Positions 1-64,000 of a stretch of DNA of 64,000 nt are shown here, piece after piece; position 1 is the first letter of the stretch; every line of letters starts with the position of its first letter. Below the pieces are notes generated by a model. That model saw only the letters and a program-made list of their open reading frames with translations. It made no database searches and was not told where the DNA came from. The DNA comes from an uncultured Lachnospiraceae bacterium. Its GTDB lineage: Bacteria; Bacillota; Clostridia; Lachnospirales; Lachnospiraceae. The stretch covers positions 1-64,000 of the forward strand of contig CATLGV010000009.1 of assembly GCA_949948735.1 (NCBI GenBank), read 5' to 3'. The position numbers were made by a program, and so were the translations under genes.

Positions 1-72
1 ATACAGGGCGATGCATGCATACAGGGCGATGCATGCATACAGGGCGATGCATGCATACAGGGCGATGCATGC
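1..72 (+). repeat. 18-bp tandem repeat, four perfect copies
   Basis: The unit atacagggcgatgcatgc occurs four times head to tail from the first base, so the array may continue to the left of the window. It is read in frame with the partial gene that ends at 306 and encodes the hexapeptide IQGDAC four times. Each unit carries the palindrome GCATGC. Because 18 is a multiple of three, changes in copy number would alter protein length without shifting the frame. Confidence 0.95.
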
Positions 73-306
73 ATGCGGGATGCTGCAGGCCAAGTGACCG
101 GAAACGGCTGTTTGCCGGATAGCGCGCCGGCGGTTCTTGCCGTGATACCGTTTGGCACACCGTGCAGGCAAAGGGCAGCGGATGAAATTAATTACCTGCG
201 GCTGCAGGGATATGAGATTGCGGGCGCCGTGCTGGCAGACGTGGATAAGCGGTGGATGGATCTGTATATGAACGAAGCGGTGCGCCCGCGCAGGGAGCAG
301 GCGTAA
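1..306 (+). CDS. 3' end of a gene; possible polysaccharide-locus ATPase or tyrosine-kinase C-terminus
   Basis: The frame is open from base 1 to the TAA at 304-306, giving 101 visible residues: four IQGDAC repeats, then about 77 residues with an EINYLRLQGYEIAGAVLADV stretch near the end. The pattern VLAVIPFGT followed by a gene-end GYEIAGAVLADVD resembles the last strands and helices of CpsD/Wzc-type P-loop proteins, which often head capsule loci. This is a weak shape-level resemblance and no Walker motif is visible in the window. The ATG at 73 could serve as a start, but the repeats upstream are in the same open frame, so I treat the gene as 5'-truncated by the window edge. It lies 66 bases before a glycosyltransferase on the same strand. 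Confidence 0.5.
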   Translation: MQGDACIQGDACIQGDACIQGDACMRDAAGQVTGNGCLPDSAPAVLAVIPFGTPCRQRAADEINYLRLQGYEIAGAVLADVDKRWMDLYMNEAVRPRREQA

Positions 307-372
307 ATCCGCTGCGGCAGGGGAAACGCAAAGGTGAGCGGCTTTACCGGCTGCGGTCAAATGGAGGCGGAA

Positions 373-1167
373 ATGGAGCTACAGGTATTGGTGTCGGCAG
401 TGGGCGAGGAGGTCTCCACGCTGGCGGAGCGTATGCGGTTGGAGAGCGACGCGATTATTATTAATCAGACGGACGGCTTTGCCTATGAGGAATACGAGCG
501 GTGCTGCGCCGGCGGGAAGAAACGGATACAGTGTTACAGCTTTTGTGAGAAGGGCGTGGGGCTGAGCCGGAATAACGCGCTGCTTCGGGCGCATGCGGAT
601 ATTCTGCTGTTTTCGGATGAGGATATTGTGTATGACAGCGGTTATGAGCAGAAGGTGCTGGAGCAGTTCGCAGCGCATCCGGAGGCGGACTTTCTGCTGT
701 TTAATATGCGGGTGGGCGCATCGCGTGCAACTTACCATACCGAGCGGTTTCACCGGGTGCATATCTGGAACGCGGGGCGGTACCCGACCTATTCCTTTGC
801 GGTAAGAAGGGAGAAGCTGCATGCGGCCAATATAACGTTTTCGCTGCTTTTCGGGGGCGGAGCGGCGTACAGCAACGGGGAGGACAGCCTGTTTCTCAGG
901 GACTGCCTGTCGTACGGCATGAAGGTTTTTGCGGTTCCGGTGGAGCTTGGCGCGGAGCGGGAGCGAGAATCCACCTGGTTTCAGGGGTATACGGAAAAGT
1001 TTTTCACGGACAGGGGCGTCCTGTATCATTTTTTGTACGGGCGGCTGGCATATCCGATGGCGGTGCGCTTTATCTGGGCGCACGGTGGTACTATGTGCAG
1101 GGAAATACCGAAAAGGGAAGCGCTGGCCCTGATGAGGCGGGGAATTGCCTCGGTAAAGCGCTGGTGA
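373..1167 (+). CDS. Glycosyltransferase family 2
   Basis: A 264-residue protein with a GT-A layout. A GLSRNNALLRAHADILLFSD stretch at about residues 60-80 matches the GT2 'g-x-a-x-A-R-N-x-G' helix and is followed by DED, the likely metal-binding DXD, at about residue 82. A later GEDSLFL resembles the acceptor-side ED motif of GT2 enzymes. I chose ATG 373 because GGAGG at 363-367 precedes it by 5 bases; the in-frame GTG at 334 has no convincing ribosome site. It should transfer a sugar from a nucleotide donor in the cytoplasm; donor and acceptor cannot be read from the sequence. It opens the run of glycan genes that ends at 5705. Confidence 0.78.
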   Translation: MELQVLVSAVGEEVSTLAERMRLESDAIIINQTDGFAYEEYERCCAGGKKRIQCYSFCEKGVGLSRNNALLRAHADILLFSDEDIVYDSGYEQKVLEQFAAHPEADFLLFNMRVGASRATYHTERFHRVHIWNAGRYPTYSFAVRREKLHAANITFSLLFGGGAAYSNGEDSLFLRDCLSYGMKVFAVPVELGAERERESTWFQGYTEKFFTDRGVLYHFLYGRLAYPMAVRFIWAHGGTMCREIPKREALALMRRGIASVKRW

Positions 1168-1203
1168 TGTTTCAGAGCTGCAGGAAATGCTTAGGAGATT
1201 GGG

Positions 1204-2361
1204 ATGGCATTGAACAGGGCGTGTTCTATCATATTTTATCTGACAATCGCCGCCGCGACGTGCCTGATGGCGTCGCAGGTAAGGGCGGTGGGAAGGACTG
1301 CGCCGGTATTCGTAAACGGCGGCAGGACGCGGGAATGCTTTCGAAACAGACTGTTTCTGTCGGGGATATTTGCGATATTGTTTTTGTGCGCCGCGCTGCG
1401 GTTTGACGTGGGCAACGATTACGGGCAGTACACGGAGACGATGCATGAGGCCTGTGTGGGTGGCTATGTGGTCACCGAGCCGGGATTTAACGGGCTTGTG
1501 CGGCTGATATACGGGATGCTCGGCGGAGAATACTATGAAGCGGTGTTTGCAGTCTTCTCTTTTGCCACGATATATTTGTTTTTAAAGGCGCTGTACCGTC
1601 AAAGCGTCGATTTTGCGCAGTCCTTTTTTCTCTTTATGACGCTGGGACTGTACTTTCAAACTTATAATACCATGCGTTATTATCTGGCGCTTGCGCTGAC
1701 CCTGTATGCGATGCGCTATGTGCTGGAGAGGGACTGGCTGAAATTCATTTTCTGGATTCTGATTGCGGCGTTGTTCCATAAGTCCGTGCTGCTGGTCATA
1801 CCGGCATACGGGCTTGCGCTGCCGGAATGGAGGCGGTGGCATATTGTGTGCGGGCTGGCGCTGAGCGGACTGTGCTATCTGGGACGCGGCATCGTGCTCA
1901 AGGCTGCGCTGGTGCTTTATCCCTCCTACAGGAATACGGTTTATCTGGAGGACAGCGCCGTCAGCATCAGCAGCGCGGTCAGAATCCTGCTGCTTCTTGC
2001 GCTATACGCAGGGCTTGTCCGTTATATGGGTTCGGAGCGGTTTCGCGAACAGCGCGCGTACGGGGAGCTGCGGTTCTATATGCAGCTGCAGCTGTTGGCG
2101 TTTGTATCCTGTACCTTTTTTTCGTTTCTGCCGGTAGTGACGCGAATCACGTATTATTTCAGCGTGACACAGCTTTTGATGATACCGCTGATGCTTGGGA
2201 TGATAGAGGATGCGCGGATAAGAAAGCGCGTGCAGGCGTTTGTTTTTCTTGCGTGCATAATATTTTTCGGGGTGTTCCTGCTGCAGGCGCATCAGGAGGG
2301 CGTCGGGCTGTTGCCGTATAAAAGCTGGCTTTTTACGGCGCAGCGGTATCTGTACAAATAA
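1204..2361 (+). CDS. EpsG-family exopolysaccharide polymerase (Wzy-like)
   Basis: A 385-residue polytopic membrane protein with roughly ten hydrophobic segments. It carries the EpsG hallmarks: an early LRFDVGNDYGQY stretch at about residues 65-76 and, mid-protein, TYNTMRYYLALALTLYAMRY followed by a short helix and ALFHKS at about residues 150-200. EpsG proteins are thought to polymerise repeat units on the outer side of the membrane. AGGAG at 1194-1198 supports ATG 1204. It sits between two GT2 genes, as expected for the polymerase of a repeat-unit pathway. The family is clear, but the substrate is unknown. Confidence 0.8.
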   Translation: MALNRACSIIFYLTIAAATCLMASQVRAVGRTAPVFVNGGRTRECFRNRLFLSGIFAILFLCAALRFDVGNDYGQYTETMHEACVGGYVVTEPGFNGLVRLIYGMLGGEYYEAVFAVFSFATIYLFLKALYRQSVDFAQSFFLFMTLGLYFQTYNTMRYYLALALTLYAMRYVLERDWLKFIFWILIAALFHKSVLLVIPAYGLALPEWRRWHIVCGLALSGLCYLGRGIVLKAALVLYPSYRNTVYLEDSAVSISSAVRILLLLALYAGLVRYMGSERFREQRAYGELRFYMQLQLLAFVSCTFFSFLPVVTRITYYFSVTQLLMIPLMLGMIEDARIRKRVQAFVFLACIIFFGVFLLQAHQEGVGLLPYKSWLFTAQRYLYK

Positions 2362-2372
2362 ACGGGGGAGAT

Positions 2373-3215
2373 ATGGAAGAAATGCCATTTTACAGTATTA
2401 TTGTCGTATGCCTGAATTCGGGCGGCCGGCTTGCGGATACGGTGGCGAGCGTGCGCGCGCAGACCTGTACGGATTATGAGATTATCATAAAGGACGGCGG
2501 TTCGACGGACGAATCGCTGAAGCGGCTGCCGCAGGATGAAAAAACACGTGTTTTTTGTAAGAAGGACAGCGGCATCTACGACGCGATGAACCAGGCGGTC
2601 GCAGAGGCGCGCGGAAGCTATCTGCTTTTTCTGAATACGGGGGACAGTCTTTATAACGACAAGGTTTTAGAAGAAATAGCGATTGCTATTCAAACAAAAA
2701 ACAGCATCGGGAACCGCATGCCGGATATCGTATACGGCAACCTTTACCACAAGGCGCTGGATACGGTGATACACGCATCGCCGCAGATAAATGATTTCAC
2801 CTGTTATAGAAATGTCCCGTGCCATCAAAGCTGCTTTTATCACCGATCGCTGTTTGCGGAGCGTGGCTATGATCTCCGGTACAACGTGCGGGCGGATTAT
2901 GAACATTTCCTCTGGTGCTGCTATGAGAAAAAGGCTGATATCCATTACGTGCCGGTGATTGTCGCGGCGTACGAGGGCGGCGGATATTCCGAGACAAAGG
3001 AAAACAGAAAACTTTCCGCGAGACAACACCGGGAAATTGTTGTAAAATATATGCGAAGGGGAAAGGCAGACCGGTATCGTCTGATATTGCTGCTGACGCT
3101 GGCGCCGCTTCGCAGCGCACTGGCGCAGAGCAAACGCTTTTCCGGGCTTTATAATGGTATAAAGACAGCCGTCTACAGGCTGAAAAACAATTCAAAGGGG
3201 ATGGATTCATTTTGA
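2373..3215 (+). CDS. Glycosyltransferase family 2
   Basis: A 280-residue GT2 enzyme. The N-terminus YSIIVVCLNSGG leads into IIIKDGGSTDES at about residues 36-48. It continues with GIYDAMNQAVAEARG and LFLNTGDSLY at about residues 85-95, where D takes the place of the usual DXD pair. This variant (KDGGSTD, IYDAMN, LNxGD) is typical of the WcaA/colanic-acid-type GT2 subgroup. GGGGGAG sits just before ATG 2373. Its last bases form a TTGA overlap with the next gene. A cytoplasmic enzyme of repeat-unit assembly; sugar specificity unknown. Confidence 0.85.
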   Translation: MEEMPFYSIIVVCLNSGGRLADTVASVRAQTCTDYEIIIKDGGSTDESLKRLPQDEKTRVFCKKDSGIYDAMNQAVAEARGSYLLFLNTGDSLYNDKVLEEIAIAIQTKNSIGNRMPDIVYGNLYHKALDTVIHASPQINDFTCYRNVPCHQSCFYHRSLFAERGYDLRYNVRADYEHFLWCCYEKKADIHYVPVIVAAYEGGGYSETKENRKLSARQHREIVVKYMRRGKADRYRLILLLTLAPLRSALAQSKRFSGLYNGIKTAVYRLKNNSKGMDSF

Positions 3216-4507
3216 AGGTGTTATGGTTGTGCAATATCATGCTTCCGTTTATCGCAAAGAGTCTGGGACATAAGATTGTCGTGAAGGAAGGCTGGCTTTC
3301 GGGGCTTGCCGATAAGCTTCTTGCCGACAGAGACCGGAATAATATAACGCTTGCAATATGCTTCCCGACGTCGGAGGACCTGCGTATTCTGGAGGAGGAC
3401 GCCTCGCTGTTTGTCAAGGGCAAGGCGGAGGGGATTGACTATTATGTCTTTCAGGAGGATACGGTGCATCCCGAGATTTATGATGAGGCGGTGGAGGAGA
3501 GCCTTCGCGCCGTGCTGGCAGATTTTGAGCCGGATCTCGTCCACATTTTTGGTACGGAATATCCGCATACGCTGGCATGCATGCGCGCCTTTGACCGTCC
3601 GGAGCGGACGCTGATCGGTATACAGGGGCTTTGCTGCGCGATAGCAGAGGTCTATATGGCCGATTTGCCGTATTCCGTGCAGAAGAAAAAGACGTTTCGG
3701 GACAGACTGCGCAAGGACAGCCTGGCGCAGCAGCAGATGAAGTTTGAAATGCGCGGAGCACACGAGAAGGAGGCGCTCGCCCTTGCGGAGCATGTGACGG
3801 GCAGAACGGATTTTGATAAGGAGCTGACGAAGAAGCTCTCCCCCAACGCCGTCTACCATTTTATGAACGAGACGCTTCGCAGCGTGTTCTACAATGACGT
3901 ATGGAATATTGACAGAATTGAATTTCATTCGCTGTTTATCAGCCAGGGGAATTATCCGATCAAGGGCTTGCACTATGTGCTGGATATCCTGCCGGATATT
4001 GTGGAAAAATATAAGGACGCCGTCCTGTATGTGGCGGGAGACGTCATTACGGCGAACAGCAGCCTGAGGGATAAGATAAAGCTTTCCGGTTACGGCAAAT
4101 ACTTATTGAAGCAGATTAAGCAGAAGCGGCTGGAGGACCATGTAAAGTTTGTCGGCAGGCTCAATTCCGACAAGATGTGTGCGCGTCTTTTAAAGACACA
4201 TGTTTTTTTATGCCCGTCGGCGATAGAAAACTCTCCCAATTCCGTAGGGGAGGCAATGCTTCTGGGAGTGCCCGTGGTAGCGTCCGATGTGGGCGGCATT
4301 CACAACCTGCTTCGGGACGGAAAGGACGGACTCCTTTACGACAGGGAGGAGCCGCAGCAGCTGAAGGACGCCATATGCAGCATCTTTTCCGATGATAAGC
4401 TGGCAATGTCCATGTCCTCCAATGCGCGGGCGCACGCGCTGCAGACACACGATCCGGAAAAGAATTATCATCGGCTTTTGGAGATTTACAATGAAATCGA
4501 TACCTGA
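3212..4507 (+). CDS. Glycosyltransferase family 4
   Basis: A 431-residue GT-B fold enzyme. The N-domain begins LWLCNIMLP. The C-domain shows the linker strand LFISQGNYPIKGLHYVL, a nucleotide-pocket VKFVGRL, and the GT4 E-x7-E signature in ENSPNSVGEAMLLGVPVVAS at about residues 345-365. It starts with TTG at 3212, overlapping the upstream TGA by four bases, with AAAGGGG at 3194-3200; this implies translational coupling. It is longer than most GT4 proteins because of extra sequence at about residues 150-210, containing a basic helical YSVQKKKTFRDRLRKDS segment. Donor unknown. Confidence 0.85.
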   Translation: MKVLWLCNIMLPFIAKSLGHKIVVKEGWLSGLADKLLADRDRNNITLAICFPTSEDLRILEEDASLFVKGKAEGIDYYVFQEDTVHPEIYDEAVEESLRAVLADFEPDLVHIFGTEYPHTLACMRAFDRPERTLIGIQGLCCAIAEVYMADLPYSVQKKKTFRDRLRKDSLAQQQMKFEMRGAHEKEALALAEHVTGRTDFDKELTKKLSPNAVYHFMNETLRSVFYNDVWNIDRIEFHSLFISQGNYPIKGLHYVLDILPDIVEKYKDAVLYVAGDVITANSSLRDKIKLSGYGKYLLKQIKQKRLEDHVKFVGRLNSDKMCARLLKTHVFLCPSAIENSPNSVGEAMLLGVPVVASDVGGIHNLLRDGKDGLLYDREEPQQLKDAICSIFSDDKLAMSMSSNARAHALQTHDPEKNYHRLLEIYNEIDT

Positions 4508-5705
4508 TATTCCTGAAATAACAATTGTTTCTAATTATATCAACCATCACCAGATACCGCTGTCCAACGCGCTGTATGAGCGGCTGGGCAGCCGGTTTTC
4601 CTTTATACAGACGCAGCGGATGGAGGAAGAAAGGGTCGCGATGGGCTGGGGCGCAGAGCTTCGGGATATTCCGTATTTAAGGCGCTATTATGAGGACGCG
4701 GCGGGGTGTGCTGCGCTGATTCTGGACAGCGATATTGTGATCTTCGGCGGCGTGGAGGACGAGCGTTATATCAAGCCGCGGCTGAATGCCGGGAAAATCG
4801 TGATTCGCGCAAGCGAACGGCTGTACCGTGAGGGACAGTGGAAGTCCATATCGCCGCGCGGCAGAAAAAAGAAGTATGAGGACCATACGCGGTACGCGGA
4901 TGCGCCGGTCTATCTCCTGTGCCACGGGGCGTATGTGGCGTCGGATTTTCAGCTTGTAAGGGCCTATCCGGATAAGAAATATGTGTGGGGCTATTTTCCT
5001 GAGGTGTATACCTATGCGCTTGACGACCTGTTTGCGCGCAAGCGCCATCAGGACGCGCAGGGACGGGCGCAGGTACGGCTGCTCTGGGCAGGCAGGTATA
5101 TGAAGCTCAAGCATCCCGAGTACGCTGTAAAGGCGGCAAGACGCCTCAGGGAAGAGGGTATATCCTTCCGGCTGGATATGGTGGGCGGCGGCGATTTGGA
5201 GGCTTCGCTGAAGGAGCTGGTGCAGGCATACGGGCTTTCGGATGAAGTGGTATTTCACGGCTTTCAGCCGCCCGCGGCGGTGCGGCGGTTTATGGAGGAG
5301 GCGGATCTGTTTCTCTTTACCAGCGATTATCTTGAAGGCTGGGGGGCAGTGCTCAACGAGGCGATGAACAGTGCCTGCGCGGTGACGGCAGGCCATGGAA
5401 TCGGTGCGGTGCCCTTTTTGCTGGCGCATGAGAAGAACGGACTCGTCTATAAAACAGGGCATTTTGGGGAGTTTTATGCGCAGGTGCGGCGGCTCTGCTT
5501 GGATTCGGTGCTGCGCAGACGGCTGGGGGAGGCGGCATATCGGACGATAACCACCGAATGGAATCCCCGGGAAGCGGCGGCAAGGCTTTACGCCTTTTGT
5601 GAAGGGCTTTTACAGGGAAAAACGGTGATACAGGAGCACGGGCCGCTGAGCCCCGCGCCGCTGATTGCGCCGCGGCAGGGGTACGCGTATACGCGGCAGA
5701 GCTGA
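4491..5705 (+). CDS. Glycosyltransferase family 4
   Basis: A 404-residue GT-B protein with a C-domain glycosyltransferase-1 module: LLWAGRYMKLKHPEYAVKAA at about residues 190-210, VVFHGF near 255, and a GWGAVLNEAMNSACAVTAGH segment that matches the E-x7-E donor-binding signature. I set the start at ATG 4491, which overlaps the previous gene by 17 bases and gives a typical N-terminus (IPEITIVSNYINHHQIPLS). A longer in-frame extension lies wholly inside the upstream gene. It is the last gene of the first transcription unit and is followed by a terminator at 5752-5786. Confidence 0.85.
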   Translation: MKSIPDIPEITIVSNYINHHQIPLSNALYERLGSRFSFIQTQRMEEERVAMGWGAELRDIPYLRRYYEDAAGCAALILDSDIVIFGGVEDERYIKPRLNAGKIVIRASERLYREGQWKSISPRGRKKKYEDHTRYADAPVYLLCHGAYVASDFQLVRAYPDKKYVWGYFPEVYTYALDDLFARKRHQDAQGRAQVRLLWAGRYMKLKHPEYAVKAARRLREEGISFRLDMVGGGDLEASLKELVQAYGLSDEVVFHGFQPPAAVRRFMEEADLFLFTSDYLEGWGAVLNEAMNSACAVTAGHGIGAVPFLLAHEKNGLVYKTGHFGEFYAQVRRLCLDSVLRRRLGEAAYRTITTEWNPREAAARLYAFCEGLLQGKTVIQEHGPLSPAPLIAPRQGYAYTRQS

Positions 5706-5751
5706 GTTTTACAAGGATATGAAAAAGCGGACGAGTGACTTGAAGCTGCAA

Positions 5752-5786
5752 AGGGGGACGGACGCCGGGTTCGCCCCCCTGTTTTT
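5752..5786 (+). terminator. Rho-independent terminator
   Basis: AGGGGG (5752-5757) pairs with CCCCCT (5775-5780), extended by an inner CG/CG pair, and is followed by GTTTTTG. It lies 46 bases after the last plus-strand gene of the first unit. The opposite strand has only CCCCCTTTG after the stem, so it may also slow transcription coming from the minus-strand pair on its right. Confidence 0.75.
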
Positions 5787-5808
5787 GCATTATACAGACC
5801 GCTCTGAT

Positions 5809-5931
5809 TTATTGTTCCTTTTTCTCTTTTTTCTTCTTTCTATCCCACCAGGTTCTATCCCACCAGGTGCCTGCCAGTGAGCAGGTTCCGCCCATCGCTA
5901 CAAAAGCAATCATTATAATCCAGAATTCCAT
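5809..5931 (-). CDS. Small single-pass membrane peptide (40 residues), unknown function
   Basis: On the minus strand AAGAGGAGGAAG lies 4 bases before ATG (5931-5929), a near-ideal ribosome site, and a 40-codon frame ends in TAA at 5809. The peptide starts MEFWIIMIAFVAMGG (one hydrophobic helix), contains a TWWDR repeat at about residues 22-31, and ends in a highly charged tail rich in K and E. The repeat comes from an exact 15-bp tandem duplication. It starts 14 bases after the Xre regulator on the same strand, so the two are probably co-transcribed. I do not recognise a family. A helix followed by a charged tail is a common form of small regulatory membrane protein, but function is unknown. 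Confidence 0.6.
   Translation of the reverse strand: MEFWIIMIAFVAMGGTCSLAGTWWDRTWWDRKKKKEKKEQ
5839..5868 (-). repeat. 15-bp tandem duplication inside the small peptide gene
   Basis: On the plus strand tctatcccaccaggt occurs twice in direct succession (5839-5853 and 5854-5868). On the coding strand it gives TWWDR twice, just after the membrane helix of the 40-residue peptide. Confidence 0.9.
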
Positions 5932-5945
5932 GTGTCTTCCTCCTC

Positions 5946-6533
5946 TTATATTGATAACCGTTGACAAATAGAAATTACAACGAAGCATATCATAAGTGCG
6001 ATTACGCCTGCTGCAAATGCAAATATGATTTTTTGGTAATTTCTTTTTCCTATTTCTTGTTGTGTTTCATCGTGAGTTAATTGTTTTCCGTCAATAAATG
6101 CCAGAATTTCTTTATAAGTCTGAATATTATGGTTCTTTTTGGTTTTTTCAATCTTACCTGCGGTATACAGCGCTATGGCAAACAGGCATAACCAAATAAT
6201 AAGCCCTATATACCCATCCAAACGAAATAAAGGATAAGCACTTATGGCTAAAATGATAAATTCAATCAGGAAAACAATACTTATCACATGAAACCTTTTG
6301 ATTGTTGTTTTCTCTACAGTATCCCTCATCTCCTTTATATCTTCTTTTACAAAATTGTCCAAAGATACGTTGAAGATATTCGATAAAGCGATCAGGCTTT
6401 TCACATCCGGACAGCTTTTATTTGTTTCCCAGTTCGAAATGGTCTGCCTTGAAACAAATATTTTAAGCGCCAGTTCTTCCTGAGAAATTTTTTGCTGTTC
6501 TCTGTATTTCCTGATTTGTAATCCGATATCCAT
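5946..6533 (-). CDS. Xre-family HTH regulator with membrane anchor
   Basis: A 195-residue protein. Residues 1-65 form a Cro/C1-type helix-turn-helix domain (EELALKIFVSRQTISNWETN is the recognition region). Residues about 82-130 hold two hydrophobic helices and a third lies at about 168-190. Xre domains joined to membrane helices are common in Clostridia and are thought to sense envelope state or a partner at the membrane. AAAGGAG precedes ATG 6533. Base and codon use are clearly more AT-rich than the neighbouring glycan genes, which suggests separate acquisition. It faces away from the operon that starts at 6803 and lies in front of a 40-residue membrane peptide that may be its partner. Confidence 0.85.
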   Translation of the reverse strand: MDIGLQIRKYREQQKISQEELALKIFVSRQTISNWETNKSCPDVKSLIALSNIFNVSLDNFVKEDIKEMRDTVEKTTIKRFHVISIVFLIEFIILAISAYPLFRLDGYIGLIIWLCLFAIALYTAGKIEKTKKNHNIQTYKEILAFIDGKQLTHDETQQEIGKRNYQKIIFAFAAGVIALMICFVVISICQRLSI

Positions 6534-6577
6534 CCTGCATCTTCTCCTTTATTATAAATGAATATATGCGTTTCGTC

Positions 6578-6615
6578 TGTCAAAAGCCATTGACATTGCC
6601 CTCTTTTCTTGTCAA
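6578..6615. promoter_or_regulatory. Candidate operator: three TGTCAA/TTGACA half-sites
   Basis: TGTCAA (6578-6583), TTGACA (6590-6595) and TGTCAA (6610-6615) form two overlapping inverted pairs 45-80 bases upstream of the Xre start. Inverted half-sites over the gene's own promoter are typical for Xre autorepression. Which protein binds is inference. Confidence 0.4.
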
Positions 6616-6645
6616 AATGGCTTTACATGGCTCAAAAATGGTTTG

Positions 6646-6684
6646 CTCCGAGGAAGCGCTGATTAAATCATCGCTTCCTCAGAG
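6646..6684. other. Stem-loop between divergent units
   Basis: ctc-C-gaggaagcg (6646-6658) pairs with cgcttcctc-A-gag (6672-6684), giving 12 pairs and one C.A mismatch. The 13-base loop contains gattaaatc. No T-run follows on either strand, so it is not a standard terminator; it could be a relic of a small inverted-repeat element or a bidirectional barrier. Confidence 0.6.
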
Positions 6685-6802
6685 CCTCCCTAACTAAATT
6701 ATACCATAATTGCCGGCGCGTAGAAACAGTAACGTTTGTTCTGTATATACGAAACCATGCCGGGAAATTTTACAGGCGGCGGGAGGCTCGTATAAATTCG
6801 TA

Positions 6803-6831
6803 TTGTGATTATCTAAAATATGGCATATACT
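6803..6831 (+). promoter_or_regulatory. Sigma-A-type promoter for the GT52/ABC operon
   Basis: TTGTGA (6803-6808), a 17-base spacer and TATACT (6826-6831). The expected transcription start near 6838 lies after the in-frame GTG at 6836, which argues for the downstream ATG 6896 as the gene start. Confidence 0.7.
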
Positions 6832-6895
6832 AAGAGTGTATCGGGGAGCTTTTGGTTCCCTTAAAACGGACAATACCGGAGGAACAGACGCTCAG

Positions 6896-8020
6896 ATGGG
6901 AAGAGCAGAGACGAAGAGCAGGATTTATGTATGCCATACCTTTTATCATGTCTATGTGTCGATATTAAAGGAAATGAAGCTGGAGCGTGAAACGCCGCGG
7001 GATGCGTACCGGCGGGGGGATATTGCGCTGAGCGGGATATCCACGGATTTTGAGCGGCTCGGGGAGCGGCTGGAGCGGGCGGGTATTTTCCATGCGGTTT
7101 TTGCGTTGGACGAGAAGCGGGAGGAATGTTTCCCGCAGCTTGCCAGGTACCGCCGCGATTACGGCAATCTGCTGCGCAACATGGTCAACCGCATGATTTT
7201 CACGAAAAAGCTTGCGCGGTGCGAGGCGCCGTATATGCGGAATATTGATTTTAAAGCCTATGAGGATATTTATGTATTTTGTGACAGCGATCCGATCGGC
7301 TATTATCTGAATGAACGGCACATTTATTATCACGCGGTGGAGGACGGGCTGGACTGCCTCAAAAACCTTGACGACGCCTATGTGGCAAACCACAGCCATT
7401 TCCGGCTTAAGACATGGTTTTCCCTGCACAACCTGATATTTATTATGAACGGCTGGGGCAAATACTGTCTGGATATGGAAGTGAATGACATCAGCAAGGT
7501 TCCGACACCCTGTCCGCGGCTGAAGGAAGAGCCGCGCAAGCCTCTGGAAAGGGATCTGACTCCTGAACAGAAAAAGCGGATGATACAGGCATTTATTGAG
7601 GATGCGGACAGGCTGACGGCGCAGCTGCGGCCCTCGTATGCGGGGGAGGAGTTTGCGTGCTTTCTGACGGAGCCGCATCCGGTGGACGAGGAGGCGCGTA
7701 AGCGCGTATGTCTTGACGTGATTGCGCAATACTGTAAGGGGTACCGCGTGATGATTAAGCCGCATCCGCGGGATTTGATTGATTACGAGGCGCTCTGCCC
7801 GGGCGCGGTGGTGCTGAAAGGGCGCTTTCCGGTTGAGGTTCTGAATTTTTTTGAAGGCCTTCATATTAAGCGGGCGGTGTCCATCCTGACAACGGCCATG
7901 AACAATATGGACTTTGTGGAGGAGAAGCTTAATCTCGGCGCTTCTTTTTGGGACAAGTATGAGGATCCCGAAAAGCATGCGTATAACAGGAAGGCAGGGC
8001 TGCAGCTCGCCGACCGGTAG
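6896..8020 (+). CDS. Glycosyltransferase family 52-like (sialyltransferase-type)
   Basis: A 374-residue protein with the GT52/polysialyltransferase-like pattern: IYVCHTFYHVYVSILKEM at the start, IYVFCDSDPIGYYLN in the middle, FLTEPH at about residue 258, and the strongly conserved VMIKPHPRD at about residues 285-293. These are followed by a terminal SILTTAMNNMDFV segment. Known GT52 members use CMP-sialic acids. Here the complete CMP-pseudaminic-acid pathway lies 6 kb downstream, so a CMP-pseudaminic acid donor is a reasonable inference. GGAGGA at 6878-6883 precedes ATG 6896; the promoter at 6803-6831 rules out the earlier GTG. It is the first gene of a unit followed by an ABC flippase. Confidence 0.65.
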   Translation: MGRAETKSRIYVCHTFYHVYVSILKEMKLERETPRDAYRRGDIALSGISTDFERLGERLERAGIFHAVFALDEKREECFPQLARYRRDYGNLLRNMVNRMIFTKKLARCEAPYMRNIDFKAYEDIYVFCDSDPIGYYLNERHIYYHAVEDGLDCLKNLDDAYVANHSHFRLKTWFSLHNLIFIMNGWGKYCLDMEVNDISKVPTPCPRLKEEPRKPLERDLTPEQKKRMIQAFIEDADRLTAQLRPSYAGEEFACFLTEPHPVDEEARKRVCLDVIAQYCKGYRVMIKPHPRDLIDYEALCPGAVVLKGRFPVEVLNFFEGLHIKRAVSILTTAMNNMDFVEEKLNLGASFWDKYEDPEKHAYNRKAGLQLADR

Positions 8021-8037
8021 GAACACGGCTGTATAGA

Positions 8038-8055
8038 GCGCGCGGGGACGCGCGC
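8038..8055 (+). other. GC-rich hairpin just before the ABC gene ribosome site
   Basis: GCGCGC (8038-8043), loop GGGGAC, GCGCGC (8050-8055), immediately followed by GGAAAAGAGG and ATG 8072. It has no T-run, so it is not a terminator; it could set the expression ratio between the GT52 gene and the ABC transporter. Confidence 0.45.
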
Positions 8056-8071
8056 GGAAAAGAGGCGTAAG

Positions 8072-9811
8072 ATGCTCAGAATATTAAAGAAGATCAATAT
8101 ATTGATGGATAGAAAGCAGAAGGCGGCGATGGCAAGGCTGCTGGTGATGATGCTGATCTCGGCGGGACTCGAGACCGGCGCCGTAATGATGGTTATGGCG
8201 GTGGTGCAGCTGATACTGACGCCGGAGCAGCTGGCGCAGGGAGAGACATATCAGTCGATTTGCCGTATGCTGCACTTACAGAATACCGTGCAGTTTTCCG
8301 TGCTCGCTATTTTGTTTCTGATAGTACTGTATATCGCAAAAAACAGCTTTCAGTTTATCCTGCAGCGCAGCCTCTACCGCTTTGTATATACCAACCAGTT
8401 TCAGACCGCTTCTAATCTGATGAAAAATTTCGTACGGCGGGATTACGAGTATTATCTGAACGCGGAGACGGCGGTGATTCAGCGCAGTATTACCGCGGAC
8501 GTCAGCAACATGTACGCGCTGATCATGGCCGTGCTGCAGATTGCCTCCGAATCTATCGTAGCAGTGTTTCTGGTGGCCGCGCTTGCGGTACAGGATATTG
8601 TGATGACGGTCGTAATCGCCGTAATTCTGGTCGTCACGCTTGTTGTGATCAAAAAGATTATCAAGCCGATTATGAACCGTACCGGAAAAGAGAATCAGGA
8701 TTACGGCGCTTCGATGTTTGCGTGGATAGCGCAGACGATACAGGGGATTAAGGAAATCAAGGTGGCAGGCAGGGAGCAGTATTTTATCGGGGAATACTGC
8801 AAGGTCGGCAGGGGCTATGTCAAGGCGATGGAGCGCTTCAGCCTCTTTAACAATACGCCGAAGCTGCTGATTGAGACGGTGAGCATCGCGGGGATTCTGG
8901 GTTATATCCTGGTGCTGATTGTGACGGGCGCCGATGTGACGGGCATGGTTTCCCTGTTTGCGGCGTTTGTGATCGCGGCGCAGCGTCTGCTGCCGGCGGC
9001 AAGCCGCATCAACAACCAGATGACCAGCATGGCCTTTAACGAGCCGTTTTTCTTTAATGTGAGCGACAATCTGGTGGAGGAGACGAGCGCGGAAAATACC
9101 GATATATCTTACGCCGTGGCGGCCAAGGAAAAGCTGCCGGTGACAAGACAGGTGCAGCTGTGTGACATCACCTACCACTATCCGAATTCCGACAGACTTA
9201 TTTTTGACCATGCAAGCGTCTGCTTTCCGATAGGGAAGTCCATCGGTATTGTGGGCACGAGCGGCGCAGGCAAGACGACGATTATCGATATTCTGCTGGG
9301 CCTGTTAAAGCTTCAGGGCGGAAAGGTGCTGGCGGACGATACCGATATTCAGGAGCATTACCGGGAGTGGCTTGCCAATGTCGGTTATATCCCGCAGATG
9401 ATTTTCCTGCTGGATGCGGATATCCGCAAAAACGTGGCGTTTGGTGTCCCGGAGGAGGAAATCGATGATGGCAGGCTGTGGCATGCGCTGGAGGAGGCGC
9501 AGCTGGACAGCTTTGTGAAAGGCCTGCCGGAGGGCATACACACGGGAATCGGAGAACGTGGAATCCGCCTTTCCGGCGGGCAGCGGCAGCGCATCGGTAT
9601 TGCCAGAGCGCTCTATAACGATCCTGAGGTGCTGATTCTGGATGAGGCGACCTCGGCGCTCGACAACGATACGGAGGCGGCGATTATGGATTCCATTAAC
9701 CGGCTCCACGGCAGGAAAACCCTGATTATTATTGCGCACCGGTTACAGACGATTGAGAAGTGCGACATGGTATTCCGGGTAGAAGACGGAAAGGTGCGCA
9801 GTGTGTCCTGA
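8072..9811 (+). CDS. ABC exporter/flippase with fused ATPase (PglK/MsbA type)
   Basis: A 579-residue half-transporter. Six hydrophobic helices span residues about 20-320, then comes a nucleotide-binding domain with Walker A GTSGAGKTT at about residues 397-405, signature LSGGQRQR at about 500-507, Walker B VLILDEATSALD at about 520-531 and the H-loop in IIAHR. Size and order fit PglK/WlaB and MsbA proteins, which flip lipid-linked oligosaccharides or lipid A. No MATE-type Wzx flippase is seen in the window, so this is the best candidate for moving the lipid-linked glycan across the membrane. It works as a homodimer in known relatives. Function as a glycan flippase is inferred from the neighbourhood. 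Confidence 0.85.
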   Translation: MLRILKKINILMDRKQKAAMARLLVMMLISAGLETGAVMMVMAVVQLILTPEQLAQGETYQSICRMLHLQNTVQFSVLAILFLIVLYIAKNSFQFILQRSLYRFVYTNQFQTASNLMKNFVRRDYEYYLNAETAVIQRSITADVSNMYALIMAVLQIASESIVAVFLVAALAVQDIVMTVVIAVILVVTLVVIKKIIKPIMNRTGKENQDYGASMFAWIAQTIQGIKEIKVAGREQYFIGEYCKVGRGYVKAMERFSLFNNTPKLLIETVSIAGILGYILVLIVTGADVTGMVSLFAAFVIAAQRLLPAASRINNQMTSMAFNEPFFFNVSDNLVEETSAENTDISYAVAAKEKLPVTRQVQLCDITYHYPNSDRLIFDHASVCFPIGKSIGIVGTSGAGKTTIIDILLGLLKLQGGKVLADDTDIQEHYREWLANVGYIPQMIFLLDADIRKNVAFGVPEEEIDDGRLWHALEEAQLDSFVKGLPEGIHTGIGERGIRLSGGQRQRIGIARALYNDPEVLILDEATSALDNDTEAAIMDSINRLHGRKTLIIIAHRLQTIEKCDMVFRVEDGKVRSVS

Positions 9812-9847
9812 AGGGCGTTTCTTTGACGAGACGGGAAGGGAGGTTCT

Positions 9848-10864
9848 ATGAAGCTGAGCATTGTAGTGCCGGTGTATAATATGGCAGAGGGCAATAAGCT
9901 CCGCTACTGTCTGGAGTCGCTGGTACATCAGACGATTGCGGATTATGAGATTATAGCGGTCGACGACGCGTCGACGGACGATTCCCTGAACATCCTGCGG
10001 GAGTACGAGTCGCGGTATCCGTGGAAGTTCCGCGTGATACAGTGTTATGAGAACCTGCGCCAGGGCGGCGCCCGCAACCGGGGAATTGAGGCGGCGCGCG
10101 GCGTCTGGCTGGGATTTGTCGATTCGGACGACTGGGTTGCGCCGGATATGTACGAGAAGCTGATAAAAAAGGCCGAGGAGACCGGCGCTGATGTGGTGGG
10201 CTGCGACTACTGCGTGGCCGAGACGCAGAGCATGCAGATTGGCCGGGTGATGCCCAACAATACGCCGGAGCAGACAGGACTTCTCGACGAGGACAGGTAC
10301 GGGCTGCTGGTGATGAATCCGGGCAGTATGGTAATCAAGGTCTATTTAAAGGCGGTTATTGATGAGCATGCGCTGCGCTTTCCGGAGAAAACCTTCTATG
10401 AGGACAACTGCGCTTCCCCGGTTTGGATGCTTCATTTTACGCATTTTGAGCGGGTGGAGGAGCCGCTTTATTACTATTATCAGCACGACGCGTCCACCGT
10501 GCACGAGATCAGCATGGAGAAATGCGAGGACAGGCTTGCGATGGGGCGGCGGCTGCTTGCGGAGAGCCGCAGATGCGGCTTTTATCAGACGTTCCGCGGC
10601 CAGCTGGAGTTTGCCTTTTCCAAGATATATTATATGAATACGCTGTTTACCTATATGCTCGGCGTGCGGCGGCCCAGACTGGCATTCTTAAAAAAGATAC
10701 GGGCGGGCATGCTGGAGGAGTTTCCGGATTTCCAGAAAAACGCGTATTATCAGAAGGAATTTGACGCGGAACAGAAGAAGCTTGCGGCGATGCATATGAA
10801 ATCGCCCCTGCGCTTCCTGATTTACTTTAAGCTGCTGTACCTATACAGAAAAATAAAACGATAA
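9848..10864 (+). CDS. Glycosyltransferase family 2
   Basis: A 338-residue GT2 enzyme: LSIVVPVYNMAEG at the start, VDDASTDDS at about residues 38-46, GGARNRGIEAARG near 75, and FVDSDDWV at about residues 90-97 as the metal-binding DXD region. A later FYEDNCASP matches the acceptor-side ED motif. AAGGGAGG precedes ATG 9848. It lies between the ABC flippase and the O-acylation pair and likely adds one sugar of the repeat unit; the sugar cannot be told. Confidence 0.88.
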   Translation: MKLSIVVPVYNMAEGNKLRYCLESLVHQTIADYEIIAVDDASTDDSLNILREYESRYPWKFRVIQCYENLRQGGARNRGIEAARGVWLGFVDSDDWVAPDMYEKLIKKAEETGADVVGCDYCVAETQSMQIGRVMPNNTPEQTGLLDEDRYGLLVMNPGSMVIKVYLKAVIDEHALRFPEKTFYEDNCASPVWMLHFTHFERVEEPLYYYYQHDASTVHEISMEKCEDRLAMGRRLLAESRRCGFYQTFRGQLEFAFSKIYYMNTLFTYMLGVRRPRLAFLKKIRAGMLEEFPDFQKNAYYQKEFDAEQKKLAAMHMKSPLRFLIYFKLLYLYRKIKR

Positions 10865-10879
10865 GGCAGGAGATTTCAG

Positions 10880-12382
10880 ATGCAGTTTACATCCTTTGCG
10901 TTTGCCGTGTTTTTTCCGGTGGTAGTGCTTTTATTTTACGTTATGCCGAAAAAATTCCGGCAGCTGTGGCTCTTACTTGCAAGCTATTTCTTTTATATGG
11001 GGTGGAACGCCAAATACGCGCTTCTGATATTGACGTCTACCATAGTGACCTATGTGTGCGGGCTGGCGCTGGAAAGAATCAGGGACAGAGAGGAGCGCCG
11101 GCAGCGGAGAAAGCGGATGGCGGCGCTTATCGCCAGTCTGGTCATCAATCTGGGGATTTTGGCGTTCTTTAAGTATTTCTACTTTTTCCATGATATTGCT
11201 GCGGCTGCGGCAGGGGTCTTTGGGCTTGAAATCGGGGAGAGCCCTCTGGATATCCTGCTGCCGGTGGGGATTTCCTTCTACACCTTTCAGGCGGTCGGCT
11301 ATACCATCGACGTATACCGGGGAACCGTCCGCGCGGAGAAGAATTTTATCCGATACGCGCTGTTCGTCTCGTTTTTTCCGCAGCTGGTCGCAGGGCCGAT
11401 TGAGCGCAGCGGTCATCTGCTGGGGCAGCTTGAGGAGATTTCCCGCAAAAGGTCATGGGATTTTGATAAGGTCGCGCGCGGGCTGTTAATGATGCTGTGG
11501 GGCTTTTTTATGAAGCTGGTGATTGCGGACAGGGCGGCCATCGTGGTGAATCAGGTATTTCCGATTTATTATATGTTCGACGGCGCGGCGTTGCTGCTTG
11601 CGGCGTTTCTGTTTACGGTGCAGATTTATTGTGATTTTGCAAGCTATTCCATGATTGCCATGGGTGCGGCGGGGGTCCTGGGGATAGAGCTGACGGCAAA
11701 CTTTGAGGCGCCGTTCTTTTCACGGAGCATTGCCGAGGTCTGGCGGCGCTGGCATATTTCCCTGAGCTCGTGGTTTCGCGACTATGTCTATATTCCGCTT
11801 GGCGGGAACCGGTGTCCGCGAATCAGGAAATATTTTAATACGATGATAACCTTCCTGCTCAGCGGGCTTTGGCACGGGGCCAGCTGGCATTTTGTGTTTT
11901 GGGGAGCGCTGCAGGGCGCCTTTATCGTGATTGGAGATGCTTTAAGGCCGCTTAAGGCGCGCGTGCAGGAGCGATTTCACATGCGCGTGCATACCTTTGG
12001 CTATGCGCTTCTTCAGGGCGGCTGTACATTTATCCTGTTTATGCTTTCGTTTGTGTTTTTCCGGACGGATACGGTAAGAGACGGCGTTTACTACATACAG
12101 CGGCTGCTTGCGCGCTTCGATGTATGGTCGCTTTTTGACGGCTCCGTATATTACCTTGGGCTTGACAGGAAGGATATGGGCGTGCTGGTGCTGGGTATCC
12201 TGATTTTGACAGGCGTGGACGCGTATTATGCGGTGAAAAGGGCCTTTTTTGATACGCTCGTCAGAGAGCAGTGCCTTGTCGTGCAGTACGTGGTGACAAC
12301 GGTGCTTTTGGTAATGATTATCGTGTTTGGCGTATATGGAGAGGGATATGATGCGACACAGTTCATTTACTTTCAGTTTTAA
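10880..12382 (+). CDS. MBOAT O-acyltransferase (AlgI/DltB family), first copy
   Basis: A 500-residue polytopic membrane protein that opens with FTSFAFAVFFPVVVLLFYVMP and carries the MBOAT signatures LPVGISFYTFQAVGYTIDVY at about residues 128-147, FFPQLVAGPIERS near 170 and the catalytic histidine in SGLWHGASWHF at about residues 328-338. Such proteins accept an acyl group from a cytoplasmic donor and pass it through the membrane to a partner that acylates an extracellular glycan. AGGAGA precedes ATG 10880. The SGNH partner gene overlaps its end by 32 bases. A second copy of this pair lies at 54009-56774. Confidence 0.93.
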   Translation: MQFTSFAFAVFFPVVVLLFYVMPKKFRQLWLLLASYFFYMGWNAKYALLILTSTIVTYVCGLALERIRDREERRQRRKRMAALIASLVINLGILAFFKYFYFFHDIAAAAAGVFGLEIGESPLDILLPVGISFYTFQAVGYTIDVYRGTVRAEKNFIRYALFVSFFPQLVAGPIERSGHLLGQLEEISRKRSWDFDKVARGLLMMLWGFFMKLVIADRAAIVVNQVFPIYYMFDGAALLLAAFLFTVQIYCDFASYSMIAMGAAGVLGIELTANFEAPFFSRSIAEVWRRWHISLSSWFRDYVYIPLGGNRCPRIRKYFNTMITFLLSGLWHGASWHFVFWGALQGAFIVIGDALRPLKARVQERFHMRVHTFGYALLQGGCTFILFMLSFVFFRTDTVRDGVYYIQRLLARFDVWSLFDGSVYYLGLDRKDMGVLVLGILILTGVDAYYAVKRAFFDTLVREQCLVVQYVVTTVLLVMIIVFGVYGEGYDATQFIYFQF

Positions 12383-13742
12383 CACCAAAGGGACAAAAAG
12401 GCTGGCGGCGGCAGCCGTCTTTCTGGTGCTGGCAGCGGCGGCGCTGTGGCTTGCCGACAATATTTTACGTGCGAAATTTATCGGGGATTCGACCACGATC
12501 ATAGACGGCTTTTATGCGGAAAAGAAGGACGATATTGATTTGCTGGTGCTTGGCAGCAGCAACAGCTTCTGTACGGTGAATCCGCTGGTGCTGTATGAGC
12601 ATTATGGGATAGCGGCGTATGATTTTGGCAGCTCTTCACAGCCGATGCAGATATCCGTGCTCTATCTGAAGGAGGCGTTGAAGTGCCAGAAGCCTGCGGT
12701 GGTTGCGCTTGAGATCACAATGCTGACGAGCGACCCGATCAGCAGCAGGCGGGAACAGGCGCTGCGGTGGGGCCTTACGGACATGCCGCTTTCCGCGGAT
12801 AAGCTAAGGTGTATTTATCAGTCTGTGGGAAAGCTTGACGCGGAATATTTCTCATATGTCTTTCCTGTTTTCCGTTATCACGGCAGGTGGAAGGAATTGA
12901 GTAAGACAGACTACACTTATTTTCTCAAGGATAAGACCAACTATACCAAGGGGTATCTTGAAACGCAGGCGGTATCGGCGCTCCCGGTTAATCTGGACGA
13001 TTATGACAGCGAGGGCGAGGCATGGTTTGCGCAGGAGAATATCGAATATCTGGATGAGATGGTGCAGATTTGCAGGGAGAACGGCATAGCGCTGCTGCTC
13101 TTCAAATCGCCGCGGGCTGGCTGGTACCGCTATGAGACGGAAGCGGTGCGGGCGCTTGCGTCGGAGCGGGGGATTGATTTTATCGATTACAATGAGCTGT
13201 ATCATCAGGAGCTGGTGGCATTGGATACGGCGCAGGATTTCAGGGATGAAGAGCACTTGAATGATTTTGGCGCGCAGAAGGTATCGCTGCACTTTGGCAA
13301 TTACATAAAGGAGCGTTACGCGCTTGCGGACAGGCGCGGAGAGGCGCAGGCAAATTCCTGGGACGAGGCCCTTGCATACAGACAGCGGCGCGGCTGGCAG
13401 GAATTTATGGCGGCGCAGAGCGCGAAGGAATGTCTGGAGCTGCTCCAGGATGACGAAAACTATATTCTGATTGTGACGTATGCGGGCGCGGGGAAAACGG
13501 GGCGGACGGAGCAATGGGTGTATGAGGACAGGGCAGTTGCGTTTCACCGGCTGTGGCAGGAAAACGGCATGGTGCACCGACGGCTGGGGAAGAGCGGCGA
13601 GCTGGTGCTGATAAGATCGGGCAAGGTCTGCCAGATTCTGATTGACGGCGTGGAGCAGTACCAGGCGGGGAGCAGCTGGAATATCATCGTGTATGACAGG
13701 ATTACGGAGGAGATTACCGCGAATCTGTACTTTGAGGAATAG
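12351..13742 (+). CDS. DltD/AlgJ-like SGNH-type acyl-transfer partner
   Basis: A 463-residue protein with one N-terminal membrane helix (about residues 14-36) and a large outer domain. It shows a GSSNSF nucleophile block at about residues 68-73 and a DEEHLNDFG block at about residues 298-306, which together match the Ser and Asp-x-x-His motifs of SGNH hydrolases such as DltD, AlgJ and AlgX. GGAGAGGG at 12338-12345 best fits ATG 12351; ATG 12336 and 12348 are less well spaced. It overlaps the MBOAT gene by 32 bases. Together they probably O-acetylate the surface glycan. The C-terminal about 100 residues form an extra beta-rich part of unknown role. Confidence 0.75.
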   Translation: MRHSSFTFSFNTKGTKRLAAAAVFLVLAAAALWLADNILRAKFIGDSTTIIDGFYAEKKDDIDLLVLGSSNSFCTVNPLVLYEHYGIAAYDFGSSSQPMQISVLYLKEALKCQKPAVVALEITMLTSDPISSRREQALRWGLTDMPLSADKLRCIYQSVGKLDAEYFSYVFPVFRYHGRWKELSKTDYTYFLKDKTNYTKGYLETQAVSALPVNLDDYDSEGEAWFAQENIEYLDEMVQICRENGIALLLFKSPRAGWYRYETEAVRALASERGIDFIDYNELYHQELVALDTAQDFRDEEHLNDFGAQKVSLHFGNYIKERYALADRRGEAQANSWDEALAYRQRRGWQEFMAAQSAKECLELLQDDENYILIVTYAGAGKTGRTEQWVYEDRAVAFHRLWQENGMVHRRLGKSGELVLIRSGKVCQILIDGVEQYQAGSSWNIIVYDRITEEITANLYFEE

Positions 13743-13778
13743 CCCCGGGCAAATACGGCATAATAAAATCAGAGGGTT

Positions 13779-13807
13779 TTGACGTTTTTACCATTATATG
13801 GTAGAAT
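13779..13807 (+). promoter_or_regulatory. Sigma-A-type promoter of the pse operon with palindromic spacer
   Basis: TTGACG (13779-13784), 17-base spacer, TAGAAT (13802-13807). Within the spacer and first base of the -10 box, ACCAT-TAT-ATGGT (13790-13802) is a 13-base inverted repeat that could be an operator. It lies 37 bases after the previous gene and 41 bases before pseB. Confidence 0.78.
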
Positions 13808-13848
13808 ATAGGAATGAATAGAATGCGATTCGCGGATGGAGGCGCTAT

Positions 13849-14844
13849 ATGTTATTAGATGACAAGACAATATTGATTACGGGTGGTACGGGTTCCTTTG
13901 GCAGGTGCTTTACAAGGTATGTGTTCACGCATTACAACCCCAGGAAAATCATCATTTATTCAAGAGACGAATTCAAACAGCTGATGATGGAGAACGAGTT
14001 TGCGGAATATAAAGAGAGGCTCCGCTTTTTTATCGGCGATGTGCGCGATTATGAGCGGATGAAGCGCGCGCTTGAGGGCGTGGATTATGTGATTCATGCC
14101 GCGGCGCTCAAGCAGGTGCCGGCATGCGAGTACAATCCCAACGAGGCGATCAAGACCAATATTATGGGCGCGCAGAACGTTATCGAGGCTTCGCTGAACA
14201 CGGGCGTGAAAAAGGTGGTGGCGCTTTCGACGGATAAGGCCGTTAATCCGGTAAATCTTTACGGTGGGACAAAGCTGGTTTCGGACAAGCTTTTTATTGC
14301 GGCCAATGCGTACTGCGGCAATAAGGACCTGAATTTTTCGATTGTACGGTATGGGAATGTCGCGGGCAGCAGGGGGTCGATTATCCCGCTGTTTTATCAG
14401 TTTATCAAGGAAGGGCGCACCGAGCTTCCCATCACGGACTACCGGATGACGCGCTTCTGGATCAGCCTTACGGAGGGGATTGAGCTTGTCATTAAAGCGC
14501 TTGAGGAGGCAAAGGGCGGCGAGACCTTTATCAGCAAGATTCCTTCCTTCAAGGTGACCGATTTGGCGGAAGCGATGGCGCCGGGCATGAAGACCAGGGA
14601 GGTCGGCATCCGTCCGGGAGAAAAGCTCCATGAGGTGATGGTAACGGCGGAGGATTCCATGACCACCTACGAGTATGACAAGCATTTTATCATTTATCCG
14701 CAGATGTTCTGGCAGGAGTCCAAGCGTCCCATGCCCAGCGGGAAAAAGGTAGAGGACGGCTTCTGCTATTCCTCCGGAGCGAATACGGAGTGGCTTGACG
14801 TAGAGCAGATTCGGGAGCTGTTAAAGACAGACCTTTATGAATAA
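13849..14844 (+). CDS. pseB: UDP-N-acetylglucosamine 4,6-dehydratase (inverting)
   Basis: A 331-residue SDR protein without membrane helices. It has the NAD-binding TGGTGSFG at about residues 11-18, the family block YSRDEFKQLMMENEF at about residues 43-57, the catalytic YxxxK in LYGGTKLVS at about 138-146 and the late RPGEKLHEVM. This combination is specific for PseB/FlaA1-type enzymes, which convert UDP-GlcNAc to the 4-keto-6-deoxy-L-AltNAc product, step one of pseudaminic acid synthesis. GGAGG precedes ATG 13849 by 6 bases. It is first gene of the pse operon with its own promoter. Confidence 0.95.
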   Translation: MLLDDKTILITGGTGSFGRCFTRYVFTHYNPRKIIIYSRDEFKQLMMENEFAEYKERLRFFIGDVRDYERMKRALEGVDYVIHAAALKQVPACEYNPNEAIKTNIMGAQNVIEASLNTGVKKVVALSTDKAVNPVNLYGGTKLVSDKLFIAANAYCGNKDLNFSIVRYGNVAGSRGSIIPLFYQFIKEGRTELPITDYRMTRFWISLTEGIELVIKALEEAKGGETFISKIPSFKVTDLAEAMAPGMKTREVGIRPGEKLHEVMVTAEDSMTTYEYDKHFIIYPQMFWQESKRPMPSGKKVEDGFCYSSGANTEWLDVEQIRELLKTDLYE

Positions 14845-14890
14845 TGACCGCGCGATAAAAGGACGGCCCGGAAAGGCGGAGGAGAAGGAA

Positions 14891-16084
14891 ATGGAGAAGC
14901 CAGCAATTGCCGGTGGAGAGCCGGTTCGTGATACAAAGCTGTTCTATGGACATCAATATATTGACGATGCGGACATACAGGCCGTGTGCGAGGTGCTGCG
15001 AAGCGATTACCTTACCTGCGGGCCGAAGGTAGCCGCGCTGGAGGCAAAGCTTTGCGAGATTACGGGGGCCGGATATGCGGTTGCGTGCAGCAACGGCACC
15101 GCGGCTCTACATATGGCCGCGCTTGCGGCGGGTGTAGGAGCCGGGGACGAGCTGATAACGACGCCCATAACCTTTGCGGCGTCCGCCAATTGCGGCTTGT
15201 ACTGCGGTGCGTCGCCTGTTTTCGCGGACATTAATCCCAGAACCTACAACATTGACCCCGAGAGCGTGCGCGCAAAGCTTACGGAGCGGACAAAGGCTGT
15301 CGTGGCGGTTGATTTTACGGGGCAGGCCGCGGAGCTTGACCCTCTGCTTGCCCTGTGCCGGGAGCGGGGAATCGTGCTGATTGAAGATGCGGCGCATTCG
15401 ATCGGCACCAAATACAAGGGGAAACCCGTCGGGAGTATTGCCGATATGACGACCTTCAGCTTTCATCCGGTAAAGACGGTTACGGGCGGGGAGGGCGGCG
15501 CGGTGCTGACAAACAGTCCGGAATACTATCAGAAGCTGCTGCTGGCACGCGCTCACGGCATTACAAGGGACGCCGGGCTGCTGGAGCGCCCTTCGCATGG
15601 CGCATGGTATTACGAGCAGATTGATTTGGGCTGGAATTACAGGCTGACGGATATTCAGTGCGCGTTGATTTTGAGCCAGATAGACAAGCTGGAGCAGTTT
15701 TCCGGCAGGCGCAGGGAGATCGTGGCGCAGTACAATGAGGCGTTTTCGAAAATGCCGGAGCTGTTTGTGCAGGAGGAGATTCCGGAATCGGACACGACAA
15801 GGCATCTGTATATCCTGCGGCTTGTGCCGGAGCGTCTGCGGATTGACCGCAAGGGCTTTTTTGAGGCGCTGGCCGCGGAGAATATCTGCTGTAATGTGCA
15901 TTACATTCCGGTTTACCGTCATCCCTATTATGAGAAGCTCGGCTATAAGGAGGGTCTGTGCCCGAACGCGGAGAAGCTCTACAAGGAGATCCTGAGTCTG
16001 CCGCTGTACTATGCGCTCACTGATCAGGATGTTGCGGACGTTATCCGGGCAGTCGCCAAAATCGTGGCATATTATAAAAAATAA
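14891..16084 (+). CDS. pseC: UDP-4-amino-4,6-dideoxy-N-acetyl-beta-L-altrosamine transaminase
   Basis: A 397-residue PLP-dependent DegT/DnrJ/EryC1 aminotransferase. The N-terminal PVRDTKLFYGHQYID and the PLP-lysine block SFHPVKTVTGGEGG (lysine at about residue 194) are PseC-type. It aminates the PseB product at C4. The start is placed at ATG 14891 because GGAGGAG at 14879-14885 serves it; ATG 14837 lies inside pseB and has no ribosome site. A stem-loop follows its stop codon. Confidence 0.93.
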   Translation: MEKPAIAGGEPVRDTKLFYGHQYIDDADIQAVCEVLRSDYLTCGPKVAALEAKLCEITGAGYAVACSNGTAALHMAALAAGVGAGDELITTPITFAASANCGLYCGASPVFADINPRTYNIDPESVRAKLTERTKAVVAVDFTGQAAELDPLLALCRERGIVLIEDAAHSIGTKYKGKPVGSIADMTTFSFHPVKTVTGGEGGAVLTNSPEYYQKLLLARAHGITRDAGLLERPSHGAWYYEQIDLGWNYRLTDIQCALILSQIDKLEQFSGRRREIVAQYNEAFSKMPELFVQEEIPESDTTRHLYILRLVPERLRIDRKGFFEALAAENICCNVHYIPVYRHPYYEKLGYKEGLCPNAEKLYKEILSLPLYYALTDQDVADVIRAVAKIVAYYKK

Positions 16085-16092
16085 GAGCGATG

Positions 16093-16117
16093 AGCCCGGT
16101 CGGTGAACCGGGCTTTT
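16093..16117 (+). terminator. Weak terminator or attenuator between pseC and pseF
   Basis: AGCCCGGT (16093-16100), loop CGGTGA, ACCGGGCT (16107-16114), then TTTTC. The stem is perfect but the T-run is short, so partial termination or an mRNA-stability element within the operon is more likely than a full stop. Confidence 0.6.
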
Positions 16118-16150
16118 CGAAATTGAAGGCAGTGTTGGAGGCGGATAAGA

Positions 16151-16849
16151 GTGAGAAGCGTTGCGATGATTACGGCGCGGGGCGGGAGCAAGCGCATACC
16201 GCGCAAGAATATAAAGCCGTTCCTGGGACGTCCTATACTGACATACAGCATTGAGGCGGCTCTGCAGGCTGGTATTTTTGAGGAGGTCATGGTTTCGACC
16301 GACGACGAGGAGATTGCCCAGGCGGCGAAGGCGGCCGGGGCGGCAGTGCCCTTTTTGCGGAGCGCGAAGACGGCGAACGATTTTGCGACCACCGCGGAGG
16401 TGGTTGAGGAGGTCCTAGCGTCCTATGAGCGCATGGGAACGGTGTTTGACACGGCGTGTTGTATCTATCCGACGGCGCCGTTTGTGACGGCGGATGCGCT
16501 TCGGACGGCGATGCGGCTTCTGAATCAGGAGGAGGCGGACGCGGTGATTCCGGTCGTGCGCTTTTCCTTTCCGCCGCAGCGCGGCGTTGTGATTAAGGAC
16601 GGGCGGCTTGTGCCCAGGTGGCCGGAGAATATGGCGAAGCGTTCGCAGGATTTGGAGCCGCTCTATCACGACTGCGGGCAGTTTTACTGCCTGAATGTGC
16701 CCAGCTTTATCAGGCAGAAGGCGATATGGATGGAGAATGTCGTTCCGTTTGTGCAGGAGGAGATCAATGTGCAGGATATTGATACGGAACAGGACTGGGA
16801 AATCGCGGAGCTGAAGTATCAGGTCCTGCGCGGACGGCAGCCCCGGTGA
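16151..16849 (+). CDS. pseF: Pseudaminic acid cytidylyltransferase
   Basis: A 232-residue CMP-sugar synthetase of the CMP-NeuAc synthetase type. The N-terminal MITARGGSKRIPRKNIKPF is the CTP-binding P-loop-like motif, followed by LTYSIEAALQAG. A DACCIYPTAPF-like TACCIYPTAPF stretch at about residues 102-112 and LYHDCGQFYCL near 175 are PseF features that separate it from NeuA. It activates pseudaminic acid (or a derivative) as the CMP sugar. It begins with GTG 16151; GGAGG at 16137-16141 precedes it by 9 bases. Confidence 0.9.
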   Translation: MRSVAMITARGGSKRIPRKNIKPFLGRPILTYSIEAALQAGIFEEVMVSTDDEEIAQAAKAAGAAVPFLRSAKTANDFATTAEVVEEVLASYERMGTVFDTACCIYPTAPFVTADALRTAMRLLNQEEADAVIPVVRFSFPPQRGVVIKDGRLVPRWPENMAKRSQDLEPLYHDCGQFYCLNVPSFIRQKAIWMENVVPFVQEEINVQDIDTEQDWEIAELKYQVLRGRQPR

Positions 16850-16876
16850 GAACCGCGGGGCGCTTTGGAAAGGGAA

Positions 16877-17938
16877 ATGGTGGAGAAGATGGACGGTATC
16901 AATATTAACGGAAGAAGAATCGGGGACGGTGCGCCGGCGTACATTATCGCCGAAATGTCGGGAAATCATGCAGGGGACATGGGCCGCGCGCTGGAGATGA
17001 TTCATGTGGCGAAGGAGGCCGGTGCGGACTGTGTGAAGATACAGACCTACACGCCGGATACAATGACAATTGACTGTCATAATCAATACTTTCATATTGA
17101 GGGGGGAACCTGGAAGGGTGAAAACCTGTACGCGCTTTATCAAAAGGCTTATACGCCGTGGGAATGGCAGGATAAGCTGCGGGACGAGGCGGCGAAGGCA
17201 GGCATTGATTTTCTCTCCACGCCGTTTGATGCGACCTCCGTGGACTTTCTGGAGGAGCTGGGCGTACAGTTTTATAAGATTGCGTCCTTTGAGATGGTGG
17301 ATATTCCCCTGCTGGAATATATCGCATCCAAGAATAAGCCGATCATCATGTCGACGGGGATGGGCTCCCTGGAGGAGATTACGGAGGCTGTTGACGCCAT
17401 CTACGCGGCCGGCAACCGGCAGCTTGCGTTGATGAAATGCTCCAGCGCTTACCCTGCCAGACGCGAGGAGATGAATTTAAAAACGATTCCCGATATGAAA
17501 AAGCGTTTCGGGATTCCGGTGGGGCTTTCGGATCATTCCATGGGGGCGTTCAGTGCGGCGACGGCAGTTGCCATGGGCGCCAATATTATCGAAAAACACT
17601 TCTGCGTCAGCAGGGCAATCAAGAATCCCGATTCGGCGTTTTCCATGGAGCCGCAGGAGTTCCGGGAGATGGTGGAACAGGTGCGCGAGGTGGAGAAGGC
17701 GTTTGGCAGCGTATTTTACGGCGTTTCCGAGCAGGAGGAGTCCAATACCTGCTTTCGGCGTTCGCTTTTTGTGGTGCAGGACATTGCGGCGGGAGAGCAG
17801 CTGACGCCGGAAAATATCCGAAGCATCCGTCCCGCGTACGGGCTGAAGCCCAGGCATTATAAAGAGGTTCTTGGAAAACGGGCTGCCCGCGCGTTAAAGC
17901 GCGGTACGCCGCTTACCTTTGAGGATATTGCGGATTAG
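16877..17938 (+). CDS. pseI: Pseudaminic acid synthase
   Basis: A 353-residue NeuB-family enzyme. The PEP-condensing TIM barrel begins with YIIAEMSGNHAGDMG and contains CVKIQTYTPDTMTID, FLSTPFDATSVDFLEE, PIIMSTGMG, LMKCSSAYPA and VGLSDHSMG, then IEKHF. The last about 60 residues form the antifreeze-like SAF domain (SLFVVQDIAAGEQLTPENI to RGTPLTFEDI). CSSAYPA and YTPDTMT favour PseI over NeuB or LegI. It condenses 2,4-diacetamido-2,4,6-trideoxy-L-altrose, or a remodelled form, with phosphoenolpyruvate. ATG 16877 and ATG 16889 are both possible starts; neither has ideal spacing. Confidence 0.92.
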   Translation: MVEKMDGININGRRIGDGAPAYIIAEMSGNHAGDMGRALEMIHVAKEAGADCVKIQTYTPDTMTIDCHNQYFHIEGGTWKGENLYALYQKAYTPWEWQDKLRDEAAKAGIDFLSTPFDATSVDFLEELGVQFYKIASFEMVDIPLLEYIASKNKPIIMSTGMGSLEEITEAVDAIYAAGNRQLALMKCSSAYPARREEMNLKTIPDMKKRFGIPVGLSDHSMGAFSAATAVAMGANIIEKHFCVSRAIKNPDSAFSMEPQEFREMVEQVREVEKAFGSVFYGVSEQEESNTCFRRSLFVVQDIAAGEQLTPENIRSIRPAYGLKPRHYKEVLGKRAARALKRGTPLTFEDIAD

Positions 17939-17947
17939 GAGAAGGCT

Positions 17948-18394
17948 ATGGAATTGTATTTGCGCGAGGTGGAAGAGGCGGACATGGACTTGCTCTTTCG
18001 ATGGGCAAACGACCCTGATGTGCGCCGCAGCGCGTTTCATACGGAGGCGATACCCTACGAAACTCATGTAAAATGGTTTCACCGGATGATGGAGAATGAG
18101 GCGGCGTATCTGTATATTTTATGCCGTGCAGAGGAAGCGGTCGGACAGATACGGCTGGATATTGAGGACAGTGTGGCGGTGATTGATTACAGCGTTGCGC
18201 CCGGGTACCGGGGCAGGGGCTTTGGCAGGGCGCTGCTGATGCTGATAAAGGAGAAAGCCATGGAGATAACAGGCGTCAAAAAACTTGTGGGGCAGGTAAA
18301 ACCCGAAAACAGCGCGTCCATAAAGGCATTTGAACAGTGCGGCTATGTGAGAATGAAGGGCGAGGATTATATAACGTTTGTTTTTGAATTGTGA
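17948..18394 (+). CDS. pseH: GNAT N-acetyltransferase, PseH-type
   Basis: A 148-residue GNAT protein: LYLREVEEADMDLLFRWAND at the start, VAVIDYSVAPGYRGRGFGRA at about residues 76-95 with the acetyl-CoA-binding RGRGFG loop, and VKPENSASIKAFEQCGY near 120. The WANDPDVRRSAF segment is common to PseH-like acetyltransferases that N-acetylate the 4-amino group of the PseC product. GGAG sits 8 bases before ATG 17948. Identity as PseH rests strongly on its place in the pse operon. Confidence 0.82.
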   Translation: MELYLREVEEADMDLLFRWANDPDVRRSAFHTEAIPYETHVKWFHRMMENEAAYLYILCRAEEAVGQIRLDIEDSVAVIDYSVAPGYRGRGFGRALLMLIKEKAMEITGVKKLVGQVKPENSASIKAFEQCGYVRMKGEDYITFVFEL

Positions 18395-18409
18395 AGAAGG
18401 AGGAACCGG

Positions 18410-19120
18410 GTGAGGATTATTATCGCAACCATAAAGGAGTGGAATATCAGGCGTGCGCTGCAGCTGCAGGAGCGGTACAGGCAGCACGAGATACGTCTGA
18501 TTACGCAAAAAGAGGAATTCACATATGATAACATATGTAACTTTAACCCAGACTATATCTTTTTGCCGCACTGGTCCTACTATATTCCAGATAAAATAAC
18601 AGATGCGTGGGAATGCGTTGTGTTTCACATGACGGATCTGCCGTACGGAAGAGGCGGGAGTCCGCTGCAAAATCTGATTGTGCGCGGGCATCGGGAGACG
18701 AAGGTGTCCGCAATCAGGGTGACTGCGGCGTTTGATGAAGGCCCGGTATATATGAAACGGCCGTTATCGCTGGACGGCTCTGCCACGGAAATTTTTGAGC
18801 GCTGTGCGGATGTGGTCTTTAACGAGATGCTTCCCTGTTTCCTGGAGGAAGCTCCCGGGGGGAGGCCCCAGGCCAGCCCGCAGGTGGGGGAGCCGGTGAT
18901 ATTTAAGCGGCGTAAGCCGGAGGAAAGCGAGATAACACCCGATATGGATATAGATAAGATTTACGACTATATCCGTATGCTGGATGCGGAGGGATATCCG
19001 CGGGCGTTTATTGATTATGGAGGATACCGGCTGCGCTTCGAGGCGGCGTCGCTTGACGAAGCCGGCAATACGCTGGCGGCACGGGTGGTTTTTCGGAAAA
19101 GGGAAGAGGAGGACGTATGA
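18410..19120 (+). CDS. Sugar N-formyltransferase-like protein in the pse operon
   Basis: A 236-residue protein of the methionyl-tRNA-formyltransferase/sugar-formyltransferase fold. Residues about 45-60 hold NFNPDYIFLPHWSYYIP, residues about 70-92 hold FHMTDLPYGRGGSPLQNLI, and FDEGPVYMKRPLSL follows. The His of the usual Asn-His-Asp triad and the Asp are present, but the Asn position (two before the His) is Val. Formyl donor in known relatives is N10-formyl-tetrahydrofolate. It is too short and in the wrong context to be the housekeeping Fmt. It sits between pseH and a deacetylase with a 4-bp ATGA overlap, so a role in making an N-formyl pseudaminic acid derivative is inferred. AAGGAGG precedes GTG 18410. 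Confidence 0.72.
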   Translation: MRIIIATIKEWNIRRALQLQERYRQHEIRLITQKEEFTYDNICNFNPDYIFLPHWSYYIPDKITDAWECVVFHMTDLPYGRGGSPLQNLIVRGHRETKVSAIRVTAAFDEGPVYMKRPLSLDGSATEIFERCADVVFNEMLPCFLEEAPGGRPQASPQVGEPVIFKRRKPEESEITPDMDIDKIYDYIRMLDAEGYPRAFIDYGGYRLRFEAASLDEAGNTLAARVVFRKREEEDV

Positions 19121-19812
19121 AGACGGTTTTGGTAGTGGCGGCGCACCCGGATGATGAGATCCTCGGCGTGGGCGGCACGGTGGCGCGTCATGCGGCTGCA
19201 GGCGATGCGGTCTACGCGCTTATTTTGGGAGAGGGACAGACCTCCCGCGGGGCGCGCAGAGAGGATACGGACAGCGCGGTTGTGGACAGCCTGCACCGGA
19301 ATACGCAGGAGAGCGCCGATAAAGTGGGGTTTCGAAAGGTATTTTTTGCCGATTTTCCGGACAACCGCTTTGACGGCGTGGATCTGCTCGACATTGTGAA
19401 GGCGGTGGAAAAGGTGGTGGAGGAGCTGCGGCCGCAGATTATCTATACGCATTACAGCGGTGATTTGAATATTGACCACCAGTGTACGGCGCGTGCGGTG
19501 CTTACGGCGACGCGGCCGATAGGGGCATACTGCGTGGAGGAGCTCTATGCGTTTGAGACGCTCTCCTCTACGGAATGGGCATTTGATTACAGCGGACAGC
19601 CGGCGTTTTGCCCCAACGTGTTTGTGGATATTACGGATTATTATGACCGGAAGGAACAGGCGATGCGATGCTATGTGTCGGAGCTTTGCGCATCTCCGCA
19701 TCCAAGGAGCCTTGAGGGCATGGACGCGCTCTCAAAAACGCGCGGCATGACGGCGGGGATGGCGCGTGCGGAGGCTTTTATGCTGATACGCAAAACCGTC
19801 CGCGCGGACTGA
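19117..19812 (+). CDS. PIG-L/LmbE-family deacetylase in the pse operon
   Basis: A 231-residue zinc-dependent N-deacetylase. The metal motif AHPDDEILGVGGT lies at about residues 8-20 and YTHYSGDLNIDH at about residues 110-121 supplies the second histidine group. PIG-L enzymes remove N-acetyl groups from amino sugars. Start ATG 19117 overlaps the formyltransferase-like gene's stop (ATGA), so the two are translated together. The pairing suggests that one acetyl group of the nonulosonic acid or its precursor is removed and replaced by formyl; this is inference, as substrate cannot be read directly. Confidence 0.82.
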   Translation: MKTVLVVAAHPDDEILGVGGTVARHAAAGDAVYALILGEGQTSRGARREDTDSAVVDSLHRNTQESADKVGFRKVFFADFPDNRFDGVDLLDIVKAVEKVVEELRPQIIYTHYSGDLNIDHQCTARAVLTATRPIGAYCVEELYAFETLSSTEWAFDYSGQPAFCPNVFVDITDYYDRKEQAMRCYVSELCASPHPRSLEGMDALSKTRGMTAGMARAEAFMLIRKTVRAD

Positions 19813-19854
19813 CATACTGCCTGCGGGCGCTGGGCGTCCAGAAAGGAAAGAGCG

Positions 19855-20898
19855 ATGCTTTATATTCGTGCGGACGGTAATGCGGCAATCGGAATGGGAC
19901 ATATCATGCGGTGCATGTCGATTGCGGAAGCGGTATACGACAGGACGGGGGAGAGACCGGTATTTATTGTTGCGGAGGACGCCTGTGTCCCGATGCTGGC
20001 GGACAGGGGCTTTGCCGCGCGGGTGCTGGGGACGGATTACCGGGCGATGGAGACGGAGCTGCCGGCGCTATCACGAGTTTTGCAGCCGCAGGACGTGATT
20101 CTGGTGGACAGCTATCAGGCGGTCCTCGCCTATTATCAGAAGCTGCGGGCAAACTGCGCGGTGGCCTGTCTGGAGGACATGGGAACGCCTTATCCGGTGG
20201 ATTTGCTGATTAATTACAATCTATACGCACCGGCGTTAGAGGGACAATATAGGCAGGGGGCGCCGGATATGCTGCCGGACAGGCTTCTTCTGGGCGCTGC
20301 GTATATGCCGCTGCGGGCGGATTTTCGAACGGACACTGCGTATACGGTGCGGGAACAGGTAACGGATGTTATGATAACAACGGGGGGAAGTGATCCGTGT
20401 TTTGCGGCCGGCGCGCTGCTGGAATGCCTGACAGGCTGCGATGCGGCGGCGGGAATCCGCTGTCATGTTGTTATCGGCCCGTTTAACCGCTTTGCCGGGA
20501 CGTTAAGACAGCGATACGGTGCGCACGGTGCGGTGCGCCTCTATGAGAATGTGAAGGATATGAAGGCGCTGATGCGCTCCTGCGACGTCGTTATTACGGC
20601 CACGGGAAGCACGCTCTACGAGATAAGCGCGCTGGGCGTGCCGATGATCTGCTTTTATTTTGCGGAGAATCAGCGGCAGGGGGCGGAGGCGATTGCAAGG
20701 CTTACGGATATTGTAAACGCGGGCTGCTTTGCGGCGCGCCGGGAGGAGACGGTTGACGCTGTTTTGCGGGCGCTTTTGCGCTGCATCGGCGACAGGGCGT
20801 ACCGGCAGACGCTGTACCGGCAGGAGCGGCAGCTTGTGGACGGCGCGGGCGCCGGCCGGATTGCGGCTGCAGTGCTGGGCTGCAGCAGGAGGCTCTGA
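19855..20898 (+). CDS. pseG: UDP-2,4-diacetamido-2,4,6-trideoxy-beta-L-altropyranose hydrolase
   Basis: A 347-residue GT-B fold UDP-sugar hydrolase of the MurG/GT28 type. The opening RADGNAAIGMGHIMRCMSIA contains the catalytic GxGHxxRC block of PseG. VDSYQAVLAYYQKLR and MITTGGSDPCFAAGALLEC are also conserved, with a late ITATGSTLYEISALGVPMI donor-site region. It releases UDP from the precursor so that PseI can act. It completes the pathway: PseB, C, H, G, I and F are all present between 13849 and 20898. Confidence 0.92.
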   Translation: MLYIRADGNAAIGMGHIMRCMSIAEAVYDRTGERPVFIVAEDACVPMLADRGFAARVLGTDYRAMETELPALSRVLQPQDVILVDSYQAVLAYYQKLRANCAVACLEDMGTPYPVDLLINYNLYAPALEGQYRQGAPDMLPDRLLLGAAYMPLRADFRTDTAYTVREQVTDVMITTGGSDPCFAAGALLECLTGCDAAAGIRCHVVIGPFNRFAGTLRQRYGAHGAVRLYENVKDMKALMRSCDVVITATGSTLYEISALGVPMICFYFAENQRQGAEAIARLTDIVNAGCFAARREETVDAVLRALLRCIGDRAYRQTLYRQERQLVDGAGAGRIAAAVLGCSRRL

Positions 20899-20991
20899 GC
20901 AGAGGCATTGCGGACTGCGAAGCGATATGCGGTGAAGGGTGCGGCGCGCGGAGGCTTGTAAAACGACAGGGCCGGGAAGGATGCGAATAGG

Positions 20992-22101
20992 ATGGCGGAG
21001 AAGAAAAAGCGGCAGTTAAATTACGAGATACTCAGAATCCTTGCGATGCTGATGATTGTCTGTCTGCACTATCTGAGCAGGAGCGGACTGCTTGGCGACC
21101 CCGCGCGCGCCGACATGACAACGGCGGACTATGCGGCATGGCTGACAGAGGCCCTCTGCATTGTCGCGGTCAATGTGTATATGCTGATCAGCGGATATTT
21201 CGGCGGGGGCGAGGCAGGGAAAACGACGCTTCTTACGGCAGAATCGGTCGTAAAAAGGCCTCTGCGAATCTGGCGCGTTGCTTTTTTTTATTCGTTGGGA
21301 ATCGGGCTTTTGGCGTTTCTTGCGGGCGCGGGAGAATTTGACATATACCGTCTCTTTACGTATATATTTCCCGTTGTGACGGAGCATTACTGGTTTGTAA
21401 CCGCGTATATTATTCTCTGTCTGCTGATGCCGTTTCTGAACGCGGGGACAGCGATGCTTTGCAGAAGAGGGATGTACGCGCTGATTTTTGGCATGCTTTT
21501 GCTCTTCTGCATTGCCAAGACCGTGCTGCCGATGAAGCTTCCGTGGGATAAGTACGGTTATGACGCCTTCTGGTTTATCACGCTGTATCTGACCGGTGCG
21601 GCGCTGAAAAGGTACGGGATGCCCATTCTTCAAAAAAGAGGACGGGCGCTTGCGGTGTATCTGGCGAGCATTTTGCTGATTTTTGCAAGCTTTATCGGAA
21701 TAAGGGCGGTATATTTGAAGACCGGACATTTGGAGAGCATGATATCGTATGCCTATACCTACAACCACCTGTTCTGTTATACGGGCGCGATCGGGTTGTT
21801 TATGGCTTTCTCACAGCGCGCGGGCGGCGGAGAGCGGCTGGAGCGCTTCCGCAGGCCCATAGAGCTTTTTTCGGGCGCGACCTTTGGCGTATATCTGCTG
21901 CATGAGCATATCGATATCCGGGAGCGGTGGACGGGCTGGTTTGGGGACGGCGCGGCGCCGGGCGGTTCGATTGCGGGCTTTCTGCTCCGTATGCTTCTTG
22001 TGGTGCCTGCCATGTATCTGGCCTGCTCGGCAGTCGAAATCCTGCGGATGAAGCTTGCGCTGCTTGTGCGGCCGGGGAATAAAAGAAAGGAGCGCAGCTG
22101 A
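20992..22101 (+). CDS. Acyltransferase family 3 (OafA-like) membrane protein
   Basis: A 369-residue protein with about ten hydrophobic helices. The N-terminal LNYEILRILAMLMIVCLHYL has the acyltransferase_3 arginine and histidine block (R-I-x-A-x-x-M-I-V-x-x-H). Later EHYWFVTAYIILCLLMPFLN and a terminal GVYLLHEH agree with the family. Such proteins O-acetylate sugars of surface glycans using a cytoplasmic acyl donor. It lies 93 bases after pseG, and may act on the pseudaminic acid or a neighbouring sugar. Its ribosome site is weak (AAGGA at 20976-20980). Confidence 0.82.
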   Translation: MAEKKKRQLNYEILRILAMLMIVCLHYLSRSGLLGDPARADMTTADYAAWLTEALCIVAVNVYMLISGYFGGGEAGKTTLLTAESVVKRPLRIWRVAFFYSLGIGLLAFLAGAGEFDIYRLFTYIFPVVTEHYWFVTAYIILCLLMPFLNAGTAMLCRRGMYALIFGMLLLFCIAKTVLPMKLPWDKYGYDAFWFITLYLTGAALKRYGMPILQKRGRALAVYLASILLIFASFIGIRAVYLKTGHLESMISYAYTYNHLFCYTGAIGLFMAFSQRAGGGERLERFRRPIELFSGATFGVYLLHEHIDIRERWTGWFGDGAAPGGSIAGFLLRMLLVVPAMYLACSAVEILRMKLALLVRPGNKRKERS

Positions 22102-25100
22102 TACGGAAAGACAATCAGAAATCCGAAGCAACAGAATATGGACGCTGTATCTGCCGGCTGTGGCGCTCCTGTTTTATCCGCTGCGCCATGTCCTGACGGG
22201 AATCGATTTGATGGATGCGGGCTACGCATTGGGGAATTACCGTTTTTTTGACAGCATGGGGCAGATGTGGAAGCTTGCGACATACCTTGCGAATGTGCTG
22301 GGAAGCGCGTTGTCCTGTCTGCCGTTTGGCGGTACGTGGAGCGGGATGAACGCTTATACCGGGCTGCTGGCAGGCGGGACGGCCGCTGCGGTGTATGTGT
22401 TTATGGCAAAACGGTATGGGCGGCAGCGCGGATACAGGCTTATGTTTTTTGCGGCAGAGCTTGTAGCGCTTTCCCTTTGCTGGGCGCCTGCGGTTATCCT
22501 GTATCAATATCTGGGGTATCTGATAATGACTGCGGCTGCGCTTGTCCTATTTTGCGCGGTTACGGAGGACTGCCGCGTGAAATATGCTGTCGCCGGAATC
22601 CTGCTGGGGCTGTGCGTGGCGGTTCGGATGCCGAATATCACATACATGGCGTTTATCGTGCCGGTATGGTATTTTTTCTTTTTGAAACGCAGAAGCTATG
22701 AGGGAAGCCTTAAAAGGGCGCTGCAGCGCACGCTGCTCTGTATCGCGGGGTATCTTGCGGGGCTTTTGATACCGCTTGGCGTGATTGCGCTGCGCTACGG
22801 CGCAGGGGCATATCCGGAGATGATCGGGAATCTGTTTGGAATGACGGAGACGGCGACGGACTATAAGCCCTCTTCAATGCTTTGGGCAATGCTTGGGGAC
22901 TACATCCGTTACAGCCTGTGGCTGCTCCTGTTTCTGGCCTATATGGCGGCGGGCATGCTCTTTTTTGCCGTAAAAGGCCGGATGGCAGGGGGCAGGAGGA
23001 CGGCTGGGGGAGCCCGGCTGTTCCGGGGATTGTATCTGGCCGGCTTTCTGGTCCTTCTGCGGCTTTGCTACGGCAGGGGCATGTTTGATTTTGATTATAC
23101 GGCCTACTTCTCCATGTATAAATGGGCGGTCGTTTATCTGCTGGCGATCATCCTGCTTTGTATCTGGATGCTGCTGCGCAAAAACGGGGATGATACCCTG
23201 AAGCTGTGGTCCGTATTTGTGCTTGTCACGATTTTTATCACGCCGCTTGGCAGCAACAACGGCCTTTATCCGATTATCAATAACCTGTTTCTTGTGGCGC
23301 CGGTGTCGGTGCTGCTCTTGGCGGAGGCGTGCCGCGCGTTGAACCGGACTGCGGCCCGCCCTTGTAATGGGGATTTGGCGTTTGCGGCCAGAGCGGCGCT
23401 TGGCTTTATCGTGCTCTGTACCGCGATACAGAGCTTCCTGTTCGGAATCGGCTTTATATTCCACGACGCAGGCAGTAAGCGCGTTCCCTTGCGGCTGCAG
23501 AGCGGCGCGGCTGCGGACGGAATGCGCACGACCGACGAAAAGGCGGCGCAGCTGCAGACGCTCGACCGCTTCCTGACGGAAAGCGGCCTGATTTCAAGCC
23601 GCGTTATTCTGTACGGAGACATTCCTGCGCTGGCTTATATCTTCGGTATGGAGCCTGCGGTGTTCTCCACGTGGCCGGATCTGGACTCCAACGCGCTTGC
23701 GTGGCTGGAGGCGGATCTGGAGGCGATAGACGGCGACTGGCCTGTGGTTATCCTTGGGGCGGAGGCGGTTGACCGGCTGACCGGGCAGTCCGGCGCGGCA
23801 TACGAGAAGCTGTGCGCAATCCGGTCTTTTATGCAGGAGAATGGTTATGCGGAGGTGTATACGAACGACGCGTATCGGGTGTACAGCAGTGCGGCGGACC
23901 AAACGGCAGCATGTATGAAAACACCTTTTAACATTCCGATAAGCCTTTCAATTATCTTGCAAAATATGGATAAAGTGTGTAAGATAAAAAATAATGCAGC
24001 TGTGCGAAGGGAGCGTTTTATGATTAATTTTAACGTACCGCCGTTTACCGGAAGAGAGCTTGAATATATCAGGCAGGCAGTCGAGAATCAGAAAATCTGC
24101 GGCGACGGCCCGTATACGAAAAAGTGCAGTGAATGGATCGAGGAAAAAACAGGGGCGGCGAAGTGCCTGCTGACCCCCTCCTGTACGCATGCCAACGAGC
24201 TTGCCGCGCTTTTGCTCGACATTAAGGAGGGCGACGAGGTCATTATGCCGGCCTTTACCTTTGTGTCGACGGCGGACTCTTTTGTACTGCGCGGTGCGAA
24301 GGCGGTATTTGTCGATATCCGTCCGGATACAATGAACATTGATGAGAAGAAGATCGAAGCGGCCATTACGCCGCAGACAAAGGCTATTGCGCCGGTACAT
24401 TACGCAGGGGTTGCCTGCGAGATGGATGCCATCATGGCGCTTGCGCGCAAATATCATCTGGCGGTGGTAGAGGATGCGGCGCAGGGGATTATGGCTTCTT
24501 ATAAAGGAAGGGCGCTTGGCGCAATCGGAGACTTCGGATGCTTCTCCTTCCATGAGACGAAGAACCTCAGTATGGGAGAGGGCGGTGCCCTTTTGATTCA
24601 GAATGAGCGGTACGTGGAGGATGCGGAAATCATCCGGGAGAAGGGGACAAACCGCAGCAAGTATTACAGAGGCCAGGTTGATAAATACACATGGATCAAT
24701 TACGGCTCGTCTTATCTGCCAAGCGATATGAACGCCGCATATCTCTGGGCACAGCTTGAGCTGGCGCAGGAGATAACGCAGGCACGGCTTGCGCGGTGGA
24801 ATCAGTATTATACGCTGCTGGAGCCGCTGGCGCAGCGGGGGCTGATCGGTCTTCCGACAGTGCCGGAGGGATGCGCGCACAACGGGCATATGTTTTATAT
24901 AAAGACAAGGGATATCGAGGAGCGGGGCAGGTTCATTCAGTTTATGAAGGAGAACGGCGTTATGGCGGTATTTCACTATGTACCGCTTCACACGGCGCCC
25001 GCCGGCCGCAAATTCGGCGTCTTTGTCGGGGAGGACGTCTATACGACAAGGGAGAGCGAGCGTCTTGTCCGCCTTCCGATGTTTTATTCGTTAAAGGAAT

Positions 25101-25150
25101 CAGAGGTTGATTATATTGTAAGCAGGGTGAAGGAGTTCTATCACGTATGA
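22055..25150 (+). CDS. Stop-less reading frame: polytopic membrane protein joined to WecE-type aminotransferase
   Basis: One frame is open from 22055 to the TGA at 25148-25150, up to 1031 residues. Residues about 25-480 form a membrane protein with about ten hydrophobic helices and an outer-facing end (DRFLTESGLISSRVILYGD). Its family was not recognised; the layout is GT-C-like. It is followed by about 35 low-complexity residues and then a complete aminotransferase beginning at 24020. The start is unclear: AAAGGAG at 22084-22090 has no ATG/GTG/TTG in this frame after it. The in-frame TTGs at 22055 and 22064 lie inside the acyltransferase gene, and the first ATG (22211) would cut off a hydrophobic helix. 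A promoter and ribosome site before 24020 suggest two separate proteins that have lost the stop between them, or a true fusion. Confidence 0.6.
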   Translation: MRCLCGRGIKERSAADTERQSEIRSNRIWTLYLPAVALLFYPLRHVLTGIDLMDAGYALGNYRFFDSMGQMWKLATYLANVLGSALSCLPFGGTWSGMNAYTGLLAGGTAAAVYVFMAKRYGRQRGYRLMFFAAELVALSLCWAPAVILYQYLGYLIMTAAALVLFCAVTEDCRVKYAVAGILLGLCVAVRMPNITYMAFIVPVWYFFFLKRRSYEGSLKRALQRTLLCIAGYLAGLLIPLGVIALRYGAGAYPEMIGNLFGMTETATDYKPSSMLWAMLGDYIRYSLWLLLFLAYMAAGMLFFAVKGRMAGGRRTAGGARLFRGLYLAGFLVLLRLCYGRGMFDFDYTAYFSMYKWAVVYLLAIILLCIWMLLRKNGDDTLKLWSVFVLVTIFITPLGSNNGLYPIINNLFLVAPVSVLLLAEACRALNRTAARPCNGDLAFAARAALGFIVLCTAIQSFLFGIGFIFHDAGSKRVPLRLQSGAAADGMRTTDEKAAQLQTLDRFLTESGLISSRVILYGDIPALAYIFGMEPAVFSTWPDLDSNALAWLEADLEAIDGDWPVVILGAEAVDRLTGQSGAAYEKLCAIRSFMQENGYAEVYTNDAYRVYSSAADQTAACMKTPFNIPISLSIILQNMDKVCKIKNNAAVRRERFMINFNVPPFTGRELEYIRQAVENQKICGDGPYTKKCSEWIEEKTGAAKCLLTPSCTHANELAALLLDIKEGDEVIMPAFTFVSTADSFVLRGAKAVFVDIRPDTMNIDEKKIEAAITPQTKAIAPVHYAGVACEMDAIMALARKYHLAVVEDAAQGIMASYKGRALGAIGDFGCFSFHETKNLSMGEGGALLIQNERYVEDAEIIREKGTNRSKYYRGQVDKYTWINYGSSYLPSDMNAAYLWAQLELAQEITQARLARWNQYYTLLEPLAQRGLIGLPTVPEGCAHNGHMFYIKTRDIEERGRFIQFMKENGVMAVFHYVPLHTAPAGRKFGVFVGEDVYTTRESERLVRLPMFYSLKESEVDYIVSRVKEFYHV
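23957..23985 (+). promoter_or_regulatory. Sigma-A-type promoter for the WecE-type aminotransferase gene
   Basis: TTGCAA (23957-23962), 17-base spacer, TAAGAT (23980-23985), inside an AT-rich patch that contrasts with the GC-rich coding sequence on both sides. Expected transcription start is near 23992, 28 bases before ATG 24020. The patch lies within the continuous reading frame from 22055. Confidence 0.65.
24020..25150 (+). CDS. WecE/RffA-type dTDP-4-amino-4,6-dideoxygalactose transaminase
   Basis: A 376-residue PLP aminotransferase, the same length as Escherichia coli WecE as I recall it. The opening NFNVPPFTGRELEYI and KICGDGPYTKKCSEWIEEKT are typical of WecE/RffA. The PLP lysine lies in SFHETKNLSMGEGG at about residue 181, and EDAAQGIMASYKGRALGAIG precedes it. 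WecE aminates dTDP-4-keto-6-deoxyglucose to give dTDP-Fuc4N. No rmlA/rmlB is in the window, so the keto-sugar must come from elsewhere. AAGGGA at 24007-24012 and its own promoter support a separate start at ATG 24020, although the frame upstream is open. It overlaps the next gene by ATGA. Confidence 0.88.
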   Translation: MINFNVPPFTGRELEYIRQAVENQKICGDGPYTKKCSEWIEEKTGAAKCLLTPSCTHANELAALLLDIKEGDEVIMPAFTFVSTADSFVLRGAKAVFVDIRPDTMNIDEKKIEAAITPQTKAIAPVHYAGVACEMDAIMALARKYHLAVVEDAAQGIMASYKGRALGAIGDFGCFSFHETKNLSMGEGGALLIQNERYVEDAEIIREKGTNRSKYYRGQVDKYTWINYGSSYLPSDMNAAYLWAQLELAQEITQARLARWNQYYTLLEPLAQRGLIGLPTVPEGCAHNGHMFYIKTRDIEERGRFIQFMKENGVMAVFHYVPLHTAPAGRKFGVFVGEDVYTTRESERLVRLPMFYSLKESEVDYIVSRVKEFYHV

Positions 25151-27063
25151 CGGACAGGCGCACAAAGGGAACGGTGGGCAGATGGTGTGCGGTGTCGTGC
25201 TTCACGCTGGCGCTTGTGCTTGTTCCCGCGGTATTTTTTGATTTTTATTACGATTTAAATGACGATACGGCAATCAAGGACATTTTGTCAGGAACGTATA
25301 CAGGAGCGCCGAGCGGGTACAGTATACAAATGCTGTTTCCGCTGTCGTGGGTGATTGCCGCTGCCTACAGGGTCCTTCCGGCGGTTCCGTGGTACGGCCT
25401 GTTTCTGTGCGTGTGTCAGTTTGGCGTGTTTTCGCTGATGGCATGGCGGCTTGTGGGACTGATGAAAAGGAACATAACCCGGTTTGCGGCGCTTTGCGTG
25501 CTCGGGCTTGCGGCGCTTGGACTTTTTCTGCGGGAGCTGACGATGATACAGTACAGCGTCACCTCCGGTCTCTGCATGGCGTGCGCGGTGTTTTTGTTCC
25601 TTACCGGGGACAGGACGGATAAGCCCTCCGCGTTTTTCCGGCGCAATGCAGTGCCGGCGCTGCTGGTGGTGCTGTCTTTTATGATTCGGACAGAGATGTG
25701 CATGATGCTGATGCCGTTTCTGGCCTTTGCGGGACTGGTGAAATGGGGCGGCGAGGAGCGGATATTTACAGCCGCGAATTTCAGAAAATACCTGTTTTTG
25801 TTTGCGGGCGCGATGATTGGCATACTGGCGGCATTTTCGCTTGACAGTCTGGCGTACAGCGGAAGCGAATGGCAGAGCTTCAGGCGCTTTTTCGATGCAC
25901 GCACGAAGCTGTATGATTTTTATGATCTGCCGCCCTATGATGCGGAAAATGAGGAATTTTACGCATCCATCGGTTTGTCGCGGGAATCGTTTACACTGCT
26001 TGAGAATTATAACTTTGCGCTGGACGAATCCATTGACGCGTGGATGCTGGAGTCCATAGCGGCATATCAGCGGCAGCGCGCATATGAGGGAAAAGGGCTT
26101 CATGCCACGCTGGGCTATGTGACAAAGAACAGCCCCGGGGAGGCGCTGTGGCTCTATCGGGCACATCTGCTGTCGGGAATCGGCAGTCTTGGCAGGGGAT
26201 TTCTTAAGGGAAGCCCAGCCGCGGGGGAAACCGGGGCGCTGTCGGGCGAGGCGGTGGGCGGTTATGCGGTGCTTGGCGCATATGCAATCTATGTGCTGGT
26301 GTGCGTGCTGCCGGCGTCCCGTGGGAAAAAATGGAGGAATGTCGTTAAAATTCTTGCGCTTGCGGTTATCCGCAGTGTTTTGTGGTTATATTTATATATG
26401 GTAGACAGGGCGCTTTCCCGTGTGACGATTCCGCTGCTGATGGCCGAGCTTTCGGTGCTGTCGGGGCTGATACTTGCGGATTGCCCGCGTGATACACATA
26501 AGGCGCACGGCAAGGAAGCGGATTTTCTTGGCGGTATGACGAATACGGTAATCTGTATACTGGGGATTTTGTTCCTGGCGGCAGCCTTTTGGAACGGTTT
26601 TAACCGGACTGCAAACGAGTATCAGGCAAGGGCGCTGGCAGATGAGCGCTGGGACGCGCTGAAGGGCTACTGTGCCGCAAATGAGGACTGCTTTTATGTG
26701 ATTGACGTATATTCCTCAACGTCTTATAACGGGGCGCCGTATTCGGAAAAGATTTTTAAGAATGTGGATAATTCTTACCGGAATTTTGACATTTGCGGCG
26801 GATGGGCGGCAAAGAGCCCTCTGTACAGGTCGAAGCTTGCCCGGGCCGGCTTTCGGGATGTTCAAAATGCCCTCTGCGCCAGGAAAACAGGCGCGGGTGC
26901 GAAGGCTTATTTTGTTGCGTCGTTCGACAAGGATTTGTCGTGGCTTGGCGCTTATTACGAAAAGCGTGGGATTGCGGCGGCGCCTGTCTGTGTAGATACC
27001 ATATATACATCGGCGGGGACGCCTGCGTTTTCGGTGTATGAGCTGAGGGCGGCGGACTCCTGA
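25147..27063 (+). CDS. Large polytopic membrane protein, unknown function (GT-C-like layout)
   Basis: A 638-residue protein. The first helix (about residues 14-34) is followed by an outer loop DFYYDLNDDTAIKDILSGTY with a DD pair near residue 45, then about nine more helices. A soluble end of about 120 residues (ANEDCFYVIDVYSSTSYNGA onwards) is predicted to lie outside. An acidic pair in the first outer loop plus a C-terminal outer domain is the layout of GT-C glycosyltransferases that use polyprenyl-phosphate sugars. I do not recognise the family by name. It overlaps the aminotransferase by ATGA and is followed by a GNAT and a GtrB-like gene, which would supply such a donor. Confidence 0.6.
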   Translation: MTDRRTKGTVGRWCAVSCFTLALVLVPAVFFDFYYDLNDDTAIKDILSGTYTGAPSGYSIQMLFPLSWVIAAAYRVLPAVPWYGLFLCVCQFGVFSLMAWRLVGLMKRNITRFAALCVLGLAALGLFLRELTMIQYSVTSGLCMACAVFLFLTGDRTDKPSAFFRRNAVPALLVVLSFMIRTEMCMMLMPFLAFAGLVKWGGEERIFTAANFRKYLFLFAGAMIGILAAFSLDSLAYSGSEWQSFRRFFDARTKLYDFYDLPPYDAENEEFYASIGLSRESFTLLENYNFALDESIDAWMLESIAAYQRQRAYEGKGLHATLGYVTKNSPGEALWLYRAHLLSGIGSLGRGFLKGSPAAGETGALSGEAVGGYAVLGAYAIYVLVCVLPASRGKKWRNVVKILALAVIRSVLWLYLYMVDRALSRVTIPLLMAELSVLSGLILADCPRDTHKAHGKEADFLGGMTNTVICILGILFLAAAFWNGFNRTANEYQARALADERWDALKGYCAANEDCFYVIDVYSSTSYNGAPYSEKIFKNVDNSYRNFDICGGWAAKSPLYRSKLARAGFRDVQNALCARKTGAGAKAYFVASFDKDLSWLGAYYEKRGIAAAPVCVDTIYTSAGTPAFSVYELRAADS

Positions 27064-27093
27064 GTGAGGGCTGTGGAATAAGATGAGAGAGGC

Positions 27094-27645
27094 ATGACAG
27101 ATATGGAACCAGTGAAAAAGGATTTGAAGCTCCGCGGACAGAGGATTTACCTCCGGCCTATTACGGAGGAGGATACTGCGCGGGTGGTGCGATGGAGAAA
27201 CGAGAAATCGGTAGTGGAAAATTTTATATACAGAAAGCCGATATCCGAGGCGGAGCATCGGGAATGGCTCAAAAGCAAGGTGGAGACAGGGCTTGTGCAT
27301 CAGTTGATTGTCTGCCGTAATGAGGATGACGCGCCGCTGGGGTGCGTTTATCTGCAGAACTTTGAGGAGACCAACAGAAAGGCCGAGGAGGGAATTTTCC
27401 TGGGAGAGCGCGGGCTGTGCGGAAGCGGTATCGGCACGGAGGCGGCGAAGCTGATGCTGTCCTATGCCTTTGATACATTGGGGCTTCATAAGCTTGTGGC
27501 AAGGGTGCTGGCGTTTAACCGCTCCAGTATCCGCATGCATGAGAAGGCGGGCTACACACAGGAGGCATACTTAAAGGAAGAACTGTTCCTGAACGGAAAG
27601 TACGAGGATTTGATTTTATTCGGTGCGATAAATCCTGAAAGATAG
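27094..27645 (+). CDS. GNAT acetyltransferase (RimJ/RimL type), likely amino-sugar acetylase
   Basis: A 183-residue GNAT. The opening LRGQRIYLRPITEEDTARVV and RWRNEKSVVENF are RimJ/L-like; the acetyl-CoA loop is GLCGSGIGTEAAKLMLSYAF at about residues 110-129, and RVLAFNRSSIRMHEKAGY follows. This family includes acetylases for 4-amino or 3-amino dideoxy sugars. Standing 1.9 kb after a WecE-type aminotransferase, it probably plays the part of WecD, making Fuc4NAc or a related sugar; that is inference. A housekeeping ribosomal acetylase is the alternative and is less likely in this context. Confidence 0.75.
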   Translation: MTDMEPVKKDLKLRGQRIYLRPITEEDTARVVRWRNEKSVVENFIYRKPISEAEHREWLKSKVETGLVHQLIVCRNEDDAPLGCVYLQNFEETNRKAEEGIFLGERGLCGSGIGTEAAKLMLSYAFDTLGLHKLVARVLAFNRSSIRMHEKAGYTQEAYLKEELFLNGKYEDLILFGAINPER

Positions 27646-27671
27646 GGAGACGCCTCGGAATGGAGGAAGAG

Positions 27672-28643
27672 ATGGACAAGGTCAGTTTTGTCATTCCGTG
27701 TTACAGAAGCGAGCAGACGCTGGAGCCGGTGGTGCAGGAAATCCGGGACACAATGCGGGGAATAACGGCTTATGAATATGATATTATTCTGGTGAACGAC
27801 TGCTCGCCGGACGATACCTTTGCGGTGATTCGCAGGCTCTGTGAGGAATACGATAATATTACGGGGATTCATCTGGCGAAAAATTTCGGACAGCATGCGG
27901 CGTTGATGGCGGGACTGCGGCGGTCGGACGGGGATATCGTGGTGTGTCTGGACGACGACGGGCAGACGCCTGCCGACGAGGTTGGGAAGCTGCTGGAGGA
28001 GATAGAAAACGGGCGGGATGTCGTCTATGCAAGCTACACAGCCAAAAAGCACAATGCATTCCGGAATTTCGGGACCTGGATGAATGACCTGATGACGCGG
28101 GTCATGCTGGGTAAGCCCCGGGAGCTGCATATTACCAGCTATTTCGCGGCAAGGCGCTTTGTGGTGGACAGCATGCTGGAATACGAGAACTGCTATCCCT
28201 ATATTATCGGCCTTGTGCTGCGTGCGACCAAAAATATTTCAAACGTACCCGTAAAGCACCGCAGCCGCGAGATCGGTACCTCGGGATATACGCTGAAGAA
28301 GCTGTTAGGGCTCTGGTTTAACGGATTTACGGCGTTTTCTATCCTGCCGCTGCGCATCGCGACCGTGGCGGGATGTATATTTGCGGCAAGCGGCTTTATA
28401 TATGGCATCTATACGATTATCAAGAAATTTGTGCGGCCGGATGTGCCGCTTGGTTTCAGCTCGCTGATGGCTGCGCTTGTGTTTATCGGCGGGATGCTTA
28501 TGATTATGCTGGGGCTGATCGGAGAGTATATCGGACGGATTTATATCAGCATCAATCATTCCCCGCAGTATGTGATTCGGGAAGTGATTGACGCGGGCGG
28601 CAGCAGGCCGGAGGAGACACGGGACGGCTCCGGGAAAGAATAG
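27672..28643 (+). CDS. GtrB/ArnC-like polyprenyl-phosphate glycosyltransferase (GT2)
   Basis: A 323-residue GT2 of the DPM1/GtrB class. The catalytic part has VSFVIPCYRSEQTL, ILVNDCSPDD, LAKNFGQHAALMAGL and VCLDDDGQTPADE. Two C-terminal membrane helices (about residues 230-255 and 265-290) and the ending IGEYIGRIYISINHSPQYVI are the marks of enzymes that load a sugar on undecaprenyl phosphate. I chose ATG 27672, served by GGAGGAAG at 27661-27668, over ATG 27660. Its position after the aminotransferase and GNAT suggests that it makes an Und-P-linked amino sugar for use outside the membrane. Confidence 0.85.
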   Translation: MDKVSFVIPCYRSEQTLEPVVQEIRDTMRGITAYEYDIILVNDCSPDDTFAVIRRLCEEYDNITGIHLAKNFGQHAALMAGLRRSDGDIVVCLDDDGQTPADEVGKLLEEIENGRDVVYASYTAKKHNAFRNFGTWMNDLMTRVMLGKPRELHITSYFAARRFVVDSMLEYENCYPYIIGLVLRATKNISNVPVKHRSREIGTSGYTLKKLLGLWFNGFTAFSILPLRIATVAGCIFAASGFIYGIYTIIKKFVRPDVPLGFSSLMAALVFIGGMLMIMLGLIGEYIGRIYISINHSPQYVIREVIDAGGSRPEETRDGSGKE

Positions 28644-28681
28644 AGCGGCTGCAATTATGTTAAAAGGAGCAGGGAACAGGG

Positions 28682-31291
28682 TTGGAGTTTTTAAGGAGTG
28701 TATTGTCAGATCAAAAGCATGTGAAAAGAAACGCGGGGATACAGATACTGATGGCGACCCTTACCTTTATGCTGCTTATCAGGGCTTATCCCCTGCAAAT
28801 CGTGCAAAACCATGAAATATCAAGGCAGCAGGCTGTCCGGCCCGCAGAGGTCAGTGCCTTAACCGGGGACGCCTTTACCGCGCAGGATAAGAAGCTCCAG
28901 ACGGTATACTTTTCGCAGGAGCATTTGTACCGGATTGTGCTGTACCTGAACTGCACGATACCGGAGCGGGAGCCGATTATAGCCAAGGAGGTGCAGGATG
29001 ACGAGGAGCGGGTGCTGCTTCGGCAGGCGGTGGTATTCCGGCTCTACAACGACGATTTTTCCTGTATTTATGAAGAGAAATACAGCTGCAGGAGGATTGC
29101 GCGGGACGGATATATGAGCGTATCCGTCGATATGGATGTGGACACGCAGCAGGCGTATTATTATGAGCTTTTGATCCCGGAGGACTGCGGCGTGTATCTT
29201 GAGCTGCCGACCGCGGACAGAGGCGCGCTGGACCAGCCGGAGAACAGCACGCTGTATATTGACGGCGTTATCAATGACGAGGTCTGCCTGATTGCGGATT
29301 TTGACTATACCAGTCCTTTGCCGGTATGGGGCATTCTGCTTTACGACGCGGTGATTATCGCGGTATCGGCGGCGCTGTATGTGCTTATTATGCTGGGAAT
29401 CGGCTATTGGGACTGGCGGTTTGGCGCCTGCTCGGGCATGCTGGATAAATGCGCAAGAGCGCTGGCAAGCGTATTCGCGAGCGCCGCGGCGGTTTTCCTG
29501 TTTTGGTTCTGCGTGGTGCAAAATAAATTCGGTGGAGCGGCGTGGGACAGGCTGTTTTACACGGCGGCGATTGTCGTAGGGCTTCTGTGGACGGCGGGCG
29601 CGCTGTGGCTGCCGTTCTGGTATCCGAAAAAGCAAAAGAGAGCGCCTGCTCCGGCAGAGCGGCGGTTTTCCTTTCTCTGGCGCAATTATATACAGACTGT
29701 AAGCTTTGGATTTTTATTTTATGCGCTGTGCGGGTATGTGAATGCGGACAGGGAATACTATCATATTGTAAATACGCGCTGGATGCTGATTTTTCTTGCG
29801 ATTGCGTTTTTGATGATGTTCAGTGAGAAGCAGTTTTTCAATCTGCTGAGCGCGGTGTGGCTTGTCGTGGGCGCAGTCTGCGCGGCGGTGTACTGCGGCA
29901 GCATTACGGGGGGAGAAGACGCGCTTGCGATTGCGCGGCTTACCTGCGGGGCTGTGATCGCGTGGGGACTTTTGATTCTCAATATCCTGCTGCAGCTGCG
30001 GATAAAAAGAAACGACCGGGCGTCGGTGCGGGAGGCGGTTTTGACGCACAGGCCGCAGGCAGTGTATGCTGCGCTGTGGGTGGTTTTTACGCTGCTGATG
30101 TGGGGCTACCGTTATGAAAAGGTTTGGGTGTTTACGGCTGTTTTGCCGTTTCTTTCGATGGTCTTTTTCCGGTTTACGCCGGCGGCCAAAAGCCGGTTTC
30201 TGAAGAATTTTACAAACGGAATTCTGCTGAGCTTTGGCCTTGTGGTCCTGTTCTGCCTGCATCACAGGCCGTATCACTATTGGATGCGCTACGGCGGGCT
30301 GTTTCATACCGTTGCCTGCAACGGCATGTATCTGGCGGTGGTGCTGGGCGCTGCCGTGGGGAAGCTTTACGGCAGGCTCAGGGATAACGGATATATGTTA
30401 CGCAGGTGCTTTTATGAGCTTTCGCTGTCGGCATGCGTTATCGGGTTTATTATCCTTACCATGGCAAGGACAGCCTTCGTCACGCTGGCGCTTACAGTGA
30501 TTATGGTAGCGGCGCTGGCTGCCGTTACATATCGGAAGACGCCTGCGAGAGTCGTGCAGGAGCTGGCGCTGCTGGCAGGTGCGGCAGCGGTGTGTTTTCC
30601 GGTGGTATTTACGGCGGTAAGGATGGTGCCGGCGGCAGCGGATGATCCTGTCCGGTATGATATTGAATTTCAGGACGACAGCCTTATGATACAGCGGGGA
30701 GACCCGATTGATTCCGAGCAGTACATGACGATAGAACGTTTTTTTGCCGTATTCTTTGGCAGATTTGCCCATGAACCGGACGACGGGGAGGCGTCGAATC
30801 GTACGGATCAGGCCGTTCAGGGAGAAGGGCTGCTGGCGTATACGGGCAATGATTTTGCCGGCATGGAGATATACCGGGCCGCGGAGGATGAAGACGGAAC
30901 CGTGTCGACGGGCGCGGGCAGAGACATCTCCAACGGGCGTTTTGAGATATATAAGACTTACTTCAGGGCGCTGGAGCTGAAGGGGCATCCGGGTATGGGA
31001 CCGCCCGACAGCAGAGGGGAGGATCTTGCGCATGCGCATAATTCGTATTTGCAGGTGGCGTATAATTTTGGTATGATAGCAGGGGTGGTATTTTTATCCA
31101 TATGCGCGCTGGCGCTGTGGAGCGCTGCGCGGCTTGTCGTGACACAGGGCAGGCAGTACAGTATTTATATGGTGCCGTATGCGCTGGTGGTTGTCTTCGG
31201 GGCCGTCAGTCTTACGGAATGGGCGTTTCATCCCTGTATTCCGGCCGGCTTTTGCTTTTTGATTTTGCAGGTGGTTCTGATGCGCCAATAG
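28682..31291 (+). CDS. O-antigen-ligase-like membrane protein with N-terminal outer domain
   Basis: An 869-residue protein. One helix at about residues 20-38 is followed by about 170 beta-rich, presumably extracytoplasmic residues. Then come about eleven helices, with a second outer loop of about 90 residues before the last ones. That loop ends in LAHAHNSYLQVAYNFGMIAG, which matches the H-x-H-N-x-x-L signature of the Wzy_C/WaaL ligase family. Such enzymes transfer polyprenyl-diphosphate-linked glycan to an acceptor or polymerise it. The N-terminal beta domain is not part of standard ligases. It starts with TTG 28682, after AAAAGGAG at 28662-28669 (spacing 12). Acceptor unknown. Confidence 0.75.
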   Translation: MEFLRSVLSDQKHVKRNAGIQILMATLTFMLLIRAYPLQIVQNHEISRQQAVRPAEVSALTGDAFTAQDKKLQTVYFSQEHLYRIVLYLNCTIPEREPIIAKEVQDDEERVLLRQAVVFRLYNDDFSCIYEEKYSCRRIARDGYMSVSVDMDVDTQQAYYYELLIPEDCGVYLELPTADRGALDQPENSTLYIDGVINDEVCLIADFDYTSPLPVWGILLYDAVIIAVSAALYVLIMLGIGYWDWRFGACSGMLDKCARALASVFASAAAVFLFWFCVVQNKFGGAAWDRLFYTAAIVVGLLWTAGALWLPFWYPKKQKRAPAPAERRFSFLWRNYIQTVSFGFLFYALCGYVNADREYYHIVNTRWMLIFLAIAFLMMFSEKQFFNLLSAVWLVVGAVCAAVYCGSITGGEDALAIARLTCGAVIAWGLLILNILLQLRIKRNDRASVREAVLTHRPQAVYAALWVVFTLLMWGYRYEKVWVFTAVLPFLSMVFFRFTPAAKSRFLKNFTNGILLSFGLVVLFCLHHRPYHYWMRYGGLFHTVACNGMYLAVVLGAAVGKLYGRLRDNGYMLRRCFYELSLSACVIGFIILTMARTAFVTLALTVIMVAALAAVTYRKTPARVVQELALLAGAAAVCFPVVFTAVRMVPAAADDPVRYDIEFQDDSLMIQRGDPIDSEQYMTIERFFAVFFGRFAHEPDDGEASNRTDQAVQGEGLLAYTGNDFAGMEIYRAAEDEDGTVSTGAGRDISNGRFEIYKTYFRALELKGHPGMGPPDSRGEDLAHAHNSYLQVAYNFGMIAGVVFLSICALALWSAARLVVTQGRQYSIYMVPYALVVVFGAVSLTEWAFHPCIPAGFCFLILQVVLMRQ

Positions 31292-31328
31292 TAATGCCGG
31301 ACAGGCAGAAGGAAGGCAAGTTGAAGTT

Positions 31329-33197
31329 ATGAAGCTGTTGAACCGTGTGAATATCCAGCTTTTACAGAGAAAGGTTGTGCTGGTACTAATCGATATTATG
31401 ACGGTATGCGTGTCAAGCATCATACCCTTGTGGATACGCTTTGAGCTGAAATATTCGGATATTCCCGAGATGTATCTGACGTCGGCATGGGATTTTATGC
31501 TGATCAATGTGGTCATTACGCTGATCGTGTTTTATTTGTTCCGGCTGTATCACAGCTTATGGGCGTTCGCGGGTCCTACGGAGGCGCAGAATATTGTGGC
31601 TGCGTGTTTTTTGTGTGCGGTTCTGAACTTTGTCGGAATGCGTCTGCTGGCGTATCCGATACCGAGAAGCTATTATTTTATGTATGCGATGGTGCTTACC
31701 GTGATTACCACAGGCGGCAGGTTCTCCTACAGGATTATGCGGGGAATGAAGCATAAGCGGCAGAATCGCAAAAACGGCACCCGAGTGATGATTATCGGCG
31801 CCGGGGACGCGGGCAATACGGTGATTAAAGAAATCGCCAACAGCAATTACAGCACGATGACAATCAAGTGCATTATCGACGACAATGAGAACAAATGGGG
31901 AAGGTTTATACAGGGCATTAAGATTGTCGGCGGCAGGGACAGGATTGTCGAGTACGCGGCCCTCTACGGAATCGATGAGATCATTATCGCGATTCCCTCC
32001 GCGAGCCGTCCTACCATGCGCGCAATTGTAGAGATCTGTAAAGAGACGAGCTGCAAGCTGCGTACCCTGCCGGGGATTTATCAGCTTGTGAACGGCGAGG
32101 TTAAGGTCAGCAAGCTGCGGAATGTGGATGTGGAGGATTTGCTGGGCCGAGATCCGATCAAGGTGGATTTGGAGTCCATTCTGAACGAGGTGCGGGGCAA
32201 GACCATTATGGTGACCGGCGGCGGCGGGTCGATTGGCAGCGAGCTCTGCCGGCAGATTGCCGGGCATCAGCCCGCGCGGCTGGTGATTGTGGATATTTAT
32301 GAAAACAGCACCTATGAGATACAGCAGGAGCTGAAGTCCAAATATCCAAGGCTGGATTTGATTGTCCTGATTGCGTCTGTGCGCAATACCAACCGCATGA
32401 ACCGTATTATGCAGGAGTACCGTCCGGATGTAATCTATCACGCGGCGGCGCACAAGCATGTGCCCCTGATGGAGGAAAGCCCGAACGAGGCGATTAAGAA
32501 CAATGTCTTTGGCACCTGGAAGACGGCGCAGGCCGCGGTGCAGAACGGCGTGAAGAAGTTCGTGCTGATTTCGACGGATAAGGCGGTAAATCCCACGAAC
32601 ATTATGGGCGCCAGCAAGCGCATCTGCGAAATGATTATCCAGACCTACAACAGGCATTATGATACGGAGTTTGTGGCGGTGCGCTTTGGCAATGTACTGG
32701 GGAGCAACGGCAGTGTTATACCGCTGTTTAAGAAGCAGATTGCCGCGGGCGGGCCGGTGACGGTGACGCATCCGGACATTATCCGGTACTTTATGACGAT
32801 TCCGGAGGCGGTTTCTCTGGTGCTGCAGGCAGGCGTTTACGCCAGGGGCGGAGAAATCTTTGTTCTGGATATGGGAGAGCCGGTCAAAATCCTGGATCTG
32901 GCGAAAAATCTGATACGCCTGTCGGGCTATAAGCTGGATGAGGATATCCGGATAGAATTTACGGGGCTGCGTCCGGGAGAAAAGCTCTATGAGGAGCTTC
33001 TGATGAACGAGGAGGGGCTGACCGACACGGCGAACAAGCTGATTCATATCGGGAAGCCGATAGAATTTGACGAGTCTAAATTCTATGTGCAGCTGAATAA
33101 TCTGAAGCAGGCAGTGGAAAACGAGTGTGCGGATGTGCGTCCCCTGATTCAGGAGATTGTGCCGACTTATATACCGAAGAAGAGGACAGAGGATTAA
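31329..33197 (+). CDS. pglF: Membrane UDP-GlcNAc 4,6-dehydratase (PglF/CapD type)
   Basis: A 622-residue protein with four N-terminal membrane helices (residues about 15-120) and a CoA-binding-like Rossmann unit with IIGAGDAGN at about residues 154-162. The SDR catalytic domain follows: VTGGGGSIGSELCRQ at about residues 293-307, YHAAAHKHVPLME near 375 and STDKAVNPTNIMGASKR near 415. In PglF the usual SDR tyrosine is replaced, here by Met in NIMGASK, as in the family. It converts UDP-GlcNAc to the 4-keto-6-deoxy sugar in UDP-diNAc-bacillosamine or QuiNAc4N synthesis. PglE and PglC follow directly. Confidence 0.9.
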   Translation: MKLLNRVNIQLLQRKVVLVLIDIMTVCVSSIIPLWIRFELKYSDIPEMYLTSAWDFMLINVVITLIVFYLFRLYHSLWAFAGPTEAQNIVAACFLCAVLNFVGMRLLAYPIPRSYYFMYAMVLTVITTGGRFSYRIMRGMKHKRQNRKNGTRVMIIGAGDAGNTVIKEIANSNYSTMTIKCIIDDNENKWGRFIQGIKIVGGRDRIVEYAALYGIDEIIIAIPSASRPTMRAIVEICKETSCKLRTLPGIYQLVNGEVKVSKLRNVDVEDLLGRDPIKVDLESILNEVRGKTIMVTGGGGSIGSELCRQIAGHQPARLVIVDIYENSTYEIQQELKSKYPRLDLIVLIASVRNTNRMNRIMQEYRPDVIYHAAAHKHVPLMEESPNEAIKNNVFGTWKTAQAAVQNGVKKFVLISTDKAVNPTNIMGASKRICEMIIQTYNRHYDTEFVAVRFGNVLGSNGSVIPLFKKQIAAGGPVTVTHPDIIRYFMTIPEAVSLVLQAGVYARGGEIFVLDMGEPVKILDLAKNLIRLSGYKLDEDIRIEFTGLRPGEKLYEELLMNEEGLTDTANKLIHIGKPIEFDESKFYVQLNNLKQAVENECADVRPLIQEIVPTYIPKKRTED

Positions 33198-33212
33198 AAG
33201 GGAGGTTTTGCA

Positions 33213-34352
33213 ATGTCAGAGAATGAGAAAAGCAGGCGGATTTATCTGTCTTCACCGACGATGCACGGTGAGGAGCAGCGTTTTGTGGCGGAGGCATTCG
33301 ATACGAACTGGGTCGCGCCGCTCGGGCCGAATGTGAACGGCTTTGAGACGGAGATGGCGGCATATACGGGCTGCGGCTATGCGGCGGCGCTCAGCGCGGG
33401 GACGGCTGCAATTCATCTGGGCCTGAAGCTGCTGGGGGTACAGCGGGGCGACGTTGTTTTCGTGTCCTCCCTGACCTTTTCCGCAAGCTGTAATCCGATT
33501 GTGTATGAGGGCGCAAAGCCGGTGTTTATCGACGCGGAGCCGGATACCTGGAATATGTCCCCCGGGGCGCTTGAGCGCGCCTTTGAGAAATATCCGAATC
33601 CGAAGGCGGTAGTGGTGGTGCATCTGTACGGAACGCCCGCAAAGCTGGATGAGATTATGGAAATCTGCAGCCGGCATCAGGTACCGGTGCTTGAGGACGC
33701 GGCGGAGTCCCTTGGATCTACATACAAGGGCGTGTATACAGGCACCTTTGGCCGCATCGGCGTCTACTCCTTTAACGGAAACAAAATCATTACGACCTCC
33801 GGCGGCGGCATGCTGGTGTCGAAGGAGGAGGCGCTCGTACAGGAGGCGCGGGTGCTTTCCACACAGGCGCGTGACGCGGCAAGGCACTATCAGCATTCCA
33901 AAATCGGATACAATTACAGGATGAGCAATGTCGTCGCGGGCATCGGCAGAGGGCAGCTTTTGCACATGGATGCGCATAAGGCCCTGAAAAACAAAATATA
34001 TTATAGGTATAAAGAAGCGTTTGCGGACATGGACGAGATTTCCATGAATCCCATGAACCCTGACGGGGATGCGAACAACTGGCTTTCGTGCATAACGCTT
34101 AAGGAGGGCTGCCGCGTGACACCCACGGCGGTGATGGATGCGCTTGAGGCGGAGAATATCGAGTCGCGCCCGATCTGGAAGCCGATGAATTTGCAGCCGG
34201 TATTTGCGGACTGTGACTTTTTCAACCATAACGCGGACGGAATCAGCGTGGGCGAGGACATCTTTAACAGAGGGCTGTGCCTGCCAAGCGACATTAAGAA
34301 TACGGATGCGGATATGGAGCGGATTATCGGCATTATCAGAGGCCTGTTTTAG
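33213..34352 (+). CDS. pglE: UDP-4-amino sugar aminotransferase (PglE/EpsN type)
   Basis: A 379-residue DegT-family PLP aminotransferase. IYLSSPTMHGEEQRFVAEAF and NWVAPLGPNVNGFE at the start are the PglE/EpsN/PglC-cluster form; the PLP lysine is in YSFNGNKIITTSGGGM at about residue 191. It would aminate the PglF product to UDP-4-amino-4,6-dideoxy-GlcNAc. GGGAGG precedes ATG 33213, 15 bases after pglF. Context makes the assignment strong; a biochemically distinct 4-amino sugar cannot be excluded. Confidence 0.9.
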   Translation: MSENEKSRRIYLSSPTMHGEEQRFVAEAFDTNWVAPLGPNVNGFETEMAAYTGCGYAAALSAGTAAIHLGLKLLGVQRGDVVFVSSLTFSASCNPIVYEGAKPVFIDAEPDTWNMSPGALERAFEKYPNPKAVVVVHLYGTPAKLDEIMEICSRHQVPVLEDAAESLGSTYKGVYTGTFGRIGVYSFNGNKIITTSGGGMLVSKEEALVQEARVLSTQARDAARHYQHSKIGYNYRMSNVVAGIGRGQLLHMDAHKALKNKIYYRYKEAFADMDEISMNPMNPDGDANNWLSCITLKEGCRVTPTAVMDALEAENIESRPIWKPMNLQPVFADCDFFNHNADGISVGEDIFNRGLCLPSDIKNTDADMERIIGIIRGLF

Positions 34353-34377
34353 GTGTAAACACGGAAAGGAGGCTTGT

Positions 34378-35025
34378 ATGTATCCAAGGTACATCAAGCG
34401 CGCGCTGGACATTATCATATCGTTTACCGCATTGGTGGTTTTAAGCCCGGTGCTGTTGATTGTGGCGGTTCTGGTGCGGGTAAAGCTTGGCAGTCCCGTT
34501 ATCTTTCATCAGGAGCGGCCGGGGTATGGGGAGCGTATTTTTAAGCTGTACAAATTCCGTTCCATGACGGATGCGCGGGATGAGAACGGAGCGCTTCTGC
34601 CGGACGAGGCGCGGCTTACGCGGTTTGGGAAGGCGCTGCGCGCGACGAGCCTTGACGAGCTTCCGGAGCTTTGGAATATCTTGAAGGGCGATATGAGCCT
34701 GATCGGGCCGCGCCCGCTGCTTGTCAAATATCTGCCGCTGTATAATGATGCGCAGAGGCGGCGGCATAGCGTGAAACCCGGACTTACGGGATGGGCGCAG
34801 GTAAACGGAAGAAACGCGATAAGCTGGGAGCAGCGCTTTGAACTCGACGTTTATTATGTAGAGCATATATCCTTTCTAATGGATTTAAAGATATTGCTTC
34901 AGACAGTAGCTGTGGTGTTCCGGCATAGTGACATCAACAGTGCTACGGATGCGACGATGGAGGCTTTTACGGGAAGCAAGCCCAAAGAGGAGCAGGATGA
35001 GAAGGAGAAGGAAGAACGAAAATGA
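34378..35025 (+). CDS. pglC: Phosphoglycosyl transferase (PglC/EpsL type)
   Basis: A 215-residue monotopic phosphoglycosyl transferase: a re-entrant N-terminal helix (KRALDIIISFTALVVLSPVL), then SPVIFHQERPGYGERIFKLY. The catalytic DE pair is in SLDELPELWNILKGDMSLIG at about residues 91-110, followed by GPRPLLVKYLPLY, HSVKPGLTGWAQVNGRN and DVYYVEHIS. It transfers a sugar phosphate from UDP-diNAcBac or a similar sugar to undecaprenyl phosphate, the first membrane step. The start is ATG 34378 with AAAGGAGG 5 bases before it. It overlaps the ATP-grasp gene by ATGA. No PglD-type acetyltransferase is found next to it. Confidence 0.93.
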   Translation: MYPRYIKRALDIIISFTALVVLSPVLLIVAVLVRVKLGSPVIFHQERPGYGERIFKLYKFRSMTDARDENGALLPDEARLTRFGKALRATSLDELPELWNILKGDMSLIGPRPLLVKYLPLYNDAQRRRHSVKPGLTGWAQVNGRNAISWEQRFELDVYYVEHISFLMDLKILLQTVAVVFRHSDINSATDATMEAFTGSKPKEEQDEKEKEERK

Positions 35026-36017
35026 ATATATTGTTTTGCAGTGTGGGAAGAAGATGTGAGCTGCTGAAGGATTTTCGAAAAACGCTGGGGGATAAGGTCA
35101 GGCTTGTGGTAACGGATAACAGCCCCTATGCGCCGGCTCTGGCGTTTGCGGATGCAGGCTATCAGGTACCGTTGATTCGTGACAAAGCATATATTCCCAT
35201 GATTTTGGATATATGTAAGAAGGAAGAGATTCATGCTGTTACGACCCTGATAGATCCGGAGATTGCCATTCTTGCGGAGCATCGGGAAGAATTTGAACGT
35301 TTGGGAATCACGGTGCTGGCTCCTTATCGGGAGACGGCCAGGCTTTGTTTTGATAAATATGAGATGGCGAAATATTTGGTACAAAAGGGGATTCCTACCA
35401 TAAAAACCTTTGGCTGTCTTATGGAGTTTAAGGAGGCATACAGCAGGGGAGAAATATCGTTTCCGGTTTTTGTAAAGCCGAGGACGGGGAGCGGCAGCGT
35501 AGGAGCAAGAAGAATCGATACGTATGAAATGCTTGAGGAGGTAACCGCAGCAGACGCGTCTTTGATTATTCAGGAGCTGATGACCGGAATGGATATGGAT
35601 GCGGATGTTTATGTGGATACAGTCAGTCATCAGCCGATAGCGATATTTTCAAAGAAGAAGATATCGACCACCATCGGCGGCGCGAACAAGACAATTTCCT
35701 TTAAGGATGAAAAGCTTTTTTCGTTTGTGGAAAAGGTATTGGCGGCATTTTCCTTTAACGGGCCGCTGGATATGGATTTATTTTACCAGGATGGACAGTA
35801 TTACCTTTCAGAGATTAATCCGCGGTTTGGCGGCGCATATCTTCATGCGTACGGCGCGGGGGTTGACTTTTCTTCCTTTATTTACCATAATGTGAATAAT
35901 GGAGAAGCAAACGTGCCTTGCATCGGAGCTTATGAGGAGGACGTTGTAATGATGATGTATGACAGCGTTGTTATCAAAAAGCTTTCAGACATTGAGAATA
36001 GTGTGATGAAATTATGA
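35022..36017 (+). CDS. ATP-grasp ligase next to pglC, like the PglB2 C-terminal domain
   Basis: A 331-residue ATP-grasp protein of the carbamoyl-phosphate-synthase-like type. The Rossmann-like start MNILFCSVGRRCELLKDF is followed by FDKYEMAKYLVQKGIPTIKT, the lysine block FPVFVKPRTGSGSVGARRI at about residues 148-166, and the metal site DMDLFYQDGQYYLSEINPRF at about residues 248-267. ATP-grasp enzymes join a carboxylate to an amine or thiol. In Neisseria PglB2 an ATP-grasp domain replaces the acetyltransferase of PglB and yields glyceramido-acetamido trideoxyhexose. Here the two parts are separate genes overlapping by ATGA (inference). It acts before or at the lipid stage; the attached acid is unknown. 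Confidence 0.78.
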   Translation: MNILFCSVGRRCELLKDFRKTLGDKVRLVVTDNSPYAPALAFADAGYQVPLIRDKAYIPMILDICKKEEIHAVTTLIDPEIAILAEHREEFERLGITVLAPYRETARLCFDKYEMAKYLVQKGIPTIKTFGCLMEFKEAYSRGEISFPVFVKPRTGSGSVGARRIDTYEMLEEVTAADASLIIQELMTGMDMDADVYVDTVSHQPIAIFSKKKISTTIGGANKTISFKDEKLFSFVEKVLAAFSFNGPLDMDLFYQDGQYYLSEINPRFGGAYLHAYGAGVDFSSFIYHNVNNGEANVPCIGAYEEDVVMMMYDSVVIKKLSDIENSVMKL

Positions 36018-37153
36018 GAATTCTGCTGCTGACGAATTATGCAAACGGGCTCTGGCTGTTCAGAAAGGAACTGCTGCTGGCATTTATGGAGGATGGACAT
36101 GAGGTGAGCGTTTCCCTTCCGCCGGATGAGAATGCGGACAAGCTGCGGGCGCTGAGCTGTCAGAATAAAAAAATAAATCTGATCGAGACGCCTTTTGAGC
36201 GCAGGGGCAGTAATCCGGTAAAGGATTTGGGGTTGTTTATGACGTATCTTCGGCTTTTAAAGCAGGAGCGGCCGGATGTAGTGCTGACTTATACAATCAA
36301 GCCGAATCTGTATGGCGGGTTGGCATGCCGCCTTAAGCGGATTCCGTATCTTTGTAATATCACGGGACTTGGGACGGCAATAGAAGACGGAGGAGTATTG
36401 AGCAGGTTGTTGCTGCGCTTTTACAAAATATCCATGAAAAAAGCGCGCTGCGTGTTTTTCCAAAATCTAAAAAACAAGGAGTTCATGGTACAGCATGGAA
36501 TTGCGGCGCATAATCATAAAATGCTGCCGGGATCGGGCGTCAATCTCAAGGAACACCCCTTAGAGGAGTATCCTTCGGAGGAGAAGGGCATCGTTTTTCT
36601 GGCGGTTATCCGTATTATGAAGGATAAGGGCGTTGCCGAATATCTGGAGGCTGCGCGGATTATGCGGGACAGATATGAAAATGTGCGTTTTAAGCTTGTC
36701 GGCGAATATGAGGAGGAGACAAGGGAATATTATGAGCCACAGCTTAAGGAATTGACGCAAAAGGATATTTTGCAATATTTGGGACATATAGAGGACGTCG
36801 GAGCGGTGATGGCGCAAAGTCATGTGATTGTGCATCCGTCCTACCACGAGGGACTTTCGAATGTGCTATTGGAGGCTGCCGCCTGTGGCAGGCCGGTGCT
36901 TGCAAGTAATGTCAGCGGATGCGTAGAAACCTTTATTGAGGGGGAGAGCGGATTTGCTTTTGCGGCAAAGAGCACGGATGCGCTTGTTGCGGCGATGGAG
37001 AAAATACTTGCCATGTCCCATGAGGAGCGCAGGGACATGGGGATATCCGGAAGGGCATGGGTGGAGAAGCGCTTTGACAGGGCGATTGTGATACAGACAT
37101 ATAGAGAGCAGCTTTTGAGCTTGAGCAGGGTGAAAAATGATGCGCGGGGATAG
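36014..37153 (+). CDS. Glycosyltransferase family 4, PglA-like
   Basis: A 379-residue GT-B enzyme. The N-domain has LLTNYANGLWLFRKELLLAF, and DVVLTYTIKPNLYGGLACRL followed by LCNITGLGTAIE. These blocks characterise PglA/CapM-type transferases that add the second sugar (GalNAc in Campylobacter) to Und-PP-bacillosamine. The C-domain holds SYHEGLSNVLLEAAACGRPV, the E-x7-E signature at about residues 276-295. ATG 36014 overlaps the ATP-grasp gene by ATGA and its own ribosome site is poor, so translation is coupled. Second-sugar identity here is inference. Confidence 0.88.
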   Translation: MRILLLTNYANGLWLFRKELLLAFMEDGHEVSVSLPPDENADKLRALSCQNKKINLIETPFERRGSNPVKDLGLFMTYLRLLKQERPDVVLTYTIKPNLYGGLACRLKRIPYLCNITGLGTAIEDGGVLSRLLLRFYKISMKKARCVFFQNLKNKEFMVQHGIAAHNHKMLPGSGVNLKEHPLEEYPSEEKGIVFLAVIRIMKDKGVAEYLEAARIMRDRYENVRFKLVGEYEEETREYYEPQLKELTQKDILQYLGHIEDVGAVMAQSHVIVHPSYHEGLSNVLLEAAACGRPVLASNVSGCVETFIEGESGFAFAAKSTDALVAAMEKILAMSHEERRDMGISGRAWVEKRFDRAIVIQTYREQLLSLSRVKNDARG

Positions 37154-37167
37154 TGCTTTACAGCCCA

Positions 37168-37179
37168 AACCTGCAGGTT
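37168..37179. promoter_or_regulatory. Perfect 12-bp palindrome before the dehydrogenase gene
   Basis: AACCTGCAGGTT is a complete palindrome ending 7 bases before the GGAG of the next gene. It has no loop, so it would act as DNA (a dimer-binding site) rather than as RNA. No matching promoter was seen. Confidence 0.3.
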
Positions 37180-37202
37180 ATGAAAGGAGCATGGTTATAA
37201 AG

Positions 37203-38519
37203 ATGAGCTTATATGAGGACATTGTAAACGGAAAAGAAAAGCTGTCCCTGGTGGGGCTGGGGTATGTCGGCATGCCGATTGCCGTGGCGTTTGCCAGAAA
37301 GGTCCGGGTGGTGGGCTTTGACTTGAACGCGGCAAAGATTGATCTCTACAGGTCCGGCGTAGACCCCACGAACGAGGTGGGCGACGATGTGATCAAAAAT
37401 ACGTCGGTGGAATTTACGGCGGATCCGTCCAGATTGAAGGAGGCGAAATTCCATATTGTCGCGGTGCCCACGCCGGTAAACGACGACCATACGCCGGATT
37501 TGTCGCCGGTAGAGGGAGCGAGCCGGATTTTGGGACAGAACCTGACCAGAGGATCGATTGTCGTGTTTGAGTCGACGGTTTATCCGGGGGTCACGGAGGA
37601 CGTCTGTGTGCCGATACTGGAGAAGGAATCCGGACTGAAATGCGGCGTTGACTTTAAAATCGGGTATTCGCCGGAGCGCATCAATCCGGGGGACAAGGTG
37701 CACCGTCTGGAGACGATTACAAAGATCGTATCCGGTATGGATGCGGAGACACTGGACGAAATTGCACAGGTATATGAGCTTGTCGTTGCGGCGGGCGTGT
37801 ACCGGGCGGAATCGATTAAGGTCGCGGAGGCAGCCAAGGTCATTGAGAACAGCCAGCGTGACATCAATATCGCGTTTATGAACGAGCTTTCGATTATTTT
37901 TAACAAAATGGGAATCGACACGAAGGCGGTTCTGGCGGCTGCGGGCACCAAATGGAATTTCCTGAACTTCCAGCCGGGGCTTGTCGGCGGCCACTGTATC
38001 GGCGTAGACCCCTATTATCTGACCTATAAGGCGGAGCAGCTGGGCTATCACTCGCAGATTATTCTGTCGGGGCGGCGCATCAACGACGATATGGGAAAGT
38101 ACGTGGCGGAGAACCTGGTCAAGAACCTGATTAAGGCGGATATTCCCGTAAAGAGCGCAAAGGTGGCTATCCTGGGCTTTACCTTCAAGGAAAACTGTCC
38201 GGATACCAGAAATACAAAGATTATCGACATTTATAAGGAACTGAAGGAATACGGAATTACGGCGCAGGTAACGGACGATAATGCCGACGCTCAGGAAGCG
38301 CAGCGGCTGTACGGAATAACGTTTGTCCCGATGAAGGATATTCGGGAGTGTGACGCGGTGATTCTTGCGGTTGCGCACGAAGCGTACCGCTCGCTGCGCA
38401 GAGAGGATCTGGACGCGCTGTATGCGGACAACGGCAGGAGAAAGGTGCTTACGGATTTGAAGGGCATTCTGGACAAGGAAGAGTATACCGATGCGGGATA
38501 CCTTTACTGGCGGTTGTAA
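37203..38519 (+). CDS. tviB: UDP-N-acetylhexosamine 6-dehydrogenase (TviB/WbpO type)
   Basis: A 438-residue nucleotide-sugar dehydrogenase: LSLVGLGYVGMPIAVAF with the NAD loop at about residues 14-30, FHIVAVPTPVNDDHTPD, GVDFKIGYSPERINPGDKVH, and the catalytic cysteine in GGHCIGVDPYYLTYKAEQLG at about residue 264. KVIENSQRDINIAFMNE precedes it. GYSPERINPGD and PYYLTYKAE are typical of the TviB/WbpO group that oxidises UDP-GlcNAc or UDP-GalNAc to the uronate. ATG 37203 is favoured; ATG 37191 lies only one base after the GGAG. The TviC-like epimerase gene follows 33 bases later. Confidence 0.88.
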   Translation: MSLYEDIVNGKEKLSLVGLGYVGMPIAVAFARKVRVVGFDLNAAKIDLYRSGVDPTNEVGDDVIKNTSVEFTADPSRLKEAKFHIVAVPTPVNDDHTPDLSPVEGASRILGQNLTRGSIVVFESTVYPGVTEDVCVPILEKESGLKCGVDFKIGYSPERINPGDKVHRLETITKIVSGMDAETLDEIAQVYELVVAAGVYRAESIKVAEAAKVIENSQRDINIAFMNELSIIFNKMGIDTKAVLAAAGTKWNFLNFQPGLVGGHCIGVDPYYLTYKAEQLGYHSQIILSGRRINDDMGKYVAENLVKNLIKADIPVKSAKVAILGFTFKENCPDTRNTKIIDIYKELKEYGITAQVTDDNADAQEAQRLYGITFVPMKDIRECDAVILAVAHEAYRSLRREDLDALYADNGRRKVLTDLKGILDKEEYTDAGYLYWRL

Positions 38520-38552
38520 TGCGGGCGTGTGTCTTGGGCAGAAAGGAGAGCT

Positions 38553-39527
38553 ATGGGCTATAAAGAGTTAAAATTTGAGGAGGGCAGCGTATTCCTTGTA
38601 ACGGGCGGCGCAGGGTTTATCGGCTCCAACCTCTGCGAGGCGCTGACGGATATGGGATATGCGGTACGGTGTCTGGACGACCTTTCCACGGGAAAGGAAG
38701 CCAATGTAAAAATGTTTATGGACAGGCCGGGCTACACCTTTATCAAAGGCGATATCAAGGATCTCGATACCTGTATGAAGGCGTGCGAGGGCGTTGACTA
38801 TGTCCTGCATCAGGCGGCGTGGGGCTCCGTTCCCAGAAGTATTGAGATGCCGCTTTTTTATGAGCAGAATAATATCATGGGAACGCTGAATATGATGGAG
38901 GCGGCAAGACAGTGCGGTGTAAAGAAGTTTGTCTATGCGTCCAGCTCGTCGGTTTACGGGGATCATCCGGTGCTGCCCAAGAAAGAAGGGCAGGAGGGCA
39001 ATCTGCTGTCGCCCTATGCGCTGACAAAGCGCACGGACGAGGAATACGGAAAGCTCTACAAACGCTTATACGGCCTCGATACGTACGGTATGCGCTACTT
39101 CAATGTATTCGGGCGCCGGCAGGATCCCGATGGCGCGTATGCGGCGGTGATTCCGAAGTTTATCCGCCAGCTTCTTGCGGGCGAGGCGCCTACCATCAAC
39201 GGCGACGGGAGACAGTCGCGGGATTTCACGTATATTGACAATGTCATCGAAGCGAATCTGAAGGCATGTCTGGCTTCCTCGGACGCGGCGGGACAGGCGT
39301 TTAATATCGCGTACGGCGGAAGGGAATATCTGATTGATATTTATTATGACCTGTGCAAGGCGCTTGGCAGGGAAATCGAGCCGAAGTTCGGGCCGGACCG
39401 CGCGGGGGATATTAAGCACTCCAATGCGGATATTACAAAGGCAAAGGAGCTGCTGGGATACGCGCCGGCGTATGATTTTGAGCAGGGAATTGCGCTTGCG
39501 ATTGACTGGTACAAGGAAAATCTATGA
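38553..39527 (+). CDS. tviC: UDP-N-acetylhexosamine(uronate) 4-epimerase (TviC/WbpP type)
   Basis: A 324-residue extended SDR. The opening LVTGGAGFIGSNLCEAL at about residues 14-30 binds NAD; LDDLSTGKEANV, LHQAAWGSVPRSIEMP, YASSSSVYGDHPVLPK and the catalytic YALTKRTDE (YxxxK) follow. QAAxxSVPRS and DDxxSTGxxxN agree with WbpP/TviC/Gne-type 4-epimerases of N-acetylated UDP-sugars. With the dehydrogenase just upstream it should produce UDP-GalNAcA. AAAGGAG precedes ATG 38553 closely. It overlaps the deacetylase gene by ATGA. Confidence 0.88.
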   Translation: MGYKELKFEEGSVFLVTGGAGFIGSNLCEALTDMGYAVRCLDDLSTGKEANVKMFMDRPGYTFIKGDIKDLDTCMKACEGVDYVLHQAAWGSVPRSIEMPLFYEQNNIMGTLNMMEAARQCGVKKFVYASSSSVYGDHPVLPKKEGQEGNLLSPYALTKRTDEEYGKLYKRLYGLDTYGMRYFNVFGRRQDPDGAYAAVIPKFIRQLLAGEAPTINGDGRQSRDFTYIDNVIEANLKACLASSDAAGQAFNIAYGGREYLIDIYYDLCKALGREIEPKFGPDRAGDIKHSNADITKAKELLGYAPAYDFEQGIALAIDWYKENL

Positions 39528-40261
39528 AAATAGCGGTGAGAATGGATGATATTACGCCGGATATGGATTGGGAGAGCTTTCGCTTTTTTCAGGAATTGTT
39601 TGAGAAGACGGGTATCAGGCCGCTTCTGGGCATCGTGCCGGACTGTCGGGACCCAAAGCTTCAGATAGAGGAAAAGCGGGCGGATTTTTATCCGTATATG
39701 CAGGCGTTGAAAAAGCAGGGTTACTGCTTTGCCATGCACGGCTATCAGCATTTGTATACGACAAGGAAGGGCGGGCTGTTCCCGCTGAACAATTTCTCGG
39801 AGTTTGCGGGGGTGCCCTATGAGCGGCAGCTGCGGATGCTGGAGGAGGGCAGGCGGATTCTGTCCGAAAACGGTATTGAGACGGATATGTTTATGGCGCC
39901 GGCGCATTCATATGACAGGAATACGTTGCGGGCGCTGCGGGCTGCGGGCTTTCGAAGGATTACGGACGGCTTCGGGCGGGTTCCCTATGAGTACGGCGGC
40001 ATGATCTTTTATCCGATTTCCTTCCGGCTTGAAGACAGCCTCAGGCAGCCGGAGGGCTGCAGCACGCTTGTCATACATGCCAATACGGTCCGGGAATCGG
40101 AGAGGGAGCGCTATGTGCGCATGCTTTGCGACAACAGGGATAAATTCATCTCTTATGCCGAGTATCTGCGGACGACGCCGGTTCGCCGGGGCAAAACAGG
40201 AAGAATGGCGGAATACTGCATGGCGGGGGCGAAGCGTATTCTGGTCCGTATGAGAGGGTAA
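39524..40261 (+). CDS. DUF2334-type polysaccharide deacetylase-like protein
   Basis: A 245-residue protein of the NodB-like carbohydrate esterase 4 clan. The N-terminal KIAVRMDDITPDMDWE supplies the DD metal and base residues, FAMHGYQHLYT at about residues 68-78 the H-x-x-x-H metal site, and FMAPAHSYDRNTLRAL the third motif. It lacks a signal peptide, so it probably acts in the cytoplasm on a nucleotide- or lipid-linked amino sugar. ATG 39524 overlaps the epimerase gene by ATGA. Confidence 0.8.
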   Translation: MKIAVRMDDITPDMDWESFRFFQELFEKTGIRPLLGIVPDCRDPKLQIEEKRADFYPYMQALKKQGYCFAMHGYQHLYTTRKGGLFPLNNFSEFAGVPYERQLRMLEEGRRILSENGIETDMFMAPAHSYDRNTLRALRAAGFRRITDGFGRVPYEYGGMIFYPISFRLEDSLRQPEGCSTLVIHANTVRESERERYVRMLCDNRDKFISYAEYLRTTPVRRGKTGRMAEYCMAGAKRILVRMRG

Positions 40262-40266
40262 CGCAT

Positions 40267-41376
40267 ATGTCAGAGCCGATAAGGATACTTCATATTGTGG
40301 GGGCAATGTATCCCGGGGGAATGGAAAACTTCATTATGAACCTTTACGAGAAAATCGACAGGAATCGATTCCAGTTTGACGTCGTGGTTCACATGAGAAA
40401 AAAGGACGACTATGTGGAGCGCATCCGGCAGCTGGGCGGCAGGGTGTATGAGCTGCCAAGGCTCACCAAAAGGCCGGTTCAAAACCTTGTCGGGCTTTTC
40501 CGTATCGTACGGCGCAACCGGTACCGGCTGGTCATCCGGCATACGTCCAACGCGTTGGCGGCGCCCCAGCTGCTGGCGGCCAGGCTGGCGGGGGCGCATA
40601 CGGTATGCCATTCGCACAATGAGACGGATCCGCAAAAGCTTTTGCACGGCATAGGGAAGCTGCTGATGAAGGCGGCCGCCATGGAGCGCCTGGCATGCTC
40701 TGAGAAGGCCGGCCGATGGATGTACGGCAGGCAGAGCTTTCAGGTTATTCACAACGCGATTGATATCCGGAAATTCGCGTACAGACCGGAAGCGGCAAGG
40801 CGCATCCGGGATGAGTTTCATTTGGGCGGTGCGCGGGTATACGGGCATATCGCGAATTTTATTTCGTCGAAAAACCACCTGTATCTGTTGAAGATTTATA
40901 AAGAAATTGCCGGGCTGGACAGGGACGCGCGGTTTTTCTGCCTGGGGGACGGCTCGCTTCGAGCGGAGATTGAGGCGGAAATCAGGCGCCTGGGGCTGGA
41001 GGATAAGGTCATTTTGACAGGCGTGCGAAAGGACGCGGCAGATTTTATGTCCTGCTTTGACGTGCTTGTCTTTCCGTCCATTTTTGAGGGGCTTCCGCTG
41101 ACGCTGATTGAGGCGCAGGCGGCGGGGCTTCCCTGCCTGATTTCCGATACGATCACAGGGGACGTGGTGGTAACCGAAAATCTGGTGCGTTTTGAATCCA
41201 TAGAAAAGCCGCCCGGGGTATGGGCGCAGGCGGCGGTGCGTATGGGGCTTGACGCGGACAGAGGCTGTCAGTATGAGCGGATAGCGGCAGCGGGATACGA
41301 TATAGAGATGCTGGCGAAATGGTATGAGCAGTATGTGATAAAGACGCTTGGCGGGAGCGCTTCCGCCGCGATATAG
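40267..41376 (+). CDS. Glycosyltransferase family 4, EpsF-like (first of tandem pair)
   Basis: A 369-residue GT-B enzyme beginning IRILHIVGAMYPGGMENFIM, with HTVCHSHNETDP in the N-domain and GHIANFISSKNHLYLLKIYK at the domain linker. The C-domain holds FPSIFEGLPLTLIEAQAAGL, the E-x7-E signature at about residues 275-294. It ends with a segment (FESIEKPPGVWAQAA, then RIAAAGYDIEMLAKWYEQYV) shared with the following protein, so the two genes look like a tandem duplication that has diverged. A GAGAGGG site precedes ATG 40267. Sugar unknown. Confidence 0.86.
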   Translation: MSEPIRILHIVGAMYPGGMENFIMNLYEKIDRNRFQFDVVVHMRKKDDYVERIRQLGGRVYELPRLTKRPVQNLVGLFRIVRRNRYRLVIRHTSNALAAPQLLAARLAGAHTVCHSHNETDPQKLLHGIGKLLMKAAAMERLACSEKAGRWMYGRQSFQVIHNAIDIRKFAYRPEAARRIRDEFHLGGARVYGHIANFISSKNHLYLLKIYKEIAGLDRDARFFCLGDGSLRAEIEAEIRRLGLEDKVILTGVRKDAADFMSCFDVLVFPSIFEGLPLTLIEAQAAGLPCLISDTITGDVVVTENLVRFESIEKPPGVWAQAAVRMGLDADRGCQYERIAAAGYDIEMLAKWYEQYVIKTLGGSASAAI

Positions 41377-41385
41377 GAGGGCGGT

Positions 41386-42504
41386 ATGCAAAGACCCATT
41401 CGTGTCCTGCATGTTGTAGGCAAATTAAACAGGGGCGGCGCGGAGAGCAGAATCATGGATTTGTACCGCAACATCGACAGAGAGCAGATTCAGTTTGATT
41501 TTGTCCAGCATATGGAAGCAGAAGGTGCATATCAGGCCGAGGCCGAGGCGCTGGGCGGCCATGTGTATCATGTGCCCCGTTTCCGCGGCCTGAACTATTT
41601 TCAGTATAAAAAAAGCTGGAAGCGCTTCTTTCTGGAGCACCCGGAGATCGACATTGTACACGGGCATATGACCAGCACGGCGGCAGTGTACCTGCCCATA
41701 GCGAAGAAGTATGCGGGCGCGTATACGATTGCCCATGCAAGGAGCGCAGGGGTGGATTCGGGAATCAAGGGCTGTATCACAAAGCTTTTGCGGAAAAATC
41801 TGGCAAAACGCTGCGATCAGTGCTTCAGCTGCTCGCTGCTTGCGGCAGAGGCCGTTTTCGGCAGAAAAAACAAGGATCAGGTAAAGATTATACCCAATGC
41901 GGTGGAGGTGGAGCGGTTTGCCTATAACGCCGACACCCGCGCGCGGCTGCGGACGGCGCTTGGTATAAACGACGATGAGCTTGTGATCGGCCATGTGGGC
42001 CGTTTTGACATGGTAAAAAATCATGCGTATATGCTGGAAATACTGGCCGCGTGCCTGAAAGCGCGCGCGTCGGTGAAGCTGCTTCTGGTAGGGGACGGCA
42101 GCCTGCGGGCCCGTATCGGGCAGCAGGCAGAGCGTATGGGTATTGCGGCGCATGTGATTTTTGCGGGCAGCCAAAAAAACGTACAGGATTATTATCAGGC
42201 GTTTGACTTTTTCATCCTGCCGTCCTTTTACGAGGGGCTTCCGGGAACCGCGATTGAGGCGCAGGTAAGCGGATTAAAGGGGCTTTTGTCGGACAGAATA
42301 ACGACGGAGGCGCTGGTGACGGATTTGATGCGGATGAAAAGCATCGACGCGCCGCCGCAGGAGTGGGCGCGGGAGATACTGGCCGCGGATACGGGAAACA
42401 GGAAATCGAGAGTCGATGAAGTGCGCGCTGCGGGATATGATGTAAAGCGTCAGGCGGAGAACCTGAGTGATTTTTACCGCAGGGCGGCCGGGGAAGCCAT
42501 ATGA
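41386..42504 (+). CDS. Glycosyltransferase family 4, EpsF-like (second of tandem pair)
   Basis: A 372-residue GT-B enzyme: IRVLHVVGKLNRGGAESRIM at the start, IGHVGRFDMVKNHAYMLEIL at the linker, LPSFYEGLPGTAIEAQVSGL as the donor signature at about residues 277-296, and an ending parallel to the previous protein (MKSIDAPPQEWAREI, then RAAGYDVKRQAENLSDFY). GGAGGG precedes ATG 41386. It overlaps the next gene by ATGA. The shared plan implies related donors or acceptors. Confidence 0.87.
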   Translation: MQRPIRVLHVVGKLNRGGAESRIMDLYRNIDREQIQFDFVQHMEAEGAYQAEAEALGGHVYHVPRFRGLNYFQYKKSWKRFFLEHPEIDIVHGHMTSTAAVYLPIAKKYAGAYTIAHARSAGVDSGIKGCITKLLRKNLAKRCDQCFSCSLLAAEAVFGRKNKDQVKIIPNAVEVERFAYNADTRARLRTALGINDDELVIGHVGRFDMVKNHAYMLEILAACLKARASVKLLLVGDGSLRARIGQQAERMGIAAHVIFAGSQKNVQDYYQAFDFFILPSFYEGLPGTAIEAQVSGLKGLLSDRITTEALVTDLMRMKSIDAPPQEWAREILAADTGNRKSRVDEVRAAGYDVKRQAENLSDFYRRAAGEAI

Positions 42505-43604
42505 AAATTTTGTTTCATTTAAACAGTATGGGACGGGGCGGCGCAGAGCATGTGGTGAGCATATTAAGCCGCGCCTTTGTCGAAAAGGGGCATACGGTAG
42601 TGCTTGCGACGCAGTGGTATTCCGAGAAGGAATATCAGACGGACGCGCGCGTGCGGCGGATTTCGGTCGGCCTTGCGGCGGACGAGGAACGCCGGGGCAG
42701 GATTTATAAGGCGTGGCTCCGGTTTGTAAGGCTGCGCCGCTGTATCAAAAAAGAGAGGCCGGATATTGTCGTCTCCTTCTGTAATAAGGCGAATTTCAGA
42801 TGCGCCTTTGCCATGCTGGGAATGAGGACGCCCCTTTTGGTGTCGGTGCGCAACGACCCGCATAAGGATTATGCGCCCTATAAAATTCCTACCGCCGTGA
42901 TGGAGAGAAAAGCGTCCGGCTGCGTTTTCCAGACGCCCGACGCCATGCACTGTTTTTCGGAGAAGCTTCAACGGAAATCGCGTATTATTTTTAACCCGCT
43001 GTCGGAAAGCTATCTGCGGCCTGTGGACGCGCCGGCCGCGTGTGTGGTGAGGAAAAAGGAGATCGTCACGGTAGGGCGCATCAGCAGGCAGAAAAACCAG
43101 CTGCTGCTGCTGCGCGCGTTTCGGGAGCTTTTGCAGACATATCCGGATTATGAAGTGAAGATTTACGGGGAAGTGCAGGAGCAGGAGATATACGAAGCGC
43201 TGGAGCGGTATATTGCGGAGAACGGGCTTGCGGGGAAGGTGCGGTTTATGGGGCTTACCGATTCCCTGCGGGAGAAAATAAAAGACGCGGCAGTTTTTGT
43301 GCTTCCCTCGGATTATGAGGGCATGCCGAACGCATTGATAGAGGCGATGGCGCTGGGGCTTCCCTGCGTCGCGACAGACTGTCCGTGCGGCGGCGCTGCA
43401 CTGCTGGTGCAGGATGAGCTGTCGGGAAGGCTGATTCCCGCAGGGGACGTCCAGGCGCTGCGGGAGGCGCTGACGGATATTCTCGCAAATCCCGGGGAGG
43501 CGGAGCGCATGGGGCAAAATGCGCGGCAGGTGTTGGAAAAGGTGCATCCGGATAAGGTATGCGACGAATGGATAAGGTATATATCGGCGCTTGTAAACGG
43601 GTGA
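42501..43604 (+). CDS. Glycosyltransferase family 4
   Basis: A 367-residue GT-B enzyme: KILFHLNSMGRGGAEHVVSI at the start, TVGRISRQKNQLLLLRAFRE in the linker, LPSDYEGMPNALIEAMALGL and TDCPCGGAALLVQDELSGRL as the donor-site block. The N- and C-terminal patterns resemble those of the protein at 45556-46638 more than the tandem pair just upstream, so there are two sub-lineages of GT4 in this stretch. ATG 42501 overlaps the upstream stop codon (ATGA). Confidence 0.87.
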   Translation: MKILFHLNSMGRGGAEHVVSILSRAFVEKGHTVVLATQWYSEKEYQTDARVRRISVGLAADEERRGRIYKAWLRFVRLRRCIKKERPDIVVSFCNKANFRCAFAMLGMRTPLLVSVRNDPHKDYAPYKIPTAVMERKASGCVFQTPDAMHCFSEKLQRKSRIIFNPLSESYLRPVDAPAACVVRKKEIVTVGRISRQKNQLLLLRAFRELLQTYPDYEVKIYGEVQEQEIYEALERYIAENGLAGKVRFMGLTDSLREKIKDAAVFVLPSDYEGMPNALIEAMALGLPCVATDCPCGGAALLVQDELSGRLIPAGDVQALREALTDILANPGEAERMGQNARQVLEKVHPDKVCDEWIRYISALVNG

Positions 43605-43643
43605 GCGCCTGACAGAGAAGGCGCGTGCGGAATCGGAGGGGCT

Positions 43644-45548
43644 ATGTGCGGCATATGCGGATTTGTTTCAAGGGATAATATAAGGCCGGAGCAGCTTCGG
43701 GCCATGAACGATACCATGTATCACAGAGGGCCGGATGACAGTGGCGCGGAGATATTTGACGCTTCCGGTGGATATTCGGTGGGGCTTGCCCAGCGGCGGC
43801 TCTCGATTCTGGATTTGTCCGCGCTGGGGCATCAGCCGATGCATTCGCAGGATGAGCGGCTGGTCGTCGTGTACAATGGCGAAATCTATAATTTTGGGGA
43901 GCTTCGGGAGGAGCTTTCGTCATATCCGTTCCGTTCGCACTGCGATACGGAGGTCATTCTGGCCGCCTATTTGAAGTGGGGGATTTCCTGTGTGGAGCGC
44001 TTTCAGGGCATGTTTGCGATTGCCCTGTTTGACAGGGAGAGCGGTGAGCTTTTTCTGGTGCGGGACCGTATCGGGAAAAAACCGCTGTATTATTGGATAA
44101 ACGGCGACACGCTGGTATTTGCGTCGGAGCTAAAGCCCATTATGGCATATCCCGGGTTTCCCCAAAATATCCGCAGGGACGTTATCCGGCGGTATCTGTT
44201 CCAGCAGTGCGTGAATGAGCCGTATTCGATATTTGAGGATGTTTATAAGGTCATCCCGGGGCAGATCCTGAAGCTTGCGCTGAATGCGCACCCCGCAAAG
44301 GAGCGAATCACGAAGTGGAAGTATTGGGATATTGCCGAGGTGTACAACCGCCAAAAAGAGCAGCCTGTCGGCTCCTATGAGGAGGCAAGGGCCCGGCTGA
44401 AGGCGCTTTTGCGGGACGCGGTGGGAAAGCGGCTGACAGCGGACGTGCCGGTGGGGGCTTTTCTGAGCGGCGGCTATGACTCCTCGCTGGTCACGGCCAT
44501 TGCGCAGGAGCTGAGTCCGGAGCCGGTAAAGACGTATTCCATCGGGTTTGAAGAGGAGCGCTACAATGAGGCGGAATACGCCAGGGAGGTGGCGGGGTAT
44601 CTGGGCACGTGCCACACGGAGCTTTACATCGACGAGAAGGCAATGTTTGATATGGTGGAGAGCATCCCGCGGTACTATGACGAGCCGTTTGCCGACAGCT
44701 CTCAGATTCCCTCTATGCTGGTAGCGCAGCTTGCCGCGGAGGATGTAACGGTCGTGCTCTCCGGCGACGGCGGCGACGAGTTTTTCTGCGGCTACAATCT
44801 GTATGACAGTGTGGCGCAGGCGCAGAAGCTGGACGCGCTGGGGCGGCTGACGTACAGTGTGTGCCGGCTTCCGCCCTTTCGGAAGGCGGGGCTGCTCGAG
44901 CGGCTGCCGTTTCGGGTACAGGTGGTTGCGGGCAACCACGACAAAGAGACGAAGACACAGCTGGGCGGAAGCTCTTATATCCGCGTGATCGACAGGATGG
45001 TTCCGGGCGGCGGCGTACCGTTCAGGTTTCCGATAGAGGGAAAATACCGGGAGAAGAACTGGCAGGCGCGCAGGATGCTTGTGGATGAGGAGACGTATCT
45101 GCCGGGCGACATCCTGTGCAAGGTGGACAGAGCTACCATGAAGTACTCCCTGGAAGCGCGGTGTCCGCTTCTCGACGTCAGCGTTATGGAATATTCCTAT
45201 CGCCTGCCGCACGCATACAAGTATGCGGACGGGGTAAAAAAGCGCATTCTCAAGGATATTGCCTACGAGTATATCCCAAGAGAGCTGCTCGAGCGGCCTA
45301 AGGTCGGCTTTGGCGTGCCGCTGGACAAGTGGATGCGCGGCCCGCTTCGGGAGCAGCTTACGGATATGTGCGATACGGAATATTTGAGACGGCAGGGGAT
45401 ATTTGACGCGGCGTACGTGAACCGGTTTATCAACGAATACCTGAAAACCGGCGACAAGGGGCCGGCGTCCGGGGCAAATTTCTCGAGGACAGCATGGTCG
45501 TTTTTTGTGTTCCAGCAATGGTACAGAACCTATATGAATGTGAGATGA
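43644..45548 (+). CDS. AsnB-like glutamine amidotransferase of the glycan locus (copy 1)
   Basis: A 634-residue class-II amidotransferase. Cys2 (MCGICGFV) is the glutaminase nucleophile, followed by MYHRGPDDSG, QRRLSILDLS and VYNGEIYNF. The synthetase half has AFLSGGYDSS (ATP-pyrophosphatase loop) at about residues 273-282, YNEAEYAREVA, YYDEPFADSSQIPS and LSGDGGDEFFCGYN. Such proteins in polysaccharide loci, for example WbpS in Pseudomonas, amidate hexuronic acids; the TviB/TviC genes upstream would supply GalNAcA. That role is inference; plain asparagine synthesis is possible. GGAGGGG lies directly before ATG 43644. Confidence 0.85.
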   Translation: MCGICGFVSRDNIRPEQLRAMNDTMYHRGPDDSGAEIFDASGGYSVGLAQRRLSILDLSALGHQPMHSQDERLVVVYNGEIYNFGELREELSSYPFRSHCDTEVILAAYLKWGISCVERFQGMFAIALFDRESGELFLVRDRIGKKPLYYWINGDTLVFASELKPIMAYPGFPQNIRRDVIRRYLFQQCVNEPYSIFEDVYKVIPGQILKLALNAHPAKERITKWKYWDIAEVYNRQKEQPVGSYEEARARLKALLRDAVGKRLTADVPVGAFLSGGYDSSLVTAIAQELSPEPVKTYSIGFEEERYNEAEYAREVAGYLGTCHTELYIDEKAMFDMVESIPRYYDEPFADSSQIPSMLVAQLAAEDVTVVLSGDGGDEFFCGYNLYDSVAQAQKLDALGRLTYSVCRLPPFRKAGLLERLPFRVQVVAGNHDKETKTQLGGSSYIRVIDRMVPGGGVPFRFPIEGKYREKNWQARRMLVDEETYLPGDILCKVDRATMKYSLEARCPLLDVSVMEYSYRLPHAYKYADGVKKRILKDIAYEYIPRELLERPKVGFGVPLDKWMRGPLREQLTDMCDTEYLRRQGIFDAAYVNRFINEYLKTGDKGPASGANFSRTAWSFFVFQQWYRTYMNVR

Positions 45549-45555
45549 TGTGGAT

Positions 45556-46638
45556 ATGAAACGAATAGCATTGTTTATCAATTCTCTGCAAAAGGGAGGC
45601 GCCGAGCGCGTGATGGTCAATCTGGCGGAATACTTCCATGCGCGCAGATATGACGTCATCCTGGTTACCCAGTACAAGCGCGAGGAGGAATACAGCATTT
45701 CACCCGAAATCAGGCGGGTTTATTCGGAGCCGGATGCGATGCAGCTGCAGGGGGGAAGACTTCATAATTTCTGCGTGCGTTTTTGGACGCTCAGAAAAAT
45801 CTGGCGGGCGTATCAACCGGATGTGATTCTCTCCTTTCTGGGGAAGAACAATCTGATGGCGGTGATGACGGCGGCATTTTTCCCGTGCAAGGTGGCGGTA
45901 TCGGTCAGGGGAGAGCCGACGATGGAATATGAGGGCCGGTTTCTGCAGACGCTTGCAAAGCTGGTGTTCCGGTTTGCGGACGGCGTGATTCTTCAGACAC
46001 GCCAGGCGCAGGGCTTTTTCCCCAGGGCAGTTCGAAAAAAGAGCATCCTGCTGCCCAATCCGCTCAATCCGCAGTTTGTAAACCGCAGATACATAGGAGA
46101 GCGGGAGAATGTCATTGTGGCTGCGGGCCGGCTGGATGAGAACAAGAATCACGCGATGCTGATTCATGCCTTCGCGAAGCTTTCCGCGGAGTTTCCCAAT
46201 ATGAAGCTTGTCATTTACGGGGAGGGAGAGCTGCATGCGCAGCTGGAGGCGCTGGCGGCGGAAAAAGGGCTTTCGGACCGAATCTCGCTGCCCGGAAGCG
46301 TCACGGATATAGCCGATAAGATCTGCAGCGCCCGGGCCTTTGCATTGACCTCCAATACGGAGGGGATGCCCAACGCCATTATCGAAGCGATGGCGCTGGG
46401 GATTCCGGTCGTATCGACGGACTGCCCCTGCGGCGGCGCGGCGGCGCTGATTACGGACGGGGTAAACGGCCTTCTGGTTCCGGTAGGAGACGCATACGCG
46501 CTGTCCGACGCGCTGCGCAAAATATTGTCGGACGCGGCGTACGCGGCGGCGCTCAGCGACTGCGCTTACAAAACGGTACAGGCATTTTACCCCGAGGTGG
46601 TCAATAAGAAGTGGGAGGACTATCTCAGGGAGCTCTGA
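45556..46638 (+). CDS. Glycosyltransferase family 4
   Basis: A 360-residue GT-B enzyme: RIALFINSLQKGGAERVMVN at the start, IVAAGRLDENKNHAMLIHAF in the linker, LTSNTEGMPNAIIEAMALGI and STDCPCGGAAALITDGVNGL in the donor site. It is most like the protein encoded at 42501-43604. ATG 45556 is preferred over GTG 45550, but no clear ribosome site is present and coupling to the AsnB-like gene 7 bases upstream is likely. Its last 19 bases overlap the 3' end of the convergent TetR gene, so there is no terminator between them. Confidence 0.87.
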   Translation: MKRIALFINSLQKGGAERVMVNLAEYFHARRYDVILVTQYKREEEYSISPEIRRVYSEPDAMQLQGGRLHNFCVRFWTLRKIWRAYQPDVILSFLGKNNLMAVMTAAFFPCKVAVSVRGEPTMEYEGRFLQTLAKLVFRFADGVILQTRQAQGFFPRAVRKKSILLPNPLNPQFVNRRYIGERENVIVAAGRLDENKNHAMLIHAFAKLSAEFPNMKLVIYGEGELHAQLEALAAEKGLSDRISLPGSVTDIADKICSARAFALTSNTEGMPNAIIEAMALGIPVVSTDCPCGGAAALITDGVNGLLVPVGDAYALSDALRKILSDAAYAAALSDCAYKTVQAFYPEVVNKKWEDYLREL

Positions 46639-47231
46639 TTCCGGAAGACGTCGGGCTCCTGCGTGCAGAGCTGCTGGCTTTTGATAATCTGCTCGAGGAT
46701 ATAGGCGACGTCCCGCAGGCTGCAGTGCAGCGTTCCCTGAAACCATGCGATATACAGACTCGCGGCGCCGCCTGCGTAGAACCGGCAGCGAGTCTGAAAG
46801 GCGGGGCTTTTGCGACGGCTCTCCGCAATGCCGCTGGAGGCCACAAGCTGCCTGGTAATCAATTCGGGAAGCGATACGAAGAAGGCACTTGTCGTGCGCG
46901 AGTTCATCAGCGCAAGGATGATCTCTCTGTTTTCCTCCAGGTATTCGGAAATCTGCAGGAATAAAGGGAGCGGCGCGTCTAAGGGATTGGGCTCCTCGAT
47001 TGCGTACAGCAGGTCGCACAGGGTCTGGACAATTTCCTCTTCGAGAGACTCTATCAGGCTGTTGATATCGGGGTAGTGCGCGTAGAAGGTGCCGCGGTTT
47101 AACTCCGCCCGCCCGGCAATATCCGTCACGGTAATCTTATCTAAGGACTTTTCCTGCAGCAAATCGATCAAGGCGTTTTTGATCAGCTTTCTTGAGCGTA
47201 CGGCGCTCTTATATTCTGCTTTCCGGGACAT
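46620..47231 (-). CDS. TetR-family transcriptional regulator
   Basis: A 203-residue protein. An N-terminal HTH covers residues about 12-60 (LIDLLQEKSLDKITVTDIAG, then RAELNRGTFYAHYPDINSLI, with the TFYxHY recognition helix end). The C-terminal ligand domain is all-helical and of the Firmicutes type often found beside transporters. On the minus strand GGAG lies 7 bases before ATG 47231; the in-frame ATG 47237 is too close and TTG 47255 has no site. It is divergent from the MMPL transporter with 199 bases between starts, and probably represses it and itself. Confidence 0.9.
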   Translation of the reverse strand: MSRKAEYKSAVRSRKLIKNALIDLLQEKSLDKITVTDIAGRAELNRGTFYAHYPDINSLIESLEEEIVQTLCDLLYAIEEPNPLDAPLPLFLQISEYLEENREIILALMNSRTTSAFFVSLPELITRQLVASSGIAESRRKSPAFQTRCRFYAGGAASLYIAWFQGTLHCSLRDVAYILEQIIKSQQLCTQEPDVFRNQSSLR

Positions 47232-47288
47232 TTCCATTCTCCTTTTCCCTGTCAATCGAATCTGATTTATACTTTTTTTATTCTTTTT

Positions 47289-47317
47289 AGAATAATATTA
47301 TCACGAAAACCCAACAA
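47289..47317 (-). promoter_or_regulatory. Sigma-A-type promoter of the TetR gene
   Basis: Read on the minus strand: TTGTTG (47317-47312), 17-base spacer, TATTCT (47294-47289). It is back to back with the MMPL promoter and leaves the inverted repeat at 47342-47360 between the two -35 regions. Confidence 0.65.
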
Positions 47318-47341
47318 AAGGCAACAGTGTGTTCAAAATTG

Positions 47342-47360
47342 CACATTCATTAGAAATGTG
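47342..47360. promoter_or_regulatory. Candidate TetR operator
   Basis: CACATT (47342-47347), 7 bases, AATGTG (47355-47360): an inverted repeat set between the -35 boxes of the divergent TetR and MMPL promoters. The position is classical for TetR control; binding is not shown. Confidence 0.45.
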
Positions 47361-47364
47361 TCGA

Positions 47365-47393
47365 TTGCATATACATTTTTGCGGTAGTAAGAT
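47365..47393 (+). promoter_or_regulatory. Sigma-A-type promoter of the MMPL/GLUG unit
   Basis: TTGCAT (47365-47370), 17-base spacer, TAAGAT (47388-47393). The expected transcription start near 47400 rules out the in-frame GTG at 47329 and supports ATG 47431. Confidence 0.7.
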
Positions 47394-47430
47394 ATTCATA
47401 GATTTCAATGCGGTATGGAGGAGTGAGAAT

Positions 47431-49920
47431 ATGGAGGAAGAGTCCAAAAACAGCAGCTTTATGGTGAAGGTCGCGACCTTTATCGTAGACAGGCGCAATC
47501 TGTTTTTCCTGTTATTCGGCATCGCCATTATTTTTTCGGTGGTTTCGATGAACTGGACATCGGTGGAAAACGCGCTTTCCGCGTATCTGCCGGACACGAC
47601 GGAAACAAGCAGAGGGCTTGACCGTATGGAGGAGCAGTTTATTACATATGGTACGGCTAAGGTTATGGTGACCAATATTCCGTATGACGAGGCCGACAAA
47701 ATTTATGAGGAGCTTTCAGCGCTCGACAGTATCATTATGCTTGACTTTGATAACTCGAAGGAGCACTACAACAACTTTTCGGCGTTGTACAGCATTACGT
47801 TTGGCTACGCGGAAACGGACGATCGGGCGCTGGCGGCGCTTGACGAGGTCCGGGCGATGCTGGAGGGATATGATGTCTATGTGTCGACTTCGATGGGGGA
47901 CGCGTCCGCAGAGCAGCTTGCTAAGGAAATGTCCGTTATCAGCGTGCTGGTGGCGATTGTCGTCGTATCAGTACTGCTTTTGACCTCGCAGACGTGGGCG
48001 GAGGTGCCCGTATTGCTGCTGACGTTCTGCTCGGCGGCGCTGATTACCAAGGGGACGAATTTCCTGATGGGGACAATATCGTTTGTATCCGATTCGGTTA
48101 CCATCGTGCTGCAGCTGGCCCTGTCGGTGGACTATGCGGTTATCTTCTGTAACCGGTTCAAGGAGGAGCATCAGAGGCTTGATATCCGGGAGGCGGATAT
48201 TGTGGCGCTCAGCAAGGCGATTCCGGAGATTTTCTCAAGCTCCCTGACGACAATGGGCGGCCTGATTGCGATGATGTTCATGCAGTTTGGTATCGGAAGC
48301 GATATGGCGTTGTGCCTGATTCGGGCGATTCTGCTCAGCCTGCTTGCGGTCTTTCTGCTGATGCCGGGGCTTCTGATGCTGTTTGGCAAAGCGATGGATA
48401 AGACGCGGCACAAGAGCTTTATTCCGGATATCCCGTTTGTCGGAAGGTTTGCTTATAAGACGAAATACATCATACCGCCGCTGTTTGTCGTCGTGCTTGT
48501 GGGGGCGTATCTGATACAGTCGCACTGCCCGTATGTATACGGCTATACGCAGCTGGAGACGCCCGTGCAGAGCGACGCGATGGTCGTGGACGAGATGATA
48601 GAGGAGAGCTTTGGCGCGGAGAACTTTGTGGCGCTGGTGGTTCCTGCGGGAAGCTATGAGAAGGAGAAGAAGCTGCTAAAGGAGCTGGACGCAAGGCCCG
48701 AGGTGGATCACTCGCAGGGGCTTGCCAACACGGAGGCGATGGATGGGTATATGCTGACCGATAAGCTCACGGCGAGAAACTTTTCCGAGCTTCTGGAGCT
48801 GGATTATGAGGTGGCGGAGCTGCTGTACATGGCGTATGCGGTCAATGACGAGAACTATGCCAAGATTGTGAACGGCTTTTCCAATTACAGCGTTCCGCTG
48901 ATTGATATATTTATGTTTCTCTATGACGAGGTAAACGAGGGCTATGTGACGCTGGACGACGAGATGATGGATACGCTGGAGGAGGCGCATACCAAGATGC
49001 AGATCGCGCTGGACCAGCTTCAGGGAGAGGAATACAGCCGTATGCTGATTTACCTGACGCTGCCGGAGGAGGGCGACGAGACCTTCGCCTTTCTGGACGA
49101 GATGCATGAGATTGCCGGGAAATATTATGATGTCAGCCAGGTGCTGGTCCCGGGAGAATCGACAAGCCAGTATGACCTGTACAAGACGTTCCAGCGCGAC
49201 AACACGGTCGTCAATGTCGTGTCGATTCTTGCGGTGCTGGTCGTGCTGCTGTTTACGTTTATGTCGGCGGGCATGCCCGTTTTGCTGATCGCGGTTATTC
49301 AGGGCGTTATCTGGGTAAACTTTTCATTTCCGTCCGTACAGCGGCAGAATGTGTTTTTCTTAAGCGCAATGATTGTGTCCTCTATTCAGATGGGCGCAAA
49401 TATTGACTATGCGATTGTCATTTCGGGAAGATTTCTTGAAATCAAGGACAAAATGTCCAAGAAGGACGCCATTATTGAGACGATGAACTTTGCGTTCCCG
49501 ACAATCGTCACATCCGGCACGATGCTTGCGCTTGCGGGGATTCTGATCGGTCAGATGTCCTCGGATGGCGCGGTGTGCGGTATCGGGCAGTGTCTGGGCC
49601 GCGGTACGATTCTCTCCATTTTTACGGTTATGTTCGTGCTGCCGCAGATTCTTCTGCTGGGAGAGAAGATTATCGATAAGACCTCGTTTGCGGTATCCAT
49701 TCCGCTCCGGCTTGAGCGCAGCGCAGGCCTGATGCGGGTGGACGGCATTGTACAGGGTCAAATCAACGGAAGCATTATCGGCGAGGTGCACGGCTTTGTG
49801 CGCGGTGAGGCGAATCTTCTGGTGAATATGGGAAAGATGGAGCCCAGGGAAGACGATGGCGCCGCGCTGACGGAGCTGCTGCAAAGGGAAGGGGGGAAAC
49901 CGGATGAAAACAGGAATTAA
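47431..49920 (+). CDS. MMPL/RND-superfamily transporter
   Basis: An 829-residue exporter with two repeats of the MMPL plan. Helix 1 lies at about residues 22-42, with an outer domain to about 175, then five to six helices including LQLALSVDYAVIFCNRFKEE. A second helix-outer-domain set follows, with IQMGANIDYAIVISGRFLEI as the matching motif in helices 7-12. The DYA pairs are the proton-relay region of MMPL proteins. The C-terminal tail carries a short glycine-spaced GIVQGQINGSIIGEVHGFVR stretch of beta-helix character. ATG 47431 has GGAGGAG before it. MMPL proteins export lipids, peptides or wall precursors; substrate unknown. The gene overlaps the GLUG surface protein gene by 17 bases. Confidence 0.88.
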   Translation: MEEESKNSSFMVKVATFIVDRRNLFFLLFGIAIIFSVVSMNWTSVENALSAYLPDTTETSRGLDRMEEQFITYGTAKVMVTNIPYDEADKIYEELSALDSIIMLDFDNSKEHYNNFSALYSITFGYAETDDRALAALDEVRAMLEGYDVYVSTSMGDASAEQLAKEMSVISVLVAIVVVSVLLLTSQTWAEVPVLLLTFCSAALITKGTNFLMGTISFVSDSVTIVLQLALSVDYAVIFCNRFKEEHQRLDIREADIVALSKAIPEIFSSSLTTMGGLIAMMFMQFGIGSDMALCLIRAILLSLLAVFLLMPGLLMLFGKAMDKTRHKSFIPDIPFVGRFAYKTKYIIPPLFVVVLVGAYLIQSHCPYVYGYTQLETPVQSDAMVVDEMIEESFGAENFVALVVPAGSYEKEKKLLKELDARPEVDHSQGLANTEAMDGYMLTDKLTARNFSELLELDYEVAELLYMAYAVNDENYAKIVNGFSNYSVPLIDIFMFLYDEVNEGYVTLDDEMMDTLEEAHTKMQIALDQLQGEEYSRMLIYLTLPEEGDETFAFLDEMHEIAGKYYDVSQVLVPGESTSQYDLYKTFQRDNTVVNVVSILAVLVVLLFTFMSAGMPVLLIAVIQGVIWVNFSFPSVQRQNVFFLSAMIVSSIQMGANIDYAIVISGRFLEIKDKMSKKDAIIETMNFAFPTIVTSGTMLALAGILIGQMSSDGAVCGIGQCLGRGTILSIFTVMFVLPQILLLGEKIIDKTSFAVSIPLRLERSAGLMRVDGIVQGQINGSIIGEVHGFVRGEANLLVNMGKMEPREDDGAALTELLQREGGKPDENRN

Positions 49921-52900
49921 TTTCAGAATGAATTCCAGAGGAAACGCTGGAAAAAAATCCGGAATGAAATCCAGAATCCTGTGCGGCGGGCTGGCAATAA
50001 TGCTCGCTGTCACGATGCTTCCGGCGCAGGAGCTGATGGCGGCGCAGCAGGAGAAGAATACAGAGCCGGTGGAGGCGTCTGCCGTGGAGGAGCCTGTAAT
50101 CGAGGAGATTGCCATTCGGGACGTCGATGAGTTCCTCGCATTTGCGGCCAGCTGCGACATTGATTCCTGGTCTGCGAACAAGTATGTCACCCTGGAGAAG
50201 GACATTGACCTGACGGGCACGGATTTTGAGATGATTCCTGTTTTTGCGGGGATTTTCGACGGCCTGGGGCATACCATATCGGGCTTTGAAAACGGCGGCA
50301 GCGGGTATGTCGTGGGACTGTTCCGCTATATCGAGCAGGGAGGCGTCGTGCAGAATTTAAAGCTCAGGGGCGCTGTCGCCGCGACGGATGAAAAGGAGTG
50401 TATCGGAAGCCTTTGCGGCGTCAACTACGGCACGATTAAAAACTGCAGCTTTCAGGGAACGGTGAGCGGCAGGGATACGGTCGGCGGGATTGCCGGCGTC
50501 AACGAAGGCACGGGGACGATAACGGGCTGCGCGTCGGACGGGCGCGTGACCGGATACTATATGACGGGCGGGATTGTCGGAACAAATCATGGCGTTGTCA
50601 CAAACTGCACCAACCGCTCCGGCATCAACGACAACAGTGCGTGGGTTGAGGAAGACGACGAGATGGGAACGGGAATCTTTCTGAGCATCACGGTGTCCGA
50701 AACGGACACGGAGCTGTACAGCGGGGTGGATACCGGCGGTATCGCGGGCTACTCGGACGGACTTGTCTCAAGATGCACCAATTACGGCAAGGTCGGCTAT
50801 GAGCACACGGGCTATAATATCGGCGGTATCGCAGGCCGGCAGTGCGGCATCGTCTCCTTATGCACCAATAAGGGGGAGGTTTACGGCAGAAAGGACGTCG
50901 GCGGGATTGTCGGGCAGATGGAGCCGTATATCGAGATTAACGAGGCGGAATCGCTCAGAAATGCTGTAAACAAGCTGCACGCGCTGATCAATAAGACCAT
51001 CGACGATTTGCAGGCGGGAAAGAACGCGGTGAAGTCGGATCTGGACAGCCTGAGTCTGTACTCGGACGCGGCGCTCGATTCGGGGGATGCGATTGCGCAG
51101 CAGCTGACGGGGTTTATGGACGACAATATCGGTCAGACGCAGGCGATTGCGGAGCGGATGGAGTACGTGCTGGATCAGCTGCCGGCGATTTTGCAGAACG
51201 CGTCGGGCGCGGGGGACGCTTTCGGGGCGCTCAACAACACCATAAAGCAGTTGAACGAGCATCTGGATATTGCGGGAAAGGTGGACGATGGCCCCTACGA
51301 GGAGACGGATTACAGAAAGGTAACGCTCCTGTCCACGGTCGGCGGCGAGCTGACCTGCGACAACAAAAATCCTGCCGAACACGACGAGATTACGATTACG
51401 GCAGCGCCGGACGCGGGCTATAAGCTGTCGGGCGATCCGGTGGCAACCGACGCGAACGGCAGCGCGGTTGCGGTCACGAAAAAGAGCGATAACGAATATA
51501 CGCTGGCTATGCCTGCTGCGCATGTCAAGGTGACGGCTACCTTCGTCCATGACGGAAATACTTTCGACAAGGTTATCCTTTCCTCCAACTGGAGCGGAAA
51601 CGCGTCCTGTGAGGTGAATGGCAGTCAGGTAACGCTTACGGTGAAGCCGGATTCCGGGTATGTCCTGTCGGAGAATCCGCTGGTGCTCGACCGCGGTGGC
51701 CGGAGTATTCCGGTTTCCAGAAAGCAGAGCGACGCCTACATATATGAATTCAGCCTTGACGGCGCGGCGACGCCCTGTACGGTGCGGATAAGCTTTGAGG
51801 GGCAGAACCGGCAGCAGGCGATCGATACGTCGAGGGACAATATCGCGGAGGATATGAAGGCGCTGCAGGAGGCTTCCGAGCGGATGCAGGAGTCTGTTCG
51901 GAAAATCAATGAGTTGATGACGGACAAAGACGGCAATCCCCGGGAGTGGCAGGATTTGTCAACGGCAGAACAGGATGCGGTGCTTGACGAGCTGGAGAAG
52001 TTGTCGGAGGCTGTTGCGGATATGTCCGCCGCCGCTTCCGCGGCGCTGGTCGATTTGGGGCGAATCGGCAATATCCTGACGCCATACGCCTCGGACGCGG
52101 CCCAGGCGGCAAAGCGGGATGTCGAGGAGGCGACCCGTCAGGTTCAGAACAGCATCAACTTCCTCAAGGACGCGTCCGGCGGACTCAAAGGGATTGTAAA
52201 CTATATAAACGCGCAGGCGGATATTCGTTTCAGTCAGCTGGGGGAGGCTTTTGACGAGAAGCGGGAGCGCTTCCACGACGAGCTGCAGGGCATTTCGGAC
52301 AGCCTGAAGCATTTAAGCGACAATGCGTCCGAGTACTCGGATGTGATCAACGCGGATATGCGGGCGGTCAACGACCAGCTCAACGTTGTGTTCAATCTGT
52401 TGACCGACCATCTGGTCGATTACAGCGACCTGAGCGTGGAAGAGCTGTATGAGGACGTATCGGACGAGGAAATCGATACGATAACCGCCGGCAGGACGGA
52501 TAATTGCACCAACAAGGGCATTGTCAAGGGAGACATCAACATCGGCGGCATCGTGGGAGCGATGTCCATCGACGAGGAGGATCCCGAGGACAGCGCTGCG
52601 GGAAGCGTCGAGTACAGGGCCGGCAGGCGGTTTATCACAAAATGCGTGGTTACCGGCAGCGTCAACGAGGGCTATGTGACGGCCAGAAAGGACGGCGCGG
52701 GCGGCATTGTCGGCTATATGAAGCACGGCGTAGTGCTGGATTCGGAGGGCTACGGAAGCGTGGAAAGCACCGAGGGCGGTTATGTGGGCGGCATCTGCGG
52801 AGAGTCCCAGACTGTGATTCGACGCTGCTATGCGCTGTGCAGCGTTTCGGGCAATAAGAATGTGGGCGGCATTGCGGGGTACGCGGATACGCTTCAGGAC

Positions 52901-53830
52901 TGCCGCGCCATCGTCAGCGTGACGGCGCTGGCCGGCAAAAAGGGTGCGATTGCCGGGCAGGTGGCTTCTTATGAGAATACGCATGAGACGGAGGGCGAGG
53001 CCGCGAAGGTATCCGGGAACTATTATGTGGGCGACGGCCTTTGCGGCGTTGACAATATCAGCTACGTCGGCATTGCGGAGCCGGTATCGTATGAGACGCT
53101 GCTGACGATGGAAAATCTTCCGACGGCATTCTGGCATTTGAAGGTGGTTTACCGAATCGAGGATACCTATCTCGGCGCGCAGGAGGTCGCGTTTGGGGAG
53201 AGCCTTGCCGCGCTGCAGTATCCGCAGATTCCCGAGCGGGAGGGATACTATGGCGTCTGGCCGGATTATACAGGAGAGGTGATGCGGGGGAACCTGGTCA
53301 TCAATGGCGAATACAGGGAAAATGTGACTGTAGTAGAGAGCAACGAGAAGTATCTGGAAAGCGAGGCAGACACGGAGACGGCGTATCAGAAGCCGTACGC
53401 GCTGGTGGAGCAGATTTTTACGGAGGATACGCAGCTCAGGGCCGTACTTGGCGACGGGACGCCGCCGGCGGCCGCGCTGAATAAGGAATACCGGATTTAT
53501 GATGTTGCGCTTGAAAACGGCGGTATCAAGGATACGGACACCTTTGCGGTGCGGCTTTTGAACCCCTATGAGAAAGCGGTCGTATGGGGATGCCGGGACG
53601 GCGTCTGGACGGCGCGGGAAAGCAAGTCCAGAGGACAGTACCTGCAGGTGGAGATGACCGGCAGCAGGGAGTCCTTCTGTGTGATAGAGGAGACTGCGGA
53701 TATCCGTATTTATATCGCGGCGGGCGCGGCGGCAGTCATACTGATTCTTGCGATCGTTTTGATAAAGAAAGGGCGTTCGCGCAGGAAAGCAAGGCGTGCG
53801 GCAGCGGCGCAGGAGGAAAAAGAGCAATAA
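49904..53830 (+). CDS. Large GLUG-repeat surface protein with C-terminal membrane anchor
   Basis: A 1308-residue protein. A signal/anchor helix lies at residues about 25-47. At least five GLUG-type repeats (such as GGIVGTNHGVVTNCTN and GGIAGRQCGIVSLCTN) span about 165-340, and a helical stretch 345-455. Two InlB-B-like beta repeats (APDAGYKLSGDP, KPDSGYVLSENP) lie at about 472-634, a long helical, coiled-coil-like part to about 855, and four more GLUG repeats at about 860-1020. One membrane helix at about 1269-1291 and a basic tail end the protein. GLUG proteins are usually surface adhesins. Here the helix at the C-terminus, the long internal helical parts and the 17-base overlap with the MMPL transporter suggest a membrane-bound partner. 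ATG 49904 follows a G-rich site. Confidence 0.82.
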   Translation: MKTGINFRMNSRGNAGKKSGMKSRILCGGLAIMLAVTMLPAQELMAAQQEKNTEPVEASAVEEPVIEEIAIRDVDEFLAFAASCDIDSWSANKYVTLEKDIDLTGTDFEMIPVFAGIFDGLGHTISGFENGGSGYVVGLFRYIEQGGVVQNLKLRGAVAATDEKECIGSLCGVNYGTIKNCSFQGTVSGRDTVGGIAGVNEGTGTITGCASDGRVTGYYMTGGIVGTNHGVVTNCTNRSGINDNSAWVEEDDEMGTGIFLSITVSETDTELYSGVDTGGIAGYSDGLVSRCTNYGKVGYEHTGYNIGGIAGRQCGIVSLCTNKGEVYGRKDVGGIVGQMEPYIEINEAESLRNAVNKLHALINKTIDDLQAGKNAVKSDLDSLSLYSDAALDSGDAIAQQLTGFMDDNIGQTQAIAERMEYVLDQLPAILQNASGAGDAFGALNNTIKQLNEHLDIAGKVDDGPYEETDYRKVTLLSTVGGELTCDNKNPAEHDEITITAAPDAGYKLSGDPVATDANGSAVAVTKKSDNEYTLAMPAAHVKVTATFVHDGNTFDKVILSSNWSGNASCEVNGSQVTLTVKPDSGYVLSENPLVLDRGGRSIPVSRKQSDAYIYEFSLDGAATPCTVRISFEGQNRQQAIDTSRDNIAEDMKALQEASERMQESVRKINELMTDKDGNPREWQDLSTAEQDAVLDELEKLSEAVADMSAAASAALVDLGRIGNILTPYASDAAQAAKRDVEEATRQVQNSINFLKDASGGLKGIVNYINAQADIRFSQLGEAFDEKRERFHDELQGISDSLKHLSDNASEYSDVINADMRAVNDQLNVVFNLLTDHLVDYSDLSVEELYEDVSDEEIDTITAGRTDNCTNKGIVKGDINIGGIVGAMSIDEEDPEDSAAGSVEYRAGRRFITKCVVTGSVNEGYVTARKDGAGGIVGYMKHGVVLDSEGYGSVESTEGGYVGGICGESQTVIRRCYALCSVSGNKNVGGIAGYADTLQDCRAIVSVTALAGKKGAIAGQVASYENTHETEGEAAKVSGNYYVGDGLCGVDNISYVGIAEPVSYETLLTMENLPTAFWHLKVVYRIEDTYLGAQEVAFGESLAALQYPQIPEREGYYGVWPDYTGEVMRGNLVINGEYRENVTVVESNEKYLESEADTETAYQKPYALVEQIFTEDTQLRAVLGDGTPPAAALNKEYRIYDVALENGGIKDTDTFAVRLLNPYEKAVVWGCRDGVWTARESKSRGQYLQVEMTGSRESFCVIEETADIRIYIAAGAAAVILILAIVLIKKGRSRRKARRAAAAQEEKEQ

Positions 53831-53907
53831 AAGCGGGCGGCTGCTGGTCAAATCCGCGGCGGATTCCGTATGGAAAGCAATATTCTGGTAAAAATAACGA
53901 TAGGCCC

Positions 53908-53937
53908 AAGGCGCAATCTGCGGATTGCGCTTTTTGG
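53908..53937 (+). terminator. Rho-independent terminator of the MMPL/GLUG unit
   Basis: GCGCAATC (53911-53918), loop TGCG, GATTGCGC (53923-53930), then TTTTT. A perfect 8-pair stem with five Ts, 80 bases after the GLUG gene. Its downstream arm overlaps the -35 box of the next promoter. Confidence 0.9.
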
Positions 53938-53953
53938 CATAATTTAGTATAAT
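53925..53953 (+). promoter_or_regulatory. Sigma-A-type promoter of the second MBOAT operon
   Basis: TTGCGC (53925-53930, within the terminator stem), 17-base spacer, perfect TATAAT (53948-53953). Transcription should start near 53960, which excludes the in-frame ATT/ATG-like region at 53952 as a start and supports ATG 54009. Confidence 0.7.
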
Positions 53954-53969
53954 GTCGATAAATGCTGTA

Positions 53970-53989
53970 TCCGCCCGAGCGGGGGCGGA
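53970..53989 (+). other. Leader hairpin before the second MBOAT gene
   Basis: TCCGCCC (53970-53976), loop GAGCGG, GGGCGGA (53983-53989) lies in the predicted 5' leader, 7 bases before the GAGG ribosome site. No T-run follows; it may protect the mRNA or modulate translation. Confidence 0.5.
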
Positions 53990-54008
53990 AGGAACCGAGG
54001 TATGGATT

Positions 54009-55481
54009 ATGCTGTTTAATTCCTATAGTTTTCTGATCTTTTTTCCGGTTGTGCTGCTGATTCATTTTATTCTGCCAAAGAGGATGCAGTATATCTGGCT
54101 GCTTGCGGCGAGCTATTATTTTTACATGAGCTGGGACGCGCGGTATGTGCTGCTGCTCCTGTTTTCGACGGCAGTGACTTATATCAGCGGTATCGCAATC
54201 GAGGGCGCGGGCTCGGACAAGGCCCGGAAGGCGGCGGTAGCGGCAAGCTTCGTGTTGAATATCGGCGTCCTGTTTTTCTTTAAATATGTTAATTTTGCGG
54301 TGGATTCCGTCAATTTTGTGCTTTCCCGGGTCAATATTTCCCTGCCCGCGCCGGCGTTTTCGTTTCTGCTGCCGGTAGGGATTTCCTTTTATACCTTTCA
54401 GGCGCTGAGCTATACGATGGATGTGTACAGGAAGGAGGTCCGGGCGGAAAAGAACTTTTTCAAATATGCGCTGTTCGTGTCCTTTTTCCCGCAGCTGGTG
54501 GCGGGGCCGATTGAGCGCTCCAAAAATCTGCTCCGGCAGGTCAATGAGACGCATTCCTTTGATTTTGAGCGGATGCGGGAGGGCCTGCTGATTATGCTCT
54601 GGGGATATTTTCTCAAGCTGGTTATTGCGGACAGGGCGGCGATCATTGTGGATGCGGTATATGGGAATTACGCGGAGTATGGCGGCGTTTACCTGATTGT
54701 GGCGTCCGTTTTGTTTGCGGTGCAGATTTACTGTGACTTTGCCGGATATTCCATTATTGCGATGGGGGCGGCCAGAGTGCTGGGCTTTGCGCTGATGGAC
54801 AACTTTAACTGCCCGTATTTGTCGCGGAGCATCGGTGAGTTCTGGCGCAGATGGCATATTTCGCTGTCCACCTGGTTTCGCGATTATCTGTATATTCCGC
54901 TGGGCGGCAACCGGAAGGGCGTCCTGCGCAAATATGTCAATCTGCTGATTGTGTTTCTTGTGAGCGGCCTTTGGCACGGGGCGGCGGCGACCTATATCGT
55001 CTGGGGGCTGGTTCACGGCCTTTATCAGGTGGCGGGCGGCGTCACGAAGCCGCTTCGCGATAAGCTCAACCGGATATTTGGCATGAAGCCGGATTCCATC
55101 GGGCACAGAATCGTCAGCGGGCTTGTCACGTTTGCGCTCGTGGATTTTGCATGGATATTTTTCAGGGCGGAGAGCCTTGGCGCGGCGGTTGAAATGATCA
55201 AAAGCATGGTGCATATCGGCAATATCAGCATACTCTGGACAGGGGCGCTGTATGAGCTTGGCGTGAGCAGATGGGGCTTTCGCATCCTGCTGCTTGCGAT
55301 TGTGATATTGTTATTGGCGGATATTATGAAATACAAGGGCATACAGATTCATAAGATGATCATTGAACAGGAGCTTTGGTGCCGGTGGCTGTGCTACATC
55401 ACGGCGCTTTGGTTCGTGCTGGTTTTTGGCGTCTGGGGCGGGACGTATGACGCCGCAAGCTTTATCTATTTTCAATTTTAA
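54009..55481 (+). CDS. MBOAT O-acyltransferase (AlgI/DltB family), second copy
   Basis: A 490-residue polytopic protein beginning LFNSYSFLIFFPVVLLIHFI. It has LLPVGISFYTFQALSYTMDV at about residues 120-139, FFPQLVAGPIERSKNLL near 162, LAASYYFYMSWD near 31, and the catalytic histidine in SGLWHGAAATYIVWG at about residues 319-333. It ends in SFIYFQF, nearly the same as the first copy (QFIYFQF). The two proteins are close paralogues. GAGG at 53997-54000 is 8 bases before ATG 54009, and the upstream promoter excludes longer starts. The SGNH partner gene follows. Confidence 0.93.
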   Translation: MLFNSYSFLIFFPVVLLIHFILPKRMQYIWLLAASYYFYMSWDARYVLLLLFSTAVTYISGIAIEGAGSDKARKAAVAASFVLNIGVLFFFKYVNFAVDSVNFVLSRVNISLPAPAFSFLLPVGISFYTFQALSYTMDVYRKEVRAEKNFFKYALFVSFFPQLVAGPIERSKNLLRQVNETHSFDFERMREGLLIMLWGYFLKLVIADRAAIIVDAVYGNYAEYGGVYLIVASVLFAVQIYCDFAGYSIIAMGAARVLGFALMDNFNCPYLSRSIGEFWRRWHISLSTWFRDYLYIPLGGNRKGVLRKYVNLLIVFLVSGLWHGAAATYIVWGLVHGLYQVAGGVTKPLRDKLNRIFGMKPDSIGHRIVSGLVTFALVDFAWIFFRAESLGAAVEMIKSMVHIGNISILWTGALYELGVSRWGFRILLLAIVILLLADIMKYKGIQIHKMIIEQELWCRWLCYITALWFVLVFGVWGGTYDAASFIYFQF

Positions 55482-55508
55482 GCATTGTTGGAACGGGAGT
55501 GTCGGGAT

Positions 55509-56774
55509 ATGGCTATAAAAATAAAAAGGGCGGCAGGTTCGGTTTTATTCGCGGTATTGGTGCTTTTCCTGCTGGCCAGGACAAGCTTTTTGTTTGAGAG
55601 AAAATACAGCTACTCGAAGTATTATGATTTTTACGGGCAGGAGGAGGACTTCGAGGTACTGTTTCTGGGGACGAGCCATGTGATGAATGCGGTGTATCCG
55701 ATGGAGCTGTGGCGCGATTACGGCATTGTCTCATACAATCTGGCGAATAATTCCGAGAATATCTGTACGAATTACTGGCAGCTGGTCAACGCGCTGGAGC
55801 ATACGACGCCCAAGGTGGTGGTCATTGATTTGTACGCGGTTGACGGGGACAGCAAGGTCAATATCAAGTATCTGCACAATTTTACGGACGCCATGCCGCT
55901 GTCACTGACCAAAATAAGAATGGTGCGGGATCTGCTTGAGCCAGCCGACCGGGCGGAGTATCTGTTTCCGTTTTCGCTGTATCACAGCCGGTGGGACGAC
56001 GACTTTGGCAGAGCGGATCTGAATCCGGAGGCAGGCTGGCAGAAGGGGGCCGAGCTTCGGGAGGAGGTTGTCGTCAATACGCCGCCGCAGCTGATTCCTC
56101 AGGAGCAGTATGATCCCGCGGAGCGTCTCAACAAGCAGTACCTGCAAAAGATTATCGATTTGTGCAGGGAGAAGGGAATCGATATTGTACTGATGTATAT
56201 TCCGTATACCATGCCGGCGGGGGAGATGGCGGTGGCCAACTGGGGGTATGTGGCGGCAGAGAAAAACGATATTCCCTATTTAAATTTTGTCTATGAGGAG
56301 CTGGCGCTGGACTACGCGACGGACTGCGCCGACGAGGGGCATCATCTGAATGCGTCGGGCGCCAAAAAGGTCACTGATTTTCTGGGAAGCTTCCTGACAG
56401 AGCACTATGACGTGCACGATAACCGGGAAAATCCGGCGTACGCGTTCTGGTATCAGGATTATGACGAATACCGGCGCAATAAGCTGGACTGGCTCAACCG
56501 CCAGCAGGACACATGGTCGTATCTGATGCTGCTAAACGACGCAGATTATGAGACGAAGGTGTATGCGACAAAGGATTCCCTGATTTACCAGGATGGCGAG
56601 ATTATGGCGCTTTTAGACAATATCAGCGTATTTGGCGCGCTGGACTGGGTTGAACTGCCCGACGAATATTATGAGGGCAACTTCATGGTGGAGGTCGCGG
56701 ACAGGAATACGGGGGAGATTGTGAGCGAACGCCGGTTTACAAGGATTGAGTCCGATGTGTACGACACATACTAA
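55509..56774 (+). CDS. DltD/AlgJ-like SGNH-type acyl-transfer partner, second copy
   Basis: A 421-residue protein with one N-terminal membrane helix (about residues 8-28) and an outer domain. The nucleophile block is FLGTSHVMNAVYP at about residues 52-64 and the Asp-His block DEGHHLNASGAKK at about residues 276-288, parallel to GSSNSF and DEEHLNDFG in the first copy. It also shares ALEHTTPKVVVIDLY with the family. ATG 55509 is preferred over TTG 55485, which has no ribosome site. With the MBOAT protein it would add acyl groups to the glycan outside the membrane. Confidence 0.75.
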   Translation: MAIKIKRAAGSVLFAVLVLFLLARTSFLFERKYSYSKYYDFYGQEEDFEVLFLGTSHVMNAVYPMELWRDYGIVSYNLANNSENICTNYWQLVNALEHTTPKVVVIDLYAVDGDSKVNIKYLHNFTDAMPLSLTKIRMVRDLLEPADRAEYLFPFSLYHSRWDDDFGRADLNPEAGWQKGAELREEVVVNTPPQLIPQEQYDPAERLNKQYLQKIIDLCREKGIDIVLMYIPYTMPAGEMAVANWGYVAAEKNDIPYLNFVYEELALDYATDCADEGHHLNASGAKKVTDFLGSFLTEHYDVHDNRENPAYAFWYQDYDEYRRNKLDWLNRQQDTWSYLMLLNDADYETKVYATKDSLIYQDGEIMALLDNISVFGALDWVELPDEYYEGNFMVEVADRNTGEIVSERRFTRIESDVYDTY

Positions 56775-56819
56775 AAGGGTAAAAGGGTAAAGTATAAATC
56801 AGAAAGGGATGGCGTCGAT

Positions 56820-58715
56820 ATGTGTGGAATTGCAGGCTTTTGTAATTACGCCGAAAACTGGCGGGAGGATATACAGCGGATGAACGACAGGATGTACCAC
56901 CGCGGGCCGGATGCGGGCGGTATCTGGGCGAGCGGGGACGGCAGAGTGGTGCTGGGGCACCGGCGGCTCTCGATTATCGATTTGTCCGAGAACGGCGTGC
57001 AGCCCATGCATTCCGCGTCCGGGCGGTATGTATGTGTATTCAACGGGGAAATCTACAATTACAGGACAATACGGGAGCGGCTGCTCTCCGAAAAAAAGGT
57101 CAGCGGGTTTCGCGGAAGCTCCGATACAGAGGTGCTGCTGGAGGCCTTTGAGGCGTACGGGGTAAAGGAGACGATTTCCATGTGCAAGGGGATGTTCGCC
57201 ATTGCGCTCTGGGATCAGAAGACGGGGAGGCTTACGCTGATACGGGACAGAATCGGGGAAAAGCCGCTCTATTACGGCTTTGTGGGCGGCCGCTTTGTCT
57301 TTGCCTCGGAGATTGGGAGCATCTGCGCGCTGGCGGATTTTCACAACGAAATCGATACGGAGGTGCTGCAGCTTTATTTCATACACGGGTATATACCGGC
57401 GCCTTACTCCATTTACCGGGATATATACAAGCTGGACGCGGGCTGTATGCTGGAAATTGACGCGCCGTACAGGGAGCCGCGCCGCAGCGTGTACTGGTCC
57501 GTCCGGGAGGCGGCAAGATATGGTCAGGAGCATCCCTTTGCAGGGACGAGGCAGGAGGCCGCGGATGAGCTCGAGCGGCTGTTAAAGGCGTCCATCCGGG
57601 AACAGATGGTGGCGGACGTGCCGGTCGGCGCGTTCCTGTCCGCGGGCATTGACAGCAGTACGATTGTCGCGCTGATGCAGGCGCAGTCTGCGGGGAAGGT
57701 CAAAAGCTTTACCATCGGTATGCAGGAGAAGGGCTACAACGAGGCGGTCTATGCCGCCGAGATTGCAAAGCATCTGGGGACGGAGCACACGGAGCTCTAT
57801 ATTACGGCGCAGGACGCGAAGGACGTGATACCCGGACTGTCGTGGATATTCGGGGAGCCCTTTGCGGATTCCTCCCAGATACCGACCTATCTTGTCAGCA
57901 AGATGACGCGGTCGCATGTGACGGTATCGCTGAGCGGGGACGGCGGGGACGAGCTGTTCTGCGGGTACAATTCCTACGCGTCGATTGACCGGATCTGGAA
58001 CAAGATGAAGGGGTACCCGTACGGGCTGCGAAGGCTGTGCAGCAGTCTTTTGATTCACTGCCCGCTGTTAAAAAACAACCGGGTATTGCAGACAAAGTCG
58101 TATCTGCTGGGGGCAAAGAGCCCGGAGCACCTCTATGAGCTGTCCAACGCGCAGGAGGCCTCTAATCTGAAAATCGCGTTGGAGACGGCGGCGCACCCGT
58201 ACAAGCACAACCAGAACCCGTACGGCGTGCTGAAGGACACACAGAATGCGATTATGCTGATGGATATGGAGATGTATCATCCGGACGATATTCTGGTCAA
58301 GGTCGACCGGTCGGCGATGGCGGTTTCCCTGGAGACCCGGGTGCCGATGCTCGATAAGGACGTCGTGGAGTTTGCGTGGACGATACCCATGGCGTATAAG
58401 AAGCAGGGAACGGAAGGCAAGCTTGTATTGAAGGACGTCCTTTACCGGTATGTGCCCAGAGAGATGATGGACAGGCCCAAAACGGGCTTTTCCATTCCGA
58501 TTGAAAAGTGGCTTTTGGAGCCGGCTCTCCGGGAATGGGCGGAAGCGCTGATCGATAAAAAGACGCTGCGGGAGCAGGGGCTGTTGAATGTGGACGAGGT
58601 ATGGCGTATCTGGGACGATTTCGTGAAAAACGGGAACTGGCGGATACAGATCTGGTATATTCTGATGTTCCAGAGCTGGATGATAAATCGCAATACCGGC
58701 TGTCCTGCGGGCTAG
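56820..58715 (+). CDS. AsnB-like glutamine amidotransferase of the glycan locus (copy 2)
   Basis: A 631-residue class-II amidotransferase with Cys2 (MCGIAGFC), MYHRGPDAGG, HRRLSIIDLS and VFNGEIYNY in the glutaminase half. The synthetase half has AFLSAGIDSS at about residues 271-280, where the usual SGGxDSS loop has Ala for the first Gly, then IFGEPFADSSQIPTYL and LSGDGGDELFCGYN. It differs enough from the copy at 43644 to suggest a distinct substrate. A short repeat of aaaagggt precedes the gene, and the ribosome site is AAAGGGA. An amidated uronic acid is the likely product by context. Confidence 0.83.
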   Translation: MCGIAGFCNYAENWREDIQRMNDRMYHRGPDAGGIWASGDGRVVLGHRRLSIIDLSENGVQPMHSASGRYVCVFNGEIYNYRTIRERLLSEKKVSGFRGSSDTEVLLEAFEAYGVKETISMCKGMFAIALWDQKTGRLTLIRDRIGEKPLYYGFVGGRFVFASEIGSICALADFHNEIDTEVLQLYFIHGYIPAPYSIYRDIYKLDAGCMLEIDAPYREPRRSVYWSVREAARYGQEHPFAGTRQEAADELERLLKASIREQMVADVPVGAFLSAGIDSSTIVALMQAQSAGKVKSFTIGMQEKGYNEAVYAAEIAKHLGTEHTELYITAQDAKDVIPGLSWIFGEPFADSSQIPTYLVSKMTRSHVTVSLSGDGGDELFCGYNSYASIDRIWNKMKGYPYGLRRLCSSLLIHCPLLKNNRVLQTKSYLLGAKSPEHLYELSNAQEASNLKIALETAAHPYKHNQNPYGVLKDTQNAIMLMDMEMYHPDDILVKVDRSAMAVSLETRVPMLDKDVVEFAWTIPMAYKKQGTEGKLVLKDVLYRYVPREMMDRPKTGFSIPIEKWLLEPALREWAEALIDKKTLREQGLLNVDEVWRIWDDFVKNGNWRIQIWYILMFQSWMINRNTGCPAG

Positions 58716-58809
58716 GGCATGATTTTATCAAATATCAGCCAGACAGACGCCAGTCTGCCGGTTTGCGGGAATGCTTTGGAGGAAAAAGGCTTCCGGAAGT
58801 GAGGAAACA

Positions 58810-60561
58810 ATGATAGCTGTTTTACTGAATTGGGCCTATATCTGCTTTACGGCGGGCGCGTGCGGCTTCGCTTTCTCTTTCTTTGCGGAGAAAACGCTTG
58901 GGTACCGCATCAGGAGGGCGGACAGCGTGCTGTTTGCCGGACTGGTGATCGTGACCGTGTACGCGCAGCTTTTCAGTCTGGTATACAAGGTGGGGCTTTG
59001 GGCGAACGCGGCGCTGCTTTTGATGGGTCTTTTGTTTTATGGGACAAAGCGCAGGGAAATTGCGGCATGGTGGAGGAACAGGCAGTGCGCGGGCTTTCGC
59101 GCGAAAAGAATATTGACGCTTGCGCTTGTCCTGATTTGGGCTTACTGTACCTCAAGGGGATATATGCATTATGATTCCGACCTGTATCATGCCCAGAGCA
59201 TCCGGTGGATTGAGGAGTACGGCGTGGTAAAGGGCCTTGGCAATATCCATGTGCGCTTTGCCTACAACAGCTCCTTTTTTGCGCTGTCGGCGCTCTACAG
59301 CATGAAGTTTTTGACGGGACAGTCGCTGCACGCCGTCAACGGGCTGATTGCGCTGCTGCTGAGTCTTGAGGCATCACGGCTGATTGAAATACGAGGGCGC
59401 AAAAGGATACTGCTGTCGGACTTTGCAAGGCTTGGCGCTTTTTACTATCTGACGGTGATTTACAGGGAGATTACCGCGCCGGCCTCCGATTACGCGATTA
59501 TGTGCGTCGTGTTCTATCTGGTAATCAAATGGCTGGACAGTCTGGAGAGTGACGCTGCGGACGCCGCGCCGTTTGCGCTCCTGTGCGTGGGCGGGGTGTT
59601 CGCGGTCTCGCTCAAGCTGACGGCGGGCCTGCTTCTGCTGCTGACCGTCAAGCCGGCAGCCCGGCTGATTCGGGAAAAGCGGTGGCGCGAAATCGCGCTT
59701 TATCTGTGCATGGGGCTTTTGGTGCTCCTGCCCTGGATGGCGAGAACGGCTGTGATTTCGGGTTATCTTCTGTACCCGTTCCCGGCGCTGGACGTCCTGC
59801 CGGTGGACTGGAAGCTTCCGGCGGCTGCGGCTGCGCTGGACGCGGCCGAGATTAAGACCTGGGGGCGCGGCCTGAATAACGCGGCGTTGGTAAAGCTGGG
59901 GATTGGCCAGTGGCTGCCGGGCTGGTTTCGCACAATGCTGCCGGCCATGGGAAAGCTTTTGGTGCTTGCGGACGTCTTCTGCACTGCGGCGGCCGCGCTT
60001 TTGGCGCCGTATCTGCTTACGGACAGGAGGCGGCGCGCGGCGTACGGGGATGCGCTGCTGGTGCTTGCGGGCGTGCTGGCGTCGTATCTGTTCTGGCAGC
60101 TTTCCGCGCCGCTGCTGCGCTACGGGTACGCCTATGTGCTGCTGGCGCCGGCATTGGCCGCCGGTATCCTGTACGGCCTGCTTACCGGCGCTATGCCGGG
60201 AGGCGGCGAAGCCACAGACAGAAAGCGGCTTTTGACAGGCAGGCAAAAGCTTTCTGCATGCAGGCAAAAGCTTTCCGCAGGGGCGTATGTCTGTATGGCG
60301 GCGGCAATCGCGGTCTTTACGCTTGTCAAGGCGGCGTCCCTGGCCGGATATGTGTCTGAGACGGCGGGCAGTCCGTACTACCTGCGGCAGGAGGATTACG
60401 GGGAATATGCGCTTTCGGCTTACGAGGCCGGCGGCGTTACCTTCTATTACCCCGAGAGCGGCGACCGTGTGGGCTATGCGGCGTTTCCGGCGCTGCCGCG
60501 CAGAGTGGAGATTTATTTTCGCGGCGACGGGATAGCGGACGGCTTTTGGGCGGGGGAGTAA
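58810..60561 (+). CDS. Polytopic membrane protein, LIC_10190-like
   Basis: A 583-residue protein with about twelve helices. An outer-loop motif MHYDSDLYHAQSIRWIEEYG at about residues 117-136, FAYNSSFFALSALYSMKF, SLKLTAGLLLLL and YLLYPFPALDVLPVDWKLP agree with the LIC_10190 family of glycan-locus membrane proteins of GT-C-like build. The function of this family is not established; the acidic DSD pair in the first outer loop would suit a polyprenyl-phosphate-sugar-using transferase. ATG 58810 has GAGGAAA before it; an upstream in-frame TTG/ATG (58771) has no good site. A 21-bp duplication lies at 60241-60282. Confidence 0.72.
   Translation: MIAVLLNWAYICFTAGACGFAFSFFAEKTLGYRIRRADSVLFAGLVIVTVYAQLFSLVYKVGLWANAALLLMGLLFYGTKRREIAAWWRNRQCAGFRAKRILTLALVLIWAYCTSRGYMHYDSDLYHAQSIRWIEEYGVVKGLGNIHVRFAYNSSFFALSALYSMKFLTGQSLHAVNGLIALLLSLEASRLIEIRGRKRILLSDFARLGAFYYLTVIYREITAPASDYAIMCVVFYLVIKWLDSLESDAADAAPFALLCVGGVFAVSLKLTAGLLLLLTVKPAARLIREKRWREIALYLCMGLLVLLPWMARTAVISGYLLYPFPALDVLPVDWKLPAAAAALDAAEIKTWGRGLNNAALVKLGIGQWLPGWFRTMLPAMGKLLVLADVFCTAAAALLAPYLLTDRRRRAAYGDALLVLAGVLASYLFWQLSAPLLRYGYAYVLLAPALAAGILYGLLTGAMPGGGEATDRKRLLTGRQKLSACRQKLSAGAYVCMAAAIAVFTLVKAASLAGYVSETAGSPYYLRQEDYGEYALSAYEAGGVTFYYPESGDRVGYAAFPALPRRVEIYFRGDGIADGFWAGE
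60241..60282 (+). repeat. 21-bp tandem duplication in the LIC_10190-like gene
   Basis: aggcaaaagctttc is repeated at a 21-base distance (60241 and 60262), giving RQKLSAC-RQKLSAG in the protein, in a cytoplasmic or loop segment between helices. It keeps the frame. Confidence 0.8.
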
Positions 60562-60640
60562 GAGGAAATGCCGGGATGGAATAAGGGCATAGGGAGAAAT
60601 CAATAATAATCTGTATCAGGATATGAATGGGGCAGTCGAA

Positions 60641-61537
60641 ATGATAATCATACATGTGATGGGCGGGCTTGGGAATCAGCTTTACCAGTATGCCTTATAT
60701 GAGAAATTCAGGATGCTTGGAAAAGCGGTAAAGCTGGACCTGTACGCCTACAAGGACGCCGAGGGAGCGGACAGGGAATGGCGCGGGCTGGAGCTGGAAT
60801 GGCTGGACGGGCTGACATATGAGGTCTGTACGCAGGCGGAGCGGACAGCCTTTCTGGACAACAGCATGAAGCTGCCGGACAGGCTCCGCAGAAAGCTGTT
60901 TGGCAGAAAAAGCAGGCAGATTAATGAGGACCGCGCGTATATGCCGGAGATTTTTGAGATGGACGACGTATATCTGTACGGCTTCTGGGGATGTGAGCGG
61001 TATTATGCGGATATAATCCCGCTCCTGCAGGAAAAAATCAGGTTTCCGGAGAGCGCCAATCCCCGCAATGCGGCAGCGGCGGCGGATATGGAGCGGGAGC
61101 AGTCCGTCAGCATTCATATCCGGCGGCAGGATTACCTTACGGTCGCGGATGGAAAACGATATATGGGAATCTGCACGGATGTGTATTATGACGCAGCCAT
61201 CCGGTATATTTGCGAGCGGGTGGAGCAGCCGGTATTCTATATCTTTTCGGATGATGTGGCATATGCGGGAGAGCGCTTCTGCGCGCCGAATATGCGGCTT
61301 GTGGACTGGAACAGCGGCAGAGAAAGCCTGCAGGACATGGCTTTGATGAGCCATTGTAAGTATAATATCTGCGCCAACAGCACCTTCAGCATCTGGGGGG
61401 CGCGGTTGAATAAAAATCCCGAAAAAATAATGATACGTCCGCTGCGCCATGATAATTATGAGACGGTGGAGCTTGCCCGGATGCGGGAGAATTGGAAAGG
61501 ATGGGTTCTGATAGATGCGGACGGAAGCGTTTCCTGA
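60641..61537 (+). CDS. Alpha-1,2-fucosyltransferase family protein (GT11)
   Basis: A 298-residue protein. The start HVMGGLGNQLYQYALYEKF at about residues 5-23 and the donor-binding SIHIRRQDYL (H-x-R-R-x-D) at about residues 157-166 define GT11. SHCKYNICANSTFSIWGARL carries the third conserved block at about residues 235-255. It would transfer L-fucose from GDP-fucose in alpha-1,2 linkage; no gmd/fcl genes are in the window, so GDP-fucose must come from elsewhere in the genome. ATG 60641 is chosen over ATG 60623, though neither has a strong ribosome site. Confidence 0.85.
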   Translation: MIIIHVMGGLGNQLYQYALYEKFRMLGKAVKLDLYAYKDAEGADREWRGLELEWLDGLTYEVCTQAERTAFLDNSMKLPDRLRRKLFGRKSRQINEDRAYMPEIFEMDDVYLYGFWGCERYYADIIPLLQEKIRFPESANPRNAAAAADMEREQSVSIHIRRQDYLTVADGKRYMGICTDVYYDAAIRYICERVEQPVFYIFSDDVAYAGERFCAPNMRLVDWNSGRESLQDMALMSHCKYNICANSTFSIWGARLNKNPEKIMIRPLRHDNYETVELARMRENWKGWVLIDADGSVS

Positions 61538-62561
61538 CTTGATTTCGATTATTGTTCCGGTATACAACATGGAAGCATATCTGGAACGGTGCATGGCGTC
61601 CATACAGGGACAGACGTATGAAAATCTGGAAATTATACTGGTGGACGACGGCTCCACGGACCGCTCCGGGCAGATTTGCGACGCTTATGCGCGCGAGGAT
61701 GCCCGCGTGAAGGTGGTGCATAAGCCCAACGGGGGATTGTCGGATGCCAGGAATGCCGGGCTGGCTGTTGCTGCAGGCGTCTATATCGGATATGTGGACA
61801 GCGACGATTGGATAGAACCGGATATGTATGAGCGGATGTACCGCGCCTGCGCGGAGACCGGCTCGCAGCTTGCCGTATGCAGATATTTCAGCGAGCGGGG
61901 CGGTGCAGCGGATGTAGAAGGGGGAACCGGCGCGGTGGTGCCGCTCTCCAGGGAGGCGCTTCTCAAAATCTACATCTGCGGGCACGAGCAGTATGTGATT
62001 TACAATTCTGTATGGAGTAAGCTGTTTCACAGGGATTTGGTCGGAGACATGCGGTTCCCTAAGGGGAGAAATTCCGAAGACATCATGTATACGACAAGAG
62101 CGTTTTGCAGGCTGTCAAAGGCTGTTTACCTCGACGCAAGCCTCTATCATTATGTGCTTGACCGCGAGGGAAGCATTATGAACGCGGCCAGGGGCGAGCG
62201 GATGTTCCGCGACGAAATACCGTTCTGGCGTGAGCATATCGCTCATATTCGGGAAAACGTATCGAATGCGATGGGCGATATTGCGGCATACTATTTCTGG
62301 CGGCGGATGCTGTCCTATTATCCGGAGCTGTATTCCGGCAGGGGGACGAGGAAGGACGCCGGACGGCTGGCGGGGATGATAAGGCGGGAGAGGGCCGAAA
62401 TCAAAGCGGTATACGCGGCAGCCGGCGCATGCCGGGGCGACAGGATACGGATGGCCGTATTTCTGGTAAATCCGGTTTTGTATTACGGCATAAACGCATG
62501 CTACGAAAGATATATTATTCCGTTGAAGATCTGGAGGAGGAGCAGGCGTGAAAATAAATGA
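61515..62561 (+). CDS. Glycosyltransferase family 2
   Basis: A 348-residue GT2: LISIIVPVYNMEAYLERCMA, ILVDDGSTDRSG at about residues 37-48, KPNGGLSDARNAGLAVAAG near 72 and GYVDSDDWIEPDMYERMY at about residues 94-111 with the DXD. KGRNSEDIMYTTRAF supplies the acceptor-side ED. It overlaps the fucosyltransferase gene by 23 bases; AAAGGA lies 13 bases before ATG 61515. It ends 14 bases into the next gene, so the three genes are coupled. Confidence 0.9.
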   Translation: MRTEAFPDLISIIVPVYNMEAYLERCMASIQGQTYENLEIILVDDGSTDRSGQICDAYAREDARVKVVHKPNGGLSDARNAGLAVAAGVYIGYVDSDDWIEPDMYERMYRACAETGSQLAVCRYFSERGGAADVEGGTGAVVPLSREALLKIYICGHEQYVIYNSVWSKLFHRDLVGDMRFPKGRNSEDIMYTTRAFCRLSKAVYLDASLYHYVLDREGSIMNAARGERMFRDEIPFWREHIAHIRENVSNAMGDIAAYYFWRRMLSYYPELYSGRGTRKDAGRLAGMIRRERAEIKAVYAAAGACRGDRIRMAVFLVNPVLYYGINACYERYIIPLKIWRRSRRENK

Positions 62562-63894
62562 CAGGGCAAGGAAAATCCTATTTGGGGCTGCAGTGGCTAT
62601 AAGCTTTCTGGCGATATATATCTATAACTGTATGACGCCGGTAATGTCGGATGATCTGCTGTTTGATGCCGGTGCGTATCATTCGGTGACAGACATTATC
62701 AGGGCAGAATATGAGAACTACATGAATTGGAACGGACGTACGGTTGTCCAGCTTATCATGCGCTGCTGTCTGCTTATGCCTAAATGGTTTTTCAATATAA
62801 TAAACAGCTTATGCTTTGTATTGCTTATGCTGCTTATTTATTGGAATATAGAAGGAAGAAGGGCATATGACTTTGTCATTTTTACGCTGATAAATCTGAC
62901 GGTATGGCAGTTTGGTGTTTCGTTTGGCGAGACGGTTCTCTGGGAAGGCGGCGCATGCAATTATCTCTGGGGCAGTGCGATTATTCTGGGCTTTGTGACG
63001 TATTACCGGTATAAGCTGCTGCGCATGGATGCGTCAGGGCGCGGACAGGTATTGGCAGCAGGCATGTTTTTCTTTGGCCTGCTTGCGGGCTGGTGCAACG
63101 AAAATACCTCCGGCGGCGGGCTGCTGCTGATTCTTTATTTTCTGGGGAGCGGTTATATAAAGGGCCAAAGCTTGAAGGGGTGGATGCTTGCAGGGCCGGC
63201 CGGGATGCTGACAGGGCTTGGCTTTATGATTATGGCGCCGGGAAACCGCATCCGGAGTGCTGTGGTAAGGGAGGAAGAGGAGCATCAGGGGATTTTGGCG
63301 CTGGTGGGCCGGTTTCTCAAGATTAATCAGGCTGCTGAAAAGTATCTTTTGTTAATGGGGGCTGTGGTCATTCTTCTTGTCGTTTATCTGTTCTTAAAGG
63401 GATGGGCACTTAAGCGCGTGATGAATGCCGTCGTATTTGCGGTGGTCAGCATAGCGACCGCTTATGCGCTGCTTCTGACGGCGCCGCCGATGGACCGGGC
63501 TTATTTTGGCGCGGGAATTTTCATGGTCATCGCGTTTGTGCAGGCTATCGCCTATATTCCACGTGAGGAAAAGGGGCTGTGCGCGTTAAAGTATGGGGGA
63601 ATCCTTGTATTCTGCATTGACATGTTTTTCGCATACTGCGGAAACGGTGCGAATCTGGCGCGGATTCTCAGGGAGGTAAATGAAAGAGAGCGCTATATTC
63701 TGGAGCAAAAGGCGCAGGGAAATTATGATCTGACGGTGCCGATGCTGAGGCCTGAATTTCAGACAAAATACAGCTTTCTGTATCAGAATGATGTGGAGGA
63801 GGACCCGGAAAGCTGGGGCAGTACCATATATGGAGAATACTATGGGCTGAGCAGTCTCAGAGGGGTGCCCAGAGCAGACTGGACGGTGTATTAG
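62548..63894 (+). CDS. DUF6056-like polytopic membrane protein
   Basis: A 448-residue protein with about ten helices. The first helix is followed by MTPVMSDDLLFDAGAYHS (acidic DD pair in the outer loop), MNWNGRTVVQLIMRCCLL and GETVLWEGGACNYLWGSAII, then LLAGWCNENTSGGGLLLIL; these are the marks of DUF6056 proteins found in Firmicutes glycan loci. They resemble GT-C proteins in layout but their activity is not established. It starts with GTG 62548 after GGAGGAG and overlaps the GT2 gene by 14 bases. Confidence 0.8.
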   Translation: MKINDRARKILFGAAVAISFLAIYIYNCMTPVMSDDLLFDAGAYHSVTDIIRAEYENYMNWNGRTVVQLIMRCCLLMPKWFFNIINSLCFVLLMLLIYWNIEGRRAYDFVIFTLINLTVWQFGVSFGETVLWEGGACNYLWGSAIILGFVTYYRYKLLRMDASGRGQVLAAGMFFFGLLAGWCNENTSGGGLLLILYFLGSGYIKGQSLKGWMLAGPAGMLTGLGFMIMAPGNRIRSAVVREEEEHQGILALVGRFLKINQAAEKYLLLMGAVVILLVVYLFLKGWALKRVMNAVVFAVVSIATAYALLLTAPPMDRAYFGAGIFMVIAFVQAIAYIPREEKGLCALKYGGILVFCIDMFFAYCGNGANLARILREVNERERYILEQKAQGNYDLTVPMLRPEFQTKYSFLYQNDVEEDPESWGSTIYGEYYGLSSLRGVPRADWTVY

Positions 63895-63947
63895 CGGAAT
63901 CAAAAAGGAGGATAGAGCAGGCAGGGGGCAGCTTAAATGTATACGGG

Positions 63948-63976
63948 TTGAGTGCTGTCAGAAAAGATGATATAAT
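63948..63976 (+). promoter_or_regulatory. Sigma-A-type promoter at the right edge
   Basis: TTGAGT (63948-63953), 17-base spacer, TATAAT (63971-63976). It would drive a gene beginning beyond the window. No coding start is visible in the remaining 24 bases. Confidence 0.7.
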
Positions 63977-64000
63977 GATAGAGGCGGAGAGCAGAGACGC

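Follow-up and report, generated by a model that had tools for sequence, protein, structure and literature searches.

A formyltransferase-fold and PIG-L gene pair in pseudaminic acid operons as a candidate route to a 5-N-formyl sugar

Described systems and the operon in the window

Pseudaminic acid (Pse) is a surface sugar of flagella, pili and capsules that glycosyltransferases, lectins, phages and immune receptors recognise. PseJ, a formyltransferase of a Pse pathway, formylates the 4-amine (C7) and is not known to need a deacetylase; its structures (PDB 6ci2 and 6ci4) presumably represent the 7-formamido-pseudaminic acid pathway of an Anoxybacillus. The protein described here, Fmt1, is likewise linked to Pse but is paired with a PIG-L family protein and has PseH or PseJ relatives as neighbours. 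For N-formyl at C5 of a nonulosonic acid, the chemical precedent is the 5-N-formyl-legionaminic acid of Halorubrum sp. PV6, a legionaminic and not a pseudaminic sugar (PMC6137143). The available part of that paper gives a 953-bp product for the putative formyltransferase gene and does not mention deacetyl, LmbE or PIG-L. In Aeromonas flagellin islands, as in the operon studied here, a 'deacetylase' gene lies among the pse genes, between pseH and pseI or between pseF and pseG; the available text names it without a family and does not mention formyl (PMC7874193). In the openly licensed literature we found neither Pse with both a formyltransferase and a deacetylase nor a Pse structure from an organism bearing the pair, and the term Pse5Fo7Ac is absent there.

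The window, a 64,000-nucleotide stretch from an uncultured Lachnospiraceae bacterium, carries the operon listed in Table 1. Identities of the pse genes were scored with NCBIfam models and their curated cut-offs. PseB, PseC, PseF and PseI, encoded upstream of the GNAT in the same direction, all scored above cut-off, PseG fell marginally under, and the GNAT remained below the PseH cut-off, as did a second GNAT in the window (27094-27645; 88 bits against 93). A sequence-only reading had counted all six pse genes as present; this holds by content, with models securing B, C, F and I and placing G and H just under or below their cut-offs. By model alone the operon GNAT is a PseH-like GNAT. Its slot among the pse genes and the fusions of its relatives, with PseG in a same-genus genome and with PseI in Halanaerobium, speak for it as the PseH of this operon. 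The reading frames confirmed the placement of the pair between pseH and pseG and the 4-bp overlap noted before, in which ATGA (19117-19120) is common to the Fmt1 stop and the PIG-L start. One annotated record lists the pair as methionyl-tRNA formyltransferase and LmbE-like protein. Other amino-sugar enzymes encoded in the window are WbpM-like (31329-33197), LegC-family (33213-34352) and WecE-family (from ~24050).

Table 1. Genes of the pse operon and conserved residues of the Fmt1 and PIG-L proteins (positions in the window)
Feature	Position	Strand	Score or conservation
pseB, UDP-GlcNAc 4,6-dehydratase (inverting)	13849..14844	+	TIGR03589 526 bits, cut-off 408
pseC, aminotransferase	14837..16084	+	TIGR03588 464 bits, cut-off 424
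pseF, CMP-pseudaminic acid synthetase	16151..16849	+	TIGR03584 289 bits, cut-off 206
pseI, pseudaminic acid synthase	16865..17938	+	TIGR03586 477 bits, cut-off 340
PseH-like GNAT N-acetyltransferase, 148 aa (predicted N4 acylation)	17948..18394	+	TIGR03585 62 bits, cut-off 93
Fmt1, formyltransferase-fold, 236 aa, GTG start (putative N-formyltransferase of re-acylation step)	18410..19120	+	
VFHMTD: Val71 at usual Asn position, then His73, Asp76	18620..18637	+	87 aligned rows
Asp109, conserved catalytic-type Asp	18734..18736	+	87/87 rows
PIG-L family deacetylase, 231 aa (predicted to remove 2-N-acetyl)	19117..19812	+	
HPDDE metal and catalytic motif of PIG-L	19144..19158	+	H10, D12, D13 in 79/79 rows
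His121, distal His of PIG-L	19477-19479	+	78/78 rows
pseG, UDP-sugar hydrolase, 347 aa	19855..20898	+	TIGR03590 153.2 bits, cut-off 153.55

Recurrence of the pair in pse loci

A scan with Fmt1 as the sole bait returned 285 relatives. PIG-L was encoded in 78 of the 83 Fmt1 loci examined, directly downstream of Fmt1 in 72 of these 78; the five loci without it stop within 585 bp of Fmt1. A PseI/NeuB-type synthase was also found in 78/83 loci, and nine of ten divergent synthases scanned cleared the PseI cut-off. Because the pair, sought as had been suggested in other pse operons, recurs in dozens of them with no pse gene used as bait, its association with pse exceeds chance. These comparative data support a link of both proteins to Pse rather than to another sugar. 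In a same-genus genome pseH is fused to pseG and the pair is absent, which supports the view of the pair as an extra in an otherwise plain pse operon.

One-frame fusions join PseH to Fmt1 (seven loci, two with identical Fmt1), Fmt1 to PIG-L (L054), PIG-L to PseH (the Treponema locus L089), PseH to PseI (L081) and PseH to PseG (L151 and L141, in genomes without Fmt1). Evolutionary distances of Fmt1 and PIG-L were correlated across 76 loci (r 0.85; partial correlation given PseI, 0.62). This is in line with joint inheritance, but it is not particular to the pair, since PIG-L and PseI correlate equally (0.85; partial 0.62). Phages yielded no Fmt1 match. Fmt1 matched 15 plasmid records, and the best of the ten listed, from Synechococcus NIES-970 (44% identity over 90% of Fmt1), again sits in a pse-like cluster; the other nine listed have 23-29% identity. 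Besides this Synechococcus, carriers available in culture include Halanaerobium kushneri, Desulfosporosinus lacus and Halorhodospira neutriphila.

A candidate pathway and the probable nitrogen acted on

We consider it reasonably probable that PIG-L and Fmt1 form a strip-and-replace side arm of Pse synthesis that would yield Pse5Fo7Ac by way of the UDP-sugar stage. We infer both activities, the nitrogen and the stage from the observed gene content, conservation, fusions and pse linkage, the stage in particular because of the PseH fusions and the position between pseH and pseG. PseB and PseC would make UDP-2-acetamido-4-amino-2,4,6-trideoxy-L-altrose, and PseH would acetylate its 4-amine. PIG-L would remove the 2-N-acetyl derived from UDP-GlcNAc, exposing the amine of the future C5, Fmt1 would formylate the freed amine, and PseG, PseI and PseF would lead to CMP-5-formamido-7-acetamido-pseudaminic acid (Pse5Fo7Ac). 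With Fmt2 or a PseJ relative in place of PseH, the product would be a di-N-formyl sugar. The sequence-only reading had proposed a non-standard nonulosonic acid and named no nitrogen; the pse linkage partly supports the proposal, and the evidence points to the amine of the future C5.

Where PseH is missing, another formyltransferase is usual and Fmt1 and PIG-L are retained. Fmt2 replaces PseH in eight loci, a PseJ relative does so in L079 and L104, which have no GNAT in the locus, and another PF00551 protein fills the N4 slot in L102. The formyltransferase of L079, a locus that also encodes an Fmt1, has the PDB PseJ as its best match (E 7.7e-45, 156 bits). Two Planctomycetota loci, L078 and L099, have the common order PseG-Fmt1-PIG-L-X-PseI-PseF, in which X is GNAT or Fmt2. 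Because L178 and L179 are compact pseB-C-F-G-Fmt2-I operons without GNAT, Fmt1 or PIG-L, Fmt2 would most simply act on the 4-amine. Six genomes with Fmt2 but no GNAT in the locus were searched at E 1e-6, and four of them (G597, G602, G604 and G605) gave no PseH-family protein, which would leave the 2-N-acetyl from UDP-GlcNAc for PIG-L. A strict allotment of one acyltransferase to each nitrogen does not hold, since GNAT and Fmt2 occur together in 3/83 loci (L105, with the nearest GNAT 4.8 kb off, L112, and L176, fused), and L089, L110 and L111 combine a GNAT with a PseJ relative and Fmt1. Eight loci have neither GNAT nor Fmt2; five are in genomes with PseH-like GNATs elsewhere, and the genomes of L095 and L097 also hold such GNATs elsewhere. 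Searches of G607 (L101) and G890 (L113) recognised no N4 acyltransferase, so in these two Fmt1 could serve N4.

Those two genomes also favour a different route, in which Fmt1 would formylate the 4-amine as PseJ does, PIG-L would strip the 2-N-acetyl, and a divergent GNAT would re-acylate that amine to give Pse5R7Fo. The sub-threshold score of the operon GNAT fits this route, and the available part of one report describes 7-N-formyl pseudaminic acid from Pseudoalteromonas distincta (PMC3210612). We nevertheless regard the route as unlikely: GNATs of the same type are fused to PseG in L151 and L141, where the pair is absent and the 4-amine alone has to be acylated, Fmt2 replaces the GNAT both with and without Fmt1-PIG-L, and the GNATs of two Fmt1-PIG-L loci (L078 and L149) exceed the PseH cut-off. 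In L079 and L104 a PseJ relative stands beside Fmt1-PIG-L with no GNAT in the locus, and PseJ is a known N4-type formyltransferase. The pair might also act late, at either C5 or C7, with Pse, CMP-Pse or the attached glycan as substrate: PseA-type enzymes are known to remodel another N-acyl group, and the stage cannot be read from gene order by itself. We think this quite unlikely, as the UDP-sugar stage is favoured by the pair's location between pseH and pseG and by the fusions that link PseH to Fmt1, to PIG-L and to PseG.

If the C5 side arm is right, the pair marks makers of a 5-N-formyl variant and is a two-gene predictor of surface chemistry, and it supplies two new enzymes toward Pse analogues.

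Active-site residues and partners of the PIG-L protein

Fmt1 belongs to the PF00551 formyltransferase family by fold and Pfam gathering score, and its fold match to formyltransferases spans the whole length. In an alignment of 87 rows, five of them repeats, His73, Asp76 and Asp109 are each kept in 87/87 and an RG..SP stretch is nearly invariant. The Asn of the Asn-His-Asp site, two residues before the His, occurs in 0/87 rows, replaced by Val, Ile or Cys; the aligned relatives WbkC and a Coxiella Fmt keep it, whereas Fmt1 has Val. N-formyl transfer by Fmt1, as proposed in the sequence-only reading, is therefore putative. The absence of this Asn from every row would fit an Fmt1 that is not a formyltransferase but moves a different one-carbon or acyl group, or that assists PIG-L without itself being a catalyst. 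The Fmt2 sequences inspected also lack the Asn, yet it is kept by the L102 formyltransferase and by the L079 relative of PseJ. We give this alternative little credence in view of the conserved residues and the full-length fold match. It is highly improbable that the two proteins act on a different sugar of this polysaccharide locus and only happen to lie in the operon: WbpM-like, LegC-family and WecE-family enzymes are encoded nearby, but the pse linkage recurs across phyla with differing neighbours, on which ground an unrelated sugar was set aside, and fusions join the pair to pse enzymes.

Fmt1 is not a close sequence relative of PseJ. It reached 24-37 bits at most with the PseJ relative of L079, and PseJ was absent from 33 sequence matches at E up to 1 and from the 50 fold matches listed, the latter having no bearing on fold. 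ArnA, VioF, WbkC and other sugar N-formyltransferases have ~11-22% identity to Fmt1. The name of 1zgh, a Clostridium thermocellum 'methionyl-tRNA formyltransferase', suggests tRNA, whereas the Fmt1 family data suggest a sugar enzyme; on the methionyl-tRNA formyltransferase model TIGR00460, Fmt1 scored 28 bits against the 201.5 required. The C5 side arm, if right, would suggest a role for 1zgh and would offer a case for testing if the formyltransferase fold can work without the Asn.

The PIG-L protein scored 97 bits on PF02585 (threshold 28) and has the fold, HPDD and distal His of the family, residues of the HPDDE motif and the distal His being, we assume, metal-binding or catalytic. BshB and diacetylchitobiose deacetylases share its fold and HPDD...H residues but have ~20-26% identity and other substrates. 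It is a putative deacetylase of the 2-N-acetyl.

The same PIG-L subfamily occurs in pse-like loci without Fmt1, so PIG-L is not exclusively Fmt1's partner. Strict coupling was rejected: among 200 same-family genomes, the window's own included, PIG-L of at least 47% identity occurs in seven and Fmt1 orthologues in two. We tentatively suggest, at somewhat less than even confidence, a modular C5 arm in which a dedicated PIG-L would strip the UDP-GlcNAc acetyl and a swappable partner would add another group, Fmt1 being the formyl version here. If true, C5, whose group is commonly regarded as set by UDP-GlcNAc, would vary as much as C7 across many phyla. In L191 an LpxD-like N-acyltransferase, under its model cut-off, lies near PIG-L and PseI, and in L188 and L189 PIG-L is accompanied by ATP-grasp, amidohydrolase and methyltransferase genes.

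The Fmt1–PIG-L pair within the pse operon

In the window, pseB, pseC, pseF and pseI each scored above their NCBIfam cut-offs and were followed by a PseH-like N-acetyltransferase gene (GNAT), Fmt1 (a formyltransferase-fold gene), a PIG-L deacetylase-family gene and pseG, the operon being embedded in a large surface-polysaccharide locus. The sequence-only reading had placed two inserted genes, with a 4 bp overlap, between pseH and pseG of a complete pse operon. The reading frames bore out the insertion and the overlap; completeness was supported by the four leading genes, but the GNAT (62 bits to the PseH model, cut-off 93) and, marginally, pseG fell below their cut-offs.

In a genome of the same genus, pseB-C-F-I is followed directly by a PseH-PseG fusion (L151) and the pair is absent, and a search of the whole genome at E 1e-30 turned up no PIG-L of this type; the pair is therefore a discrete add-on. 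The same fusion occurs in L141, and both genomes are without an Fmt1 orthologue. Other fusions, defined as a single open frame, were PseH-Fmt1 in seven loci (L043, L046, L073, L083, L084, L092 and L094, the first two with identical Fmt1 sequences), Fmt1-PIG-L in L054 (481 aa), PIG-L-PseH in L089 and PseH-PseI in L081.

Fmt1 orthologues were present in 2 of 200 same-family genomes, the window's own counted, and PseI above its cut-off in 45. Of the 398 genomes sampled from the phylum, again counting the window's own, 5 carry the PF21553 family; of 14 control genomes, none does. A contig scan with five Fmt1 sequences as queries gave 285 relatives, and the best 80, a sample biased to close relatives with many Lachnospiraceae, together with L149, L156 and L176 made up 83 distinct loci. 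The closest named relatives among the matches listed were Lachnospiraceae, which makes a host from that family probable; the best-80 sample also includes Planctomycetota, Treponema, Elusimicrobia, Desulfobacteraceae, Oligoflexia, Halorhodospira, Halanaerobium, Thermotogae and two candidate phyla, and separate searches found a relative on one cyanobacterial plasmid.

The proposed search for the same pair in other pse operons, run with Fmt1 as the only bait, found PIG-L in 78 of the 83 loci (immediately 3’ of Fmt1 in 72) and a PseI/NeuB-type synthase in 78 of 83. Where PIG-L was missing, the DNA stops about 54, 4, 0, 19 and 585 bp past Fmt1, the last (L092) being the sole case unexplained by a cut right after Fmt1. 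Three synthase-less loci have a synthase elsewhere in the genome (L050, with 10 kb upstream free of any pse gene, L109 and L114); L069 has a synthase fragment at the start of its contig (98 bits), and the DNA of L080 starts inside Fmt1. Nine of ten divergent synthases exceeded the PseI cut-off, and that of L101 was nearer NeuB than PseI and below both cut-offs. We are highly confident that the gene pair is genuine and conserved and that it is linked to pseudaminic acid (Pse). A search of the openly licensed literature found no published description of it.

Proposed assignment of the pair to a Pse nitrogen

In the Pse pathway the 4-amine of the UDP-sugar (N4, later at C7) is acylated by PseH, and the 2-amine (N2, later at C5) is acetylated, from UDP-GlcNAc. 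A GNAT without Fmt2, another formyltransferase-type protein, was present in 64 of the 83 loci, Fmt2 without a GNAT in 8, both in 3 and neither in 8. Of the 67 GNAT-bearing loci, 64 have the GNAT no more than 3 kb from Fmt1; that of L062, 8.3 kb away, is of a second, WecE-associated type. L078 and L099 share the order PseB-PseC-...-PseG-Fmt1-PIG-L-X-PseI-PseF, X being GNAT or Fmt2 (L078 has one extra frame between pseC and pseG). Two of the loci with neither enzyme, L079 and L104, carry a relative of PseJ (name as in PDB entries), which we take to be the enzyme type for 7-N-formyl Pse; the best PDB match of L079’s was PseJ (E 7.7e-45), and L104’s scored 153 bits to it. In L102 a further formyltransferase gene stands between pseI and Fmt1, and the remaining five have little flanking DNA on one or both sides. 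In the compact pseB-C-F-G-Fmt2-I operons of L178 and L179, from which PIG-L, Fmt1 and GNAT are absent, N4 is the only free amine, which supports Fmt2 acting there. Given these swaps and compact operons, PseH, Fmt2 and the PseJ relatives would most simply serve N4 and the pair the other nitrogen.

Six of the eight Fmt2-without-GNAT genomes were searched for the PseH family. No member was found at E 1e-6 in G597, G602, G604 and G605, whose assemblies may be incomplete, which would leave the 2-N-acetyl as the pathway’s only acetyl group for PIG-L; G598 and G599 have PseH-like GNATs elsewhere in the genome.

Some loci do not fit this simple scheme. In L089, L110 and L111 the pair is accompanied by both a GNAT and a PseJ relative (scoring 91-214 bits against L079’s), one acyltransferase beyond the need of two nitrogens. 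The PseJ relatives argue in both directions, L079 and L104 in favour of the scheme and these three against it, and leave the odds of a C5 formyl group unchanged. GNAT and Fmt2 occur together in L112 and L176, and in L177 Fmt2 and PIG-L lie about 7 kb apart with Fmt1 absent. No PseH-family protein was found at E 1e-6 in G607 and G890, nor was another N4 enzyme recognised in their loci L101 and L113, making Fmt1 a possible N4 enzyme in these two. A formyl group at C5 of Pse, made by the predicted activities of Fmt1 and PIG-L, is the best-supported product and a reasonably probable one.

As for known sugars, 7-N-formyl Pse is described from Pseudoalteromonas distincta (PMC3210612; also in a title cited by PMC7281560) and 5-N-formyl-legionaminic acid from Halorubrum (PMC6137143). 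Acylation of N4 and N2 is summarised in PMC5109656, which, like PMC4875605, notes formyltransferases in flagellin islands, in passages that give no Pse nitrogen. In PMC12102941, the genes that set one Campylobacter coli clade apart include pseH and a methionyl-tRNA formyltransferase.

PIG-L without Fmt1 and further genes

PIG-L at 47% identity or more was present in seven of 200 same-family genomes, two of which also have Fmt1. In four Fmt1-less loci (L188-L191) it stands alongside PseC, PseG and a PseH-like GNAT; L187 is a short contig with PIG-L and a partial synthase. The synthases of L188-L190 were nearer NeuB than PseI, below both cut-offs, and that of L191 is PseI. PIG-L’s partner in L191 is an LpxD-like acyltransferase (176 bits, cut-off 207); its partners in L188 and L189 are an ATP-grasp protein, an amidohydrolase and a methyltransferase, with a radical SAM protein also in L189. 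These differing partners, in few loci, suggest that PIG-L may expose an amine that a replaceable partner re-acylates.

Coordinates of the pair and of further features in the window and other loci
Locus	Position	Feature
Window	18410-19120	Fmt1, 236 aa
Window	19117-19812	PIG-L
Window	22055-25150	Single 1031-aa frame; C-terminal part from ~24050 a WecE-family transaminase, upstream part of membrane-protein look by eye; possibly two genes sharing one frame
Window	27094-27645	Second PseH-like GNAT; 88 bits to PseH, above the operon GNAT, below the cut-off
Window	31329-39527	Second amino-sugar set: WbpM-like dehydratase, LegC-family aminotransferase, phosphoglycosyltransferase, ATP-grasp, TviB-like and TviC-like enzymes
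Window	43644-45548, 56820-58715	Two asparagine-synthase-type amidotransferases within the polysaccharide locus
L062	4438-9981	Four long unassigned frames between pseI and Fmt1
L082		Gap separating pseF from pseI
L092	4929-5508	~580 bases 3’ of Fmt1 to contig end
L111	9367-12030	Two PseJ relatives flanking Fmt1-PIG-L
L149 (L032)	8105-8793	Fmt1 divided between two overlapping frames; genuine break or sequencing error
L193	6424-7996	More distant PIG-L (37%) beside a 301-aa formyltransferase (PF00551 + PF02911)

No pse enzymes were recognised in the L193 stretch, where the same strip-and-formylate logic is perhaps applied to another sugar.
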